A DNA stretch of 64,000 bases from Buchnera aphidicola (Phyllaphis fagi) (GTDB lineage: Bacteria > Pseudomonadota > Gammaproteobacteria > Enterobacterales > Enterobacteriaceae), in assembly GCF_964058955.1 (NCBI RefSeq), contig NZ_OZ060370.1, positions 248,001 to 312,000 on the forward strand. Direction: 5' to 3'. Below are positions 1 to 64,000 of the stretch, piece by piece. The notes beneath the pieces were generated by a model. That model was given only the letters and a program-made list of their open reading frames with translations. It was not told the origin of the DNA and did no database searches. Numbering within the stretch: the first letter of the stretch is position 1; the number at the start of each line of letters is the position of its first letter. Made by a program: the position numbers and the translations under genes.

Positions 1-19
1 ATATTTAATATCATAATTA

Positions 20-1420
20 TTATAATAATTCTCTTACATCTATAAATCGACCAAAAATCGCTGCAGCAGCTGCCATAGCTGGACTAACTAAATGAGTTCT
101 ACTTCCTACACCTTGTCTATTTTCAAAATTTCTATTACTTGTTGATGCACATCTATCACCAGGATTTAATTGATCATCATTCATACCTAAACACATAGAA
201 CATCCAGGTAATCTCCATTCAAATCCGGATTGAATAAATATTTTATCTAATCCTTCTTTTTCAGCTTGTTTTTTCACAACTTGAGAACCTGGTACAACAA
301 TAGCATGAACATTTTTATGAACAATTTTATTTTTTACAACTTGTGCAGCAATTCTTAAATCTTCTATTCTAGAATTTGTACATGATCCAATAAAAACTTT
401 ATTAATATTAATATCAGTTAAAAATACTCCTGATTTTAACCCCATATATAATAATGATTTTTGAGCAGATTTTTTTTCATTAATATTAATAAAATAATCA
501 AGTGATGGTATAGGTTGATCTATAGAAACTACTTGACTGGGATTAGTTCCCCATGTTACTTGAGGGGCAAGATTATCAATATTCACAGAAATTGATTTAT
601 TATATATTGCATCATTATCAGATTGCAATTGACTCCAATATTTTATAGCAGTATCCCAATTTTGAGCCTTTGGTGAAAAAGGTTTATTTTTTAAATAATT
701 AAAAGTTACTTGATCAGGTGCAATAATACCAGATTTTGCTCCCATTTCTATTGCCATATTACATAATGTCATTCGACTTTCCATACTGAAAGATGATATC
801 ACTTCTCCCATAAATTCTATAACACATCCTGTTCCACCAGAAACACCTATTTTATTAATAATATGTAATATTATGTCTTTTGCGCTAATTCCAGTTTTAA
901 TAGTACCATTAATTGAAATTTTCATACTTTTAAAACGTTTTTGCTTAATTGTTTGTGTTGCAAGTACATGTTCTACTTCTGATGTACCGATTCCAAATGC
1001 TAAAGCACCAAAAGCTCCATGAGTAGAAGTATGAGAATCACCACAAACAATTATCATTCCAGGTAAAGTCATACCTTGTTCTGGACCAATTATATGAACA
1101 ATGCCTTGTTTCATATGATGTATATCATATAATGAAATATTAAATTCACGACAATTAGAAACCAGTGTTTTCATTTGAATTTTTGCCATATCATTTAAAT
1201 CACTAAAATTTTTTGTCTTAGTAGAAACATTATGATCCATAGTAGCAAAAGTTTTTTTTGGACATCTTACATCTCTATGATTTATACGTAATGCATGAAA
1301 TGCTTGAGGAGAAGTAACTTCATGAATTAAATGTAAATCAACATATAAAATAGATATGTCGTTATTATCTTGATATACTATATGATTATCATATAATTTT
1401 TCATATAATGTTTTTCCCAT
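20..1420 (-). CDS. leuC: 3-isopropylmalate dehydratase large subunit LeuC
   Basis: LeuC with LeuD isomerizes 2-isopropylmalate to 3-isopropylmalate in leucine synthesis, a product Buchnera supplies to its aphid. At 466 residues it has normal family length. It carries the aconitase-type 4Fe-4S ligands: a cysteine in [10 protein letters not shown] near residue 347 and the pair in the CSMCLGMN segment near residue 408. It also has [12 protein letters not shown] near residue 127. The ATG at 1420 follows leuB by one base, and its ribosome site (gaggta) lies at the end of leuB, so translation is probably coupled. leuD, its obligate partner, is not in the window and should lie just beyond the left edge if the leuABCD order is kept. 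Confidence 0.97.
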
Positions 1421-1421
1421 T

Positions 1422-2516
1422 TTATACCTCTTTACTTATTAGTTGAGAAATTATATCTCCCATTTGATCAGTACTAATATAATCTTTACTATTATCAGCA
1501 ATATCAAAGGTTCTATATCCTTGATTTAATACAGTCTGAATGCATGAATAAATTAACTTTGATAATTCATTTAATTTCATACTATAACGTAATAATAAAG
1601 CAATTGATAAAATTTGAGCAATAGGATTAGCTAGATTTTTATTTTGAATATCTGGAGCTGATCCACCAGCAGGTTCATATAAACCAAAATTATTTATATT
1701 TAAACTTGCTGATGCTAACATACCAATAGAACCAGTAATAGCAGCACATTCATCAGATATAATATCACCAAACAAATTAGAACATAAAATCACATCAAAT
1801 ATTTTTGGATTTTTAATAATTTGCATAACAGCATTATCAATATATAAATGAGATACGTGAACATCAGGATATTCTATTGATATTTTATCTACTGTTTCTC
1901 TCCATAATTTTGAGCTTTTTAAAACATTAGCTTTATCAATAGAAGTGACTTTTTTATTTCTTTGTCGCGCTATATTAAAAGCAAATCGTGCAATTCTTTC
2001 AATTTCAAATTTATAGTATAATTCAGTATCAAATGCAAATTCCCTACATTCTAGATCTAATTTTCTATCAGAATTTCCAAAATAAATTCCACCTGTTAAC
2101 TCTCGTACACATAATATATCAAATCCTAAATTGACTATTTTAGAACGTAATGGTGATAATTTTATTAATTCAGGATATAATATAGATGGACGAATATTAG
2201 CAAATAAGTTAAAATACTTACGTAAAGGAAGTAATCCACCTTTTTCAGGTTGTTGATTATCAGGTAATTTTTGCCATTTGGGACCACCTACTGAACCTAA
2301 TAAAATAGCATCTGATTGTTTACATCCTAATAATGTTTTTTTTGGCAATGGAGTACCATATTTATCTATTGCAATGCCTCCAATGTCATATTCTTTAGTA
2401 ATAATATTTAAAAAACATTTATTTTTTAAAATATTTAAAATTTTATATCCTTGTTTCATAACTTCAGGACCTATTCCATCTCCTGGAAGTACCGCTATAC
2501 GAAAAAATTTTTTCAT
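1422..2516 (-). CDS. leuB: 3-isopropylmalate dehydrogenase LeuB
   Basis: LeuB oxidatively decarboxylates 3-isopropylmalate using NAD+, the third step of leucine synthesis. At 364 residues it matches enterobacterial LeuB. The N-terminus has [13 protein letters not shown], typical of isocitrate/isopropylmalate dehydrogenases. The metal-site aspartates lie in [11 protein letters not shown], and GSAPDI near residue 285 belongs to the NAD-binding region. The gene sits between leuA (132 bp upstream) and leuC (1 bp downstream) on the same strand, as in the enterobacterial leu operon. No frameshift is seen. Confidence 0.97.
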
Positions 2517-2648
2517 TTTTAATTATTCTTAAATTATATATATATTTAATAGTCTTATTTATAAACATTTTTAATATTTATAGTTAATCGAAGTATTGTT
2601 TGAAAATTTAAATATTTACATTCTTATATTATTTTTAATATTAAAATT

Positions 2649-4196
2649 CTATAATATATTTTTTTGTAATTTTAACATGACCTGATTTGCTCTCCATATA
2701 TTATTAAATACATTCACCATGGCTTTCACTGAAGATTCAATAATATCAGTCGCTAATCCTACTCCATGAAATTTTCGATGTTGATATTCTACTAAAATGT
2801 CTACTTGACCTAAAGCATCTTTACCTTTACCTTTAGCAAATAATTGAAATTTTTGTAATATAATAGAATAACCTGAAATTTTATTTAAAGATTGATATAC
2901 AGAATCAATAGGCCCATTACTAGTGGTTGCTGATTTTGTAATAATTAATTTTCCACATATTAATGTTACTGAAGATGTAGCTAATCCAGTAGAACTAGAT
3001 TGAACATTAAAATATTCTAATCGAAAATGTTCAGGATCTTCTTGTTTATTGTTTATAAATGCTAATGCTTCTAAATCATAATCAAATACTTGTCCTTTTT
3101 TATCTGCTAATTTTAAAAAAGAAACATACAGTTCATTAATATCATATTCACTATCTTTATATCCCATCATTTGCATACGATGTTTTACTGCAGCACGACC
3201 AGATCGTGAAGTTAGATTTAATGCAACTTCTTTTAAACCTATTGTTTTAGGTGATATAATTTCATAGTTTTTTCTATTTTTTAATACACCATCCTGATGT
3301 ATACCAGAAGAATGTGCAAAAGCATTACTACCAACAATAGCTTTATTAGATGGTATGGGAATATTACATAATTGACTAATAATTTTACTAGTTCTATAAA
3401 TTTCTTTATTTTCAATAGTAGTATGAACATTTAATAAATCTTTTCTAGCTTTAATAGCCATAATAATTTCTTCTAAAGCAGCATTACCAGCTCGTTCTCC
3501 TATTCCATTTATTGTTCCTTCTACTTGACGAGCACCAGCAGATATTGCAGAAATAGAATTGGCTACAGCCATACCTAAATCATCATGACAATGAACAGAA
3601 ATAATAGATTGATCAATATTTGGAACTTTTTGATATAATGATGAAATAATATTACTAAATTGATTGGGAGTAGTATATCCTACTGTATCAGGAATATTTA
3701 TTGTTGTTGCTCCAGAAGATATTGCTTTTTCAACAATACGACATAAGTTATCTATTGATGTTCTTCCTGCATCTTCACAAGAAAATTCAATATTATTTGT
3801 ATAACGTTTAGCCCGTTTAATTGAATGTACTGCCATAGATATAATTTCATCAAAACTTTTACGTAATTTAGATTGAATATGTAAATTGGATGTACCTAAA
3901 AAAATATGAATTCTAAAATTATCTAATACTGACATTGCTTCAGCTGCTACATCAATATCTTTATCAACACATCTTGCTAAACTACATATTTGACTACTTT
4001 TAATATGATTAGATATTGTTCGGACGGATTCAAAATCTCCAGGAGATGAAATAGGAAATCCAACTTCAATTACATCAATTTTCATTCGTTCTAATGCCAT
4101 TGCAATTTGTAATTTTTCTTTTACACTCAAACTAGCTTGTAATGCTTGTTCGCCATCTCTTAATGATGTATCAAAAATAATAACTTTTTCAGTCAT
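2649..4196 (-). CDS. leuA: 2-isopropylmalate synthase LeuA
   Basis: LeuA condenses acetyl-CoA with 2-ketoisovalerate, the committed and normally leucine-inhibited step. The 515-residue protein is close to E. coli length. It shows the DTSLRDGEQ active-site motif at residue 9, the [11 protein letters not shown] metal-binding motif, and [13 protein letters not shown]. The C-terminal regulatory domain (about residues 390-510) is present, so feedback control may remain. A good ribosome site (aggaa) precedes the ATG at 4196. It follows minE by 121 bp on the same strand. Chromosomal leu genes are notable because many Buchnera carry leuABCD on a plasmid; I recall a chromosomal arrangement in the Baizongia strain. 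Confidence 0.97.
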
Positions 4197-4317
4197 TTTT
4201 ATTTCCTGTATAAAATATTTATAAAATATAAAATAATATTACTAAATTAAAATGAATAACATTACCAATTATAATATCATGAGATTTAAAACCATAATAA
4301 ATTATATAATTAATATT

Positions 4318-4569
4318 TTATTCAGGTAGAATAATATTCAATTCTAATATTGATACATTAGATTTTTTTTGATCTAATTGTATAGTTATCATAGTAGGAT
4401 CAATTTTAATATATTTACAAATTACAGAAAACAGTTCTTTTTGTAAATCTAAAATATATTTTGGATGTATCATATTTCTTTTTTTTTTCGATATAATAAT
4501 TTGTAATCTTTTTTTAGCTATATCTGCTGTATTTGTATTACGAGATGTAAAAAAATCTAATAATGTCAT
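4318..4569 (-). CDS. minE: Cell division topological specificity factor MinE
   Basis: MinE drives pole-to-pole oscillation of MinD and so places the division septum at midcell. At 83 residues it has near-normal length. The N-terminal part (MTLLDFFTSRN) matches the membrane-targeting and MinD-activating segment, followed by the topological-specificity domain. It begins 3 bp after the end of minD, in the canonical minC-minD-minE order, so the three are surely one operon. Retention of a complete Min system in so reduced a genome suggests symmetric division still matters to this symbiont. Confidence 0.95.
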   Translation of the reverse strand: MTLLDFFTSRNTNTADIAKKRLQIIISKKKRNMIHPKYILDLQKELFSVICKYIKIDPTMITIQLDQKKSNVSILELNIILPE

Positions 4570-4572
4570 ATA

Positions 4573-5385
4573 TTATCTCCAAAATAATCTTTGAAAAAAA
4601 TTTTTCTTTTTTTCTTCAAGAAATCTAAAGGAACATTTTTTTCCTAATAATCGATTTACTGTATCATAATAAGCCTGACCTGCTTGTGAAGTACTATCTA
4701 ATATAATTGATTCACCTTTATTAGATGCTTTTAATACAGCAGAATCTTCTGGAATTACTCCTATTAACGGAACACGTAAAACATCTAAAACATCTTGCAT
4801 ACTTAACATATCTCCTTGTTTTACACGATTAGGATTATATCTAGTTAATAATAAATATTCTTTTATAGGTAATTCATTATTTTCTGATCTTTTAGATTGA
4901 GATGATAAAATACCTAAAATTCTATCAGAATCTCTTACAGAAGATACTTCTGGATTTGTAGTAATAATAGCTTCATCAGCAAAATACAAAGCTAAAAGTG
5001 CACCTTTTTCAATTCCAGCAGGAGAATCACAAATAATAAACTCAAAATTCATATCTAATAGTTTTTGAAAAATTTTTTTAATTCCTGATTTAGTTAAAGA
5101 ATCTTTATTACGTGTTTGAGAGGCAGGTAAAATAAATAAATTTTCTGTATATTTATCTTTAATCATAGCTTGATAAATTGTAGAATCACCTTGAATAACA
5201 TTAATTAAATCATATACTACTCGTCTTTCACAACCCATAATTAAATCTAAATTGCGTAATCCAATATCAAAATCAATGACTATTGTTTTTTTGCCTTTTT
5301 GAGCAAAACCAGTTGCAATAGCTGCACTAGAAGTAGTTTTTCCAACACCCCCTTTACCTGAAGTAACTACAATAATTCGAGACAT
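4573..5385 (-). CDS. minD: Septum site-determining ATPase MinD
   Basis: MinD is a membrane-associated ATPase that recruits MinC and is released by MinE. At 270 residues it is full length. It has the deviant Walker A motif GKGGVGKTT at residue 10, with the signature lysine, and the switch region VIDFDIGLRNLD. The C-terminal tail (RFLEEKKKNFFQRLFWR) is a basic amphipathic helix fitting the membrane-targeting sequence. It lies 31 bp after minC and 3 bp before minE, all minus strand. Confidence 0.97.
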   Translation of the reverse strand: MSRIIVVTSGKGGVGKTTSSAAIATGFAQKGKKTIVIDFDIGLRNLDLIMGCERRVVYDLINVIQGDSTIYQAMIKDKYTENLFILPASQTRNKDSLTKSGIKKIFQKLLDMNFEFIICDSPAGIEKGALLALYFADEAIITTNPEVSSVRDSDRILGILSSQSKRSENNELPIKEYLLLTRYNPNRVKQGDMLSMQDVLDVLRVPLIGVIPEDSAVLKASNKGESIILDSTSQAGQAYYDTVNRLLGKKCSFRFLEEKKKNFFQRLFWR

Positions 5386-5416
5386 ATATTTATCCTTATA
5401 TAAATATTAATTGTAT

Positions 5417-6115
5417 TCATTTTAATGGATAAATCGATAGAATATTATTTTTTAAAAAAATATAAACTCCTTGTCCTAATAATTCAGAAGATATTTGATC
5501 CATTAATAAATATTCTCCTGAAATTGATACCAATTCAGCAAAAAATTTAGTACAAAAAATTTGTCTAGTTATATCTCCATTTACCCCAGCTAATACTCGA
5601 CCCTTCATAATTCCATAAATGTGAATATTTCCATCAGCTATTAATTCTGCCCCTCTATTAACATGATTATTAATAATTAAATCAGATTGATGTGCATAAA
5701 TTTTTTGACCTGATCTAATAGGAGTATTAATTATTTTAGTTTTAAATATTTTATTATTTAAAAAATGATCATGTTTTTTAACTTCTATATTTTTATAAAA
5801 TTTGTTATTTTCAGATATAATAGGTAGTCCTGATTTTACAATTTCTTGTTTAAGAATTTGATTTATATAACCAGTAATAGCAATAATATCTAAACCAGTT
5901 GATATAATCATTTGCTTCATATCTTTCCAGTTTATTAAACATGATAAATAAGATAAATTTAATATAATAGAAGAATTTTTAAAAAATTTTGGATATTCTT
6001 TGATTTTCTTTAATATCGATATTTTGACAATATTTAATTGATAACTTTTTAAATATAATACTGGAATTGTAAAAATACCACCCTTAAATTCAATAGGATC
6101 TGCTTGTAATATCAT
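5417..6115 (-). CDS. minC: Septum site-determining protein MinC
   Basis: MinC inhibits FtsZ polymerization away from midcell when held at the membrane by MinD. The protein has 232 residues, the family norm. The N-terminal FtsZ-inhibiting domain (about 1-105) is divergent. The C-terminal beta-helical MinD-binding domain is well conserved, with HVNRGAELIADGNIHIYG and GRVLAGVNGD repeats. It is the first gene of the minus-strand minCDE operon and is divergent from rsmC, with the promoter region in 6116-6269. Confidence 0.93.
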   Translation of the reverse strand: MILQADPIEFKGGIFTIPVLYLKSYQLNIVKISILKKIKEYPKFFKNSSIILNLSYLSCLINWKDMKQMIISTGLDIIAITGYINQILKQEIVKSGLPIISENNKFYKNIEVKKHDHFLNNKIFKTKIINTPIRSGQKIYAHQSDLIINNHVNRGAELIADGNIHIYGIMKGRVLAGVNGDITRQIFCTKFFAELVSISGEYLLMDQISSELLGQGVYIFLKNNILSIYPLK

Positions 6116-6269
6116 ATTATTAAATTTTTATAATTAATTATTTAAATATTATACAAAAAGTTGCATATTATAATTTTTATTAATATATTTTTATAATAAA
6201 AAAAATTAAAATATATTAAAATAAAATACAAAATATTTTAATATTATATGGAGTAATTTTATATTACAT

Positions 6270-7277
6270 TTGAATAATAACGAAATCAAAATACTTAAAT
6301 TATATTACAAAAAATTTATAAATAAAAAAATAATTTTTTCTGGAAATATTCAAGATAATATATATTTATATTTACAAATACAAAATGTAATACTACATAT
6401 AAAACAATATTTTATTACAATCTTTAGTAAAATATTTTTTCATAATAATATTTATTATGGTATTATTCCTGATAAAAATTTTTGTATAAACTGTAATGTA
6501 TTAATATACTTTTGGATAAAAAATAAATTAGAATCAAAATTTCAATTACATTATTTAATTTCTATTCTTCCATTATGTAGTCAAATCTTTATAATAGGAA
6601 AAAATAATATTGGAATTAATAGTATTAATAATATATTTAAAAGTTTTATACAAATAAATAAAATAGATTATAAAAAAAAATGTTCTTTATATTATGGAAA
6701 AATCATTAGAAAAACTAATTTTATATTTCAAAAATACTGCAAAACATATACGTGGAATGATATAATTTTATATACATTACCTGGTATATTTGGATATCAC
6801 GGTTTAGATCAAGGAAGTTTATTATTAATTTCAACATTTAATAAAAATATTAAAGGAAAAATATTAGATATTGGATCAGGATCTGGAATTTTATCTGTAG
6901 CATTAAATAAAATTGCTCAAAAAACTCAAGTAACACTTGTTGATAATAGCAGTGAAGCCTTACTGTGTAGTAAAAATACACTGAGATATAACAATATTCA
7001 AGGTCAAGTATTTTTTAGTGATATATATTCTCACATAAATAATAAATTTGATTTAATTATATCTAATCCACCTACACATTTTGGAAAAAAGAATAATTTT
7101 AAAAAAATAAATAATATTATTCAAAATTCAATAAAATATTTAAATAAAAATGGAAAGTTAAGAATTGTAATACATTCAAATATATCATGTCAAAAAATAT
7201 TAAATGATACTTTCCATAATTATCAAATATTAAAAAAAATAAATCATTTTACAGTATATCAATCCATATTAAAATAA
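6270..7277 (+). CDS. rsmC: 16S rRNA m2G1207 methyltransferase RsmC
   Basis: RsmC methylates guanosine 1207 of 16S rRNA using S-adenosylmethionine. The 335-residue protein is close to the E. coli length of 343. The N-terminal half is a divergent non-catalytic domain. The C-terminal half has the SAM-binding motif LDIGSGSGILSVAL near residue 198 and the catalytic SNPPTHFG motif near 267. The best start is a TTG at 6270; no in-frame ATG fits, and the gagt site at 6251 is far upstream, so translation is probably weak. It is divergent from minC. Confidence 0.9.
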   Translation: MNNNEIKILKLYYKKFINKKIIFSGNIQDNIYLYLQIQNVILHIKQYFITIFSKIFFHNNIYYGIIPDKNFCINCNVLIYFWIKNKLESKFQLHYLISILPLCSQIFIIGKNNIGINSINNIFKSFIQINKIDYKKKCSLYYGKIIRKTNFIFQKYCKTYTWNDIILYTLPGIFGYHGLDQGSLLLISTFNKNIKGKILDIGSGSGILSVALNKIAQKTQVTLVDNSSEALLCSKNTLRYNNIQGQVFFSDIYSHINNKFDLIISNPPTHFGKKNNFKKINNIIQNSIKYLNKNGKLRIVIHSNISCQKILNDTFHNYQILKKINHFTVYQSILK

Positions 7278-7309
7278 AAATATTTTAACAATAAAATTAA
7301 TTTTATTTA

Positions 7310-7393
7310 TACCCGGAGCGGGAATCGAACCCGCAAAGCTGTTAAGCCGAGGGATTTTAAGTCCCTTGTGTTTACCTATTTCACCACCCGGGC
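7310..7393 (-). tRNA. tRNA-Leu(UAA)
   Basis: On the minus strand a gcccggg acceptor stem, long variable arm and anticodon loop with TAA give a class II leucine tRNA closely resembling E. coli leuZ. The 3' CCA is not encoded. It faces rsmC and is followed on the right by tRNA-Cys on the same strand. Confidence 0.96.
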
Positions 7394-7405
7394 ATATTTT
7401 TTATC

Positions 7406-7476
7406 AGGCGCGTTCTGGAATCGAACCAGATTATGCGGATTTGCAATCCGCTACATAACCAATCTGTCAACGCGCC
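7406..7476 (-). tRNA. tRNA-Cys(GCA)
   Basis: The minus strand folds as a tRNA with ggcgcg acceptor stem, GCA anticodon and a TTCGATTC T loop; it is near-identical in layout to E. coli cysT. The 3' CCA is not encoded. It lies 12 bp upstream of tRNA-Leu(UAA) on the same strand and is probably cotranscribed with it. Confidence 0.96.
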
Positions 7477-7676
7477 TAGTATTTAATATGTATAATTATT
7501 TAAATTATATACTAAGTGATATTATTTCTAATATCTTACTATTGTATTAAAAATTAAAACTAAATGCAATATAATTTTATTAAAATATCAAATATTTTTA
7601 TAAAATCTTTACATTATATAAAAATTAGATTATTATAAATTGAAATATAATTATTGATATAATAATTATATTATAT

Positions 7677-7763
7677 GGAGGAATGGCTGAGTGGTTTAAG
7701 GCAGCGGTCTTGAAAACCGCCGATGATTAATTTCATCCGAGAGTTCGAATCCCTCTTCCTCCG
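7677..7763 (+). tRNA. tRNA-Ser(UGA)
   Basis: The sequence has a ggaggaa acceptor stem, a TGA anticodon in a seven-base loop, a long class II variable arm and a T arm with GTTCGAATCC, matching E. coli serT. CCA is not encoded. A TATAAT-like box (7658-7663) lies just upstream. The gene stands alone on the plus strand, facing murJ. Confidence 0.96.
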
Positions 7764-7927
7764 ATAAAATATACCGTTTACATCTCACAACTAATTAATA
7801 AAATACAATTTTTACAATTTACATATACATATTATTCATATAACTATAAAATACTTACTTATAAAATTGTAATGAAAAATTTAAATATAAAATATCAATT
7901 ATTATCAATATATAAATTATTAAATAT

Positions 7928-9469
7928 CTAATTTGATATTTCAAAACTAAACTGATTCCAACGCAATCCTAAAACTAATAATGTTATTACATATACAATA
8001 ACAGAAAACAAAAATACTGAAAATAATCGCAATAATTTATATATAACTATTCCAGTGTCCCAGGGTGGCATGATATTTAAAATAAATAATAATGAAATAG
8101 ATGAAATAAAAGAAGCTACTATTACTCTTATAAATAATAATAACCAACCGGATTGAGGTATAAAAATTTTATTACGATATAAATACCAATATAATAAAAT
8201 TACGTTTAACCAAGCTGAAAAACTAATTGATAAAGATAATCCTAATTGTCCTAATGATGTTAAAAATAACATAGTATTTATAATTTGAGTAACAGAAATA
8301 GTAATCATAGAAATTATCATAGGTGTTTTTGTATCTTGTCTAGAATAAAAACCAGGAGATAAAACTTTTACTAAAATAAATGCTATTAATCCTATAGAAT
8401 ATCCTAATAAAGATTGTTCAGTCATTAATGTATCGAATTTTGTAAATTTTCCATATTGAAATAAAACAGTAATTATAGGACGTGATAAAATAAATATTAT
8501 TACAGAACTAGGTAATCCAATAATTAAAGTAACGCGCAACCCCCAATCTAATAATCGAGAAAATTGTTTCTTATCACACGAAGCAATACTTTTTGTTAAA
8601 AAAGATAATAAAATTGTTCCTAATGATACTCCTATAATACCTACTGGAAACTCTACTAATCTATCAGCATAGTACATCCAAGAAACTGAACCAGAAATAA
8701 ATAAGGATGCTAAGATACCATTAATAAATAGTGAAATATGATTAGCTGATACACCAATAATTCCCATACCTACTTTACTAATTAAATTAGAAATTTTAAG
8801 TATTTTAAAATTAATTTTTGGTGGAACTAACATATTTATTCTATTTAAAAACAAATACTGATAAACAAATTGTAAAATTCCTCCAACAATAACTGACCAT
8901 CCTAAAGATAATATTGGAATACTAAAATATTTATTTAAAAATATAGAAAATAAAATCATACTAATATTTAACAAAAAAGGTGAAAAAACAGGTACTAAAA
9001 AATAACCCCAAATATTTAATACAGCTGTAGTTAACGAAGATAACGAAACAAAAAAAACATAAGGAAATGTAATCTTTAATAATTTTACAGCTAATGCAAA
9101 TTCTTTTGGTTGTTTTAAAAAACCAGGAGCTGTTAAAAATATAATATAAGAAGCTAAACATATTCCGATTAAAGTTAAACAAAATAATACTAAAATCATA
9201 AATCCTAAAACACATGAAAAAAAATATCTTGTTGAATTATGTTTACCTTTTTGTTTGTATTCTACAAGCATAGGAATTATAACTTGTAAAAATGCACCAT
9301 CTGCACAAATGCGTCTTAATAGATTAGGAATTTTAAAAGCAATAAAAAATGCATCAGTTGCTATTGATACACCAAAAATATAAGCAACAATAAAATCTCG
9401 AATAAAACTTAACATGCGAGATAAACAAGTGATAATACTAATATTAATTAAAGATTTTAAAAGATTCAT
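7928..9469 (-). CDS. murJ: Lipid II flippase MurJ (MviN)
   Basis: MurJ flips lipid II across the inner membrane for peptidoglycan synthesis. The 513-residue protein has family-typical length. Its hydrophobic profile suggests about 14 membrane helices, and conserved elements include the RDFIVAYIFG start and TDAFFIAFKIPNLLRR. Its place beside flg genes reproduces the E. coli order murJ-flgN-flgM-flgA, although here only flgH and flgI remain. Its retention indicates the symbiont still builds some peptidoglycan. Confidence 0.95.
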   Translation of the reverse strand: MNLLKSLINISIITCLSRMLSFIRDFIVAYIFGVSIATDAFFIAFKIPNLLRRICADGAFLQVIIPMLVEYKQKGKHNSTRYFFSCVLGFMILVLFCLTLIGICLASYIIFLTAPGFLKQPKEFALAVKLLKITFPYVFFVSLSSLTTAVLNIWGYFLVPVFSPFLLNISMILFSIFLNKYFSIPILSLGWSVIVGGILQFVYQYLFLNRINMLVPPKINFKILKISNLISKVGMGIIGVSANHISLFINGILASLFISGSVSWMYYADRLVEFPVGIIGVSLGTILLSFLTKSIASCDKKQFSRLLDWGLRVTLIIGLPSSVIIFILSRPIITVLFQYGKFTKFDTLMTEQSLLGYSIGLIAFILVKVLSPGFYSRQDTKTPMIISMITISVTQIINTMLFLTSLGQLGLSLSISFSAWLNVILLYWYLYRNKIFIPQSGWLLLFIRVIVASFISSISLLFILNIMPPWDTGIVIYKLLRLFSVFLFSVIVYVITLLVLGLRWNQFSFEISN

Positions 9470-9920
9470 AGTTTTAATAATATTTAAATTAATGTTAAAA
9501 TTGAAAAATTAAAAATTATATAAATAAATGTACTAAATATTTTATAATTTTTAGTTTTGTAAGTTATTTTATTAAGTAATATATATAATAATATTTTATT
9601 AAAACATTAAATCATACAAGTTTTAATAAATATCATAATTTTTATATATATTATTATACTAACTTGTGAATAATATATATTTTAATCAATTTGTAAAATT
9701 TTTATTTATATTTTTAAAATATATATCAAATTAACTTTGTATTTATATTATATGCATACATAAAACTAATTTAATAATTTAATGTAAAATAAAAAAAATA
9801 TTTTTATAAATTTTAAAGTATAAAATAACTAATATATATAAAAGAAATTTTTGTATCAGATAAATAAGAATATAATATTCTCATTATATTTTCTATTTAA
9901 TAATTTAAGGTAAAATTTCT
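9470..9920. other. Gene-free gap where flgN-flgG are missing
   Basis: In E. coli the genes flgN, flgM and flgA-flgG lie between murJ and flgH. Here 451 bp of A/T-rich sequence with no sizeable frame fills that space. It must hold the divergent murJ and flgH promoters. No recognizable remnant of a rod or hook gene was seen by eye. Confidence 0.6.
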
Positions 9921-10610
9921 GTGATTAAATTATTTATATTTATATATAAGTATTATTATTTAATAACTATTATATTTTTTATAATACATGGATATTCTTA
10001 TACACATAAAATACAAACAAATAAAATAATCAAAAAAACAATAATTACTTTACAATTAAATCATATTAAATATTCTATAAAAAATAAAATACATAATCAA
10101 AAAAAACTATTTACAATTTATAAACCTAACAAAATTGGTGATACTATAATAGTTATAATTAAAGAACATATTATTGCTAAAAATAATTCTTTTACTAATA
10201 TATTGCAAAATAATCACAATAATTTTAAAATACAAGAGTTTCCAAATAATATATGTAATTTAAATTTCTTTAAAAAATTTATATATAATATTAAAAGACA
10301 ATATTCTCATAATACAAATAATCAATTTAATAAAAATATGTTACATGGAATGATTACTGTACAAATAAATAATATTTTATCTAATGGAAATTTTCAAATA
10401 TCTGGAGAAAAAAAGATATCTGTTAATCAAAATTTAGAAGTTATTAAATGCTCAGGAATTATTAATCCTAATGATATTGATAAAAATAACACAGTTTTAT
10501 CAACGAAAATACTAAACTTAAATACTAAATATTATCACTTAAAAAATATGGAATTAATACAAAAAAAAAATTGGTTTCAAAAATTATTATTATTTTTCTT
10601 ATCATTATAA
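9921..10610 (+). CDS. flgH: Flagellar L-ring protein FlgH, atypical
   Basis: FlgH forms the outer-membrane L ring of the flagellar basal body. The 229-residue product matches the family in its second half: KPNKIGDTIIVII, SGEKKISVNQNLEVIKCSG, INPNDIDKNNTV and a final WFQKLLLFFLSL. It starts at GTG 9921 with an aagg site at 9907. The N-terminus has a hydrophobic stretch (about 4-25) fitting a signal sequence, but no cysteine, so the usual lipoprotein lipobox is absent. flgI follows 112 bp downstream. No rod, hook or other flagellar gene is in the window, so function as a true L ring is uncertain. Confidence 0.88.
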   Translation: MIKLFIFIYKYYYLITIIFFIIHGYSYTHKIQTNKIIKKTIITLQLNHIKYSIKNKIHNQKKLFTIYKPNKIGDTIIVIIKEHIIAKNNSFTNILQNNHNNFKIQEFPNNICNLNFFKKFIYNIKRQYSHNTNNQFNKNMLHGMITVQINNILSNGNFQISGEKKISVNQNLEVIKCSGIINPNDIDKNNTVLSTKILNLNTKYYHLKNMELIQKKNWFQKLLLFFLSL

Positions 10611-10722
10611 ATATATTAATTTTTATAATATTTTATTTTTTATATTACGATATTAATACAAAAAAAATATTAAATACTTTCATATATAATTTATAATTTA
10701 AAAACTTGTAAAAGGTTAATAT

Positions 10723-11502
10723 ATGTTATTTTTAAAAATGTTTTTTATTATTTTGTGTATTGGAACTAATTCTATGATACATACAGAAAAAATAAAAAAC
10801 TTAATAAATATAAAAGAAGTAAATAATATTCAATTAATAGGATATGGATTAGTAATAGGACTGAATGATACTAAAAACAAAATATCAAAATTTCCACTAA
10901 CAACACAAAAACTGTATAATATGTTGTCAGACTTAAATATTAATGATAAAAAATTTAAAAATTTTCAATTTAAAAATATAACATCTGTTATCGTAACAGG
11001 TAATTTACCATATTTTTCTCATATAGGAGATAAAATTGATGTCATTATATCATCTATAGAAAATTTAAAAAATTTAAAAAATGGTATTTTATTAATGACA
11101 CCACTTCAAGGTATAGATAAAAAAATATATGCTATTGCGCAAGGTCGTGTGATTGAATCATGTAAAAATAATTTTAATATTATTACTAAAAGATATAAAA
11201 AAAAATATATACTACAACCCAATCAAATGCATTCCGGCGCTATTATTCAAAAACAATATCATTTAAAAACACATATAAATAATATTATTCATCTACAATT
11301 ACGCATAAAAAATATTAAAATTGCAAAAAAAATTAGTAATATAATAAATTCTTATTATTCAGGTATAGCTAAAACTATAAACAATAAAACTATAAAAATC
11401 AATTTTAATAAAAATAATAATTTAAATAATCAAATATTATACAATATTCAAAATATGAAAATAAAAATTAAAAATATTTCTAATATTTTAAAAGATCAAT
11501 AA
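10723..11502 (+). CDS. flgI: Flagellar P-ring protein FlgI, C-terminally truncated
   Basis: FlgI forms the periplasmic P ring around the flagellar rod. The N-terminus has a signal-like segment followed by EKIKNLINIKEVNNIQLIGY, very like mature FlgI, and GYGLVIGLNDT and LLMTPLQGIDK also match. The frame stops at 259 residues, just after ILYNIQNMKIKIKN, whereas E. coli FlgI has 365; about the last 105 residues are absent. No continuation was seen after the stop. It is either a degenerating gene or a shortened ring protein. An aaggtt site precedes the ATG. Confidence 0.88.
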   Translation: MLFLKMFFIILCIGTNSMIHTEKIKNLINIKEVNNIQLIGYGLVIGLNDTKNKISKFPLTTQKLYNMLSDLNINDKKFKNFQFKNITSVIVTGNLPYFSHIGDKIDVIISSIENLKNLKNGILLMTPLQGIDKKIYAIAQGRVIESCKNNFNIITKRYKKKYILQPNQMHSGAIIQKQYHLKTHINNIIHLQLRIKNIKIAKKISNIINSYYSGIAKTINNKTIKINFNKNNNLNNQILYNIQNMKIKIKNISNILKDQ

Positions 11503-11564
11503 TATCAAATTAAAATGATATAAAATATATTTTATATTATTAAACTAATGAAATTTTCAATGTT

Positions 11565-12806
11565 TTAACACATATAATATTGTTTACATTGAGAACAAAT
11601 ATAATGATTAATACTTACAGAATACATATTTAATTTTTTTCTTGATAATTCTAATATTCCAAACTTTGAAATTCTTCCCATCTTGATACACGATTGATCT
11701 TGTATGATTAATTGTTTAAATTTATGTTCAATTTTTTTGTTATTACTGATTATTTGCATATTAATAAAATCAATAACAATTAAACCTCCTATATCTCGTA
11801 TTCTTAATTGTCGTATAATTTCATCGATAGATTCTAAATTGGTATATAATGCTGTTTCTTCAATACTCATATTTTTTATACACTTAGAAGAATTAACATC
11901 TATTACAGTTAAAGATTCTGTAAAATCTATAATTAATAATCCACCAGATGGTAATTGAATTTTTCTTTTAAACAATAAATTTATTTGATTTTCTATATTA
12001 TAATATAAAAACAATGGAATCTTCCAAGTATATAATATAATTTTATTTAATAAATAAAATTTTCCTAATAAAATTAAATAAATATGTGATAAATTAAATA
12101 TATCTATGTTATCTATAATTATTTCATGAATATCATAATCTAAATAATCTCGGAAAATTCGCATCATCATATTATTATCTTGGTAAATTAAAGAAGGAGA
12201 TAAACAATTTTTTGATATTTTTTTAATTTTTTCCCAAATTTTTAAAAGAAAAATAATATCTTGATTTATTTTTTTTATCGATTTTCCAATACTTACAGTA
12301 CGTATTATTAAACCTATATTTTTTGGTATATTTAATTCTGAAATATGTTTGTTTAGGTACAATCTTTCCATACCTTGTATTCTCTTTGATATACCAATAA
12401 TATTAGAATTTTTAGGTAATAAAATAATATAATTACCTAGTAATTTTATAAAAGTAGTTAATACAGCTTTTTTATTATTTTTTTCTTCTTTAATAATTTG
12501 AACAACAATTTCACGTTTTTTATAAAACATATATTCCATATTATATATATTAAAATTTATATCATTTTTCAAAAAATAATTTTTAGAAATTTCTTTAAAA
12601 GGAAGAAATCCAATTTTATTATCTTCATAATTAACAAATATAGCTTCTAAACTAAACTCAATTTTGATAATTATACCTTTATAAATATTTAATTTTTTTT
12701 TTATAAATTTATTATTTTCTATTTTAAAATCATACAACTTGTTTTTTTGTATCACAGCTACACGTAATTTATTTTCTGAAATTACATTAATTAACATTTT
12801 TTTCAT
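11565..12806 (-). CDS. rne: Ribonuclease E, minimal catalytic form
   Basis: RNase E is the single-strand endonuclease that starts mRNA decay and processes rRNA and tRNA precursors. Only 413 residues remain, against about 1060 in E. coli. The S1 domain (about 36-120) is kept. The metal-binding aspartates fall exactly at 303 (IDVNSS) and 346 (IDFINM), and the zinc-link cysteines at 404 and 407 (CSQC). The protein ends six residues later. The small domain and the whole membrane/degradosome scaffold are missing. RNase G is an alternative name for a short homolog, but the rne-rluC-rpmF context supports rne. Confidence 0.92.
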   Translation of the reverse strand: MKKMLINVISENKLRVAVIQKNKLYDFKIENNKFIKKKLNIYKGIIIKIEFSLEAIFVNYEDNKIGFLPFKEISKNYFLKNDINFNIYNMEYMFYKKREIVVQIIKEEKNNKKAVLTTFIKLLGNYIILLPKNSNIIGISKRIQGMERLYLNKHISELNIPKNIGLIIRTVSIGKSIKKINQDIIFLLKIWEKIKKISKNCLSPSLIYQDNNMMMRIFRDYLDYDIHEIIIDNIDIFNLSHIYLILLGKFYLLNKIILYTWKIPLFLYYNIENQINLLFKRKIQLPSGGLLIIDFTESLTVIDVNSSKCIKNMSIEETALYTNLESIDEIIRQLRIRDIGGLIVIDFINMQIISNNKKIEHKFKQLIIQDQSCIKMGRISKFGILELSRKKLNMYSVSINHYICSQCKQYYMC

Positions 12807-12900
12807 TATAAAATCTTATTTTAAAATCATACAAGAAATATTACTAATATAAACATTTTAATAGATTATTTTTTTTAAATTAATATATTTCTGAGGATGC

Positions 12901-13839
12901 ATGATAATAAAAAAAATCAAGTTATCAAATATAATAAAAGTTGTAAATAATATGATAAATCAACGTATAGATAATTTTATACGTTCTAAATTTAATACAA
13001 TTCCTAAAAATAAATTATATAAAATTATACGAATTGGTTATATTAAAGTTAATAAAAAAAAAATTAAACCTAATTATAAATTACAATTAGGAGATATATT
13101 ACATATTCCATATTTTTTAGTTCAAAAAAAAAATAATAATCATATAATTCTAAATGAAAAAATTAAAAAAAAAATATTATCCTCGATTATATATGAAGAC
13201 AAATATTTATTGATTATTAATAAACCATCAGGAATAGCAGTACATGGTGGTAGTGGTTTAAATTTTGGAATTATAGAAAGTTTAAGATTATTAAAATTAA
13301 ATTATAAATATTTAGAATTAATACATCGATTAGATCGTAATACATCTGGTATATTAATGTTAGCAAAAAAAAAATCCTCTCTCACATATCTTCATCAACA
13401 GTTTAGAAATCAAATAATTAAAAAAAAATATATAGCATTAGTGCATGGAAATTGGTTAAAAAAAAAAATTATTGTTGATCAACCCCTTATAAAAAAAATA
13501 CATAATGGAAAAAAAATAGTTACAGTTGATAAAAATGGAAAGGATTCAAAAACTATCTTTACCTTGAAAAAAAATTTTTTTTCAAATGCTATGGTTACAA
13601 TAGAACCAAAAACTGGACGAACACATCAAATACGAGTTCATTTAGCATATATAGGATATCCAATTATTTTTGATCATGATTACGGAAATAAACTATTAGA
13701 TTGTGAAATAAATAAAAATTATCACTCTCAACATATGTTATTACATGCAGTAAGTGTTATGTTTTATCATCCTTATAATAATAAGAAAACCTATGTATAT
13801 GCTCCATTAGAAAAAAGATTTAAAAAATATTTGAAATAA
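12901..13839 (+). CDS. rluC: 23S rRNA pseudouridine synthase RluC
   Basis: RluC makes pseudouridines 955, 2504 and 2580 of 23S rRNA. The 312-residue protein has an N-terminal S4 RNA-binding domain (RIDNFIRSKF onward) and the catalytic motif HRLDRNTSG near residue 142, whose aspartate is the nucleophile. TGRTHQIRVH lies near residue 240. It is divergent from rne and upstream of rpmF, as in enterobacteria, which separates it from rluD at 49-50 kb. A gagga ribosome site sits just before the ATG. Confidence 0.94.
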   Translation: MIIKKIKLSNIIKVVNNMINQRIDNFIRSKFNTIPKNKLYKIIRIGYIKVNKKKIKPNYKLQLGDILHIPYFLVQKKNNNHIILNEKIKKKILSSIIYEDKYLLIINKPSGIAVHGGSGLNFGIIESLRLLKLNYKYLELIHRLDRNTSGILMLAKKKSSLTYLHQQFRNQIIKKKYIALVHGNWLKKKIIVDQPLIKKIHNGKKIVTVDKNGKDSKTIFTLKKNFFSNAMVTIEPKTGRTHQIRVHLAYIGYPIIFDHDYGNKLLDCEINKNYHSQHMLLHAVSVMFYHPYNNKKTYVYAPLEKRFKKYLK

Positions 13840-13939
13840 AAATTATATTAATTTCATTCTTACCAATAAAATAAATTACATATAAATTATTATTATTTTA
13901 TAATTATGCATATATAATATTTTACAAGGACATAACATT

Positions 13940-14110
13940 ATGGCAGTACAAAAAAGTAAACCAACACGATCAAAGAGAGGAATGAGACGATCTCATGATA
14001 AATTAAAAACAATATCTTTATCAAAAGATCAAGTTAGTAACGAAATACATATCCGACACTGTATTACAAAAAATGGATTTTATAAAGGAAAAAAAATATT
14101 AAAAAAATAA
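13940..14110 (+). CDS. rpmF: 50S ribosomal protein L32
   Basis: This 56-residue protein begins [20 protein letters not shown], the hallmark of bacterial L32, and ends in the basic [11 protein letters not shown]. An aagga ribosome site lies 10 bp before the ATG. In E. coli rpmF is followed by plsX-fabHDG-acpP-fabF-pabC-mltG and then tmk; here a hairpin and a gap lead straight to tmk. Length and sequence are normal. Confidence 0.96.
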
Positions 14111-14453
14111 TTATATAATAAATATATCTATATTAACATAAATTAAATACTACTTGTTTGATTTATGTTAATTATAAAATATTTTAATATATTTATATAA
14201 TTTTATAATTTATAAATAATTATAACATTATAAATTATAATTTTTATTTTATATTTAAGAATAAAAAATTTATTAATATAATATATTTAAAATATTTTTA
14301 AATAATAATCTATATTCAATAACAAAATAATTAATTTATTTAAAATTTTTATAAATTTTAAATATCAAAATATCATTAAATATTATATTTAAATAATAAA
14401 AATAAAATAAAATATTAATAAATAAAATATATTTTAATTGAAAAATATACAAA
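14111..14453. other. Gap at the missing plsX-fab-acpP cluster
   Basis: These 343 bp hold only the hairpin at 14132-14172 and A/T-rich sequence. In E. coli this interval encodes plsX, fabH, fabD, fabG, acpP, fabF, pabC and mltG. None is recognizable here, so the genes were deleted or lie elsewhere in the genome. Confidence 0.6.
14132..14172 (+). terminator. Hairpin after rpmF
   Basis: A 12-bp perfect inverted repeat (attaacataaat / atttatgttaat) with a 17-base loop begins 22 bp after the rpmF stop. It fits a terminator or transcript-end stabilizer. The stem is A/T-rich, so strength is uncertain. Confidence 0.5.
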
Positions 14454-15089
14454 ATGATAAAAGGCAAATTTATTGTTATAGAAGGCATTGATGGTTCTGG
14501 AAAAACTAGTGCATGTATTATAGTAAAAAAAATACTTGAAACATATGGGATTAAAAAAAATATTATTGTACATGAACCTGGTAGTACTCCCATAGCAGAA
14601 AAAATAAGAAATATTATAAAAAATTTTCATCGTCATGAAGTTATGCATGCAAAAACAATGTTATTACTTATGTATGCTGCTCGTATACAATTAATTGAAA
14701 ATATTATTAAACCTAATTTAAAAGATGGTACATGGGTAATATCAGATCGACATGATTTATCTTCTTTTGCTTACCAAGGTGGAGGATTTGGAATAAGCAA
14801 AAATATTATTACAACATTAAGAAATATGATGATAGGTAATTTCTGTCCTGATTTAACTATATATTTAGATGTTATACCAAAAATTGGACTACAACGTATA
14901 TTATTGCGATCAAAACTTGATGAAATAGAAAAAAATGATTTAAATTTTTTTACTCGAATAAGAAATAGTTATTTAAAATTAATTAAAAAAAATTTAAAAA
15001 ATATCATAATTAATGCAAATTTAAATATTAATGTTGTACATCAAGAAATTCATAATAAATTAATAACATGGTTAAAAATATGCGAATAA
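14454..15089 (+). CDS. tmk: Thymidylate kinase Tmk
   Basis: Tmk phosphorylates dTMP to dTDP for DNA synthesis. The 211 residues match the family length. The P-loop GIDGSGKTS is at residue 11. The DRH motif (SDRHDLSSFAYQGGG) near residue 97 binds the nucleotide. Its end overlaps holB by 10 bp if holB starts at 15080, so the two are translationally coupled. tmk-holB-tatD-ptsG is the E. coli order. Confidence 0.95.
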   Translation: MIKGKFIVIEGIDGSGKTSACIIVKKILETYGIKKNIIVHEPGSTPIAEKIRNIIKNFHRHEVMHAKTMLLLMYAARIQLIENIIKPNLKDGTWVISDRHDLSSFAYQGGGFGISKNIITTLRNMMIGNFCPDLTIYLDVIPKIGLQRILLRSKLDEIEKNDLNFFTRIRNSYLKLIKKNLKNIIINANLNINVVHQEIHNKLITWLKICE

Positions 15090-16069
15090 CATGGAACCCA
15101 TGGTTAACAAAATATTATAAACAAATAATCCAACATTATAATACTCATAAATTACATCATTCTATTATCATAGAATCTTGTAACATAAAAGATACATTTA
15201 AATTAATATGGGCTATTAGCAAATGGATATTATGTATTAAAAAAAAAAAAATGAAAAATTGTGGAATCTGTAAAGGATGTAAATTAACATTAACACATAA
15301 TAATCCTGATTTTTATGTATTATATCCTAAAAAAAATAAAAAATTTATAGATATTGAAACAATTCGAAATACAATAAATAATATTGTTCAAACATCACAA
15401 CAATATGGTAATAAAATATTATGGATACCTAAATATCAAACATTAACAAATTTTGGAATTAATGCATTACTGAAAATTATAGAAGAACCTCCAAAAAATA
15501 CGTGGTTTTTTATTGGAAATGATAAATTTTACAAATTAAATATTACATTTCGAAGTCGGTGTTTATTATATCAAATACTTCAACCTATAGAAGATATAGG
15601 ATTAAACTGGATACAAAAAAATATTATCATACCAAAAAAAATATGTTTAACATCTTTACGTATCAATAATTATAGTCCAGAATTAGCAATTGATTTTCTT
15701 CAATCTTCATCATATAAGTTGCGAGATAATTTATGTATGAAATTGTATTATGCAATTGATAACAATAATTTTTCAAAATTATTACCTATTATTAATGATC
15801 ATCAAGCAATTTTAAAAATACAATGGATTATATTATTATTATTAGATGCTATGAAAATTAAAAAAAAATTATCTTTATTATTAGATAATTTAGATCAAAT
15901 ACATTTAATCAAAAAAATATCAACACAATATTCATATTACAATTTACATAAAATAATAAAATATTGGATAAAATGCAAATATCAATTAATTAATATAGAA
16001 AATATTAATTATGAATTATTAATTTTAAATCAATTATTAAAATGGGAAAAATTTTTTATATTTAATTAA
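15080..16069 (+). CDS. holB: DNA polymerase III delta-prime subunit HolB
   Basis: HolB is the delta-prime subunit of the clamp loader that places the sliding clamp on DNA. The zinc-binding cysteine cluster (CGICKGC near residue 64) and ALLKIIEEPPKNTWFF are conserved; the P loop is degenerate, as is normal for delta-prime. I place the start at ATG 15080 (MRITWNPW), which aligns with E. coli MRWYPWL; an upstream in-frame ATG at 15068 would add four residues. The product has 329 residues. It carries an in-frame run of 13 A at 15239-15251. Confidence 0.92.
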   Translation: MRITWNPWLTKYYKQIIQHYNTHKLHHSIIIESCNIKDTFKLIWAISKWILCIKKKKMKNCGICKGCKLTLTHNNPDFYVLYPKKNKKFIDIETIRNTINNIVQTSQQYGNKILWIPKYQTLTNFGINALLKIIEEPPKNTWFFIGNDKFYKLNITFRSRCLLYQILQPIEDIGLNWIQKNIIIPKKICLTSLRINNYSPELAIDFLQSSSYKLRDNLCMKLYYAIDNNNFSKLLPIINDHQAILKIQWIILLLLDAMKIKKKLSLLLDNLDQIHLIKKISTQYSYYNLHKIIKYWIKCKYQLINIENINYELLILNQLLKWEKFFIFN

Positions 16070-16107
16070 TAATAAATTTATATATTATATGGAAAATAGA
16101 GATTAAT

Positions 16108-16908
16108 ATGTACTTAATTGATTCTCATTGTCATTTAAATATGATATTATGTAAAAATTCAAAGTATAAAATAAAAAATATTTTTAAAAAAGCATATTCT
16201 TCATATGTAAAATTAATTTTAACTGTATCTATTTCAATTACAGATTATCAAGAAAATTTTAAAAATTTTAAAAAATATCCTAATATATTATATAGTTGTG
16301 GTATTCATCCATTATGTGAAAAAAAAGAAGAACAAAAAATATCACAACTAAAAAAAATAGCAACTAATAAACGAATTATAGCATTAGGAGAAACTGGACT
16401 TGATTATTATCATTTAAATTATAATAAAACTATACAAAATCAACTATTTATAAAACACATTAAAACTGGTATTCAATTAAATAAACCAATTATTATACAT
16501 ACTAGATGTTCAGAATATGATATTTTAAATATTTTATCTAGTCAAGAATTCAAAAAATGTACAGGTGTCGTACATTCATATACAGGAAATATTAATGTAG
16601 CTAGAAAATTATTAGATTTAGGTTTTTATATTTCATTTTCCGGTATTATAACTTTTAAAAATGCATATAATATACAAGAAACAGTTAAATTTGTACCCTT
16701 AAATCGACTATTAATAGAAACTGATTCTCCTTATTTATCACCTATACCTTTTCGAGGGAAAGTTAATCAACCTTCAAACATATTAATTATTGCACAATAT
16801 ATATCAAAATTAAAAAATATAGATATTTATACTCTTGCAAATCAAACTACAAAAAATTTTTATACATTATTTCATATACAACACATAATAAAAAATAATA
16901 TTATTTAA
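16108..16908 (+). CDS. TatD-family metal-dependent hydrolase (YcfH)
   Basis: A 266-residue TatD/YcfH-type hydrolase of the amidohydrolase superfamily. Metal-binding features are present: DSHCHLN at residue 5, the glutamate in ALGETGLDYY, a histidine in IIIHTR, a histidine in GVVHSYTG, and the aspartate in LIETDSPYLSP. Family members have DNase or RNA-processing activity, but the native role of this member is not certain. It lies between holB and ptsG, as ycfH does in E. coli. Confidence 0.9.
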   Translation: MYLIDSHCHLNMILCKNSKYKIKNIFKKAYSSYVKLILTVSISITDYQENFKNFKKYPNILYSCGIHPLCEKKEEQKISQLKKIATNKRIIALGETGLDYYHLNYNKTIQNQLFIKHIKTGIQLNKPIIIHTRCSEYDILNILSSQEFKKCTGVVHSYTGNINVARKLLDLGFYISFSGIITFKNAYNIQETVKFVPLNRLLIETDSPYLSPIPFRGKVNQPSNILIIAQYISKLKNIDIYTLANQTTKNFYTLFHIQHIIKNNII

Positions 16909-16969
16909 GCATAATACTACTACAAATAATAAAAAATTCAAATAAAATGATATTTAGGAAATTGCTTTT

Positions 16970-18394
16970 ATGTTAACAAATTTATTCTCTAATTTACAAA
17001 AAGTTGGTAAATCATTAATGTTACCAATATCTGTATTACCTATTTCAGGGATTTTTTTAGGAATAGGATCAGCTAATTTTCATATTATACCCAATATAGT
17101 ATCACATATTATGGTTGAATCAGGAAGCGCTGTATTTCAAAATATACCTTTAATTTTTTCTATTGGAATAGCATTAGGATTTACAAATAATGATGGTGTT
17201 TCTGCATTAGCTTCAGTAATTTGTTATGAAATTATGGTCAAAACAACATCTATGATGATACCTATTTTTTCTAATGTAATTATAAACAATTCACATTTTT
17301 GTGATACAGGGATAATAGGAGGAATTCTTTCAGGCGCTATTTCAGCATATTTATTTAATAAATTTTACAATATCCAATTACCAGAATATTTAGGTTTTTT
17401 TTCTGGAAAACGTTTAATTCCTATTATTTCTGGAATATCAGCTATATTTTTTGGTTGTATATTATCTTTTATATGGCCTCCAATTAGTAATATTATACAA
17501 ATTTTTTCTCAGTGGGCGGCTTATCAAAATCCCATGCTTGCTTTTGGAATATATGGTTTAGTAGAACGAGCACTAGTTCCTTTTGGATTACACCATATTT
17601 GGAATGTACCATTTCAAATGCAGATTGGAGAATATACTAATTCTATAGGACAAATTTTTCATGGAGATATTGCTAGATATATGGCGGGGGACAATACAGC
17701 TGGAAAATTATCAGGAGGTTTTTTATTTAAAATGTATGGCTTGCCTGGAGCAGCTTGCGCTATATGGAAATGTGCAAAAAAAAAAAATAGATCAAAAATA
17801 GGAGGGATAATGTTATCTGCATCTCTTACAGCTTTTTTAACAGGCATTACAGAACCCATTGAATTTTCATTTTTATTAACTGCTCCAATATTATATGTAA
17901 TACATACTATTTTATCAGGATTAGCTTTTCCTATATGTATTTATCTAGGTATGCATGCAGGAATTAGTTTTTCTCATGGATTAATCGATTTTCTAATATT
18001 AAGCAGTCACGGTACTAAAATATGGTTATTTCCTATTATTGGTTGTTTATATAGTCTTACTTATTATATAATATTTTATTTCTTAATAAAATATTTTAAC
18101 CTTTCTACTCCTGGAAGAGATAAAATCAAAAATAATATAAAAATAAAATCACCTCAAGAAATAGCACCATTATTAGTATTAGCTTTAGGAGGAAGTCAAA
18201 ATATTAATCATTTAGATGCTTGTATTACAAGACTTCGTATAACAGTAAAAAATATTTCTAAAATTAATCAAAAAACTATTAAACATCTAGGAGCATCAGG
18301 AGTAGTTATATCAGGATTAGGAATACAAATAATATTTGGAACAAAATCAGATAATATAAAAACAGAGATTGATAAATATATTAAAAATAATTAA
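16970..18394 (+). CDS. ptsG: Glucose-specific PTS enzyme IICB PtsG
   Basis: PtsG imports and phosphorylates glucose, using phosphate from the PTS chain. The 474-residue protein has an N-terminal membrane EIIC domain (about 1-380) and a C-terminal EIIB domain. The phosphorylated cysteine lies in [10 protein letters not shown] near residue 420, and [10 protein letters not shown] is the EIIC signature. An aggaa site precedes ATG 16970. It contains an in-frame run of 12 A. It probably supplies the main carbon source from the aphid. It faces asnS across a hairpin. Confidence 0.95.
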
Positions 18395-18438
18395 AATCAT
18401 TCTGATATACATTCTATAATTTTATAATTACTAAATTT

Positions 18439-18478
18439 TCTCTATTATCAATTTTTAAATATAAAGAAATAATAGAGA
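18439..18478. terminator. Hairpin between convergent ptsG and asnS
   Basis: A 10-bp inverted repeat (tctctattat / ataatagaga) with a 20-base loop begins 45 bp after the ptsG stop. It can serve as a terminator for ptsG; asnS ends further right on the other strand. Its position and perfect stem support the call. Confidence 0.45.
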
Positions 18479-18691
18479 TAGAAAATTAACATGATATTTA
18501 AAATTAAGTATATATAATTAAACTATTTATAGTATACTATAATACTGTATGTTATTATTTATTTATATACTAATAAAATATTCTGTAAATACATGATTAA
18601 ATAAAACATCATGATATATATTAAACATTTTTACAAAATTACAATAAATTATTTTTATATATTATGTGATATAAATATAAATATTCTTATT

Positions 18692-20110
18692 TTAACATAA
18701 AGCATGATTAACAATTCTAGGAAATGGTATTAAATCTCTAATATTTTTTACTCCTGTAATATAAGATATTAATCGTTCAAATCCTAATCCAAATCCAGAA
18801 TGTGGTACACTTCCATATCGACGTAAATCTATATACCAAGAATAATCTTCCTTTTTTAAATTTAATTCTGACAACCTAGATTCTAAAACTACTTGTCTTT
18901 CTTCTCTTTGTGATCCGCCTAATATTTCTCCAATACCAGGAACTAATAAATCCATAGCAGATACTGTATTATTATCATCATTTAATCGCATATAAAATGC
19001 TTTTATATTTTTAGGATAATTTTTAATAATAATAGAACTTTTAAAATAATTATCTACTAAATATTTTTCATGTTCAGAAGATAAATCAATACCAAAATGA
19101 ACAGGATAATTAAATTTTTTTTTCGAATTGATTAAAATTTTAATAGCATCTATATAATTTAAATGAATAATTTTAGAATATAAAAATGTATACAATCGAT
19201 TAAAAATATTTTTATCAATATAATTATATAAAAAGTTTATATCATGTTTACAACATTCTAAAACAAATTTTATAACATATTTTATAATTATTTCAGATAA
19301 TACTATAATATCTTCTAAATTTGAAAAAGCTTGTTCTATTTCTAACATCCAAAATTCTGATAAATGACGAGTAGTATTAGAATTTTCAGCTCTAAAAGTA
19401 GGACCAAAAGTATATACTTTAGTCATAGAACACGCATAAGCTTCTGCAGTTAATTGACCAGATACTGTTAAAAAACATTCTTTACCAAAAAAATCTTTTT
19501 TAAAATCAACTAATCCATAATTATTTAATGGAATATTTTTCATATCTAATGTAGATACTCGAAACATTTCTCCTGCTCCTTCAGAATTTAAACTAGTAAT
19601 AATCGGTGTAGGAATCCAATAATAATTATTTTTATATAAAAACTGATGAAGTGCATGAAAAATATGATTTCGAATCCTTGTAATTACACCGATAAAATTA
19701 GTACGTGATCTTAAATGAGGAATATCTCGTAAATACTCATAAGTATGTTTTTTTGCAGAAACAGGATAATGACTAGGATGATCTACCCAACCTAATATTT
19801 GAATTTTCAGTACTTGAATTTCATACTTTTGTTTTTTCCCAATAGATAATATTAATATTCCTGTCACACAAACAGAGCAACCAATAGTAAGTTTTAATAC
19901 TTCTGATTTATAATTTAATATACTTTTATTTACAATAACTTGTATTGTGTGAACACAAGAACCATCATAAATATCAATAAATGAAAAACCAGACTTCGAA
20001 TCTCTTCGATTTCGAATCCAACCAAATATTGCAATTGTATTATTAATTAAAACTTTGTTTTGATATATATCATTTATTGATATCATGGTAATTTTACCTA
20101 ACTTTATCAT
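18692..20110 (-). CDS. asnS: Asparaginyl-tRNA synthetase AsnS
   Basis: AsnS charges tRNA-Asn. It is a class II enzyme of 472 residues by the longest frame, near the E. coli 466. The N-terminal OB fold includes GWIRNRRDSKSGFSFIDI. Motif 2 is FRAENSNTTRHLSEF, and motif 3 GFGLGFERLI lies near the C-terminus. The start may be the second methionine (20086, MISINDIYQ), which aligns better with E. coli; neither start has a clear ribosome site. Confidence 0.96.
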   Translation of the reverse strand: MIKLGKITMISINDIYQNKVLINNTIAIFGWIRNRRDSKSGFSFIDIYDGSCVHTIQVIVNKSILNYKSEVLKLTIGCSVCVTGILILSIGKKQKYEIQVLKIQILGWVDHPSHYPVSAKKHTYEYLRDIPHLRSRTNFIGVITRIRNHIFHALHQFLYKNNYYWIPTPIITSLNSEGAGEMFRVSTLDMKNIPLNNYGLVDFKKDFFGKECFLTVSGQLTAEAYACSMTKVYTFGPTFRAENSNTTRHLSEFWMLEIEQAFSNLEDIIVLSEIIIKYVIKFVLECCKHDINFLYNYIDKNIFNRLYTFLYSKIIHLNYIDAIKILINSKKKFNYPVHFGIDLSSEHEKYLVDNYFKSSIIIKNYPKNIKAFYMRLNDDNNTVSAMDLLVPGIGEILGGSQREERQVVLESRLSELNLKKEDYSWYIDLRRYGSVPHSGFGLGFERLISYITGVKNIRDLIPFPRIVNHALC

Positions 20111-20326
20111 ATATTAATTACATTATCTATAATGCTTTAAATATATATTATAATATTTATGTGTATTTATATATTATATAAAATTTAATAATAAACATAT
20201 TTTGTATTTATCGCATGTTGTGTATAACTATTGCATATATAAAAATTATCATATATAAAAAAATATAAATTTAATATAAATTTTATTTATTGTATTTATA
20301 ATTTTAACATCAATATAAATCTTTTA

Positions 20327-21259
20327 TTATATTTTTAACATACAATTTTCAGAACAATATCCACCATATTTAATATAACAATATTTACACTGTATAAAAA
20401 GACAATGACACAAATCATAACTACAATTAATATAATTATCACATATATTTTTACAGATTTTACATAAAGATAATATTTTGTTAGATATCTTTTCCATCAT
20501 TCGATAATCAAAAACAAATAACTTACCTTGAAATTGAATAGGTAACAATTTTCTTCGAGCTTTATCAATATAATTTATAATACCACCTTCAACATGATAA
20601 ACTTTTTTAAAATTATGATATTTAATCCATGCAGTTGCTTTTTCACAACGAATTCCACCAGTACAGTATAAAACAATTTTATTGTTTTTATAATTTTTTA
20701 ATATTTCTAATATATTATTTAATTGTATTCGAAAAGTTTTTCCAGGTATACATATTGCATTCTTAAATTTTCCAATATTATATTCATAACTGTTTCTCAT
20801 ATCAACAAAAATTATATTTGGATCATTTAACATACTATTGACTTGATCAGGTTTTACGTATATTCCTACATTTTTATCATCATAATTAGTATTTAATAAT
20901 CCATCTGCAACAATCTTACAGCGTATTTTAATTTTTAACATCCAAAAAGATTGTTTATCATCTATACTTTTATTAATGCGAATGTTTTTAAATAATTGAT
21001 GTGCATGATATAAATATTTTTTAAATATATAATATTTTTTTTTTAAAACACTGATTTGAGCATTAATGCCTTCTGTAGAAATATATATTCTTCCAAAAAC
21101 ATTTAATTTATTTAATAATTTATATAATTTATATTTAAATTCGATTAGATTAATAATATTACAATATTTATAAAATGATAAATTAATTCGAGATTCATGA
21201 TTTATTAACATATCATATTTTAATATTTTTTTTGAATAAATATTATGTAATAATGACAT
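20327..21259 (-). CDS. trhO: tRNA uridine(34) hydroxylase TrhO (YceA)
   Basis: TrhO is a rhodanese-family enzyme that uses oxygen to hydroxylate uridine 34 of certain tRNAs, a step toward cmo5U. The 310-residue protein has an N-terminal acylphosphatase-like domain and a central rhodanese domain with the active-site loop LYCTGGIRCEKA near residue 200. The C-terminal tail is rich in cysteines, fitting a zinc site. It is shorter than E. coli YceA (350), mainly at the C-terminus. It lies between asnS and valS on the same strand. Confidence 0.92.
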   Translation of the reverse strand: MSLLHNIYSKKILKYDMLINHESRINLSFYKYCNIINLIEFKYKLYKLLNKLNVFGRIYISTEGINAQISVLKKKYYIFKKYLYHAHQLFKNIRINKSIDDKQSFWMLKIKIRCKIVADGLLNTNYDDKNVGIYVKPDQVNSMLNDPNIIFVDMRNSYEYNIGKFKNAICIPGKTFRIQLNNILEILKNYKNNKIVLYCTGGIRCEKATAWIKYHNFKKVYHVEGGIINYIDKARRKLLPIQFQGKLFVFDYRMMEKISNKILSLCKICKNICDNYINCSYDLCHCLFIQCKYCYIKYGGYCSENCMLKI

Positions 21260-21450
21260 AAAAATTCCTATTTTATAATATATAAATACTAAAAATTTTG
21301 ATTTATAATATTTTTTTATTATGATATTAATAATTGTAAATTACTTTAATATTTAAAATAATAAAACAATAATAAAAATTTAATGTTTAGAATAAATTAT
21401 ATGTTTACATAATCACACAATATATTTATTTTTATTCAAATTATATTATT

Positions 21451-24093
21451 TTATAAAACAATAAAAAGTTGTATATTATCAACTAAACCTACGACAGAAT
21501 TATAAATTTCAATTTTAGAACTAGATAATATTAAAATATCTTTTAAATATCCTATTTCTTGAATAATTCTTTTATTTTTTAATAAAAATTCTTGTAATTC
21601 AAAAATAATATTACTAATATATAAATATACTAAATTAGAAGTATGTAACTTTAAAGTAATACGAGTTTGACGAATAAACAAAATGATTTTTTGTATTATA
21701 TTCATAAAATTTATAATTTGATAATTTTTAATTTTTAAGTCATAGGATGGAAAAGCTTGTAACATAATTGTTTCTCCTATTATACTTAAAAATTTTTTTA
21801 TGTTTATCCAAATTGTTTCTGTAACAAAAGGAATAATAGGATGTAATAATCTAAGCATAATTTCAAAAACACTAACTAAAGTATATTTAACACTTGTAAT
21901 TTCTTCTAAAGATCCTATTTTAAATATTACTTTTACTAATTCTAAATACCAATCACAAAATTTATGCCAAAAAAAATTATATAATTCATTAGAAGCAAGA
22001 TCGAATCTATATAGCTTTAAAAATTTACAGTACATTTTTATTGTATTATTTAACTCAACAAATATCCAATAATCAAAAAATAAAAAATATTTTTTAATAT
22101 TTTTTATATTTATATCTTTAATATCAACATATATTAAAATAAACTGACCAGCATTCCAAATTTTATTGCAAAAATTTCTATATCCTTGTAATCGATTCAT
22201 ATCCCAAGATACATTTCTATTAATCGAAGATAAAGAAGAAAAAGTAAATCTCAGAGCATCAGCACCAAAATTCTTAATTCCTGTTGAAAAATACTTTGAA
22301 GTATCATCGTAAATTTTGTTTAAAAAATTATCTGTTCTTACATGACTAGTACGTTTTTTTAACAAATTAGTAAAACTAATACCATCTATAATATCAAGGG
22401 GGTCTAAAACATTACCTTTAGATTTAGACATTTTTTGTCCCCTTTTATCTCTTATTAAACCTGTAATATATACTGTTTTAAATGGAATTTGAGGTTTTCC
22501 TGTATTATCTTGCACACAATACATAGTCATCATAATCATCCTAGCAATCCAGAAAAATATAATATCAAATCCACTAACCAAAACAGTAGTAGGATGAAAA
22601 ATGTTTAATATTTTTTTTTCAGGCCAATCTAAAGAAAGAAAGGTCCATAAACTTGAAGAAAACCATGTGTCTAAAACATCATTGTCTTGAATTAATTTTT
22701 CATTATTTAAAATTAAATATTTTTCTCGTATGTTTTTTTCATCTTTACCAACATACACATTTCCCAAAGAATCATACCAAGCAGGAATACGATGACCCCA
22801 CCATAATTGTCTAGAAATACACCAATCTTGAATATTTTTCATCCAAGATAAATACATATTTTTATATTGCTTAGGAATAAACTGAATGTATCCATTTTTT
22901 ACTGATAAGATTGCATCTTTTGATAATAAAGAAACACGTAAGTACCATTGATCAGTTAACATAGGTTCAATTTTCGAACCACTCCTATCTCCATATGTAA
23001 CTATTATACTATCATAGATAATATTATCTAATAAATGTAATTGACGAATTAAATAAATAATTTTTTTTCTTATTAATAATCTATCTAAATTTTTTAATTT
23101 ATTTGGAATATATGAATTATAAATATCTGAAATATTACCATCTATATCATAAATATCAGAATTATAACAAATATTACCAGACTTAGTAAATATATTAATC
23201 ATAGGTAATCTATGTCGTAAAGCTACTTCATAATCATTAAAATCATGTGCTGGTGTAATCTTTACACATCCTGTACCTTTATTGATATCAGCATGTTTAT
23301 CAGAAATAATAGGAATATATCTATTTAATAAAGGTACTTTTACATATTTTCCTATAAGAAATTTATATCGTATATCCATTGGATTTACTGCTATAGCAGT
23401 ATCTCCTAATAAGGTTTCCAGTCTAGTAGTTGAAACAACTAAATAGCGAGGTTTATAATTTAATTTATAATTTTCTAATATAAGATACTTAATATACCAT
23501 ACTTTACCCTTGATTATTCGATCGTCTAATTCTAAATCAGAAATTACAGTCTTTAATTCTATATCCCAATTAGATAATTTTTTTTTACGATAAATTAGAT
23601 TATTTTCATATAAATCTATAAAAATTTTTTGTACATTATTCGATATTTTAGAATCTAAAGTAAATCTTTCCCTACTCCAATCAACAGAACTTCCTAATCT
23701 TTGAATTTGATAATTAATATTATTATTGAATTTTTTTTTCCATTTCCAACATTCATGAATAAATTGATTACGACCAATCTTATTTAAAGTTGTATTTTTT
23801 TGTAATATAATTTTTTTTGATACTATAATTTGTGTTGCAATACCAGCATGATCCATTCCTATTTGCCATAATGTATTATTTCCTTTCATTCGACTATAAC
23901 GAATTAAAATATCCATAATAGTATGTTGAAATGCATGACCCATATGTAAATTACCAGTAATATTAGGGGGAGGCATAATAATACAAAAACTATTTTTTTT
24001 TATATTATAATTAGGTTTAAAATAACCAGATTTTTTCCAAATGTTATATAAAAATTCTTCAATATCTTTTGGATTATATTTTTTTTTTATCAT
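21451..24093 (-). CDS. valS: Valyl-tRNA synthetase ValS, lacking C-terminal coiled coil
   Basis: ValS charges tRNA-Val and edits threonine. It is class I, with the HIGH-type motif HMGHAF and the KMSKSKGN motif, plus a CP1 editing domain between. I choose ATG 24093 (MIKKKYNPKDIEE, aligning with E. coli MEKTYNPQDIE) over a TTG nine codons upstream, giving 880 residues against 951. The sequence ends at GLVDNIQLFIVL, where E. coli continues into a roughly 65-residue coiled-coil arm that contacts tRNA; that arm is absent. Confidence 0.95.
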   Translation of the reverse strand: MIKKKYNPKDIEEFLYNIWKKSGYFKPNYNIKKNSFCIIMPPPNITGNLHMGHAFQHTIMDILIRYSRMKGNNTLWQIGMDHAGIATQIIVSKKIILQKNTTLNKIGRNQFIHECWKWKKKFNNNINYQIQRLGSSVDWSRERFTLDSKISNNVQKIFIDLYENNLIYRKKKLSNWDIELKTVISDLELDDRIIKGKVWYIKYLILENYKLNYKPRYLVVSTTRLETLLGDTAIAVNPMDIRYKFLIGKYVKVPLLNRYIPIISDKHADINKGTGCVKITPAHDFNDYEVALRHRLPMINIFTKSGNICYNSDIYDIDGNISDIYNSYIPNKLKNLDRLLIRKKIIYLIRQLHLLDNIIYDSIIVTYGDRSGSKIEPMLTDQWYLRVSLLSKDAILSVKNGYIQFIPKQYKNMYLSWMKNIQDWCISRQLWWGHRIPAWYDSLGNVYVGKDEKNIREKYLILNNEKLIQDNDVLDTWFSSSLWTFLSLDWPEKKILNIFHPTTVLVSGFDIIFFWIARMIMMTMYCVQDNTGKPQIPFKTVYITGLIRDKRGQKMSKSKGNVLDPLDIIDGISFTNLLKKRTSHVRTDNFLNKIYDDTSKYFSTGIKNFGADALRFTFSSLSSINRNVSWDMNRLQGYRNFCNKIWNAGQFILIYVDIKDINIKNIKKYFLFFDYWIFVELNNTIKMYCKFLKLYRFDLASNELYNFFWHKFCDWYLELVKVIFKIGSLEEITSVKYTLVSVFEIMLRLLHPIIPFVTETIWINIKKFLSIIGETIMLQAFPSYDLKIKNYQIINFMNIIQKIILFIRQTRITLKLHTSNLVYLYISNIIFELQEFLLKNKRIIQEIGYLKDILILSSSKIEIYNSVVGLVDNIQLFIVL

Positions 24094-24120
24094 TTTTCTT
24101 ATACTTGAATAATTAATCAA

Positions 24121-24880
24121 ATTAAATATTTTATTTTATAAATTATATAATTATATTCAACATATGTTAAATAATCTAACAAATATTACATAATGAAAAT
24201 ACTATTTAAGACTCAATTATAATGAAGAATTTTAATGTATTTACATTATGTTTAATATAATTATAATATGAATTTAAGTACATATTTTAAAAATAAATCA
24301 TAATATTTACATACTATATCATGTAATATAATCATAACATAATAAAATTATTTACTAATATAAAATATAATCATAACTATGGAATAAATAATGTTGTAAA
24401 AATATGATATATTATTTAAAAATTTTTAATAATTTATACAATTTTAGTAAATATTTGAATAATTAAAATTAAATTTTTTATATAATTTTACATTTATTTT
24501 ATATTATTTATCATGCATTAAATATTATATATGTTTAATATAAAAAAAATAAATGTTTTATATATTATTTAAATTACTAGAACTTTTAATAAAATATTGT
24601 TAATTTCTTAGTAATATAATTAGTTATATATTTATAATAAAAATAACTTGTATATTTATCTAATATTTAATTACTAATCATTAATAAGGTAAATAATATA
24701 AGTTCATAAAAAATCAATAAACTATAAAATATTTTACATTTAATCTTATATTTATTTTTACATAATATAAAATATGATTTAAAATAAATTATATATTTAT
24801 AGTATATTAATAATATATAAATTATTGATAAAAAATTAAAATTATTATAAGATTATAAAAATTTTATCACAGGAATATAT
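24121..24880. other. 760-bp gene-free gap between divergent valS and argI
   Basis: No frame of useful length lies in this A/T-rich interval. In E. coli pepA and holC lie upstream of valS, so this may be eroded pepA territory, but no remnant was recognized by eye. It must contain the valS and argI promoters. Confidence 0.5.
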
Positions 24881-25894
24881 ATGAATAGTTTATATAAAAA
24901 AAATTTTCTCAAAATGTCAGATTTTAATAAAACAGAAATTTATGAAATTATTAATTTATCTGATTTTTTAAAAAAAAAAAACAGAATGAAACAAGAATTA
25001 CAATACTTAAAAAAAAAAAAAATTGCTTTAATTTTTGAAAAACAATCCACAAGAACAAGATGCGCATTTGAAGTAGCTATATTTGATCAAGGAGGATATT
25101 CTAGTTACATAGAATCTAAAAATATACATTTGGGATATAAAGAATCAATATCAGATACTGCTAAAGTACTTGAAAGAATGTATGACGGTATTCAATATAG
25201 AGGTCATGATCACAAAAATATAAAAATATTATCTCAAAATATTAATATTCCAGTATGGAATGGATTAACAGAAAAATATCATCCCACCCAATTACTTGCT
25301 GATTTACTAACAATACAAGAATATTCTCCAAATAAATTAATTAATAATATAATTCTTGCATATGTAGGAGATGCATCAAATAATATCGCAAATACTATGT
25401 TAGAAACTGCTCATATTATGGGTTTTGAATTAAGATTAGTTGCACCAAAAAAATATTGGCCAAATAAAAAATTACTTAATAAATATCAATCAAATAATAA
25501 AATTATATGTACTGAAAGTATTCAAGAAGGTGTTAAACAAGTCGATTTTATTTATACAGATGTTTGGATGTCTATGGGAGAATCCAGTACTATATTACAT
25601 GATAAAATTTTATCCTTAAAAAATTACCAAATTAATAATAAAATGTTAAAGTTAACACAAAATAACAATGTTCAAGTACTACATTGTTTACCTGCTTTAC
25701 ATGATAATACAACAAAAGTAGGAAAAAAAATATCTCAATTATATAATTTTAACGATGGCATAGAAATTACAAATGAAGTATTTCAAAAATACCAAAACAT
25801 TATTTTTCAACAAGCAGAAAATAGATTACATACTATAAAATCGATGATGATTAAAACACTTACTAAAATTAATTTATCAGATTTAAAAAAATAA
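24881..25894 (+). CDS. argI: Ornithine carbamoyltransferase ArgI
   Basis: ArgI joins carbamoyl phosphate and ornithine to give citrulline in arginine synthesis, another essential amino acid for aphids. The 337 residues match E. coli (334). Carbamoyl-phosphate binding STRTR lies near residue 56, HPTQLLAD near 134, the ornithine-binding loop WMSMGES near 229, and catalytic HCLP near 268. An agga site is six bases before ATG 24881. The coding strand carries runs of 12 A (24970-24981) and 14 A (25009-25022) that are in frame but likely to cause slippage. Confidence 0.96.
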   Translation: MNSLYKKNFLKMSDFNKTEIYEIINLSDFLKKKNRMKQELQYLKKKKIALIFEKQSTRTRCAFEVAIFDQGGYSSYIESKNIHLGYKESISDTAKVLERMYDGIQYRGHDHKNIKILSQNINIPVWNGLTEKYHPTQLLADLLTIQEYSPNKLINNIILAYVGDASNNIANTMLETAHIMGFELRLVAPKKYWPNKKLLNKYQSNNKIICTESIQEGVKQVDFIYTDVWMSMGESSTILHDKILSLKNYQINNKMLKLTQNNNVQVLHCLPALHDNTTKVGKKISQLYNFNDGIEITNEVFQKYQNIIFQQAENRLHTIKSMMIKTLTKINLSDLKK

Positions 25895-26132
25895 CATAAT
25901 ATTTAATAATATATCTGAAAATTATTACATAATAAATAAATAATAAAAAATAAAAATTTTAAATTAAATAACTATACTAATTATAAATATCAAAAATATA
26001 AAATATACATTTTATTTATAAAATCTTTAATTTATAACATTTATACACTAATTTTAAAATTATTTAAAAATTTAAAAACTGAAACTATAATAATAAAATA
26101 TCAATTTTTTACAATTATTAAAATCAAATAAA

Positions 26133-26151
26133 TATGCCACCTAGTGGCATA
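26133..26151. terminator. Bidirectional hairpin between argI and deaD
   Basis: A perfect inverted repeat tatgccac / gtggcata with a 3-base loop stands in the convergent argI/deaD interval (25895-26243). Its G/C content is well above the surroundings and it is flanked by A runs on both sides. This is one of the clearest terminators in the window; the rest of the 349-bp gap shows nothing. Confidence 0.7.
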
Positions 26152-26243
26152 AAATCAATATAAACCATAAGAAGTATATGTATTTTCCAAATAATATAAA
26201 CATAATTTTTTTAACATATTATTTCAATTAATATTTTTAATTT

Positions 26244-27989
26244 TTAAGATTTTTTTGTTTGAGAATATTTATGTAAATGTTTAAATTTATTAATATGATG
26301 TGTTTCAGATTGATTTTTAAAAATCATTTTATTATTCATTTTACCATATAATTTTAAATGAACTGGTTTATTCAAAATACGAGTACGAACAAAATTATTT
26401 AAAACACTCTGAGAAAGATTTTTTGACAATTCAATAATAGAATATTCAGAAAAGATTTGAACATTACCAATATTACGACTACTAATCTTACCTTCATTAG
26501 CAAATGCACCTACTATATGACGGACTTCTACTCCATGATTTTGACCTACTGAAATACGATAACGATTCATACTATGTTTCACTCTATAATTATTACTATA
26601 TGATAATGATTTTTTACGAGAATAATCAATTTTTTTTATATCTTGACCATATTTTTTTTTTATAGAACGAACAGGTAAAGAAATAATTAAAGGACATTTC
26701 CCTTGAGATAATTTTAATAAAGATGAAGATAATAATTCACTTTGTAATGTTTGATTCGGATGTAATTTTACTAGTAATTCACGATATTTATACAAATTTG
26801 TACTATTCAATTGATTTATTAATTGTATATAAAATCGATCCAATCGATATTTACTTAACAATTCAATATTCGGTAATTTTATTTCTATAATAGGTTTTCT
26901 CATCATGCGTTCTATATTTTTTAACAATCTTTTTTCGCGGTTTTCAACAAACAATAACGCTCGACCAGTTCTACCAGCTCGACCAGTTCGACCAATTCTA
27001 TGAATATAAGATTCTGAATCTATAGGTATATCGTAGTTAATAACTAAATCAACTCGATCTACATCTAATCCTCGAGCAGCAACATCAGTAGCAATTAAAA
27101 TGTCTAATACACCATTTTTAAATTTTTCTAATGTTTGTTCTCTAAGAGTTTGATTCATATCACCATTTAATGCTGAACTGCTATATCCATTTTTTGATAA
27201 AGATTCAGATACCTCTAACGTAGCATTTTTAGTACGAACAAAAATAATTGTTGCATAAAAATCTTCTAATTCTAAAAATCTAATTAATCCTTCAGTTTTT
27301 TTTCCATGCACCATCCAATAACTTTGATAAATATTAGGTCTAGTGATAATATTAGATTGAATTTTAATTTCTTTAGGATTATCCATAAATTTTTTTGAAA
27401 TACGTCGAATAATACCGGGCATAGTTGCAGAAAATAACGCTGTTTGATGACTAATAGGTATTCTAGACATAATATTTTCAACATCTTCTATAAATCCCAT
27501 TCTTAACATTTCATCTGCTTCATCTAATACTAAACTTTTTAAATGTGATAAATTTAATGTTCTACGTCTTAAATGATCCAATAATCTACCAGGAGTACCT
27601 ACAATAACATGAGGACTTCTTTTTAATTCTAATAATTGTGATTCATACCTTTGACCACCATATATTGGTAAAATTTTAATTCCTGATATGTATCTTGAAA
27701 ATTCTAAAAAAGATTTTGATACCTGAATTGCCAACTCTCGAGTTGGCGTTAAAACTAAAATTTGAGGATATTTTCTATTTAAAATAATATTATGTAATAA
27801 TGGTAGGGCAAAAGCTGCAGTTTTTCCACTTCCAGTTTGTGCTACACCCAACACATCTTTTTGTAGTAATAGATGTGGTATACACAATTGTTGAATAGGT
27901 GAAGGTTTAATATAACCAAGACTATTCAATGATCGTATAATAGAGGATTTTAATCCAAATGTAGAAAATAAATTTTCTATCTTACTCAC
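26244..27989 (-). CDS. deaD: ATP-dependent DEAD-box RNA helicase DeaD (CsdA)
   Basis: DeaD unwinds RNA in ribosome assembly and mRNA decay. Motifs in order: Q motif ([10 protein letters not shown]), [21 protein letters not shown], and [14 protein letters not shown]. The C-terminal RNA-binding domain [18 protein letters not shown] is retained, but the RGG-rich tail of E. coli is absent. I choose GTG 27989, which aligns exactly with E. coli Met1 and has an aagg site 12 bp away; a TTG three codons upstream is too close to it. The length is 581 residues. It lies downstream of pnp as in E. coli, with nlpI missing between. Confidence 0.95.
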
Positions 27990-28233
27990 GTAATACAAAT
28001 ACCTTATAGATTACATCAACCAGTTTACATAGATTATAATAAAATTATCGAATTTACATATAATAGATACTTATAAACCGGTTAAACACAGTGTATCATG
28101 TAATGAATATAATAAAATTTAATTCATCTTGACAAAATATTAAATTTTATTTCAATTTTTTTTGTAATATATAAAATTGATAATAAAATAATTAATTAAT
28201 ATATTTTATTATTGTCGATGAATGATATAATCT

Positions 28234-30330
28234 TTATTTATTATATTTTAATGCTTGTTTCATACTTAAACGAACACGACCTTGACGATCTATTTCTAAA
28301 ACTTTTACTAAAACATTTTGTTTAATTTTTAAATAATCAATTACTCGTTCTACTCTTTTATTTGCAATTTGAGAAATATGAACCAAACCTTCTTTTCCAA
28401 TACCAATAGATACAAAAGCTCCAAAATCTGTAATTTTTACTACTGTTCCATTATATATTTTACCAACTATAACATCTGTAGTAATTTCTTTAATTCGTTT
28501 AATAGCATGTATTGCTTTTTGTTCAATGGATGCAGCAATTTTTATAATACCATCATCTTTAATTTCTATTATCGTACCTGTTTCTTCAGTTAACATTCTA
28601 ATAATAGAACCACCTTTACCAATAACATCTTTAATTTTATCTGGATTAATTCGAATAGTATGAATGCGAGGAGCAAATTGAGAAATAGTATTTTTATGGA
28701 CATCAATAGTTTTATTCATAGTTTTTAAAATATATAATCTAGCTTTTTTAGCTGAATATAAAGAATCTTTTAATATTATACTCGTAATTCCTTCAATTTT
28801 CATATCCATTTGTATTGCAGTAATACCTTCTTTATTTCCAGATACTTTAAAATCCATATCTCCAAAATAATCTTCATCCCCTAAAATATCAGATAATATA
28901 ACATATTTTTTACCTTCTTTAACTAAACCCATTGATATACCTGAAACAGCAGATTTTATTGGAACACCTGCAGACATTAATGCTAAAGATGCACCGCATA
29001 CTGAAGCCATCGAGGAAGAACCATTAGATTCAGTAATTTCAGAAACTACTCTGATAGTATAAGGAAATTGATCTAATTTAGGCATAACAGCTAATAAACT
29101 ACGTTTAGCAAGACGACCATGTCCTATTTCTCGTCTTTTAGGAGATCCTACAATTCCTATTTCTCCTGTTGAATAAGGTGGAAAATTATAGTGAAATAAA
29201 AAACTATCTATTTTATCTCCTAATAATTCATCTAAATTTTGAGCATCACGAGATGTTCCTAATGTAACTGAAACTAAAGATTGTGTTTCACCTCGAGTAA
29301 ATAATGCTGAACCATGTGTACGAGGTAAAATATTAATACGTGTATCTAATCTTCGAATCATATCTTTACTTCTACCATCAATACGATAACCATTATTTAA
29401 AATACGATTTCGAACAACATTTTTTTTAATAATACTTAAAATATCTAAAATAATAAATTCTTCTAATAAGGGATTTTCAGTTTTTAAAATTTTTAAAATA
29501 TTATTTTTAATAATATCCAATTTTTTATTTCTTTGTATTTTCTTAATTATTTGATATGCTTGACTTATTACATCATATGATAACTTAAAAATTTGTTTAA
29601 ATAATTCATGTTTTTGAACATCATAATATTTATAATACCACGGTATTACACCAACATCTTGAGCAAATTGACAAATATTATCAATTAATACTTGTTGTTG
29701 TTGATGACCAAATGTAATAGCATTTAACACTTGATTTTCACTTAATAACTTCACTTCAGCTTCAACCATTAAAACTGCATTTTTTGTACCAGAAATTATT
29801 AAATCTAATTTTGTATTTTGCATTTCATCAGTAGTAGGATTTAAAATATATTTATTATTAATATATCCTACTCTAGCTGCCCCAATAGGACCTTGAAAAG
29901 GAATACCAGATAATGTTAATACTGTTGAAGCACCAATGATTGCAACAATATCAGGATTAATTTGAGGATTGACTGAAACAACTGTTGCAATAATTTGAAT
30001 TTCATGTAAAAAACCTTTAGGAAATAAAGGTCTAATAGGTCGATCTATTAATCGAGAAATTAATATTTCATTTTCACTAGGTCGACCTTCTCGTCTAAAA
30101 AACCCTCCCGGTATACGACCTGCAGCATACGTTCGTTCCTGATAATTTATCGTTAAAGGAAAAAATTTTTGACCAAAAACTTTTCTTTTACTGCCCACAA
30201 GAGTTACTAATACAGTGGTATCATTCATGGTAACTATTACAGAAGATGTTGCCTGACGAGCAATTATGCCAGTTTCTAAAGTAATAATATGTTCACCATA
30301 TTGAAATTTTCGCACAATAGAATTTAACAA
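28234..30330 (-). CDS. pnp: Polyribonucleotide nucleotidyltransferase PNPase
   Basis: PNPase degrades RNA 3' to 5' by phosphorolysis. The 698-residue protein has two RNase PH domains with [12 protein letters not shown] and [16 protein letters not shown], a KH domain ([14 protein letters not shown] near 560), and an S1 domain ([17 protein letters not shown] near 635). The start is TTG 30330 with an aagga site, the same rare start codon as E. coli pnp. It follows rpsO on the minus strand. Its usual partner RNase E here lacks the degradosome scaffold that binds PNPase. Confidence 0.97.
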
Positions 30331-30528
30331 AATATATCCTTACCTTAAACAAAAAAATTTTGAAATTATATATAAAATATTAATATTTCTTTAGATTCAT
30401 AATAATTTTTCAATAAACCAATAAAATTTTAATATCATATTAATTAATTTATTTGAAACATATTACATAAATTGGATAGACAGTAATATTAAATGGATAT
30501 ATGCAGTAAACCAATAAAATATCTTATC

Positions 30529-30789
30529 TTAACGACGTAATCCTAATTTAGAAATTAAATTACTATATTGAGAAATGTTTTTATCTTTTAAGTAATTTAA
30601 TAGTTTTCTTCTATGAGAAACCATTTTTAATAAACCTCTTTTACCAGAAAAATCTTTTTTATTTCGTGAAAAATGATTTTTTAAATAATTAATTTTATTG
30701 CTTAATATAGTAATCTGAACTTCAGAATGACCTATATTTTTTTTATCAAAAATAAATTCTGAAATATTATTTTTTTTAACAGTATTCAT
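30529..30789 (-). CDS. rpsO: 30S ribosomal protein S15
   Basis: S15 is a primary 16S rRNA binder in the small-subunit platform. I place the start at ATG 30789 (MNTVKKNNISEF), with an agagg site just upstream; the longer frame to 30834 would add 15 residues absent in the family. The resulting 86 residues match the family (89). GHSEVQI, KKDFSGKRGLL and RRKLLNYLK are conserved. It lies between truB and pnp, as in E. coli. Confidence 0.95.
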   Translation of the reverse strand: MNTVKKNNISEFIFDKKNIGHSEVQITILSNKINYLKNHFSRNKKDFSGKRGLLKMVSHRRKLLNYLKDKNISQYSNLISKLGLRR

Positions 30790-30826
30790 AAGTAATAAAA
30801 CCTCTAAAATTAAATCAATATTATAC

Positions 30827-31746
30827 TTACTCAATATTTAATATTTTACATGCAATTAATTGTCCTAAATTACCAATATGTCCTATAACAAACATATTTT
30901 TTTGTGTTTTTATAGTAATTCTAATAATTCCAGGACGTTTATGTGAAATAAAACAAATTTTATTTTTTTTTTTAAATATTATAGAAGAAAAAAACTGAAC
31001 TTCTGGTAATGCAAAAAAAATAGTTTTTAAAGGTATTAATAAATTAGAAAAAATATTATAATCTTTTAATCGAAAATACAATTGACTACATTGATATAAT
31101 TTTGTTAAAGTTATAGTATTATTAATATTATATAAAGAAATTTGTAATCTTCTTAAAAAAATAACATGGGCGCCGCATTTTAACATTTGCCCTAAATCAT
31201 GTACTAATGTACGAATATACGTTCCTTTAGAGCACATAATATCTAATTCTATAAGATTGCCGTAACGTTGAACGCAATCTAATTTATATATATAAACTGT
31301 TCTTAACGATCTTGGAATAATAATATTTTTTCTAGCATATTTATATAACTGTATGCCTTTATATTTTACTGCTGAATATATTGGTGGCAATTGATTAATA
31401 CAACCTTTAAAAGCATTCAAAAATTTATAAAACTCAAAATCAGTAAAATTAATTTTTTTTTTTTCTAAAACTATACCTTCTGAATCATAGGTAGAAGTAG
31501 TTTGACCTAACTTTATAATCACACTATATGATTTAATAGAATTTTCTAAATATTTAGAAAATTTTGTTCCTTCTCCAAAAAGGATAGGTAATATTCCAGT
31601 GGCTAAAGGATCTAATGTCCCTACATAACCCACTTTATTAACACAAAAAATTTTTTTTATCTTTTGTAATACTTGATTAGACGATAATCCTAAAGGTTTA
31701 TCTAATAGTAATATACCACTGATGTTTTTTTTTTTATATTATACAT
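30827..31746 (-). CDS. truB: tRNA pseudouridine-55 synthase TruB, frameshifted in a poly(A) tract
   Basis: TruB makes pseudouridine 55 in the T loop of tRNAs. A continuous frame runs from GTG 31633, but this lacks the conserved first 40 or so residues. Those are encoded upstream: GILLLDKPLGLSSNQ continues in frame with KVGYVGTLDPLATG, yet an in-frame TAA stops further extension. The only ATG, at 31746 (MYNIKKK), is offset by one frame across a run of 11 A on the coding strand (T at 31725-31735). One added A gives a typical complete TruB. Slippage rescue or a new pseudogene are both possible. Confidence 0.88.
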
Positions 31747-31774
31747 TTTTAAGTTTCACAATAAAATTAAAACA

Positions 31775-32176
31775 TTATCTTAATACATGTTTAATTAAAT
31801 TAGATATTTTTATGCCTGAAAGTAAAGAATCATCATGATAAAAAATTAAAAACGGTACTACCCTCAAGCGTAGATTTTTAGATAACATTTTTCGAATATA
31901 ACCTGAAGCGTTTTTTAATATTTTTATAATTTCTGTAATATTATTTATATGTTCAGTATCATTTATACTATTTTGATAATTACCTAAATAACTAAAAAAT
32001 ATTTGCGATAAAGATAAATCATTTGATGTTTTCACCATAGAAATTGTAATCATAAAATTAATTCTAGGATCTTTAATATATTTTGTTAATATTAATGATA
32101 CTTCTTTTTTTATCATATTTGAAATTCGAACAGAACGATTAACATCTTTTTTATAGTATTGTTTTAATAATTTCAT
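31775..32176 (-). CDS. rbfA: Ribosome-binding factor A
   Basis: RbfA helps mature the 5' end of 16S rRNA in the small subunit and supports growth in the cold. The 133-residue protein matches the family: VRISNMIKKEVSLIL near the start and DPRINFMITISMVKTSND follow the KH-like fold. It lies between infB and truB, as in the E. coli nusA-infB operon. Confidence 0.94.
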   Translation of the reverse strand: MKLLKQYYKKDVNRSVRISNMIKKEVSLILTKYIKDPRINFMITISMVKTSNDLSLSQIFFSYLGNYQNSINDTEHINNITEIIKILKNASGYIRKMLSKNLRLRVVPFLIFYHDDSLLSGIKISNLIKHVLR

Positions 32177-32213
32177 ATAACTATTTTATATTCTATAATA
32201 AATGATAATACAA

Positions 32214-34208
32214 TTATTGTTTTAATTCTATTGTTTCAAATGATTCTATTATATCACCAACATGCATATCATTATAATTTTTAATACTAATACCACATTC
32301 TTTACCACTTTGTACTTCTTTAGCATCTTGTTTAAATCGTCTTAAAGATTCTAATTCACCTTTATATACAACTCTATTATTACGTACAAGATGAATATGA
32401 TTATGACGTTTTATAATACCATGAATTACCATACAACCTGCGATAACAACAGATTTAGGGGCTTTAAATATATTTCTAATTTCTGCAGAACCAAACATTT
32501 CTTTTTTATATTTAGGAGATAATAATCCTATCATAGATAAGTTTAAATCATCTATTAAATTATATATTACAGAATAATAACGAACATCAATTTTTTCTAT
32601 TTCAATCATACGTTTTGCTAAAACATTAGATTGTACATTAAAAGCAATAATAATAGCTTGTGAAGCTAACGATAAAGAAATATCAGTTTCTGTAATATTA
32701 CCTACACTAGAACTAATAATCTTTATTGCTATATTTTCATGTTTGATTTGATGTATAGCATTCACAATAGCTTCTAAAGACCCTTGAACATCTGATTTTA
32801 AAATAATATTTAATGTAGTTTTTTTTTTATTATTTAAATTTTCAAACATATTTTCTAAATTTATTTTTTTTATATTAGAAAATTTCATTTCTTTACATTT
32901 TGTTTTTTTATATATAGAAATTGCACGTGCCTGTTTTTCATTTTTAACAACAGTAAAAATATCTCCACTAATAGGAATTCCTGATAATCCTAATATTTGA
33001 ACAGGAATAGATGGTCCAGATGATTGTAATTCACAACCAAAAGCATCTCGTATAGCTCGAATTTTACCATATTCCAAACCACAAAGTACAACATCACCTT
33101 TTTTTAAAATGCCCTCTTGAACTAATACAGTAGCTATTGAACCTCTACTTTTATCAAGACATGATTCAATTACTACACCTGAAGCCATGCCTGAATACAT
33201 AGCAGTTAACTCTAATAACTCAGCTTGTAATAATATTGCATCCAATAGATTATTTATACCTACTCCAGTTTTTGCTGAAACATTTACAAATATATTTTGA
33301 CCACCCCATTCTTCTGGTAATATATTATATTTCATTAACTCTTTTTTTACTATTTCAGGATTTGATTGCGATTTATCAATCTTATTAATTACAACAAGTA
33401 TTGGAACATTTGCCGCTTGAGCGTGACAAATAGCTTCTATAGTTTGAGGTTTTACTCCATCATCACCAGCAACAACTAAAACCACAATATCTGTTATTTG
33501 AGCTCCTCGAGCACGCATTGAAGTAAATGCAGCATGTCCAGGGGTATCTAAAAATGTAATTGTCCCTGATTTAATTTTTACATTATACGCACCAATATGT
33601 TGTGTAATACCACCATATTCACTCATTGCTACATTAGAAGAACGAATGTAGTCTAACAGTGTAGTTTTACCATGATCCACATGACCCATAATAGTTACTA
33701 CTGGAGGTCGATTTTTTTTAATACATTTACTATTTACAATATTACGAGCATTCATAACTGATGTTTCTAATTCATTTTCATGTTTTAAAAGTACTTTATG
33801 ACCCATTTCTTCTGCAATTAATTGAGCTGTTTCTTGATCAATGATGTTATCAGAAGTAGTTTCTACTCCTAATTGAATCATTTTTTGTATTACTTCAGAA
33901 CTTTTTTTAGACATCTTATTTGATAATTCAAATATTGTCATTGTTTCATTAATTACTATATCTTTGTTGACTAATTTATTTGGTTTTTTAAAATTTTGTC
34001 GTAATGCACTATTTTTTATATGATTTTTCATCTTTCTTTTAGGATGAAAAATAATTTTTTTTTCTTCTTTCTCTCGTCTATGACCGTAATACTTAGTATT
34101 TTTTTTATAATATTTATATTTTTTCATTTCATGATAAATATTTTTATTTAATTCAAATTTATAATTTTTTGTTAATATATTTAAAAATTTTTTTTTTAAA
34201 TGTAACAT
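32214..34208 (-). CDS. infB: Translation initiation factor IF-2, shortened N-terminus
   Basis: IF-2 is a GTPase that brings initiator tRNA to the 30S subunit. The 664-residue product has GTPase motifs [17 protein letters not shown] and NKIDK, then domains II-IV to the C-terminus. E. coli IF-2 has 890 residues; almost all the difference is the N-terminal region, where only about 165 residues precede the G domain, including one conserved IF2-N module ([12 protein letters not shown]). It starts at ATG 34208. It is part of the nusA-infB-rbfA-truB-rpsO-pnp series. Confidence 0.96.
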
Positions 34209-34534
34209 ATGATTTAAGATATCTCAGTTAATGTAATTGTATTATTAAATAATTTGTAAATTATTTTGTAATTTATTATTTATTTATAAATTGAAAAAGA
34301 AATAGGTTATTGATATATCTATTCCTAAAGATTATGCGATATTATATATATTTTATATTTTATAAAATCATATATATATAAATTGATAATTTAATAAAAA
34401 GTATTGATTATAATTTCAGTATTTTTATATGCATTAAATTAATATTTTATCAAACTAAAAAATATTATAAGTATGAATTGTTAACACGCCAAAATAATAT
34501 ATTGAATATTCAAAATATTATTAATAATTTATCA
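34209..34534. other. Gap between nusA and infB
   Basis: This 326-bp A/T-rich spacer has no open frame. In E. coli nusA and infB are nearly contiguous, so the space may be eroded 3' nusA and 5' infB sequence, consistent with the NusA protein lacking its last domain and IF-2 its first. No clear remnant was identified. Confidence 0.4.
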
Positions 34535-35917
34535 TTAATCATCTTTTACAGTAGATAATTTTTTTTTAGGTAATAGTAGAGTCATTGGTTTTTCATCAAT
34601 ATCTGATGATAATGATGATATATCAGTTATTTTTTCACTGTGATATTGTAATGTTTTTTCTAATAAAAAATTAGATAGTACTTGATTAGATACTTTTCTA
34701 ATAATATTAACTGCATCAATATTAATACCTTGAATTTGTAATAATTCATTATCAGACATACAACAAAATTCTTCCAGCGCAGAAAATCCTTCTTGCATTA
34801 AAATCTTGATAATATGTTTTTGTAAATTTAAATATTTCGAAAAAATATTATAAATTTCTCGCATTCTAATTTTATTTTTTTTATTTAAATCATCAATAGT
34901 TAGAATATTTAATTTCCAACCACTTAATTTAGAAGCAAGTCGAACATTTTGACCATTTTGACCTATTGCTTGTGCTAAACAATTACGATCCACTTCAATA
35001 TCCATAGTATAACTATCTTCATAAACAACAACTGATACAACATTAGCTGGAGCCATAGCATTAATTACAAATTGTGCTGGATTATCATGCCATAAAATAA
35101 TATCTATACGTTCTCCAAACATTTCTTTTGATACTGCTTGTACACGAGTTCCTCTGATACCTATACAAGAACCAATTGGATCAATGCAATTATCATAACT
35201 TTTTACTGCAACTTTCGATCTAAAACCTGGATGACGCGCAATGGCTTTAATTTTAACTAATTTTTCTTTAATTTCAGGTACTTCAATTTTAAATAGCTCA
35301 ATTAACATCTCCGGCTTTGTTCGACTAAGAAATAATTGAATACCTTTAAATTTTGAATGTACATGATATAATATACCTTTAACACGATCACCTAATCGAA
35401 AATTTTCTCTTGGAATCATATCTTCTTTTTTAAGAGTTACTTCAAGACAATTATCTAGATTTAAAATCATATAATATTTTTTAATTTTCTTTACAATGCC
35501 AGTAATTATTTGATACTGAAAATGACAAAATTTATTAATTGTTATCGCGACTTCTGCTTCCCGAACTTTTTTAATAATTACTCGTTTAGCTGTTTGAATA
35601 GTAATTCTATCAAATGTGACTGATTTAATTTCATCTTCTATGTAATCATTTAATTTTGCATATTGATTTTCAAATTGTGCTGCTTCTAAAGTAATTTCTT
35701 GTGTTGGTTTGGTCACTTGTAAAACTATCATCCATCGACGAAAGGTGTTAACATTTCCATTTTCTCGATTAATATTTACTCTAACATTAATTTCATAAGA
35801 GTATTTTTTTTTTGTTGCTATAGATAATGCAACTTCTAATGCTTGAAAAATTATTTCACGAGGTAATGATTTTTTATTTGATATGTATTCTACAATAGAT
35901 AAAATTTCTTTATTCAT
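34535..35917 (-). CDS. nusA: Transcription termination/antitermination factor NusA
   Basis: NusA binds RNA polymerase and governs pausing, termination and antitermination. I place the start at ATG 35917 (MNKEILSIVE), with a ggag site nine bases upstream, as in E. coli; the longer frame would add five residues. The 460-residue product has the N-terminal domain, S1, two KH domains (SCIGIRGTRVQAVSKE, IGQNGQNVRLASKL) and the first acidic repeat. It is about 35 residues shorter than E. coli; the second acidic repeat is replaced by a short tail ending KKKLSTVKDD. rimP, normally upstream, is missing. Confidence 0.95.
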   Translation of the reverse strand: MNKEILSIVEYISNKKSLPREIIFQALEVALSIATKKKYSYEINVRVNINRENGNVNTFRRWMIVLQVTKPTQEITLEAAQFENQYAKLNDYIEDEIKSVTFDRITIQTAKRVIIKKVREAEVAITINKFCHFQYQIITGIVKKIKKYYMILNLDNCLEVTLKKEDMIPRENFRLGDRVKGILYHVHSKFKGIQLFLSRTKPEMLIELFKIEVPEIKEKLVKIKAIARHPGFRSKVAVKSYDNCIDPIGSCIGIRGTRVQAVSKEMFGERIDIILWHDNPAQFVINAMAPANVVSVVVYEDSYTMDIEVDRNCLAQAIGQNGQNVRLASKLSGWKLNILTIDDLNKKNKIRMREIYNIFSKYLNLQKHIIKILMQEGFSALEEFCCMSDNELLQIQGINIDAVNIIRKVSNQVLSNFLLEKTLQYHSEKITDISSLSSDIDEKPMTLLLPKKKLSTVKDD

Positions 35918-36080
35918 TTTAATAAACTCCAAAATATTAATATTACAAAATTGATAAAATTATATTTTATATTCATACAACATAAAATATATTTTACTAC
36001 AATTTTAAAAATAAAAATATCTTATAAAAAATTTAATAAACTAGAAATTTTTTATACTATATAAATTAATATTTATATAT

Positions 36081-36114
36081 ATAATAAAACCCCAATAATT
36101 CGGGGTTTTATTAT
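36081..36114. terminator. G/C-rich hairpin upstream of nusA, downstream of tRNA-Leu
   Basis: A 13-bp perfect stem (ataataaaacccc / ggggttttattat) with an 8-base loop stands in the 323-bp interval between tRNA-Leu(GAG) and nusA. With its G:C core and A/T arms it resembles a bidirectional intrinsic terminator, probably ending the minus-strand secG-tRNA transcript. The rest of 35918-36240 shows only A/T-rich sequence, where metY and rimP lie in E. coli. Confidence 0.8.
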
Positions 36115-36240
36115 TATAAAATTATAAATTCTAATATATTTTTAAAATAAAAAATTTTAAAATTTATTAAATTATTAAAATACTACATTATAAAATTATA
36201 TAACAAAAATTTTAATATACAAGATTTTAATTACATATTT

Positions 36241-36328
36241 TACCGAGGATGGGATTTGAACCCATAAGCTATATAATTTAGCACTATCTCCTCAAGATAG
36301 CGTGTTTACCTAATTTCACCACCTCGGC
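36241..36328 (-). tRNA. leuU: tRNA-Leu(GAG)
   Basis: On the minus strand a gccgaggt acceptor stem, GAG anticodon, long variable arm and GGTTCAAATCC T arm give a leucine tRNA. It sits between secG and nusA, the same place as E. coli leuU. CCA is not encoded. Confidence 0.96.
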
Positions 36329-36387
36329 ATAATTATTATAGAGTCATATAAAATATAATATTATTTTTAAAATAGTAATTATTTATT

Positions 36388-36633
36388 TTAATTTACAATA
36401 ACATTATGAGTATTTAAGTTACATATAACAACACTCAAAAATAAAAAAATTATAACAAAAATTTTTGTCATTCTATCCAACATAGTACTATAACTTATAG
36501 AATCTAAAAATGTCATATCATTATTATTATGATTGGAAGAATAAAAACTATTATTTTTTATTGGATTTAACATAATTAAAATAACTAAACATAATGAAAT
36601 AATAACAAACACTACCAAAGTAATATGATACAT
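36388..36633 (-). CDS. secG: Preprotein translocase subunit SecG
   Basis: SecG is a small inner-membrane partner of SecYE that aids protein export. The 81-residue product has two hydrophobic helices (about 4-22 and 55-74) separated by a polar loop with the SecG-like MLNPIK. It is shorter than E. coli SecG (110), lacking most of the low-complexity C-terminal tail. Context supports it: ftsH-secG-leuU, as in E. coli after loss of folP and glmM. Confidence 0.88.
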   Translation of the reverse strand: MYHITLVVFVIISLCLVILIMLNPIKNNSFYSSNHNNNDMTFLDSISYSTMLDRMTKIFVIIFLFLSVVICNLNTHNVIVN

Positions 36634-36790
36634 AATTATCTCATTAATCCTTTTAAATATTATAATAATTATAAATAAAAATATAAAAATTAGATATATT
36701 TACTCTTTTATATTAAATATTTACATATTATAAGTAGAAAATCATTATTTTATATTAATTTAAAATTATAACATATAATATTTCTAAATA

Positions 36791-38638
36791 TTAATTTTGG
36801 TGATTATGATTGTTCCAACCAGCTGGATCTCTCACTTTTTTTCGATTCATTAAATCATCAATTTGAACAGAATCAATAGTTTCATATTTCATTAATGCAT
36901 CTTTCATAGCATGTAAAATATCTAAATTAGAATTTAATAATTTTTTAGCTCTATTATAATTCTTATCAATTAATACCTTCATTTCTTCGTCAATAATACG
37001 AGCAGTTTCATTGGATATATATGAAGATTTCGATACTGTATGATTTAAAAATAATTGATTATTTTCATCATCCGTATACAATAAAGGACCTAACTTATCT
37101 GAAAAACCCCACTGAGTTATCATATTTCTTGCTAAATTAGTAGCTATTTTAATGTCATTCATTGCTCCAGTGGATACTTTCTTCGAACCATATATTATTT
37201 CTTCAGCTAAACGACCTCCATATAAAGTTGATATTTGACTTTCTAATTTTTGTCTACTAATACTTAATATATCAGATTCTGGTAAAAAAAACGTTACACC
37301 TAATGCACGACCTCGAGGTACTATAGTTACTTTATGCGCGGGATCATGTTCTGGTACTAATCTTCCTACAATAACATGACCAGATTCATGATATGCAGTA
37401 AATTCTTTTTGAATTTCTGTCATTATCATAGATCGTCTTTCCGAACCAATCATCATCCTATCTTTAGCTTTTTCGAAATCTAACATAGAAACTAAATTTT
37501 TATTTAATCGAGCAGCATATAATGCAGATTCATTAACTAAATTTGACAAATCAGCACCTGAAAAACCAGGAGTACCTCTTGCAATTACCATAGGATTAAC
37601 ATCAGATGCAATAGGAATATTTTTCATATGTACTTCAAGTATTTTTTCTCGTCCCCGAATATCAGGTAACGGAACAATAACTTGACGATCAAATCGACCT
37701 GGACGTAATAAAGCAGAGTCTAAAACATCAGGTCGATTAGTAGCAGCAATTAAAATAATACCTTCATTGCCTTTAAAGCCATCCATTTCAACTAACATTT
37801 GATTTAAAGTTTGCTCTCGTTCATCATTACCACCACTAGTAATACTTCCTCTTTGTCGACCTACTGCATCAATTTCATCTATAAAAATAATACAAGGTGC
37901 TGATTTTCTAGCATGCTTAAATACATCTCGTACCCTTGAAGCACCTACACCAACAAACATTTCTACAAAATCCGATCCAGACATTGTTAAAAAAGATACT
38001 TTAGCTTCTCCTGCAATTGCTTTTGCAAGTAATGTCTTCCCTGTTCCTGGAGGCCCAATCATTAAAATACCTTTTGGAATTTTTCCTCCTAATTTTTGAA
38101 ATTTTTTAGGTTCTTTCAAATATTCTACTAATTCGCTCACTTCTTCTTTTGCTTCATCACATCCCGCCACATCATTAAAAGTAATATTAATTTGATCTTT
38201 TGAAAATATATACGTTTTACTTTTACCAAAAGATGTAGAATTATGATTATGATTATTTTTTACTTGATACATAAAATATAACCATAATCCGATTAATAAT
38301 ACTGTTGGAAACCAAGAAACAAAAACAGAAAACATAATACTATGTTTTTGAGGAGGGTTACTAGATATAATAACATCATTAGCTAATAAACGATTAAGTA
38401 ATTTAGAATCATATAAAGGAATATAAGTAATATATTTACTGTGGTCTTTTTTTATAATATTAATATAATTTTCATCAATGCATACTTTTTGTACTTCATG
38501 TTTATTCACTGCTGATAAAAATGTAGTATAATCAATATTTTGATTATTCATGTTATGCATATTCATACCATACATTATAAATATGAATAATATTAATACT
38601 ACTAACCAGAAGATAAAATTTTTAGCTATGTCACTCAA
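36791..38638 (-). CDS. ftsH: ATP-dependent zinc metalloprotease FtsH (HflB)
   Basis: FtsH is a membrane-bound AAA+ protease that removes damaged membrane proteins and regulatory proteins. The 615-residue protein has two N-terminal membrane helices (about 9-27 and 104-124), Walker A GPPGTGKT near residue 193, the DEID Walker B, the second region of homology with RPGRFDRQV, and the zinc motif HESGH near 416. The start is TTG 38638 with a gagg site eight bases upstream. It follows rlmE by 53 bp, a conserved pairing. Confidence 0.97.
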
Positions 38639-38691
38639 GGTATCAACCTCATAATAATTACAGCTATGTTTAAAAAAAAATTAATATAATA

Positions 38692-39321
38692 CTATATTTT
38701 TTTTCGTTCCATGGCTAATAAAAATACTTCTCGAGAACGATTTCGAGAAGCATTAGGTTTACATATTTTTACTATATTAAAAAAAGAACGTATATTTTTT
38801 AAATAATTTTGAAATCCTTCTCCTTGAAATAATTTAACTAAAAATATACCTTTTTTAGACAGTATACTTTTAGTTATTTCAAATGCTAAATTAGATAAAA
38901 AAAATGCACTAGGAATATCAATATAAGATATTCCAGTAATTTTTGGTGACATATCTGACATAACTAAATTAATTTTTTTATGCTTTATATAATTGAATAA
39001 AGTATTAAGTATAATTTTATTAGAAATATCACCTTGTAAAAAAAATACTCCTTGAATTTTCTTCATAGAATTAATATCACACGATATAACTGATCCATGT
39101 TTACCAACTGCATTAATAGCATACTGAGACCAACTACCAGGAGATGAACCTAAATCAATAACATTCATTCCATGCTTAAACAAATTATATTTTACATGAA
39201 TATCATGTAATTTAAACCATGATCGAGCACGTAAATGTTGACTATGTGTACTTTTAACATATTGATCATTAAAATGTTCAGATAACCAACGATGTGAACT
39301 AATAGAACGTTTTTTCTTCAT
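38692..39321 (-). CDS. rlmE: 23S rRNA 2'-O-ribose U2552 methyltransferase RlmE
   Basis: RlmE (FtsJ/RrmJ) methylates U2552 in the 23S rRNA A loop, a late step in large-subunit assembly. The 209-residue protein matches E. coli. RSWFKLHDI carries the catalytic lysine region, VIDLGSSPGSWSQYA near 54 is the SAM-binding motif, and VMSDMSPKITG and LVKLFQGEGF carry further catalytic residues. Upstream of ftsH on the minus strand, as in E. coli. Confidence 0.96.
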   Translation of the reverse strand: MKKKRSISSHRWLSEHFNDQYVKSTHSQHLRARSWFKLHDIHVKYNLFKHGMNVIDLGSSPGSWSQYAINAVGKHGSVISCDINSMKKIQGVFFLQGDISNKIILNTLFNYIKHKKINLVMSDMSPKITGISYIDIPSAFFLSNLAFEITKSILSKKGIFLVKLFQGEGFQNYLKNIRSFFNIVKICKPNASRNRSREVFLLAMERKKI

Positions 39322-39473
39322 ATAAAATTTTTATAAAATGTGAAATATATTATATATAATAATACTTGAAAATATTTTCTATATATCAATGAAAACTATA
39401 TTCTATTAAAATATTTAGTTTATAAAAATATTTAATTTTAATTATATTAATAATACTACTTTTTATATTGTCA

Positions 39474-39950
39474 TTAAATATGTTCTATATTTAAAATTTT
39501 ATAACGTAATTTACCACTTGGAGTATTGACTATTACAATATCTGATATTTTTTGACCAATTAATGCTCTAGATACAGGAGAATCTATTGAAATAAGATTA
39601 TTTTTGAAATCAGATTCATCATTTCCAACAATACAAAATTTACAAATTTTATTGGTATTTAAATTTAATATTTCTACAGTAGTACCAAATATAACTTTTC
39701 CACTAAAATTAATATTTTTTATATCAATCACTTGAGCATAACATAATTTTGATTCAATATCTCGAATTCGACTTTCACAGAATGATTGCTCTTCTCTTGC
39801 TGCATGATATTCTGCATTTTCCTTTAAATCACCATGTTTTCGAGCTTCAATGAGTGAAGAAATAATCTTAGGTCTTTTATGATGCTTTAATTCATGTAAT
39901 TCTTTTTTAAGTTTTCTCATACCATTTACAGTCATTGGAATCTTATACAT
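39474..39950 (-). CDS. greA: Transcription elongation factor GreA
   Basis: GreA rescues backtracked RNA polymerase by stimulating transcript cleavage. I choose ATG 39950 (MYKIPMTVNG), which aligns with E. coli MQAIPMT, rather than a GTG one codon upstream; this gives 158 residues. The N-terminal coiled coil has the acidic tip near LKENAEYHAAREEQ, and the C-terminal FKBP-like domain ends with SPVSRALIGQKISD. It lies upstream of rlmE-ftsH. Confidence 0.95.
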   Translation of the reverse strand: MYKIPMTVNGMRKLKKELHELKHHKRPKIISSLIEARKHGDLKENAEYHAAREEQSFCESRIRDIESKLCYAQVIDIKNINFSGKVIFGTTVEILNLNTNKICKFCIVGNDESDFKNNLISIDSPVSRALIGQKISDIVIVNTPSGKLRYKILNIEHI

Positions 39951-40144
39951 CACCGTATATCCTTAATAATTTGAATCTATAAAATTCAAAATACATCTAA
40001 AATAACTTTAATCAAGAATTATACATATATAATTAAAATTATATATAAAGAATTATTTATATATAATATAAAATTATATTAATCAATGATAAATCATTAC
40101 TAAAATATTTTATAATTCTTAACATTACAACAAAATGGAAAAAT

Positions 40145-40393
40145 ATGAATAATATAGATATCAAATCTTATCTTATGAAACAAATACCATTAGATAAATT
40201 ATATATAAAAGGTGATAATAATCATATTAAAATTACTGCTATTGGAAAAATATTTCATGGTATGAACAATATTCAAAAACAACAAGTCATATATAAACCT
40301 TTAACAAAATATATTATAGAAAAAAAAATTCATGCTATTTCAATAAATACATTTACTTTAGAAGAATGGAATAAAAAAAATATAAATAAGTAA
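40145..40393 (+). CDS. ibaG: BolA-family iron-metabolism protein IbaG (YrbA)
   Basis: An 82-residue BolA-like protein. KIFHGMNNIQKQQVIYKPL is characteristic of the IbaG/YrbA branch, including the conserved histidine. Family members act with monothiol glutaredoxins in iron-sulfur cluster handling. It is divergent from greA and upstream of rplU on the plus strand. Short length is normal for the family. Confidence 0.88.
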   Translation: MNNIDIKSYLMKQIPLDKLYIKGDNNHIKITAIGKIFHGMNNIQKQQVIYKPLTKYIIEKKIHAISINTFTLEEWNKKNINK

Positions 40394-40566
40394 AAATTAT
40401 TTTCTATAATAATTTAAAAATACAGTATTTAAAATTATAAATATTATAAAGCATATAATTAATAAATTATTTAAAATGATGATTTAAACAATAAATTTTA
40501 TTTTACTACTATATTTTATAAAATATAATAAAAAATATCTTGTTTATTTTAATTTTAGGAGTATTT

Positions 40567-40881
40567 ATGTACGCAATTATAAAAAATGGTGGTAAACAAT
40601 ATCAGGTTAATGAAGGTAAAACTGTTCGTTTAGAAAAAATAAATCTTCCGACAGGAAAAAATATTGAATTTAATAAAATTTTAATATTCGTAAATAATTC
40701 AAATGTTCAAATAGGAAATCCTACCTTATCAAATATTAAAATTATAGGAAATATTACAAACCACGGAAGACATAAAAAAATAAATATCATTAAATTTAAT
40801 CGTAGAAAACATTATAAAAAAAAACAAGGTCATCGACAATACTTTACTGATGTTAAAATTACAAGTATTAACTCTATTTAA
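40567..40881 (+). CDS. rplU: 50S ribosomal protein L21
   Basis: L21 binds 23S rRNA near L20. I place the start at ATG 40567 (MYAIIKNGGKQYQV), with a strong aggag site six bases upstream; the longer frame would add nine residues absent from the family. The 104 residues match E. coli (103). RRKHYKKKQGHRQYFTDVKI is the typical C-terminus. rpmA follows 27 bp downstream. Confidence 0.96.
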   Translation: MYAIIKNGGKQYQVNEGKTVRLEKINLPTGKNIEFNKILIFVNNSNVQIGNPTLSNIKIIGNITNHGRHKKINIIKFNRRKHYKKKQGHRQYFTDVKITSINSI

Positions 40882-40908
40882 ATAATAATTTTGAAATAGG
40901 AAATAATT

Positions 40909-41163
40909 ATGGCACAAAAAAAAGCTGGAGGATCAACTCGAAATGGAAGAGATTCACATTCAAAAAGATTAGGTGTGAAACACTTTGGTGGCGAATACAT
41001 AACATCTGGATCAATCATTATTAGACAAAGAGGAACTAAGTTTCATCCTGGAAACAATGTAAAATTAGGAAAAGATCACACGATATTTGCAATAAAAGAC
41101 GGAAAAGTTCAATTTTTAAAAAAAGGATTAAAAAATCGCATGTATGTCAATATTATTATTTAA
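40909..41163 (+). CDS. rpmA: 50S ribosomal protein L27
   Basis: L27 reaches the peptidyl-transferase centre with its N-terminal tail. The 84-residue product begins [20 protein letters not shown], family-typical, and contains [15 protein letters not shown]. It follows rplU in the universal rplU-rpmA pair. An atagg site precedes the ATG. Confidence 0.97.
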
Positions 41164-41325
41164 TAAATAAGAAAATATTAATATATTTTATTTTACACAC
41201 TTAACATCCCAAATTATATAAACTTTAATAAATATATATTATCATAATAAAATATATATTACCGAGTAATAATCATGTGAAAGTACTATTTTATTGTTTA
41301 ATAGTTATATAAAAAATGATTATGA

Positions 41326-42342
<1,017 letters not shown>

Positions 42343-42354
42343 TATATAATTTAA

Positions 42355-42381
42355 AATCCGGATATTTAAATACTCCGGATT
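42355..42381. terminator. Bidirectional hairpin between obgE and rpsI
   Basis: A perfect 7-bp stem (aatccgg / ccggatt) with a 13-base loop lies between the convergent obgE and rpsI stops. Its four-base G/C core stands out from the surroundings, supporting a terminator for both genes. Confidence 0.65.
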
Positions 42382-42420
42382 ATACATAATAATAATAAAA
42401 TAAAATTAAAAATTATTAAA

Positions 42421-42813
42421 TTATCGTTTTGAAAATTGTGGTTTTTTTCTAGCCTTTCGAAGTCCAACTTTTTTCCTTTCTACTTTTCGAGCATCTCGAG
42501 TAACAAATCCTGCTTTTCGTAATTCACTTCGAAATGAAGAATCATGCTGAATTAAAGCTCGAGTAATACCTTGACGAATTGCTCCAGATTGACCAGAAAT
42601 TCCACCTCCTTTAACTGTAATATAGAGATTTACTTTATTTAACATATCTGTTAACTGCAATGGATGTAAAATAACCATACGTAATGTTGCACGAGGAAAA
42701 TATTCTAATAAAGACCTTTTATTAATGATGATATTTCCTGTACCTTTTTTTAAAAAAATACGAGCAGACGAACTTTTACGACGACCAGTAGCATAATTTT
42801 GAACATCAATCAT
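42421..42813 (-). CDS. rpsI: 30S ribosomal protein S9
   Basis: S9 contacts P-site tRNA through its C-terminal tail. I choose ATG 42813 ([15 protein letters not shown]) with a ggat site about nine bases upstream; the longer frame starts at TTG. The resulting 130 residues equal E. coli. [19 protein letters not shown] and the basic end RKKPQFSKR are conserved. It follows rplM by 21 bp. Confidence 0.97.
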
Positions 42814-42834
42814 AATAATTATATCCAAAAAAAA

Positions 42835-43263
42835 TTAAATATTTAAAAATTTAGGATTTTGTGCTATATGATTATGAGAATCAGAAGCATAAACCTTTAA
42901 TTTACGAAAAATAGAACGACCTAAAGATCCTTTTGGTAACATACCACGTACTGCAATTTCAATAACTCTTTCAGGATATTTTATAATCATATCTTGAAAA
43001 GATATTTTTTTAATCCCTCCAATATAACCAGTATGTCGATAATAAAATTTATTTATTTTTTTTTTTCCAGTTACTATAATTTTTGAAGCATTTAACACAA
43101 TAATATAATCTCCTACATCAATATGAGGAGTATATTCTATTTTATGTTTACCTCGTAAATAATGAGATATTTGAGCACAAAATCGACCTAAAATTTTTTC
43201 TGTTGCATCAACATAATACCAAGTTTTTTGTACATCATTAGCATTTATAGAAATACTTTTCAT
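42835..43263 (-). CDS. rplM: 50S ribosomal protein L13
   Basis: L13 is an early-assembly large-subunit protein. I choose ATG 43263 ([15 protein letters not shown]), preceded by an aggtg site, giving 142 residues as in E. coli; the longer frame adds three. [14 protein letters not shown], the GDYIIVLNA segment and [12 protein letters not shown] are conserved. It is first in the rplM-rpsI operon and divergent from pheA. Confidence 0.97.
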
Positions 43264-43528
43264 TAACATCACCTAAAATTTATATAATAACTCAATAATT
43301 CATGAAAATAGAATATTTTTAAAACAAATTTTATAAAATGATTAATATTTTAAATTATTATTTTAAAAAATAAATTAATTTCAATAATTGCTATCCATAG
43401 TATATCAAAATAAAAATATACTAAAAACAAAATAAATATGTTTTAGATATATTAAAATAATATCAAAATTTTTAAATATCACCAATAATTATTTAATGTA
43501 TCTTATCTAATATCATGGATATAAAAAT

Positions 43529-44662
43529 ATGAATCATAAAAAAAAATTATTAGAATTACGAAATTACATTAATTATATCGATAAAAAAATACTTATATTA
43601 TTATCTAATAGAAAAAAAATAACTATAAAAATTATAAAAGAAAAAATAATAAATAATATACCTATACAAGATAAAAAACGAGAAAAAGAAATATTAAAAA
43701 AACTTTTTCATATGGGGAAAAAATATTTTTTATCTCAAAACTACATTGAAAAAATATTCAAAAATATCATTCAAGAATCTGTAATAACACAAAAAAAAAT
43801 TAAAAATCAATATATGACTAAGAATATTTTTAAAATACCTCAATTTTCTATTCTTGGTCCACAAGGATCATACTCACATATTGCAATGATAAAATATGCT
43901 AAAAAAAAATTCAAATATTTCAATATAAAAACATATTTAAGATTTCAAAAAATATTTCAATCAATTAACAATAAAACATCAAATTTTGCTATAATTCCTA
44001 TTGAAAATACTTATTCCGGATTTATTCATGAAACATATAATTTATTATGTTTAAGTAAACTACATATTATTGATGAACTTAATATACCAATTCAACATTA
44101 TTTCATGACAAATCAATTTACTGATTTGAAAAATATAAAAATTATTTATAGTCATCCTCAACCATTTGAACAATGTAGTAAATTTATAAAAAAATTTAAT
44201 CATTTAACAATAAAATATACCAATAGTACTTCAGATGCTATAAAAAAAATTATTCAAAATCACAACATCTATTCTTCTGCTATAGGAAATAAAGAAAATA
44301 TAAAAATTTATAAACTAAAAGAAATTAAAAAAAATATCACAAATCAAATACATAACAGTACTCGATTTTTGGTATTAAAAAATAAAAATATTGAAAAATT
44401 TAAAACTGATATTTCTAAAATTATATGTATTATAAATATAAATAAAAAAATAGAATTAATAAATCAAATACTATTCATTTTTAATACAAACCAACTCAAT
44501 ATATTAAAAATAGAACTTAAATCAAATAATCATAACAACATGCTAGAAAATACTATATATATAGAAATTCAAACATACTTATCATTAGATAACATGTTAA
44601 AAATATTTACTAAATTTAAAAAACAAAAAATATTATTTAAAATCTTAGGATATTGTTTATAA
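43529..44662 (+). CDS. pheA: Bifunctional chorismate mutase / prephenate dehydratase PheA
   Basis: PheA converts chorismate to phenylpyruvate, the committed route to phenylalanine. The 377-residue protein has an AroQ-type mutase domain in which R11, R28, K39, D48, R51, E52 and Q88 all sit at the E. coli active-site positions. The dehydratase domain has the catalytic NSTRFLVL motif. The C-terminal ACT domain lacks the GALV and ESRP phenylalanine-binding motifs (ELKSN stands where ESRP is expected), so feedback inhibition is probably lost, as I recall reported for other Buchnera. A 20-bp palindrome (44650-44669) spans the stop codon. Confidence 0.96.
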   Translation: MNHKKKLLELRNYINYIDKKILILLSNRKKITIKIIKEKIINNIPIQDKKREKEILKKLFHMGKKYFLSQNYIEKIFKNIIQESVITQKKIKNQYMTKNIFKIPQFSILGPQGSYSHIAMIKYAKKKFKYFNIKTYLRFQKIFQSINNKTSNFAIIPIENTYSGFIHETYNLLCLSKLHIIDELNIPIQHYFMTNQFTDLKNIKIIYSHPQPFEQCSKFIKKFNHLTIKYTNSTSDAIKKIIQNHNIYSSAIGNKENIKIYKLKEIKKNITNQIHNSTRFLVLKNKNIEKFKTDISKIICIININKKIELINQILFIFNTNQLNILKIELKSNNHNNMLENTIYIEIQTYLSLDNMLKIFTKFKKQKILFKILGYCL

Positions 44663-45865
44663 ACAATATTATCTAAAAAATTTCAATATCAAAAGTAAAA
44701 CCACCAAAATAGTACCTTCAATAGATAATAAAGATATTAATATTATTATATAACAATCTATTTAAAAACAACTATCAAAATATTTTAAAATAAATAATAT
44801 AAAAACTATATAATATATACCAAAACTGATTAATAAATCATATATTATTATTTATAATAATCATTATAGATATATAAAAATAAGATTATAAAATATTAAT
44901 TATAGTGTAATTGTAAAAACTGTTACATTAAAATAAATATCATATTAAATATCTATAAACACTATAACCTTCTCAATCGTTAATATATTCTTATATTAGT
45001 CAATAAAATATATAAATATTACATATATTAAAAATAAAAATTGTATTAAATATGATACAATATTATTTTCAATTAAAACATATATATTAATAATTAAATT
45101 ATTTTAAAATAAAATAATCATATATTTATTTATAGAAATCACAATAAACGACATAATTTTATATTAAATTTAATGTACAAAAATAAAAATAATTATTTAA
45201 CTTTTATTAAAATGGATTGTTGATACATTCTATAATTACAAAAAAAATAATTAATGTAATTAAAATTAAATATCTTCCAAATGTTAAATATGATATTACT
45301 TAAATAAAATAATAATTTTATATTTATATTAAGAATATTAATAAATGATATTACTTAAATTAATAAAAATTTTTAATACTAGAATAAATTGAAAATTTTA
45401 GAATATCAATATAAATAATGTATTATTACCTGAAATATAAACATATTATTAAATTATAAATTTATAAATATAATATTATTTATTAATTATATAAAAAATA
45501 AAAAAATAATATATTTCATTTCAATGCTTTAAAATTACAAATATAATATATACAATTTTAAACATGATAAAAATTACATATTAAACAATATTTACATATT
45601 TTAAAATATATTTAATAAAATATTTTATAAAAATAAAAATAAAATTTATTTTATAAAATTATAAAAATATTACATAATATTAAAATCATAAAATATTGAT
45701 AAAATTCTATAAATATAGAAATAATTTAAATAATAAAAACTAAATATTTAAAATGATTTAATATTTAAAACAATTTATCTAGTATATGTTATTTTCAATA
45801 CCTAAATCATTATAAAATAATATTTTATTCATGTATTAACATATAATATTTTAAAAGAGAAAAAT
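44663..45865. other. 1.2-kb gene-free gap at the ffh position
   Basis: No open frame of useful size lies here on either strand. ffh is the expected neighbour upstream of rpsP in related Buchnera and lies close upstream in E. coli. The gap is nearly an ffh length (about 1.35 kb), but I could not recognize convincing remnants of the GTPase or M domain. The sequence looks like strongly eroded A/T-rich DNA and carries the rpsP promoter. Confidence 0.55.
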
Positions 45866-46120
45866 ATGGTAAAAATAAGATTAGCACTTCATGGTTCTAA
45901 AAAAAAACCATTTTATAAAATTATTGTTACAGATAGTAGATTTCCAAGAAATGGAAGATTTATTGAAAATATTGGATTTTTTAATCCAAACGTTCATAAT
46001 AAAGCAAAAAAAATTAATTTAAATATTAATCGAATGGATTATTGGGTAAAAAATGGAGCAATTTTATCTAATAGAATAAAATATTTTATTAAAGTAATAA
46101 AAAAAAATAATATTTTATAA
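45866..46120 (+). CDS. rpsP: 30S ribosomal protein S16
   Basis: S16 assists 30S assembly. The 84-residue product begins MVKIRLALHGSKKKPFYKII and contains VTDSRFPRNGRFIENIGFFNP, both characteristic. It opens the rpsP-rimM-rplS series (trmD missing), with an aaagag site before the ATG. Confidence 0.96.
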   Translation: MVKIRLALHGSKKKPFYKIIVTDSRFPRNGRFIENIGFFNPNVHNKAKKINLNINRMDYWVKNGAILSNRIKYFIKVIKKNNIL

Positions 46121-46153
46121 AATAAAATAAATAAAAGAGACGTATATAACACA

Positions 46154-46655
46154 TGATTAATCCCGTAATTATTGGAAAAATAGGTTCTTCCTATGGCATA
46201 TTAGGTTGGAATACTATTTTTTCTTTTACTGAAAAAAAAAAAATATTTTTCAATATATTCCGTGGTTTATTAAACAGAATAATATTTGGAAGATAATTTG
46301 TTTAGAATCTAAAAAAATACAACAAAAAAAAATCATAATTAAAATTAAAAACATTAATAATCGTGATCAAGCAAAAAAATTAACAAATTCTTTGATAGCT
46401 ATTGATATAAAAACATTACCTAATTTGAAAAACTACGAATATTATTGGAAAGATATTTTGTTTTGTAAAGTATTTAATAAATATAAAAAATATATTGGTA
46501 CTGTTTCAAATATTATACGATCGAAATCTAATGATATATTAGTTATTAAAAATAATCAAAATGATTCTCAAGAAATATTGATTCCTTTTATCGAAAAAAA
46601 TATTATTTATAAAGTTGATATTATTCATAAAATGATTTCTACAAATTGGTACTAA
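46154..46655 (+). CDS. rimM: Ribosome maturation factor RimM, frameshifted in a poly(A) tract
   Basis: RimM binds S19 and helps mature the 30S head. From ATG 46154 the frame encodes NPVIIGKIGSSYGILGW, a typical RimM start, and then reaches a run of 12 A (46232-46243) before stopping at 46298. In the next frame the text resumes exactly with IFQYIPWFIKQ and continues to YYWKDILFCKV, DILVIK and the C-terminus at 46655. One added A gives a complete protein of about 167 residues. Slippage rescue or recent loss are both possible. Confidence 0.88.
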
Positions 46656-46736
46656 ACACACTATTTAAATAATATATAAAAATTCAATAAAATTATTTCA
46701 TTTTTATAAAAATTTCACAATCGGATACATATTATT

Positions 46737-47090
46737 ATGAAAAATAAAATTATTCAAATCATTGAACAAGAACAAATGGAACAAAAAAAAATACCTAAAT
46801 TTAGACCTGGTGATACTATAGAAGTAAAAGTATGGGTTGTAGAATTATCTAAAAAACGTCTTCAATCTTTTGAAGGTATCGTAATAGCTATTAAAAATCG
46901 CCATTTACAATCTTCTTTTACTGTTCGTAAAATATCCCATGGAGAAGGCATTGAAAGAGTCTTTCAAACATATTCAAATATAATAGAAAATATTATTATT
47001 AAAAAAAAAGGTTTAGTGAGAAAATCAAAATTATATTACTTACGCAATAGAATTGGAAAATCAGCTCGAATTAAAGAACGTATTGAATAA
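46737..47090 (+). CDS. rplS: 50S ribosomal protein L19
   Basis: L19 lies at the 30S-50S interface. The 117-residue protein matches E. coli (115): [28 protein letters not shown] and [12 protein letters not shown] are conserved. It follows rimM after 81 bp; trmD, which lies between rimM and rplS in E. coli, is absent. A hairpin follows the gene. Confidence 0.97.
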
Positions 47091-47119
47091 TTAAAATAAT
47101 AAAATATTAAATAAATTAT

Positions 47120-47143
47120 GCAGTCATATATTTTATTGACTGC
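47120..47143 (+). terminator. Hairpin after rplS
   Basis: A perfect 7-bp stem gcagtca / tgactgc with a 10-base loop starts 30 bp after the rplS stop and is followed by an A/T run. It fits the end of the rpsP-rimM-rplS transcript. Confidence 0.65.
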
Positions 47144-48456
47144 AAAATATTAAAAATTATTTCTACTTATAATCAATTCATAATATTTAATAATTATTTT
47201 ATTTTGTTTAATTTTATACATGTATTATCAATACTTGATATATCTTATAGTATTGTAATTAAAAAAAGTAATTAAAACATAAAAATATATTGTATGGTTA
47301 TTTATCTTTAATTGATCTAATTTAGTATCTCAATTACACAAAAAAATTAATTATGTTCATTATTTTTTTTATAATAAAAATATAAATAACGCATCATCAC
47401 AGAAATATAAATCTTTCAACCACATAAAATGAATATTCTAGAATCTAAAAATATAGATAATATATTTAATCAATCATATATAAATACTTATAATCTAACA
47501 ATATTATGATAAATATCAATATTATTTAAATAATCACATATAACAAATGTATTTATTAATTAATCTGTAATATATTTTAATAATATGTAATATTAAAAAA
47601 TATATCTTACTATTAATTATTAATGAATAAAAATTTTTCATTATAAGTTATAAAAATTAAAATATTTATATATTATAATTAAAAATTTTACATAAGTATA
47701 ATTTTTATTATTATTAATTGATGCTATAAACATCCTAATCATTAATTGATTTTCTAATAAAACATAATTATTTAAATTATTTATTCATTATCATACTTAA
47801 AATTACTATTTTATCATAATTTATATATTCTTATCTGTTATACTTTTTATATTTCTATAAATAAAATTATTTTTTATTTTCTATTCAATTATCATAATAA
47901 AATTGATAAAAATATAATTTATAAAAATTTTCTAATATAAATATTCAAGATTTTTTATTAGTACAATATAAAATAAAATTGTATTTTAAAAATGTAATAA
48001 TAAATTTTTATTTTATCATGTGTCTTAAAACAAATTTTTAATTATTTAACAATTTAATATATCATAAAAAGTATATAAATTTAAGTAAAATAAAAAAATT
48101 ATAATCTTTATAACATCATTATTTTAAAATGACATATATTTAATTACATCTTATGTAATAAAGTCCTATTAATCTATTTACTCAACAATGATCTTATCAA
48201 TATCTTATTAATATAATGATAATATTGTACATAATTTATTTTTACATTCTTAAATAATAAAAATATATATTTCAATAAATATAATAAAATTATGTACTAA
48301 AATTTATTATCATTGTAAATATCATATTTTAAAATTACCAAAAACTATATTAGAAACTATTATATTTGTTTAATAGTGCATTTACAATTAAATACTTTAC
48401 AAACATTATAAAACTAATTATGATAAATAATTAAATAAATTATTTGAAATGAAAAT
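47144..48456. other. 1.3-kb gene-free gap between rplS and aroQ
   Basis: No frame of useful length was found on either strand and no RNA gene is visible. It is likely the eroded site of one or more genes held here by less reduced relatives. The aroQ promoter must lie at its right end. Confidence 0.5.
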
Positions 48457-48912
48457 ATGCCCTATTTTAATATTTTATTATTAAATGGACCTAATTTAAA
48501 TTTATTAGGAACAAGAGAAACCAAAATTTATGGTAAAAAAACTTTAAATCAACTACTAGATACATTACATAAAAAATCTAATCAACTCAAAGTGAAAATA
48601 ACACATTTACAATCTAATGCTGAACATATTTTAATTGAAAAAATCCAACAATCTAAAAATATTGATTATATTATTATTAATCCTGCTGCTTTTGCACATA
48701 CTAGTATAGCATTAAGAGATGCATTATTGTCTGTAAATATTCCGTTTATTGAAGTACATATTTCTAATATTTATTCGAGAGATAACTTTAGATCACATTC
48801 TTGGTTATCTGATATTTCGAATGGTGTTATTTGTGGTTTTGGATTAGACGGATATTATTGGGCATTAAAAACTGCTATAAAACGATTAAATAAAAAAACC
48901 AAAAAATTATAA
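48457..48912 (+). CDS. aroQ: Type II 3-dehydroquinate dehydratase AroQ
   Basis: AroQ removes water from 3-dehydroquinate in the shikimate pathway that feeds PheA. The 151-residue protein is type [17 protein letters not shown] with the catalytic region, [18 protein letters not shown] with the family histidine, and [18 protein letters not shown]. It stands alone on the plus strand between two gene-free stretches. E. coli uses the unrelated type I AroD; AroQ is the form I expect in Buchnera. Confidence 0.96.
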
Positions 48913-48973
48913 AATATTACAAATTTAAATCTATATTATATTTTTTTAATTACTCTATCGTTTCTATAATTTA

Positions 48974-48991
48974 TTACTATAGTTATAGTAA
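48974..48991. terminator. Possible hairpin between convergent aroQ and rluD
   Basis: An inverted repeat ttactata / tatagtaa with a very short centre lies 62 bp after the aroQ stop. It could terminate aroQ. The rest of the 395-bp aroQ-rluD interval (48913-49307) shows nothing recognizable. Confidence 0.3.
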
Positions 48992-49307
48992 CTTCCTCAG
49001 TTTAATTATTATTTATATATTTTATTACAATATCTAATAAACATTTTAAATCCTTTTATTTTATAAGATAATACAAATTACTTATGTAATTTCTTACAAT
49101 TATTAAAATAAAATATTAAAATCATATATAAAACAAATAATAAATCTATGTTTCTATAATTTATAAAATAAACTGATTCTGTTAAAAATTTTATATTTAT
49201 ATTTTATTTTCTAACTTCATATACATTGAACTCAAAGAGTACATAGTACATAATAATTATAAAATAATCATGTAAATAATTACTATTACTAATCATTAAT
49301 AACTTAT

Positions 49308-50242
49308 TTATAAGTATTGTATAATCTTTAACATATCTAAAGATAATGGTATTTTAAAATTCATATACTTGTTAGTTATAGGATGAAAAAATGAAATTTT
49401 ACTTGCATGTAATGCTTGTCGAGAAAATAATCTAATTTTTTCAAAATATTTTCTTGAAATACCTTGAGGAATATGATTTCTTGTTTTATATAATGGATCA
49501 CCTAAAATAGGATGTCGAATATGTAACATATGAACTCGAATTTGATGTGTACGACCAGTTTCTATTCGAATACGAAGATGAGTATAATATTTCAATTTTT
49601 TAATAATTTTATAATGTGTAATGGATATTTTCCCCGACATATGAGCCATCATACAAATTCTTTTTTTTATATGGCGCATGATAGGATAATTTATTGTACC
49701 TCCAGAAACTATTCTTCCAAAAACTAATGCATCATATTCACGAATAATTTCTCTTTTTCTTAATAAAAATACTAATTTTTCATAACTATATAAATCTTTA
49801 GCAATTACCATTAATCCAGTAGTATTTTTATCCAATCTATGTATAATACCCGATCTAGGTATACTATTTAAATCAGCATTGTAATATAATAAAGCATTTA
49901 ATAAAGTACCATTTATATTACCACACGACGGATGTATAACTAATCCCACTGGTTTGTTAATAATTAATATATTATTATCTTCATAAATAATATTTAAAGC
50001 AATATTTTCACCTATATCACTTTTTTTTTTTTTATATCCATAAAAATAGTAATTTTATCTCCAGGATTAACCATCGTATGAGGTTGATTAATCATAAAAA
50101 AATTTACATATACTTGTTGAGAAATAATCATTTTTTTAAAAATAGATCTAGAATGATTTGGAACCATATGTACTAAAATGTGATCTAACCTATATTTTTT
50201 TTTATCACGGTGTGGAACTATAATTTCAATTTTTTTTTTCAT
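49308..50242 (-). CDS. rluD: 23S rRNA pseudouridine synthase RluD, frameshifted in a poly(A) tract
   Basis: RluD makes pseudouridines 1911, 1915 and 1917 in helix 69 of 23S rRNA. The N-terminal S4 domain (YRLDHILVHMVPNHSRS) runs from ATG 50242 to a stop at 50012. The catalytic part, with NKPVGLVIHPS, HRLDKNTTGLMV and TGRTHQIRVHML, runs on in another frame to 49308. The switch falls in a run of 13 A on the coding strand (T at 50021-50033); one added A joins the parts into about 311 residues. RluC is separate at 12.9 kb, so this is the second paralog. Confidence 0.87.
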
Positions 50243-50355
50243 AATATAAATAATGCATATAATATTTAAAAATTTTATTTAATATCATATTAAATAATAT
50301 AATAAAATTAATCAATAAAGATTTTATATATTATTGTATATTATTTAAGGAATAT

Positions 50356-52980
50356 ATGAAATATACAACTAATAATGTTAGAAATATGTTTTTAAAATTT
50401 TTTGAACAAAATAAACACAAAATAATACCAAGTAGTTCTTTAATTCCAAGTGATCATTCTAATTTATTATTTACCAACGCTGGTATGAATCAATTTGAAG
50501 ATATTTTTTTAGGTAATAAAAAATTTAACTATTCTAGAGTAGTAACTGCACAACGATGTTTAAGAACAGGAGGAAAACATAATGATTTTCATCAAGTAGG
50601 ATATAGTACACATCACCATACTTTTTTTGAAATGTTAGGAAATTTTAGTTTTGGAGATTATTTTAAAAAAGAAGCTATTGCGTATGCATGGAATTTATTA
50701 ACTAATGAAAAATGGTTTAATCTTCCAAAAGATCAATTATTAGTTACTGTATATCAAGATGATCAAGAAACATACAATATATGGAAAAATATTATTCAAT
50801 TACCTGAATGTAAAATTATTAAAATAGGACATAAAAATAATAATGTTTATGAATCAGATAATTTTTGGCAAATGGGAGAAACTGGTCCTTGTGGTCCTTG
50901 TACTGAAATATTTTTTAATACATCTAATGATAAAAAATTATATTTACATGATTTAAAAGATAAAAATAAATACATAGAAATATGGAATATCGTATTTATT
51001 CAATTTAATCGTATTAAACATAATAAATTAATTCCTTTATCTACATTTTCAGTAGATACTGGCATGGGATTAGAAAGAATTACTTCTATATTACAAAAAG
51101 TAAACTCAAATTATAAAATAGATTCATTTCATGATTTAATTCAATCTATATATCAAATTAATAAACTGAATATAAGTAATAATAATCAATCTATTAATAT
51201 TATTGCAGATCATATTCGAGCATCTACTTTTATTATTGGTGATAATATATTACCTGATAATGAATATAGAGGTTACATTTTAAGAAAAATTATTAGACGA
51301 GCATTATTACATGGTAATAAATTAGGAATTAAAAAGATTTTTTTTTATAAATTAGTTTCTAGTGTAATAAGAATTTTTGGAGAATCTCAAAAACAATTAG
51401 AAAACCAACAAAAAAAAATTGAAAATATATTAAAAGAAGAAGAATTACAATTCAATCAAACGTTAAGTAAAGGATTTAAATTACTGTTAAATGAAATAAA
51501 AAATTTAAAAAATAAAGAACTTGATGCTAATATTGTATTTTATCTGCATGATACTATTGGTTTTCCAATAGATTTAACACAAGATATATGTCATGAATAT
51601 CACATTCATATTAATATCTCTAAACTTCAAAATATAATTTTTGAACACAAAAAAAAATCTCAAAAAAAAAAAATAACAATTAACAATATTATTAATACAA
51701 TTCATATAAACGAAAAATCTATTTTTAAAGGATATAAATATCATATAATCACTTCAAATATTAAAAAAATCTTTGTTCATGGAAAAGAACAATCAACGAT
51801 TAATGAAAATGAAGAAGGTATTATTATACTCGATCAAACTCCATTTTATGGAGAATCTGGAGGACAAATTGGAGATAGTGGAACTATATTTATAAAACAA
51901 TCAATTTTTGAAGTATATAATGTAAAAAATTATGCACAAGCAATTGGTCATATCGGGAAAATGCATACAGGAAAAATTAAAATTCATGATATTGTCACAG
52001 CTAAAATTAATAAAAAAAAAAGATTACTTATACAAAACAATCATTCTGCAACGCATTTATTAAATTCTGCATTAAACCTAGTATTAAAAGAAAAAATTTA
52101 TCAAAGAGGTTCTTTTATTAATGAAAAATATTTAAGATTTGATTTTTCTTATTTTAAACCAATTAATATAGATCAAATTTTTAATATAGAAAATATTATT
52201 AATCATCAAATTCAAAAAAATGTAAATATATGTGAACAATATGGTAGTATTCATGAAGCAAAATTAAAAAAATATAAATTTTTACAACATAAGCATTATA
52301 ACTCAATTGTTCGAATGTTAAAAATAGGAAAATTTTCTAAAGAATTATGTAGTGGTACACATTCTAAAAGAACCGGTGATATTGGTTTATTTAAAATTAT
52401 ATCTGAAAAAAAAATTGCTTCTGGAATACATCGTATAGAAGCGATAACTGGAAAATATGCATTACATAAAATACAAGATCAAGAAAAAAATATATTAGAA
52501 ATAAAAAATACATTACAATCTAATGATTCAGAGTTATTAATAAAAATAAAAAAAATAATTAATTATTGTTCTAACTTAAAAAAAGAAAATCAAATATTAA
52601 ATAAAGAAATAATATTAAATGAAAAAAACCAATTAATTAAAAAAATAATTAAAATTAAAAAAATATATTTCTTAAATAGCGAAACAAAAATTAAAAATCG
52701 TAAATTATTGAAAATCATGATTGATCAATTAAAAATAAAAATAAATTCTGGTGTTATTATTCTATTTTATCAATACAAAAAAAAATATATTTTTATAGTA
52801 AGTATAACAAATAACATAACTCATAAAATACAAGCCAAAAATATTGTTGAAATAATTAAAAAATATACTAATGGTTCTGGAGGTGGGAAAATACAAACCG
52901 CAGAATGTATAATAAATAATATACATGATTTTTATAAAATACTACCCCATATTACATCCTGGATTAGTACTTACATATAA
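50356..52980 (+). CDS. alaS: Alanyl-tRNA synthetase AlaS
   Basis: AlaS charges tRNA-Ala and clears mischarged serine and glycine. The 874 residues match E. coli (876). The class II core has FTNAGMNQFEDIFLG and HHTFFEMLGNFSFGDYF. The editing domain has HSATHLLNSAL and CSGTHSKRTGDIG, and the C-terminal domain keeps GSGGGKIQTAE. An aagga site precedes the ATG. It includes an in-frame run of 12 A. It is followed by csrA, as in E. coli. Confidence 0.97.
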   Translation: MKYTTNNVRNMFLKFFEQNKHKIIPSSSLIPSDHSNLLFTNAGMNQFEDIFLGNKKFNYSRVVTAQRCLRTGGKHNDFHQVGYSTHHHTFFEMLGNFSFGDYFKKEAIAYAWNLLTNEKWFNLPKDQLLVTVYQDDQETYNIWKNIIQLPECKIIKIGHKNNNVYESDNFWQMGETGPCGPCTEIFFNTSNDKKLYLHDLKDKNKYIEIWNIVFIQFNRIKHNKLIPLSTFSVDTGMGLERITSILQKVNSNYKIDSFHDLIQSIYQINKLNISNNNQSINIIADHIRASTFIIGDNILPDNEYRGYILRKIIRRALLHGNKLGIKKIFFYKLVSSVIRIFGESQKQLENQQKKIENILKEEELQFNQTLSKGFKLLLNEIKNLKNKELDANIVFYLHDTIGFPIDLTQDICHEYHIHINISKLQNIIFEHKKKSQKKKITINNIINTIHINEKSIFKGYKYHIITSNIKKIFVHGKEQSTINENEEGIIILDQTPFYGESGGQIGDSGTIFIKQSIFEVYNVKNYAQAIGHIGKMHTGKIKIHDIVTAKINKKKRLLIQNNHSATHLLNSALNLVLKEKIYQRGSFINEKYLRFDFSYFKPINIDQIFNIENIINHQIQKNVNICEQYGSIHEAKLKKYKFLQHKHYNSIVRMLKIGKFSKELCSGTHSKRTGDIGLFKIISEKKIASGIHRIEAITGKYALHKIQDQEKNILEIKNTLQSNDSELLIKIKKIINYCSNLKKENQILNKEIILNEKNQLIKKIIKIKKIYFLNSETKIKNRKLLKIMIDQLKIKINSGVIILFYQYKKKYIFIVSITNNITHKIQAKNIVEIIKKYTNGSGGGKIQTAECIINNIHDFYKILPHITSWISTYI

Positions 52981-53171
52981 CATAAACATTGAGTAAAAAT
53001 CGATTATTTAAAAAAAAATAAATTTTTATAATTTAAAATATATAATAAATAATATAAATAAACTATAATATCTTATAAAATATATTTTTAACACATATAG
53101 TCTTTAATACATGTTACAATTCTAAAATCATATAAAAATAATATCGTATACTTTTAAAAAAGGGGAAAAGA

Positions 53172-53381
53172 ATGCTTATTTTAACTCGTAGAGTTGGTGA
53201 AACACTAATCATTGGTGATGAAATTACTGTAACAGTATTAGGAGTTAAAGGTAATCAAGTAAGAATTGGTGTTAATGCTCCAAAAACAATATCAGTACAC
53301 CGTGAAGAAATTTATCAAAGAATACAATCAGAAAAAAAGAAAAAAAAATTAAACATTATTACATCTAATAAAATATGTTAA
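53172..53381 (+). CDS. csrA: Carbon storage regulator CsrA
   Basis: CsrA is a dimeric RNA-binding protein that regulates translation by binding GGA sites in mRNA leaders. The 69-residue product begins [20 protein letters not shown] and has [19 protein letters not shown], with the binding residues R44-like and L4-like in place. A strong agggga site precedes ATG. Its antagonist RNAs (CsrB/C) are not visible here. Retention in so small a genome is notable. Confidence 0.96.
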
Positions 53382-53387
53382 ATTTTA

Positions 53388-53410
53388 ATATATAATTTCT
53401 AATTATATAT
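53388..53410 (+). terminator. A/T hairpin after csrA
   Basis: A perfect 10-bp stem atatataatt / aattatatat with a 3-base loop starts 7 bp after the csrA stop. All pairs are A:T, so it may be chance in this composition. Confidence 0.3.
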
Positions 53411-53438
53411 AATGTAATATAACAATATTAAAATATAT

Positions 53439-53474
53439 TTGACTTAATTAAATAAATAGGTAGTATAATATAAT
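53439..53474 (+). promoter_or_regulatory. Candidate sigma-70 promoter for tRNA-Ser/tRNA-Arg
   Basis: A ttgact box (53439-53444) is followed after 19 bp by overlapping tataat hexamers (53464-53469 and 53469-53474), about 27 bp before the tRNA-Ser gene. The match is good, the spacing slightly long, and A/T background raises the chance rate. Confidence 0.45.
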
Positions 53475-53500
53475 TTGAGTGATAAATAAAAAATTACTTA

Positions 53501-53588
53501 GGTGAGGTGGCCGAGTGGATTAAGGCGCTCCCCTGCTAAGGGAGTATATAGAAAACCTGTATCGAGGGTTCAAATCCCTCTCTCACCG
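53501..53588 (+). tRNA. serV: tRNA-Ser(GCU)
   Basis: The sequence folds as a class II tRNA with ggtgagg acceptor stem, GCT anticodon and long variable arm. It lies downstream of alaS-csrA, where E. coli has serV. CCA is not encoded. Confidence 0.96.
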
Positions 53589-53600
53589 TCAAATTAAAAA

Positions 53601-53674
53601 GCATCCGTAGCTCAGTTGGATAGAGCACTCGGCTACGAACCGAGAGGTCGGAGGTTCAAATCCCCCCGGATGCA
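53601..53674 (+). tRNA. argV: tRNA-Arg(ACG)
   Basis: The gcatccg acceptor stem, ACG anticodon and GGTTCAAATCC T arm match E. coli argVYZQ tRNAs. It is 12 bp downstream of tRNA-Ser(GCU), reproducing the serV-argV cluster but with one arginine copy. The ACG anticodon implies adenosine-to-inosine editing by TadA. CCA is not encoded. Confidence 0.96.
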
Positions 53675-53836
53675 AAATTAAAAAAAATAATTATAATATT
53701 GATAAGAAGTTAACAGGTAATATTAATATAATAAATATCAGTAGATTAATTAAATAAAAATATAGTTCAATTACATATAATAAAAACAATATATAAATTT
53801 TATGATCTAAAAATAAAAATCTTTTAAATAAGATAA

Positions 53837-54493
53837 TTATTTAATAATTTCAACTCCATTTTTAGCACCAATTAAAATTAAATCTGGTTTTCTATAAGAA
53901 AATAATCCAACACTTACAACACCAGGTAAAGAATTAATTTTATTTTCCATTAAAATAGGAAATTCTAAATTTAAATCATATACATCTATAATAATATTAC
54001 CATTATCTGTAATAATCCCGCGCCTATATTTAGGAATACCACCTAATTTAAATATTTCTTGAGCAATATAAGAATATGATATAGGAATAATTTCTAACGG
54101 TAATGGGAAAAACCCTAATTTATTAACTTGTTTAGTTTTATCAATGATACAAACAAATTTTTTAGATACTGATGCAATAATTTTTTCTTTAGTTAAAGCT
54201 GCACCACCCCCTTTAACTACTTCCATATTATTATTAATTTCATCCGCACTATCTATATATGTAATAGAAGTAGAGATGGTATTTAAATCAAATACTTTAA
54301 TTCCATACTTTTTTAAAATAAATGTAGTATTATAAGAACTGGATATCACACCAATTACACGGTCTTTAATAGTACTAAGAGCTTGAATAAAATATGATAT
54401 TGTAGAACCTGAACCAATACCAATAATTGAATCAAAAGAAATATAATTAAGTGCAGCAATAGCTGCATATTTTTTATATGTATTTAATATCAT
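53837..54493 (-). CDS. rpiA: Ribose-5-phosphate isomerase A
   Basis: RpiA interconverts ribose 5-phosphate and ribulose 5-phosphate, supplying nucleotide and histidine precursors. The 218 residues match E. coli (219). GIGSGSTISYFI near residue 21 and VKGGGAALTKEKI near 93 are conserved substrate-binding motifs, and EIIPISYSYIAQEIFKLGG lies near 135. It stands alone on the minus strand between tRNA groups. Confidence 0.95.
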   Translation of the reverse strand: MILNTYKKYAAIAALNYISFDSIIGIGSGSTISYFIQALSTIKDRVIGVISSSYNTTFILKKYGIKVFDLNTISTSITYIDSADEINNNMEVVKGGGAALTKEKIIASVSKKFVCIIDKTKQVNKLGFFPLPLEIIPISYSYIAQEIFKLGGIPKYRRGIITDNGNIIIDVYDLNLEFPILMENKINSLPGVVSVGLFSYRKPDLILIGAKNGVEIIK

Positions 54494-54602
54494 AAATCTA
54501 TCATAAACTATATTTTTAAATAAAATAAATTTCTAATTAAATAAAATTTATTGTATTTTAAAATTTATGAACTTATAAAATAGACTAAAAATTCTTAAAT
54601 CA

Positions 54603-54673
54603 CTGGGGTACCTGGATTCGAACCAGGGATGCCGATATCAAAAACCGGTGCCTTACCGCTTGGCTATACCCCA
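54603..54673 (-). tRNA. tRNA-Gln(UUG)
   Basis: On the minus strand tggggta acceptor stem and TTG anticodon match E. coli glnU/glnW nearly base for base. It is the third of three tRNAs transcribed Met-Leu-Gln, the order of E. coli metT-leuW-glnU. CCA is not encoded. It also lies next to glnS, which charges it. Confidence 0.96.
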
Positions 54674-54698
54674 AAAAAACATAAAAATAATTTAAATA

Positions 54699-54780
54699 TA
54701 CGGGAGGCGAGACTTGAACTCGCAAACCTAAAGGCGCCAGAACCTAAATCTGGTGCGTCTACCTATTTCGCCACTCCCGC
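54699..54780 (-). tRNA. leuW: tRNA-Leu(UAG)
   Basis: The minus strand reads gcgggagtggcgaaa at its 5' end with a TAG anticodon, closely matching E. coli leuW. The first acceptor pair is G:U instead of G:C. It lies between tRNA-Met and tRNA-Gln. CCA is not encoded. Confidence 0.96.
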
Positions 54781-54789
54781 AAAATAATA

Positions 54790-54863
54790 TGGCTACGACG
54801 GGAATTGAACCCATGACCCCAGCGTTATGAGTGCTGTGCTCTAACCACCTGAGCTACGTAGCC
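54790..54863 (-). tRNA. metT: tRNA-Met(CAU), elongator type
   Basis: The minus strand reads ggctacgtagctcag with a CAT anticodon and an acceptor stem fully paired at position 1:72, so it is an elongator rather than initiator tRNA, like E. coli metT. It leads the metT-leuW-gln cluster. CCA is not encoded. Confidence 0.94.
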
Positions 54864-55009
54864 TTATATAAATTATGCTTCTTAACTTTATTTACGTCAA
54901 CAATTTTTTAAAAGATTTCTGCTCTTTATGAAATACAAACATATTAATATACTTTTTTAATATAAAAATTTAAAATTTATAACATATAAATTTTAAAATT
55001 AATAATCAT

Positions 55010-56659
55010 ATGAAATTTGATAAAAAAAAATATAATATTAGTTTCATACATAAAATAATTAAAAATGATTTAAAAAACAATAAACATTTATCTGTACATA
55101 CTAGATTTGCACCAGAACCAAACGGATATCTTCATATTGGTCATGCAAAAGCAATAGTTTTAAATTTTGAACTAGCTCAACAATTTAAAGGAAAGTGTAA
55201 TCTTCGATTTGATGATACTAACCCTAATACAGAAAATCTAAAATATATTAATGCTATTAAATATGATATTCTATGGTTAGGATACAAATGGTACCAAAAA
55301 ACTCGATATACTTCCTATTATTTTAATCAAATATATCAATATGCTTTACAATTAATTAAAAAAAATTTAGCATATGTAGACAAATTAAAAAAAAATGAAA
55401 TTCGAGAATATCGAGGAACACTAAATACTCCTGGTACTAACAGTCCTTATAGAAATCAAAGTATTGAAGAAAATATTTTTTTATTTGAACAAATGAAAAA
55501 AGGAAACATTCCTGAAGGATATGCTTGTTTACGCGCTAAAATAAATATGCATTCTCCATTTATAATATTAAGAGATCCTGTATTATATAGAATTAAATTT
55601 ACTCAACATCATCAAACAAAATTATTATGGTGTATTTATCCAACATATGATTTTGCACATTGTATTTCAGACGCTATCGAAGGTATTACACACTCCTTAT
55701 GTACTTTAGAATTTCAAGATAATCGAAGATTATATAATTGGATATTAAATAATATTAATATTTCTCATCATACCTATCAATATGAATATTCTCGATTAAA
55801 TTTAGAATATTCTATTCTTTCGAAAAGAAAATTAAAAATACTTATTCAAAATAATATTATTAATGATTGGAAGGATCCTAGAATACCTACTATTTCAGGA
55901 TTGCGCGCAAGAGGATATACAGCTTCTTCTATTATAAATTTTTGTAATAAAATAGGTGTAACCAAACAAAAAAATTTAATAGAATTTTCAACATTAGAAC
56001 ATTGTATAAGATCAGAATTAAATAAAACAGCGTATCGTACTATGGCTATTTTAAACCCTATAGAAGTTATTTTATATAATATACCCAACCAATATGAAGA
56101 AATTATTAATATATTTAATCATCCAAATAATCCTAATATGGGTAGCAAAAATATTATATTTAATAATACAATATATATTGAACGATCAGATTTCCAAGAA
56201 TATCCTCAAAAAAAATATTATAGATTAACATTAGAGCAACCAGTAAAATTAAAATATTCTTATATAATTACAGCAAAATATATAGAAAAAGATAAAAATC
56301 AAAACATTAATAAAATATTTTGTACATGTAATCTAAAAAATATAAAAAATAAAAAAAAATATGGAATTATTCATTGGATATCAAAAAAACAATCAATTAA
56401 ATCAGAATTTAGATTATATAATCATATTTTTAATGTTAAAAATCCAGAATATCAAAAAAATATATTATCTATTATAAATACTAATTCAAAAATAATAAAA
56501 TACGGATTTATTAACTCATCAATTCATATAAACAGTTTAATAAGTACCTATCAATTTGAACGCATAGGATATTTTTTTAAGGATATGAATCTTTCTAACG
56601 GAAAATATATAATATTTCATCAAACAGTTAGCATAAAAAATACACATAAACATCTATAA
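55010..56659 (+). CDS. glnS: Glutaminyl-tRNA synthetase GlnS
   Basis: GlnS charges tRNA-Gln. It is a class I enzyme of 549 residues (E. coli 554). The HIGH motif is in GYLHIGHAKA near residue 43, and the KMSKS equivalent is LSKRKLK near 271. RFDDTNP and YPTYDFAHCISDAIEG also match. Its C-terminal beta-barrel anticodon domain is complete. It is divergent from the tRNA cluster containing its substrate tRNA-Gln(UUG). Confidence 0.97.
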   Translation: MKFDKKKYNISFIHKIIKNDLKNNKHLSVHTRFAPEPNGYLHIGHAKAIVLNFELAQQFKGKCNLRFDDTNPNTENLKYINAIKYDILWLGYKWYQKTRYTSYYFNQIYQYALQLIKKNLAYVDKLKKNEIREYRGTLNTPGTNSPYRNQSIEENIFLFEQMKKGNIPEGYACLRAKINMHSPFIILRDPVLYRIKFTQHHQTKLLWCIYPTYDFAHCISDAIEGITHSLCTLEFQDNRRLYNWILNNINISHHTYQYEYSRLNLEYSILSKRKLKILIQNNIINDWKDPRIPTISGLRARGYTASSIINFCNKIGVTKQKNLIEFSTLEHCIRSELNKTAYRTMAILNPIEVILYNIPNQYEEIINIFNHPNNPNMGSKNIIFNNTIYIERSDFQEYPQKKYYRLTLEQPVKLKYSYIITAKYIEKDKNQNINKIFCTCNLKNIKNKKKYGIIHWISKKQSIKSEFRLYNHIFNVKNPEYQKNILSIINTNSKIIKYGFINSSIHINSLISTYQFERIGYFFKDMNLSNGKYIIFHQTVSIKNTHKHL

Positions 56660-56732
56660 ATATTAATTAAATAAAATAAATAATTATATAGTAAATTATT
56701 TAGTTATATAATATAAAACTATTATTTACTAG

Positions 56733-58409
<1,677 letters not shown>

Positions 58410-58439
58410 TTTTATAATATTTACCAAAAAGGAAATAAA

Positions 58440-59756
58440 ATGTCTAAAATAAATAAAATTCTTGCTAGAGAAATTATTGATTCTAGAGGAAATCCAACTA
58501 TAGAAGCTGAAGTACAATTACAAGATGGTTCAATTGGATTATTTTCATGTCCATCAGGTGCATCTACCGGAAAATATGAAGCATTAGAATTACGCGATAA
58601 TAATCCTAATAGATTTTTAGGTAAAGGAGTTTCTAAAGCTGTTTCATTAATTAATACAATAATTTTTAAATCGTTAAAAAATCAAGATGCTAATAATCAA
58701 AACGAAATTGATAAAATAATGTTAAATTTAGATGGTACAGAAAATAAACAAAACTTAGGTGCAAATTCAATTTTATCTGTATCTATGGCTACTGCTAAAG
58801 CAGCATCTATTTCTAAAGGTATACCTTTATATGAACATATTGCAGAATTAAATAACACTCCAAAATGTTTTTCTATGCCATTACCTATGATTAATATTAT
58901 TAATGGTGGAAGTCATTCTAATAATAATTTAGATATACAAGAATTTATGATACAACCAGTAGGAGCAAAATCTATTAAAGAAGCTATTAGAATGGGATGT
59001 GAAATTTTTCAAACATTAGGTTATATTCTAAAAAATAATAATTTAAGCACATCGGTGGGTGATGAAGGAGGATATGCACCAAACTTACAATCTAATGAAT
59101 CTGCTCTCATGATGATTCAACAAGCAGTTGAAAAATCAGGTTATAAATTAGGTCAAGATATTACAATTGCTATGGATTGTGCAGCTTCTGAATTATATAA
59201 TACAAAAACACACATTTATCATCTAAAACATGAAAATAAACAATTTACTTCTCAAGAATTCAGTAATTTTATAAGAAATTTAACATTAAAATACCCAATT
59301 ACATCTGTTGAAGATGGTCAAAGTGAATCTGATTGGAATGGTTTTTTATATCAAACAAAACTATTAGGAGATCATATACAAATAGTAGGAGATGACTTGT
59401 TTGTAACAAACACAAAAAAATTAAACCAAGGTATCAAAAAAGGTATTGCAAATTCTATTTTAATTAAATTAAATCAAATTGGTACATTAACCGAAACATT
59501 ATCAACTATTAAATTAGCTAAAAAAGCAAAATATTCTACAATAATATCACATAGATCAGGTGAAACAGAAGATACTTCAATTGCAGATTTAGCTGTAGGA
59601 ACTCAATCCGGTCAAATTAAAACAGGATCTATGAGTCGATCTGATCGATTATCAAAATACAATCAATTAATCAGAATTGAAGAAAAATTAAATCATACTG
59701 CTCCATTTCATGGAATAAAAGAATTAAAACAATATTATAATACTTTAAAATCATAA
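58440..59756 (+). CDS. eno: Enolase
   Basis: Enolase converts 2-phosphoglycerate to phosphoenolpyruvate, supplying both glycolysis and the PTS that drives PtsG. The 438-residue protein is slightly longer than E. coli (432). [15 protein letters not shown], the [10 protein letters not shown] glutamate region, [10 protein letters not shown] and [10 protein letters not shown] are conserved. A strong aagga site precedes ATG 58440. In E. coli enolase docks on RNase E, but the docking region is absent from this RNase E. Confidence 0.97.
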
Positions 59757-59803
59757 TTAAAAATATAAAAAATTAAAAATTTATAAATTACAAGGATGTT
59801 TAA

Positions 59804-59818
59804 TATAACATTGTTATA
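59804..59818. terminator. Weak hairpin between convergent eno and engB
   Basis: A 6-bp stem tataac / gttata with a 3-base loop lies about 50 bp after the eno stop. It could terminate eno, but the stem is short and A/T-rich. Nothing else is visible in 59757-60020. Confidence 0.25.
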
Positions 59819-60020
59819 AAAATATTAAAATAATTAAAATATTAAATACTTATAACATATTATAAATATAATAAAAAATATGCATTATTGATTACATAAA
59901 TTAAATAATACATACATTTTTAAGATTATTATAATGTATAAAATATATAATTTGAAATAATACAATTTTCAGTTTTATATAAATTATATGAATATGTAAA
60001 GATACAAGATTATTAAATAA

Positions 60021-60620
60021 TTATTTTATCATCCATATATTAATGATATTTAATATCTTATCCACTCCAATTTTTTTAAAAGATGAAAAAATAATAATTT
60101 CAATATTTCGAAAATCTGGAAATAACTGATTTTTTAAAATATATAGTTGTTTTTTTTGTGATTGTACTGTTATTTTATCACATTTTGTTAAAATAATTAA
60201 TATATTTATATTTCGTGTTTTAGATAATTTTAATATATTATAATCTATTAGTCTCATTAATCTTCTAATATCTATTAATAGAATTAATCCTTTTAAATAT
60301 TTTCTTTGTTTTAAATAATTAAAAATTAAATTATTTATTTTTTTTTTTTCATTTTTACATCTTTTAGAATATCCATAACCAGGTAAATCTACTATACGAA
60401 AATCTGAAGTCACTTGAAAAAAATTAATCATTTTTGTACAACCTGGAAATTTACTGCATCGTGCTAATTTATTATTATTTGTTAAACAATTAATTAAACT
60501 TGATTTTCCGGAATTTGAATAACCAGAAAATGCTATTTCCATACCATACGGATAAATATTATCAGTATTCCATACATCAACACTTGTTAAAAATCGAGCA
60601 ACGTTATAATTATTAATCAT
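60021..60620 (-). CDS. engB: Ribosome biogenesis GTP-binding protein EngB (YihA/YsxC)
   Basis: EngB is a small GTPase needed for large-subunit assembly. The 199 residues fit the family (about 200). GTPase motifs are FSGYSNSGKSSLINCL near residue 31, DLPGYGYSK near 78, and TKCDK near 145. It is divergent from typA. The start at ATG 60620 fits the family N-terminus. Confidence 0.94.
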   Translation of the reverse strand: MINNYNVARFLTSVDVWNTDNIYPYGMEIAFSGYSNSGKSSLINCLTNNNKLARCSKFPGCTKMINFFQVTSDFRIVDLPGYGYSKRCKNEKKKINNLIFNYLKQRKYLKGLILLIDIRRLMRLIDYNILKLSKTRNINILIILTKCDKITVQSQKKQLYILKNQLFPDFRNIEIIIFSSFKKIGVDKILNIINIWMIK

Positions 60621-60839
60621 AATACTATAAATACTCGTTCATTTTAAAATATATAAATATCAAAATACTTCAATACATACATAGAATAAAGATTATTATA
60701 TTTTAAATATCATATATTATTAATAAAATAATATATCTTATAATATAATATAGTTTAATAATATAAAAATTTTAACTAATTATTTAATTTATATTTAGTA
60801 ATACAAATTATTTATATTTTATAATATAAAGGATAAAAA

Positions 60840-62672
60840 ATGGTTATAAATCTAAGAAATATAGCTATTATTGCACATATTGATCATGGAAAAACCACAC
60901 TATTAGATCAATTACTTAAACAATCAGGAACATTTCATGATAAAGAAGAAAATATTAATCGAATTATGGACTATCATGAATTAGAAAAAGAAAGAGGCAT
61001 TACAATATTAGCTAAAAATACAGCTATTCAATGGAATAAATATAGAATTAATATTATTGATACACCTGGACATTCCGATTTTGGAGGAGAAGTAGAACGT
61101 GTTATGTCTATGGTTGATTCTGTATTACTAGTAGTTGATGCTTTTGATGGTCCTATGCCACAAACAAGATTTGTTACACAGAAAGCTTTTGAATATAATT
61201 TAAATCCTATTGTTGTAATTAATAAAATTGATAGAAAATATTCTAGACCTGAATGGGTCATAGATCAAATATTTGATTTATTCGTAAATTTAAATGCAAC
61301 AGATGAACAATTAGATTTTCCAGTTATTTATACTTCTGCTTTACTCGGTACTGCTAGTACAAATTATCAAACGATGGACAATAATATGAATGCATTATAT
61401 AATGCAATCATTAAATATACTCCTATACCAAAGGTCAATCCTAAAGGAAATTTACAAATTCAAATTTCTCAGTTAGATTACGATAATTATTTAGGTTTAA
61501 TTGGAATTGGTCGAATTAATCAAGGAACTATTTATAGTAATCAACAAGTATCAATAATTGATAAAACAGGACATGTACGAAACGGGAAAATAGGAAAAAT
61601 ATTAAAATATTTTGGATTAAAAAAAATAGAAATACAACATGCATATGCTGGAGAAATCATTGCAATTACTGGATTAAGTAATTTATATATTTCTGATACA
61701 ATTTGTGATGTTAATAATATTCATCCATTACCTCCTGTAACAATAGATCCACCTACAGTAAATATGTTATTTTCTGTTAATACCTCTCCTTTTTGTGGGA
61801 AAGAAGGAAAATATGTTACTTCTACTAAAATTTATGAAAGATTAAAAAAAGAAATCATACATAATGTTGCTATGAAAGTAAAAAAAACATCTAATTCTAA
61901 TGAATTTTCTGTTTCTGGAAGAGGAGAATTACATTTATCTATATTAATTGAAACTATGAGACGAGAAGGATTTGAATTAGAAGTATCAAGACCTAAAATT
62001 ATTTTTAAAAATCAAGATAATATTCAAACTGAACCTTTTGAAAATGTAGTAATAGATATTGAAGAATGTCATCAAGGAGTAATTATAGAATGTATGGGAC
62101 AAAAAAAAGGAAAAATAAAAAATATTATTCCTGATAATAAAAAAAGAATAAGATTAGAATATGTTATATCTAGCCGAGCATTAATAGGTTTTCGAAATCA
62201 ATTTATGAATATTACATCTGGAACAGGATTATTTTATTCATCCTTTTCACATTATGGAAAAAAACAATCCTATGATATGGGGCAAAGACAAAATGGTGTC
62301 CTAATATCTAATGGAACAGGATTAACAACAGGTTTTGCATTATTTAATCTTCAAAATAGAGGAAAATTATTTTTAGGACATGCAGAAAAAGTTTATCAAG
62401 GTCAAATTATTGGAATACATAATAGATCTAATGATTTAACTGTAAATTGTTTAACTGGTAAAAAATTAACCAATATGCGAGCCTCTGGAACTGATGAAGC
62501 AATATCTCTAATTCCTCCTATTAATATGACATTAGAAAAATCATTAGGCTTTATTAATGATGACGAATTAATAGAAATTACTCCATATTCTATTCGTATA
62601 CGTAAAAAATATCTTACTGAAAATGACCGAAAAATTAAAATTCGAAAACATAAAAAATTAAATAATCTATAA
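60840..62672 (+). CDS. typA: Translational GTPase TypA (BipA)
   Basis: TypA/BipA is an EF-G-like GTPase acting on the ribosome, needed for 50S assembly in the cold and under stress. The 610-residue protein (E. coli 607) has [15 protein letters not shown] at residue 11, the effector segment [27 protein letters not shown] and NKIDR. Its C-terminal BipA-specific domain ending in [16 protein letters not shown] is complete. An aagga site precedes ATG 60840. Confidence 0.97.
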
Positions 62673-62770
62673 AATTTTTATTTATTATCAATCTAATTAT
62701 TATTTATATTATCAATATCTTCATAATATTTTATTTCAACCATTATAAATAATAAAATTATTATGCACAA

Positions 62771-62797
62771 TAACATTAAAAATTTTATCTAATGTTA
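62771..62797. terminator. Hairpin between convergent typA and ygfZ
   Basis: A perfect 8-bp stem taacatta / taatgtta with an 11-base loop lies between the two stops, 99 bp after typA and 43 bp from ygfZ. Its position suits a shared terminator; the stem is A/T-rich. Confidence 0.4.
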
Positions 62798-62839
62798 AGT
62801 ATGATACAATTTTAAAATATTTTAATATTTCATAAAATG

Positions 62840-63811
62840 TTATTTAATTACAAAATAACTTGTCACATTAGTAGATATACGGAAAATTTTATGCGAATCA
62901 ATTTTATTATTTAAAATACATTGTATACAAAAAATATTATTTTGAAAATGTAAAACAAAAAATACATTTCCTACTTTTTTCCATATACCATCATACATTT
63001 CTACATTAGCTAAAACATTAGGTATAATGTTTGAAATACCAATCAAACAATATAATTTTCTTTTATTAACATTACGAAAATGTAAACGAGATATTATTTC
63101 TTGACCACAATAACAACCTTTTTTAAAATCTATCCCATTAAAATATTCTAAATTGATTTCTTGAGGAACATATTTTCCAATAGTTTTTTTTTCAATAATA
63201 GGAATACCTGATTGTATGTCTAAAAATAACCATTGATTTTTTACATGTTTTATATATTGGTTTAATAACCATTGTCTTAATTTTATAAAATCTTCTTTTT
63301 CTAAAATCAATAAAAAACGTTCTATCGGATCTTGAAACCATAATACAATATTATTATTTATATATATAACTGATTTTTTTTGATCTGGTAAATTTTTAAA
63401 GTAACCTAATAATATGTTTCTAGAATGTAATCCTGATATTCCTAATAAAATAAAATGATGTAGACGAGTAATATTCACATCTGAAAATACAGAATATTTC
63501 TTTAATTCATCGATTTGTATTGTACAAACACTATTTCGTTGAATATATGCATATCCAGACTTATAATGAAATAAACGTAAAGTACTCCAAACTTTTCCTT
63601 TATAGTTGCAATGAGCACATAAAATATGATCATGTAAATTTAATAAAAATAGATTAATAGTAATTTGACTTTGTAAATATTTTTTACTATCTAATCCTGA
63701 TACCCATATTAATGACCAATCAGACAATACAGTAAAAGAACATAAAAAATTATATAAAATATTATCTGAAATATCATAATATTTTTTTTTATAAATATAA
63801 AAATCTTTCAT
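62840..63811 (-). CDS. ygfZ: Folate-binding Fe-S cluster maturation protein YgfZ
   Basis: YgfZ is a folate-dependent protein related to the glycine-cleavage T protein; it supports maturation or repair of some iron-sulfur enzymes. The signature KGCYCGQEIISR lies near residue 234, with the family cysteine. GLDSKKYLQSQIT and WLFLDIQSGIPII also match. I choose ATG 63811 (MKDFYIYKK), with a gaga site just upstream; the longer frame begins at TTG six codons earlier. The length of 323 residues matches E. coli (326). LeuC, an Fe-S enzyme in this window, is a possible client. Confidence 0.93.
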   Translation of the reverse strand: MKDFYIYKKKYYDISDNILYNFLCSFTVLSDWSLIWVSGLDSKKYLQSQITINLFLLNLHDHILCAHCNYKGKVWSTLRLFHYKSGYAYIQRNSVCTIQIDELKKYSVFSDVNITRLHHFILLGISGLHSRNILLGYFKNLPDQKKSVIYINNNIVLWFQDPIERFLLILEKEDFIKLRQWLLNQYIKHVKNQWLFLDIQSGIPIIEKKTIGKYVPQEINLEYFNGIDFKKGCYCGQEIISRLHFRNVNKRKLYCLIGISNIIPNVLANVEMYDGIWKKVGNVFFVLHFQNNIFCIQCILNNKIDSHKIFRISTNVTSYFVIK

Positions 63812-64000
63812 ATAGTTCTCATAACACAAAATATTATATTTAAGATATTTTATTATAAATAATATTCAATATTTGTAAAATAATATAAATATATTTTATA
63901 AAATATACAAATTATAAAATAATATATTTTATCATTTTCAATATTTTTTTATTAAAAATAAAAAATATATACAATGTTATAATAAAATACTTTAAATAAT

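Follow-up and report, generated by a model that had tools for sequence, protein, structure and literature searches.

Our sequence comparisons identified five genes in a reduced insect endosymbiont genome that are broken at a long coding A run, each of them one A short: truB, rimM and rluD in the window, and secE and rsmI outside it, at runs of 11 to 13 A. We consider it likely that each break arose by the loss of a single A from a long coding A run and is tolerated because slippage would restore the frame in some of the products. The window is the whole 64,000-nucleotide stretch that was analyzed (positions 248001-312000 of the single 431,406-base contig; G+C, 21.6%). Its genome (G000) was compared with those of ten congeners (G001-G010; 412-453 kb), which belong to a family that also includes 5-Mb genomes. 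We read it as a Buchnera lineage from aphids; in a comparison with plasmid records, its LeuA was closest to that of Buchnera aphidicola (75%).

Broken genes and their remaining frames

Frame reading confirmed the claim of the earlier note that the A11 tract of truB, the A12 tract of rimM and the A13 tract of rluD are each one A short. In each gene, the ATG frame stops 2 to 20 codons past the tract, reading MYNIKKKTSVVYYY before the stop in truB and ending with KKKIFFNIFRGLLNRIIFGR in rimM and MDIKKKKVI in rluD directly before the stop, and one extra A (or two fewer) would lead into the frame that holds the conserved remainder. Family matches (Pfam, NCBIfam) identified this remainder as TruB, RimM and the RluD catalytic domain, respectively, and placed an S4 domain in the rluD piece upstream of the tract. 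No ATG, GTG or TTG occurs in the first 30 codons after the tract in the downstream truB frame, which also contains an A12 (31453-31464) and an A11 (30963-30973), both in that frame. The first in-frame start of rluD in G000 is situated 23 codons past the run, within the conserved catalytic part. In a family-wide search (119 genomes, 114 with a match; one genome per genus, with G000 and G001 as the exception), rimM had open frames of 172-205 codons, with the exceptions of G000 (140) and G038, which is broken elsewhere; two internal TGA codons were found in G125.

The rsmI break falls midway through the methylase domain and is followed by 128 codons (165 in G009) that contain no in-frame ATG, GTG or TTG, so that an ordinary internal start cannot give the second half of the protein. 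The secE and truB genes break at most five codons from the start, and a downstream or non-AUG start could supply the core protein in both.

Table 1. Coordinates of the broken genes and their parts (positions within the window, except those prefixed C1)
Feature	Position	Strand	Description
truB A11 tract	31725..31735	-	4 codons past ATG (31746); broken, one A short
truB downstream open frame	30827..31738	-	TruB_N, TruB_C_2; 303 codons
rimM 5' part	46153..46231	+	ATG to tract, 26 codons; conserved with G009
rimM A12 tract	46232..46243	+	Broken, one A short; G009 has identical A12 and state
rimM downstream open frame	46233..46655	+	RimM, PRC barrel; 140 codons
rluD 5' open frame from ATG	50012..50242	-	S4 domain
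rluD A13 tract	50021..50033	-	Between S4 and catalytic domain; broken, one A short
rluD downstream open frame	49308..50054	-	PseudoU_synth_2, RluD catalytic domain; 248 codons
secE tract	C1:41066-41076		Broken, one A short
rsmI tract	C1:60936-60946		Broken, one A short

Census of A tracts

A search of the whole G000 genome for runs of at least 11 A returned 101 overlapping matches, corresponding to 58 tracts. All except one of these lie inside genes (57 tracts in 51 genes), with the A run always on the coding strand. Runs of 11-15 A that keep the frame are frequent in these genes: 52 of the 57 coding tracts are in frame and five are broken, and a long coding A run is the break site in every one of the five broken genes. 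An in-frame ATG precedes the run in 51 of the 52 in-frame tracts; the remaining one is the A12 inside truB, which is in frame with the piece of truB downstream of the break. Within the window alone, 3 of the 15 tracts of at least 11 A are broken.

Runs of at least 10 A gave 60 overlapping matches against a mean of 16.4 in dinucleotide shuffles. When codons were shuffled within genes (53 ORFs in the window), 31 such runs were observed against 28.4 expected (sd, 2.4), and runs of at least 10 T numbered 0 against 0.5 expected. A chance excess of A runs was ruled out by this codon shuffling, with the lysine content of the proteins accounting for their number. Since the number of A runs matches the codon-shuffle expectation, the tracts themselves are ordinary, and it is the breaks that need explaining.

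The tract scan was limited to runs of at least 8 A that were followed by no fewer than 70 open codons, with the frame opening no more than 30 codons ahead of the run. Among runs of 8-10 A in G000 (the window and further stretches, about half of the genome), no additional break was found within these limits. The scan was blind to the truB break of G004 because of a TTG downstream, and that break was found by direct reading. Three scan matches in congeners were dropped: G002 8852 (rsmC-like by eye) for an unclear start codon, G005 18450 as short and without a known gene, and G007 53969 as followed by a normal ATG in alaS. A further 19 matches without an upstream ATG frame comprised three second runs of known broken genes (rimM of G000, truB and secE of G009), two in G006 that precede a normal infB start, and 14 others. 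Of the other frame changes indicated in the syntenic region of the congeners, those on ORFs overlying tRNA genes were discarded as spurious, and junctions with single support (in G002, G003, G005 and G009) were excluded. The argF gene of G007 is a decayed gene with a break not at long A runs, and pheA of G005 (named by eye), which is split at an A9 with its second domain opened by an ATG, was counted as a gene fission.

Sharing of the breaks with a sister genome

The congener comparison included each broken gene and the syntenic 63-68 kb, with approximately 65 kb covered in each congener in addition to secE and rsmI. In a tree of seven concatenated proteins, G000 and G009 were sisters (support, 1.0), and G004 grouped with them. 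The same five genes are broken in G009, all one A short. Four of them are broken at the site shared with G000 (truB, A10; rimM, A12; secE, A13; rsmI, A11), whereas rluD has its own break at a different run, an A9 near the gene start; the A13 break of rluD is found only in G000. By hand count, the run lengths of the two genomes differ through a substitution at the run end in truB and through a whole codon in secE. The two genomes are well diverged, with protein identities of 71.0% for TruB, 73.7% for RimM, 68.8% for RsmI and 56.0% for SecE. Their downstream frames differ at 19-22% of bases and contain no stops. Broken alike in so diverged a relative, truB, rimM, secE and rsmI qualify as ancient shared frameshifts.

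Among the other nine congeners, no comparable break was upheld in the stretches scanned; the one exception is the truB gene of G004, broken in the opposite state (two A short or one A long). Both rimM and rsmI are in frame at this site in all nine, including long yet in-frame runs in rimM of G010 (A13) and rsmI of G004 (A14). Parts of the remaining genes vary across the genus. The S4 part of rluD is gone in 6 of the 10 congeners (G001, G002, G003, G006, G007 and G010; by eye) with the catalytic part kept, and secE has 63-95 open codons in six (G001, G002, G003, G006, G008 and G010) versus 116 in G000.

Direction of the breaks

The earlier note had proposed that the interrupted genes share the need for one additional A, and had named a census with equal +1 and -1 needs as the contrary outcome. 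The whole-genome census did not reveal such equality: all five breaks of G000 are one A short, as are all five of G009. Counted as independent events, six of seven were one A short (truB, rimM, secE, rsmI and rluD of G000, and rluD of G009, with truB of G004 on the opposite side; two-sided p = 0.125), or six of six when G004 was omitted (p = 0.031). The direction bias is thus statistically weak because four of the breaks are inherited in G000 and G009 and are not independent. The comparison with relatives accordingly bears out the claim for G009, where every break is one A short, and qualifies it through the four inherited states and the opposite state of truB in G004. Given the grouping of G004 with G000 and G009, its truB may derive from the ancestral break by one more loss, in which case every step would be a deletion. 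We regard the uniform direction as suggestive rather than established. It fits deletion-biased replication slippage, and it also fits a filter imposed by the way in which breaks are rescued. The state of truB in G004 agrees better with a non-AUG start inside that gene than with a fixed rescue.

Functional class

Among the 51 tract-bearing genes, eight belong to RNA modification or ribosome maturation (rsmI, tadA, mnmA, rlmN, rluC, truB, rimM and rluD), and four of these eight are broken versus 1 of the 43 others (Fisher, 0.0013); this enrichment is post hoc and nominal, as the class was picked after three of its genes were known. Widening the class with rnpA, obgE, engB and der gave 4/12 versus 1/39 broken (Fisher, 0.0086), and outside the window the proportions were 1/4 of the class versus 1/36 of the others (p of approximately 0.2; test computed with 35). 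The assignment of the broken genes to a single functional class, as put forward in the earlier note, stands for four of the five, with secE (protein export) as the exception. We infer from this dominance that the cell can manage with small amounts of these enzymes, so that the need for them is relaxed.

Selection on the broken genes

Our data indicated purifying selection downstream of the tract, which was clear in truB, rimM, rsmI and the catalytic part of rluD. When the observed differences were placed at random, none of the 400 trials run for each of truB, rimM and rsmI left the downstream frame free of stops, and for secE 3 trials in 400 did so. The third-codon-position share of the differences (truB, 0.43; rimM, 0.48; secE, 0.37; rsmI, 0.42 downstream and 0.57 upstream) resembled that of intact neighbours at similar identity. 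The upstream pieces are also conserved though short, with 70.7% identity between G000 and G009 in rsmI and 80.8% in rimM. For the upstream piece alone, neutral runs stayed stop-free in 36/1000 cases for rsmI, 148/1000 for the S4 part of rluD and 565/1000 for rimM; for secE between the tract and the core, a stretch 45% identical to that of G009, the figure was 61/1000. Chance by itself could therefore leave the short upstream pieces open. The selection signal in secE and in the S4 part of rluD is weak, and these upstream parts may be decaying instead of being rescued, as the S4 part is gone and secE is short in six of the ten congeners each. Judged by these patterns, the broken genes are probably functional, with rsmI, in which both halves of the domain are conserved (70.7% and 68.8%), as the strongest case for a living broken gene and rimM as the next.

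Proposed mechanism of tolerance and alternative explanations

RNA polymerase slippage on A runs is known in such symbionts. In the mechanism that we favour, the polymerase would add one A on the run in some transcripts, yielding full-length protein. The common direction would stem from deletion-biased replication slippage and inheritance, perhaps sharpened because only the one-A-short state is rescued well, and ribosome-tuning enzymes would predominate because the cell can live on little of them. Polymerase slippage on A runs requires neither an RNA structure nor a lost tRNA-modification gene and would therefore suffice as a mechanism.

The main alternative is a rescue on the ribosome, in which lysine codons (A AAA AAA or A AAA AAG) would be the site of a -1 frameshift and the direction of the breaks would reflect a filter through which other breaks were lost. 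All five breaks of G000 and all five of G009 are curable by a -1 shift, so that this explanation accounts for the direction equally well, and the zero-frame codons of the secE tract are AAA AAG. The slippery heptamer is present at the tracts, but it occurs inside any A run this long and is uninformative. Folds of the 70 nt after the five G000 tracts revealed no structure beyond that of shuffles (z, -1.22 to 0.17), which leaves no evident stimulator of a ribosomal shift, and no Shine-Dalgarno-like stretch was seen by eye just upstream of the tracts. The loss of lysine-tRNA modification was rejected as a cause, since both modification genes examined are present, mnmE in all 11 genomes and mnmA in G000. 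With truB of G004 in the other state as well, we consider ribosomal frameshifting possible but rather unlikely. Programmed -1 ribosomal frameshifting at lysine codons is exemplified by dnaX of E. coli. The breaks described here resemble the dnaX type in the needed direction of the shift and in the lysine slippery codons, and differ from it in that no downstream structure was found and a functional short product is not expected.

That the broken genes are pseudogenes on their way out appears improbable. The loss of the S4 part of rluD and the shortening of secE, each in six congeners, would suit such decay, as would the RNA-modification gene trmD, which was not found in 4 of the 11 genomes. However, four of the breaks are common to the diverged G009, both genomes nevertheless have open and conserved frames downstream, and no further frame break was seen beyond the tract in any of the five G000 genes.

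Homopolymer miscalls in the assembly are a still more doubtful source of the breaks. An undercall by one would yield exactly the one-A-short state, and the A13 break of rluD occurs in one genome only. In-frame reading of 52 of the 57 coding tracts (11 to 15 A long) nevertheless argues against a general undercall, and independent errors would hardly strike the same four genes in two assemblies. The suspicion that sequencing error explains all three breaks in the window was accordingly not upheld.

The products of rluD, rsmI, rimM and truB help to set ribosome performance. A rescue filter could be combined with a regulatory loop, in which one-A-short breaks survive via -1 frameshifting or +1 transcript slippage and the expression of these four genes rises as accuracy falls; we give this combination very little credence. 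Its model is prfB, encoding release factor 2, the expression of which rises when accuracy falls. The setting of such a loop would be a lineage in which trmD, which guards the reading frame, was not found. The loss of trmD was itself rejected as a cause because the breaks do not track it: G005 and G008 are also without trmD and had no break in the stretches scanned. Least credible of all is a programmed low dosage, with the broken tract maintained to keep the proteins scarce, since the same state of four genes in two species is accounted for by simple inheritance and the in-frame rimM and rsmI of nine congeners reveal no conserved need for scarcity.

Relation to known frameshifts and meaning

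Tamas et al. are said to have described, in 2008, frameshifts at poly(A) runs of Buchnera and Blochmannia that transcription slippage rescues. Our cases are similar in occurring in an AT-rich insect endosymbiont, in coding A runs that are out of frame and in genes that are otherwise conserved, but differ in that every break found is one A short. Ancient conserved homopolymer frameshifts in Blochmannia were reportedly documented by Wernegreen et al. in 2010. As in those, the breaks are common to related species and the pieces are under purifying selection; here, in contrast, they occur in another symbiont lineage, four of the five are shared, and rluD is broken at different runs in two species. 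The kind of phenomenon is thus already known, and our additions are the gene set, its sharing by two diverged species and, as a suggestive observation, the uniform direction. These breaks also serve as a warning that annotation may label working genes as pseudogenes. Two diverged symbiont genomes with the same out-of-frame genes, alongside relatives in which these genes are intact, provide a natural comparison for whether slippage direction comes from mutation or from rescue.

Absence of trmD

No trmD gene was found between rimM and rplS in the genome under study (G000) or in the remainder of that genome. Across the genus, trmD was undetected in 4 of 11 genomes (G000, its sister G009, G005, and G008), and the distribution of these absences on the genus tree, built from seven concatenated proteins, would require more than one loss of the gene. 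TrmD is essential in Escherichia coli.

Features in or next to the window (coordinates within the window unless prefixed G000:C1, the contig)
Feature	Coordinates	Strand	Remark
infB-like ORF	32214-34223	minus	669 codons; gene name assigned by eye
rimM-rplS interval	46656-46736
Region lacking a long ORF (approximately 1.4 kb)	47091-48456
prfB	G000:C1:312054-312104		site within prfB, directly beyond the window end

Other sites in G000 and genes of the congeners

The region without a long ORF, flanked by rplS and an aroQ-like ORF (the latter named by eye), is possibly a decayed gene. Two long A runs, of 12 and 11 nucleotides, were present in prfB, both in frame.

Among the congeners, G005 has a pheA-like gene (L122, at about 46707 in the syntenic region of G005) that is split at a run of nine A located where its two domains adjoin, and an ATG starts the second part. 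The argF gene of G007 (L129, at about 28100-28700 in the syntenic region of G007) is decayed, with several stops and frame changes located away from long A runs. Six congeners carry a short secE open frame of 63-95 codons (L081, L084, L085, L086, L087, and L088), and several of these look reduced to the C-terminal core. In the rluD stretches of six congeners (L036, L037, L039, L040, L042, and L043), the catalytic part is retained while the S4 domain is not recognisable.

Length of the infB-like ORF

The infB-like ORF comprises 669 codons in G000 and 549 in G009, compared with 737-891 in the nine remaining congeners; its N-terminal part thus seems to have been shortened in the G000/G009 clade.
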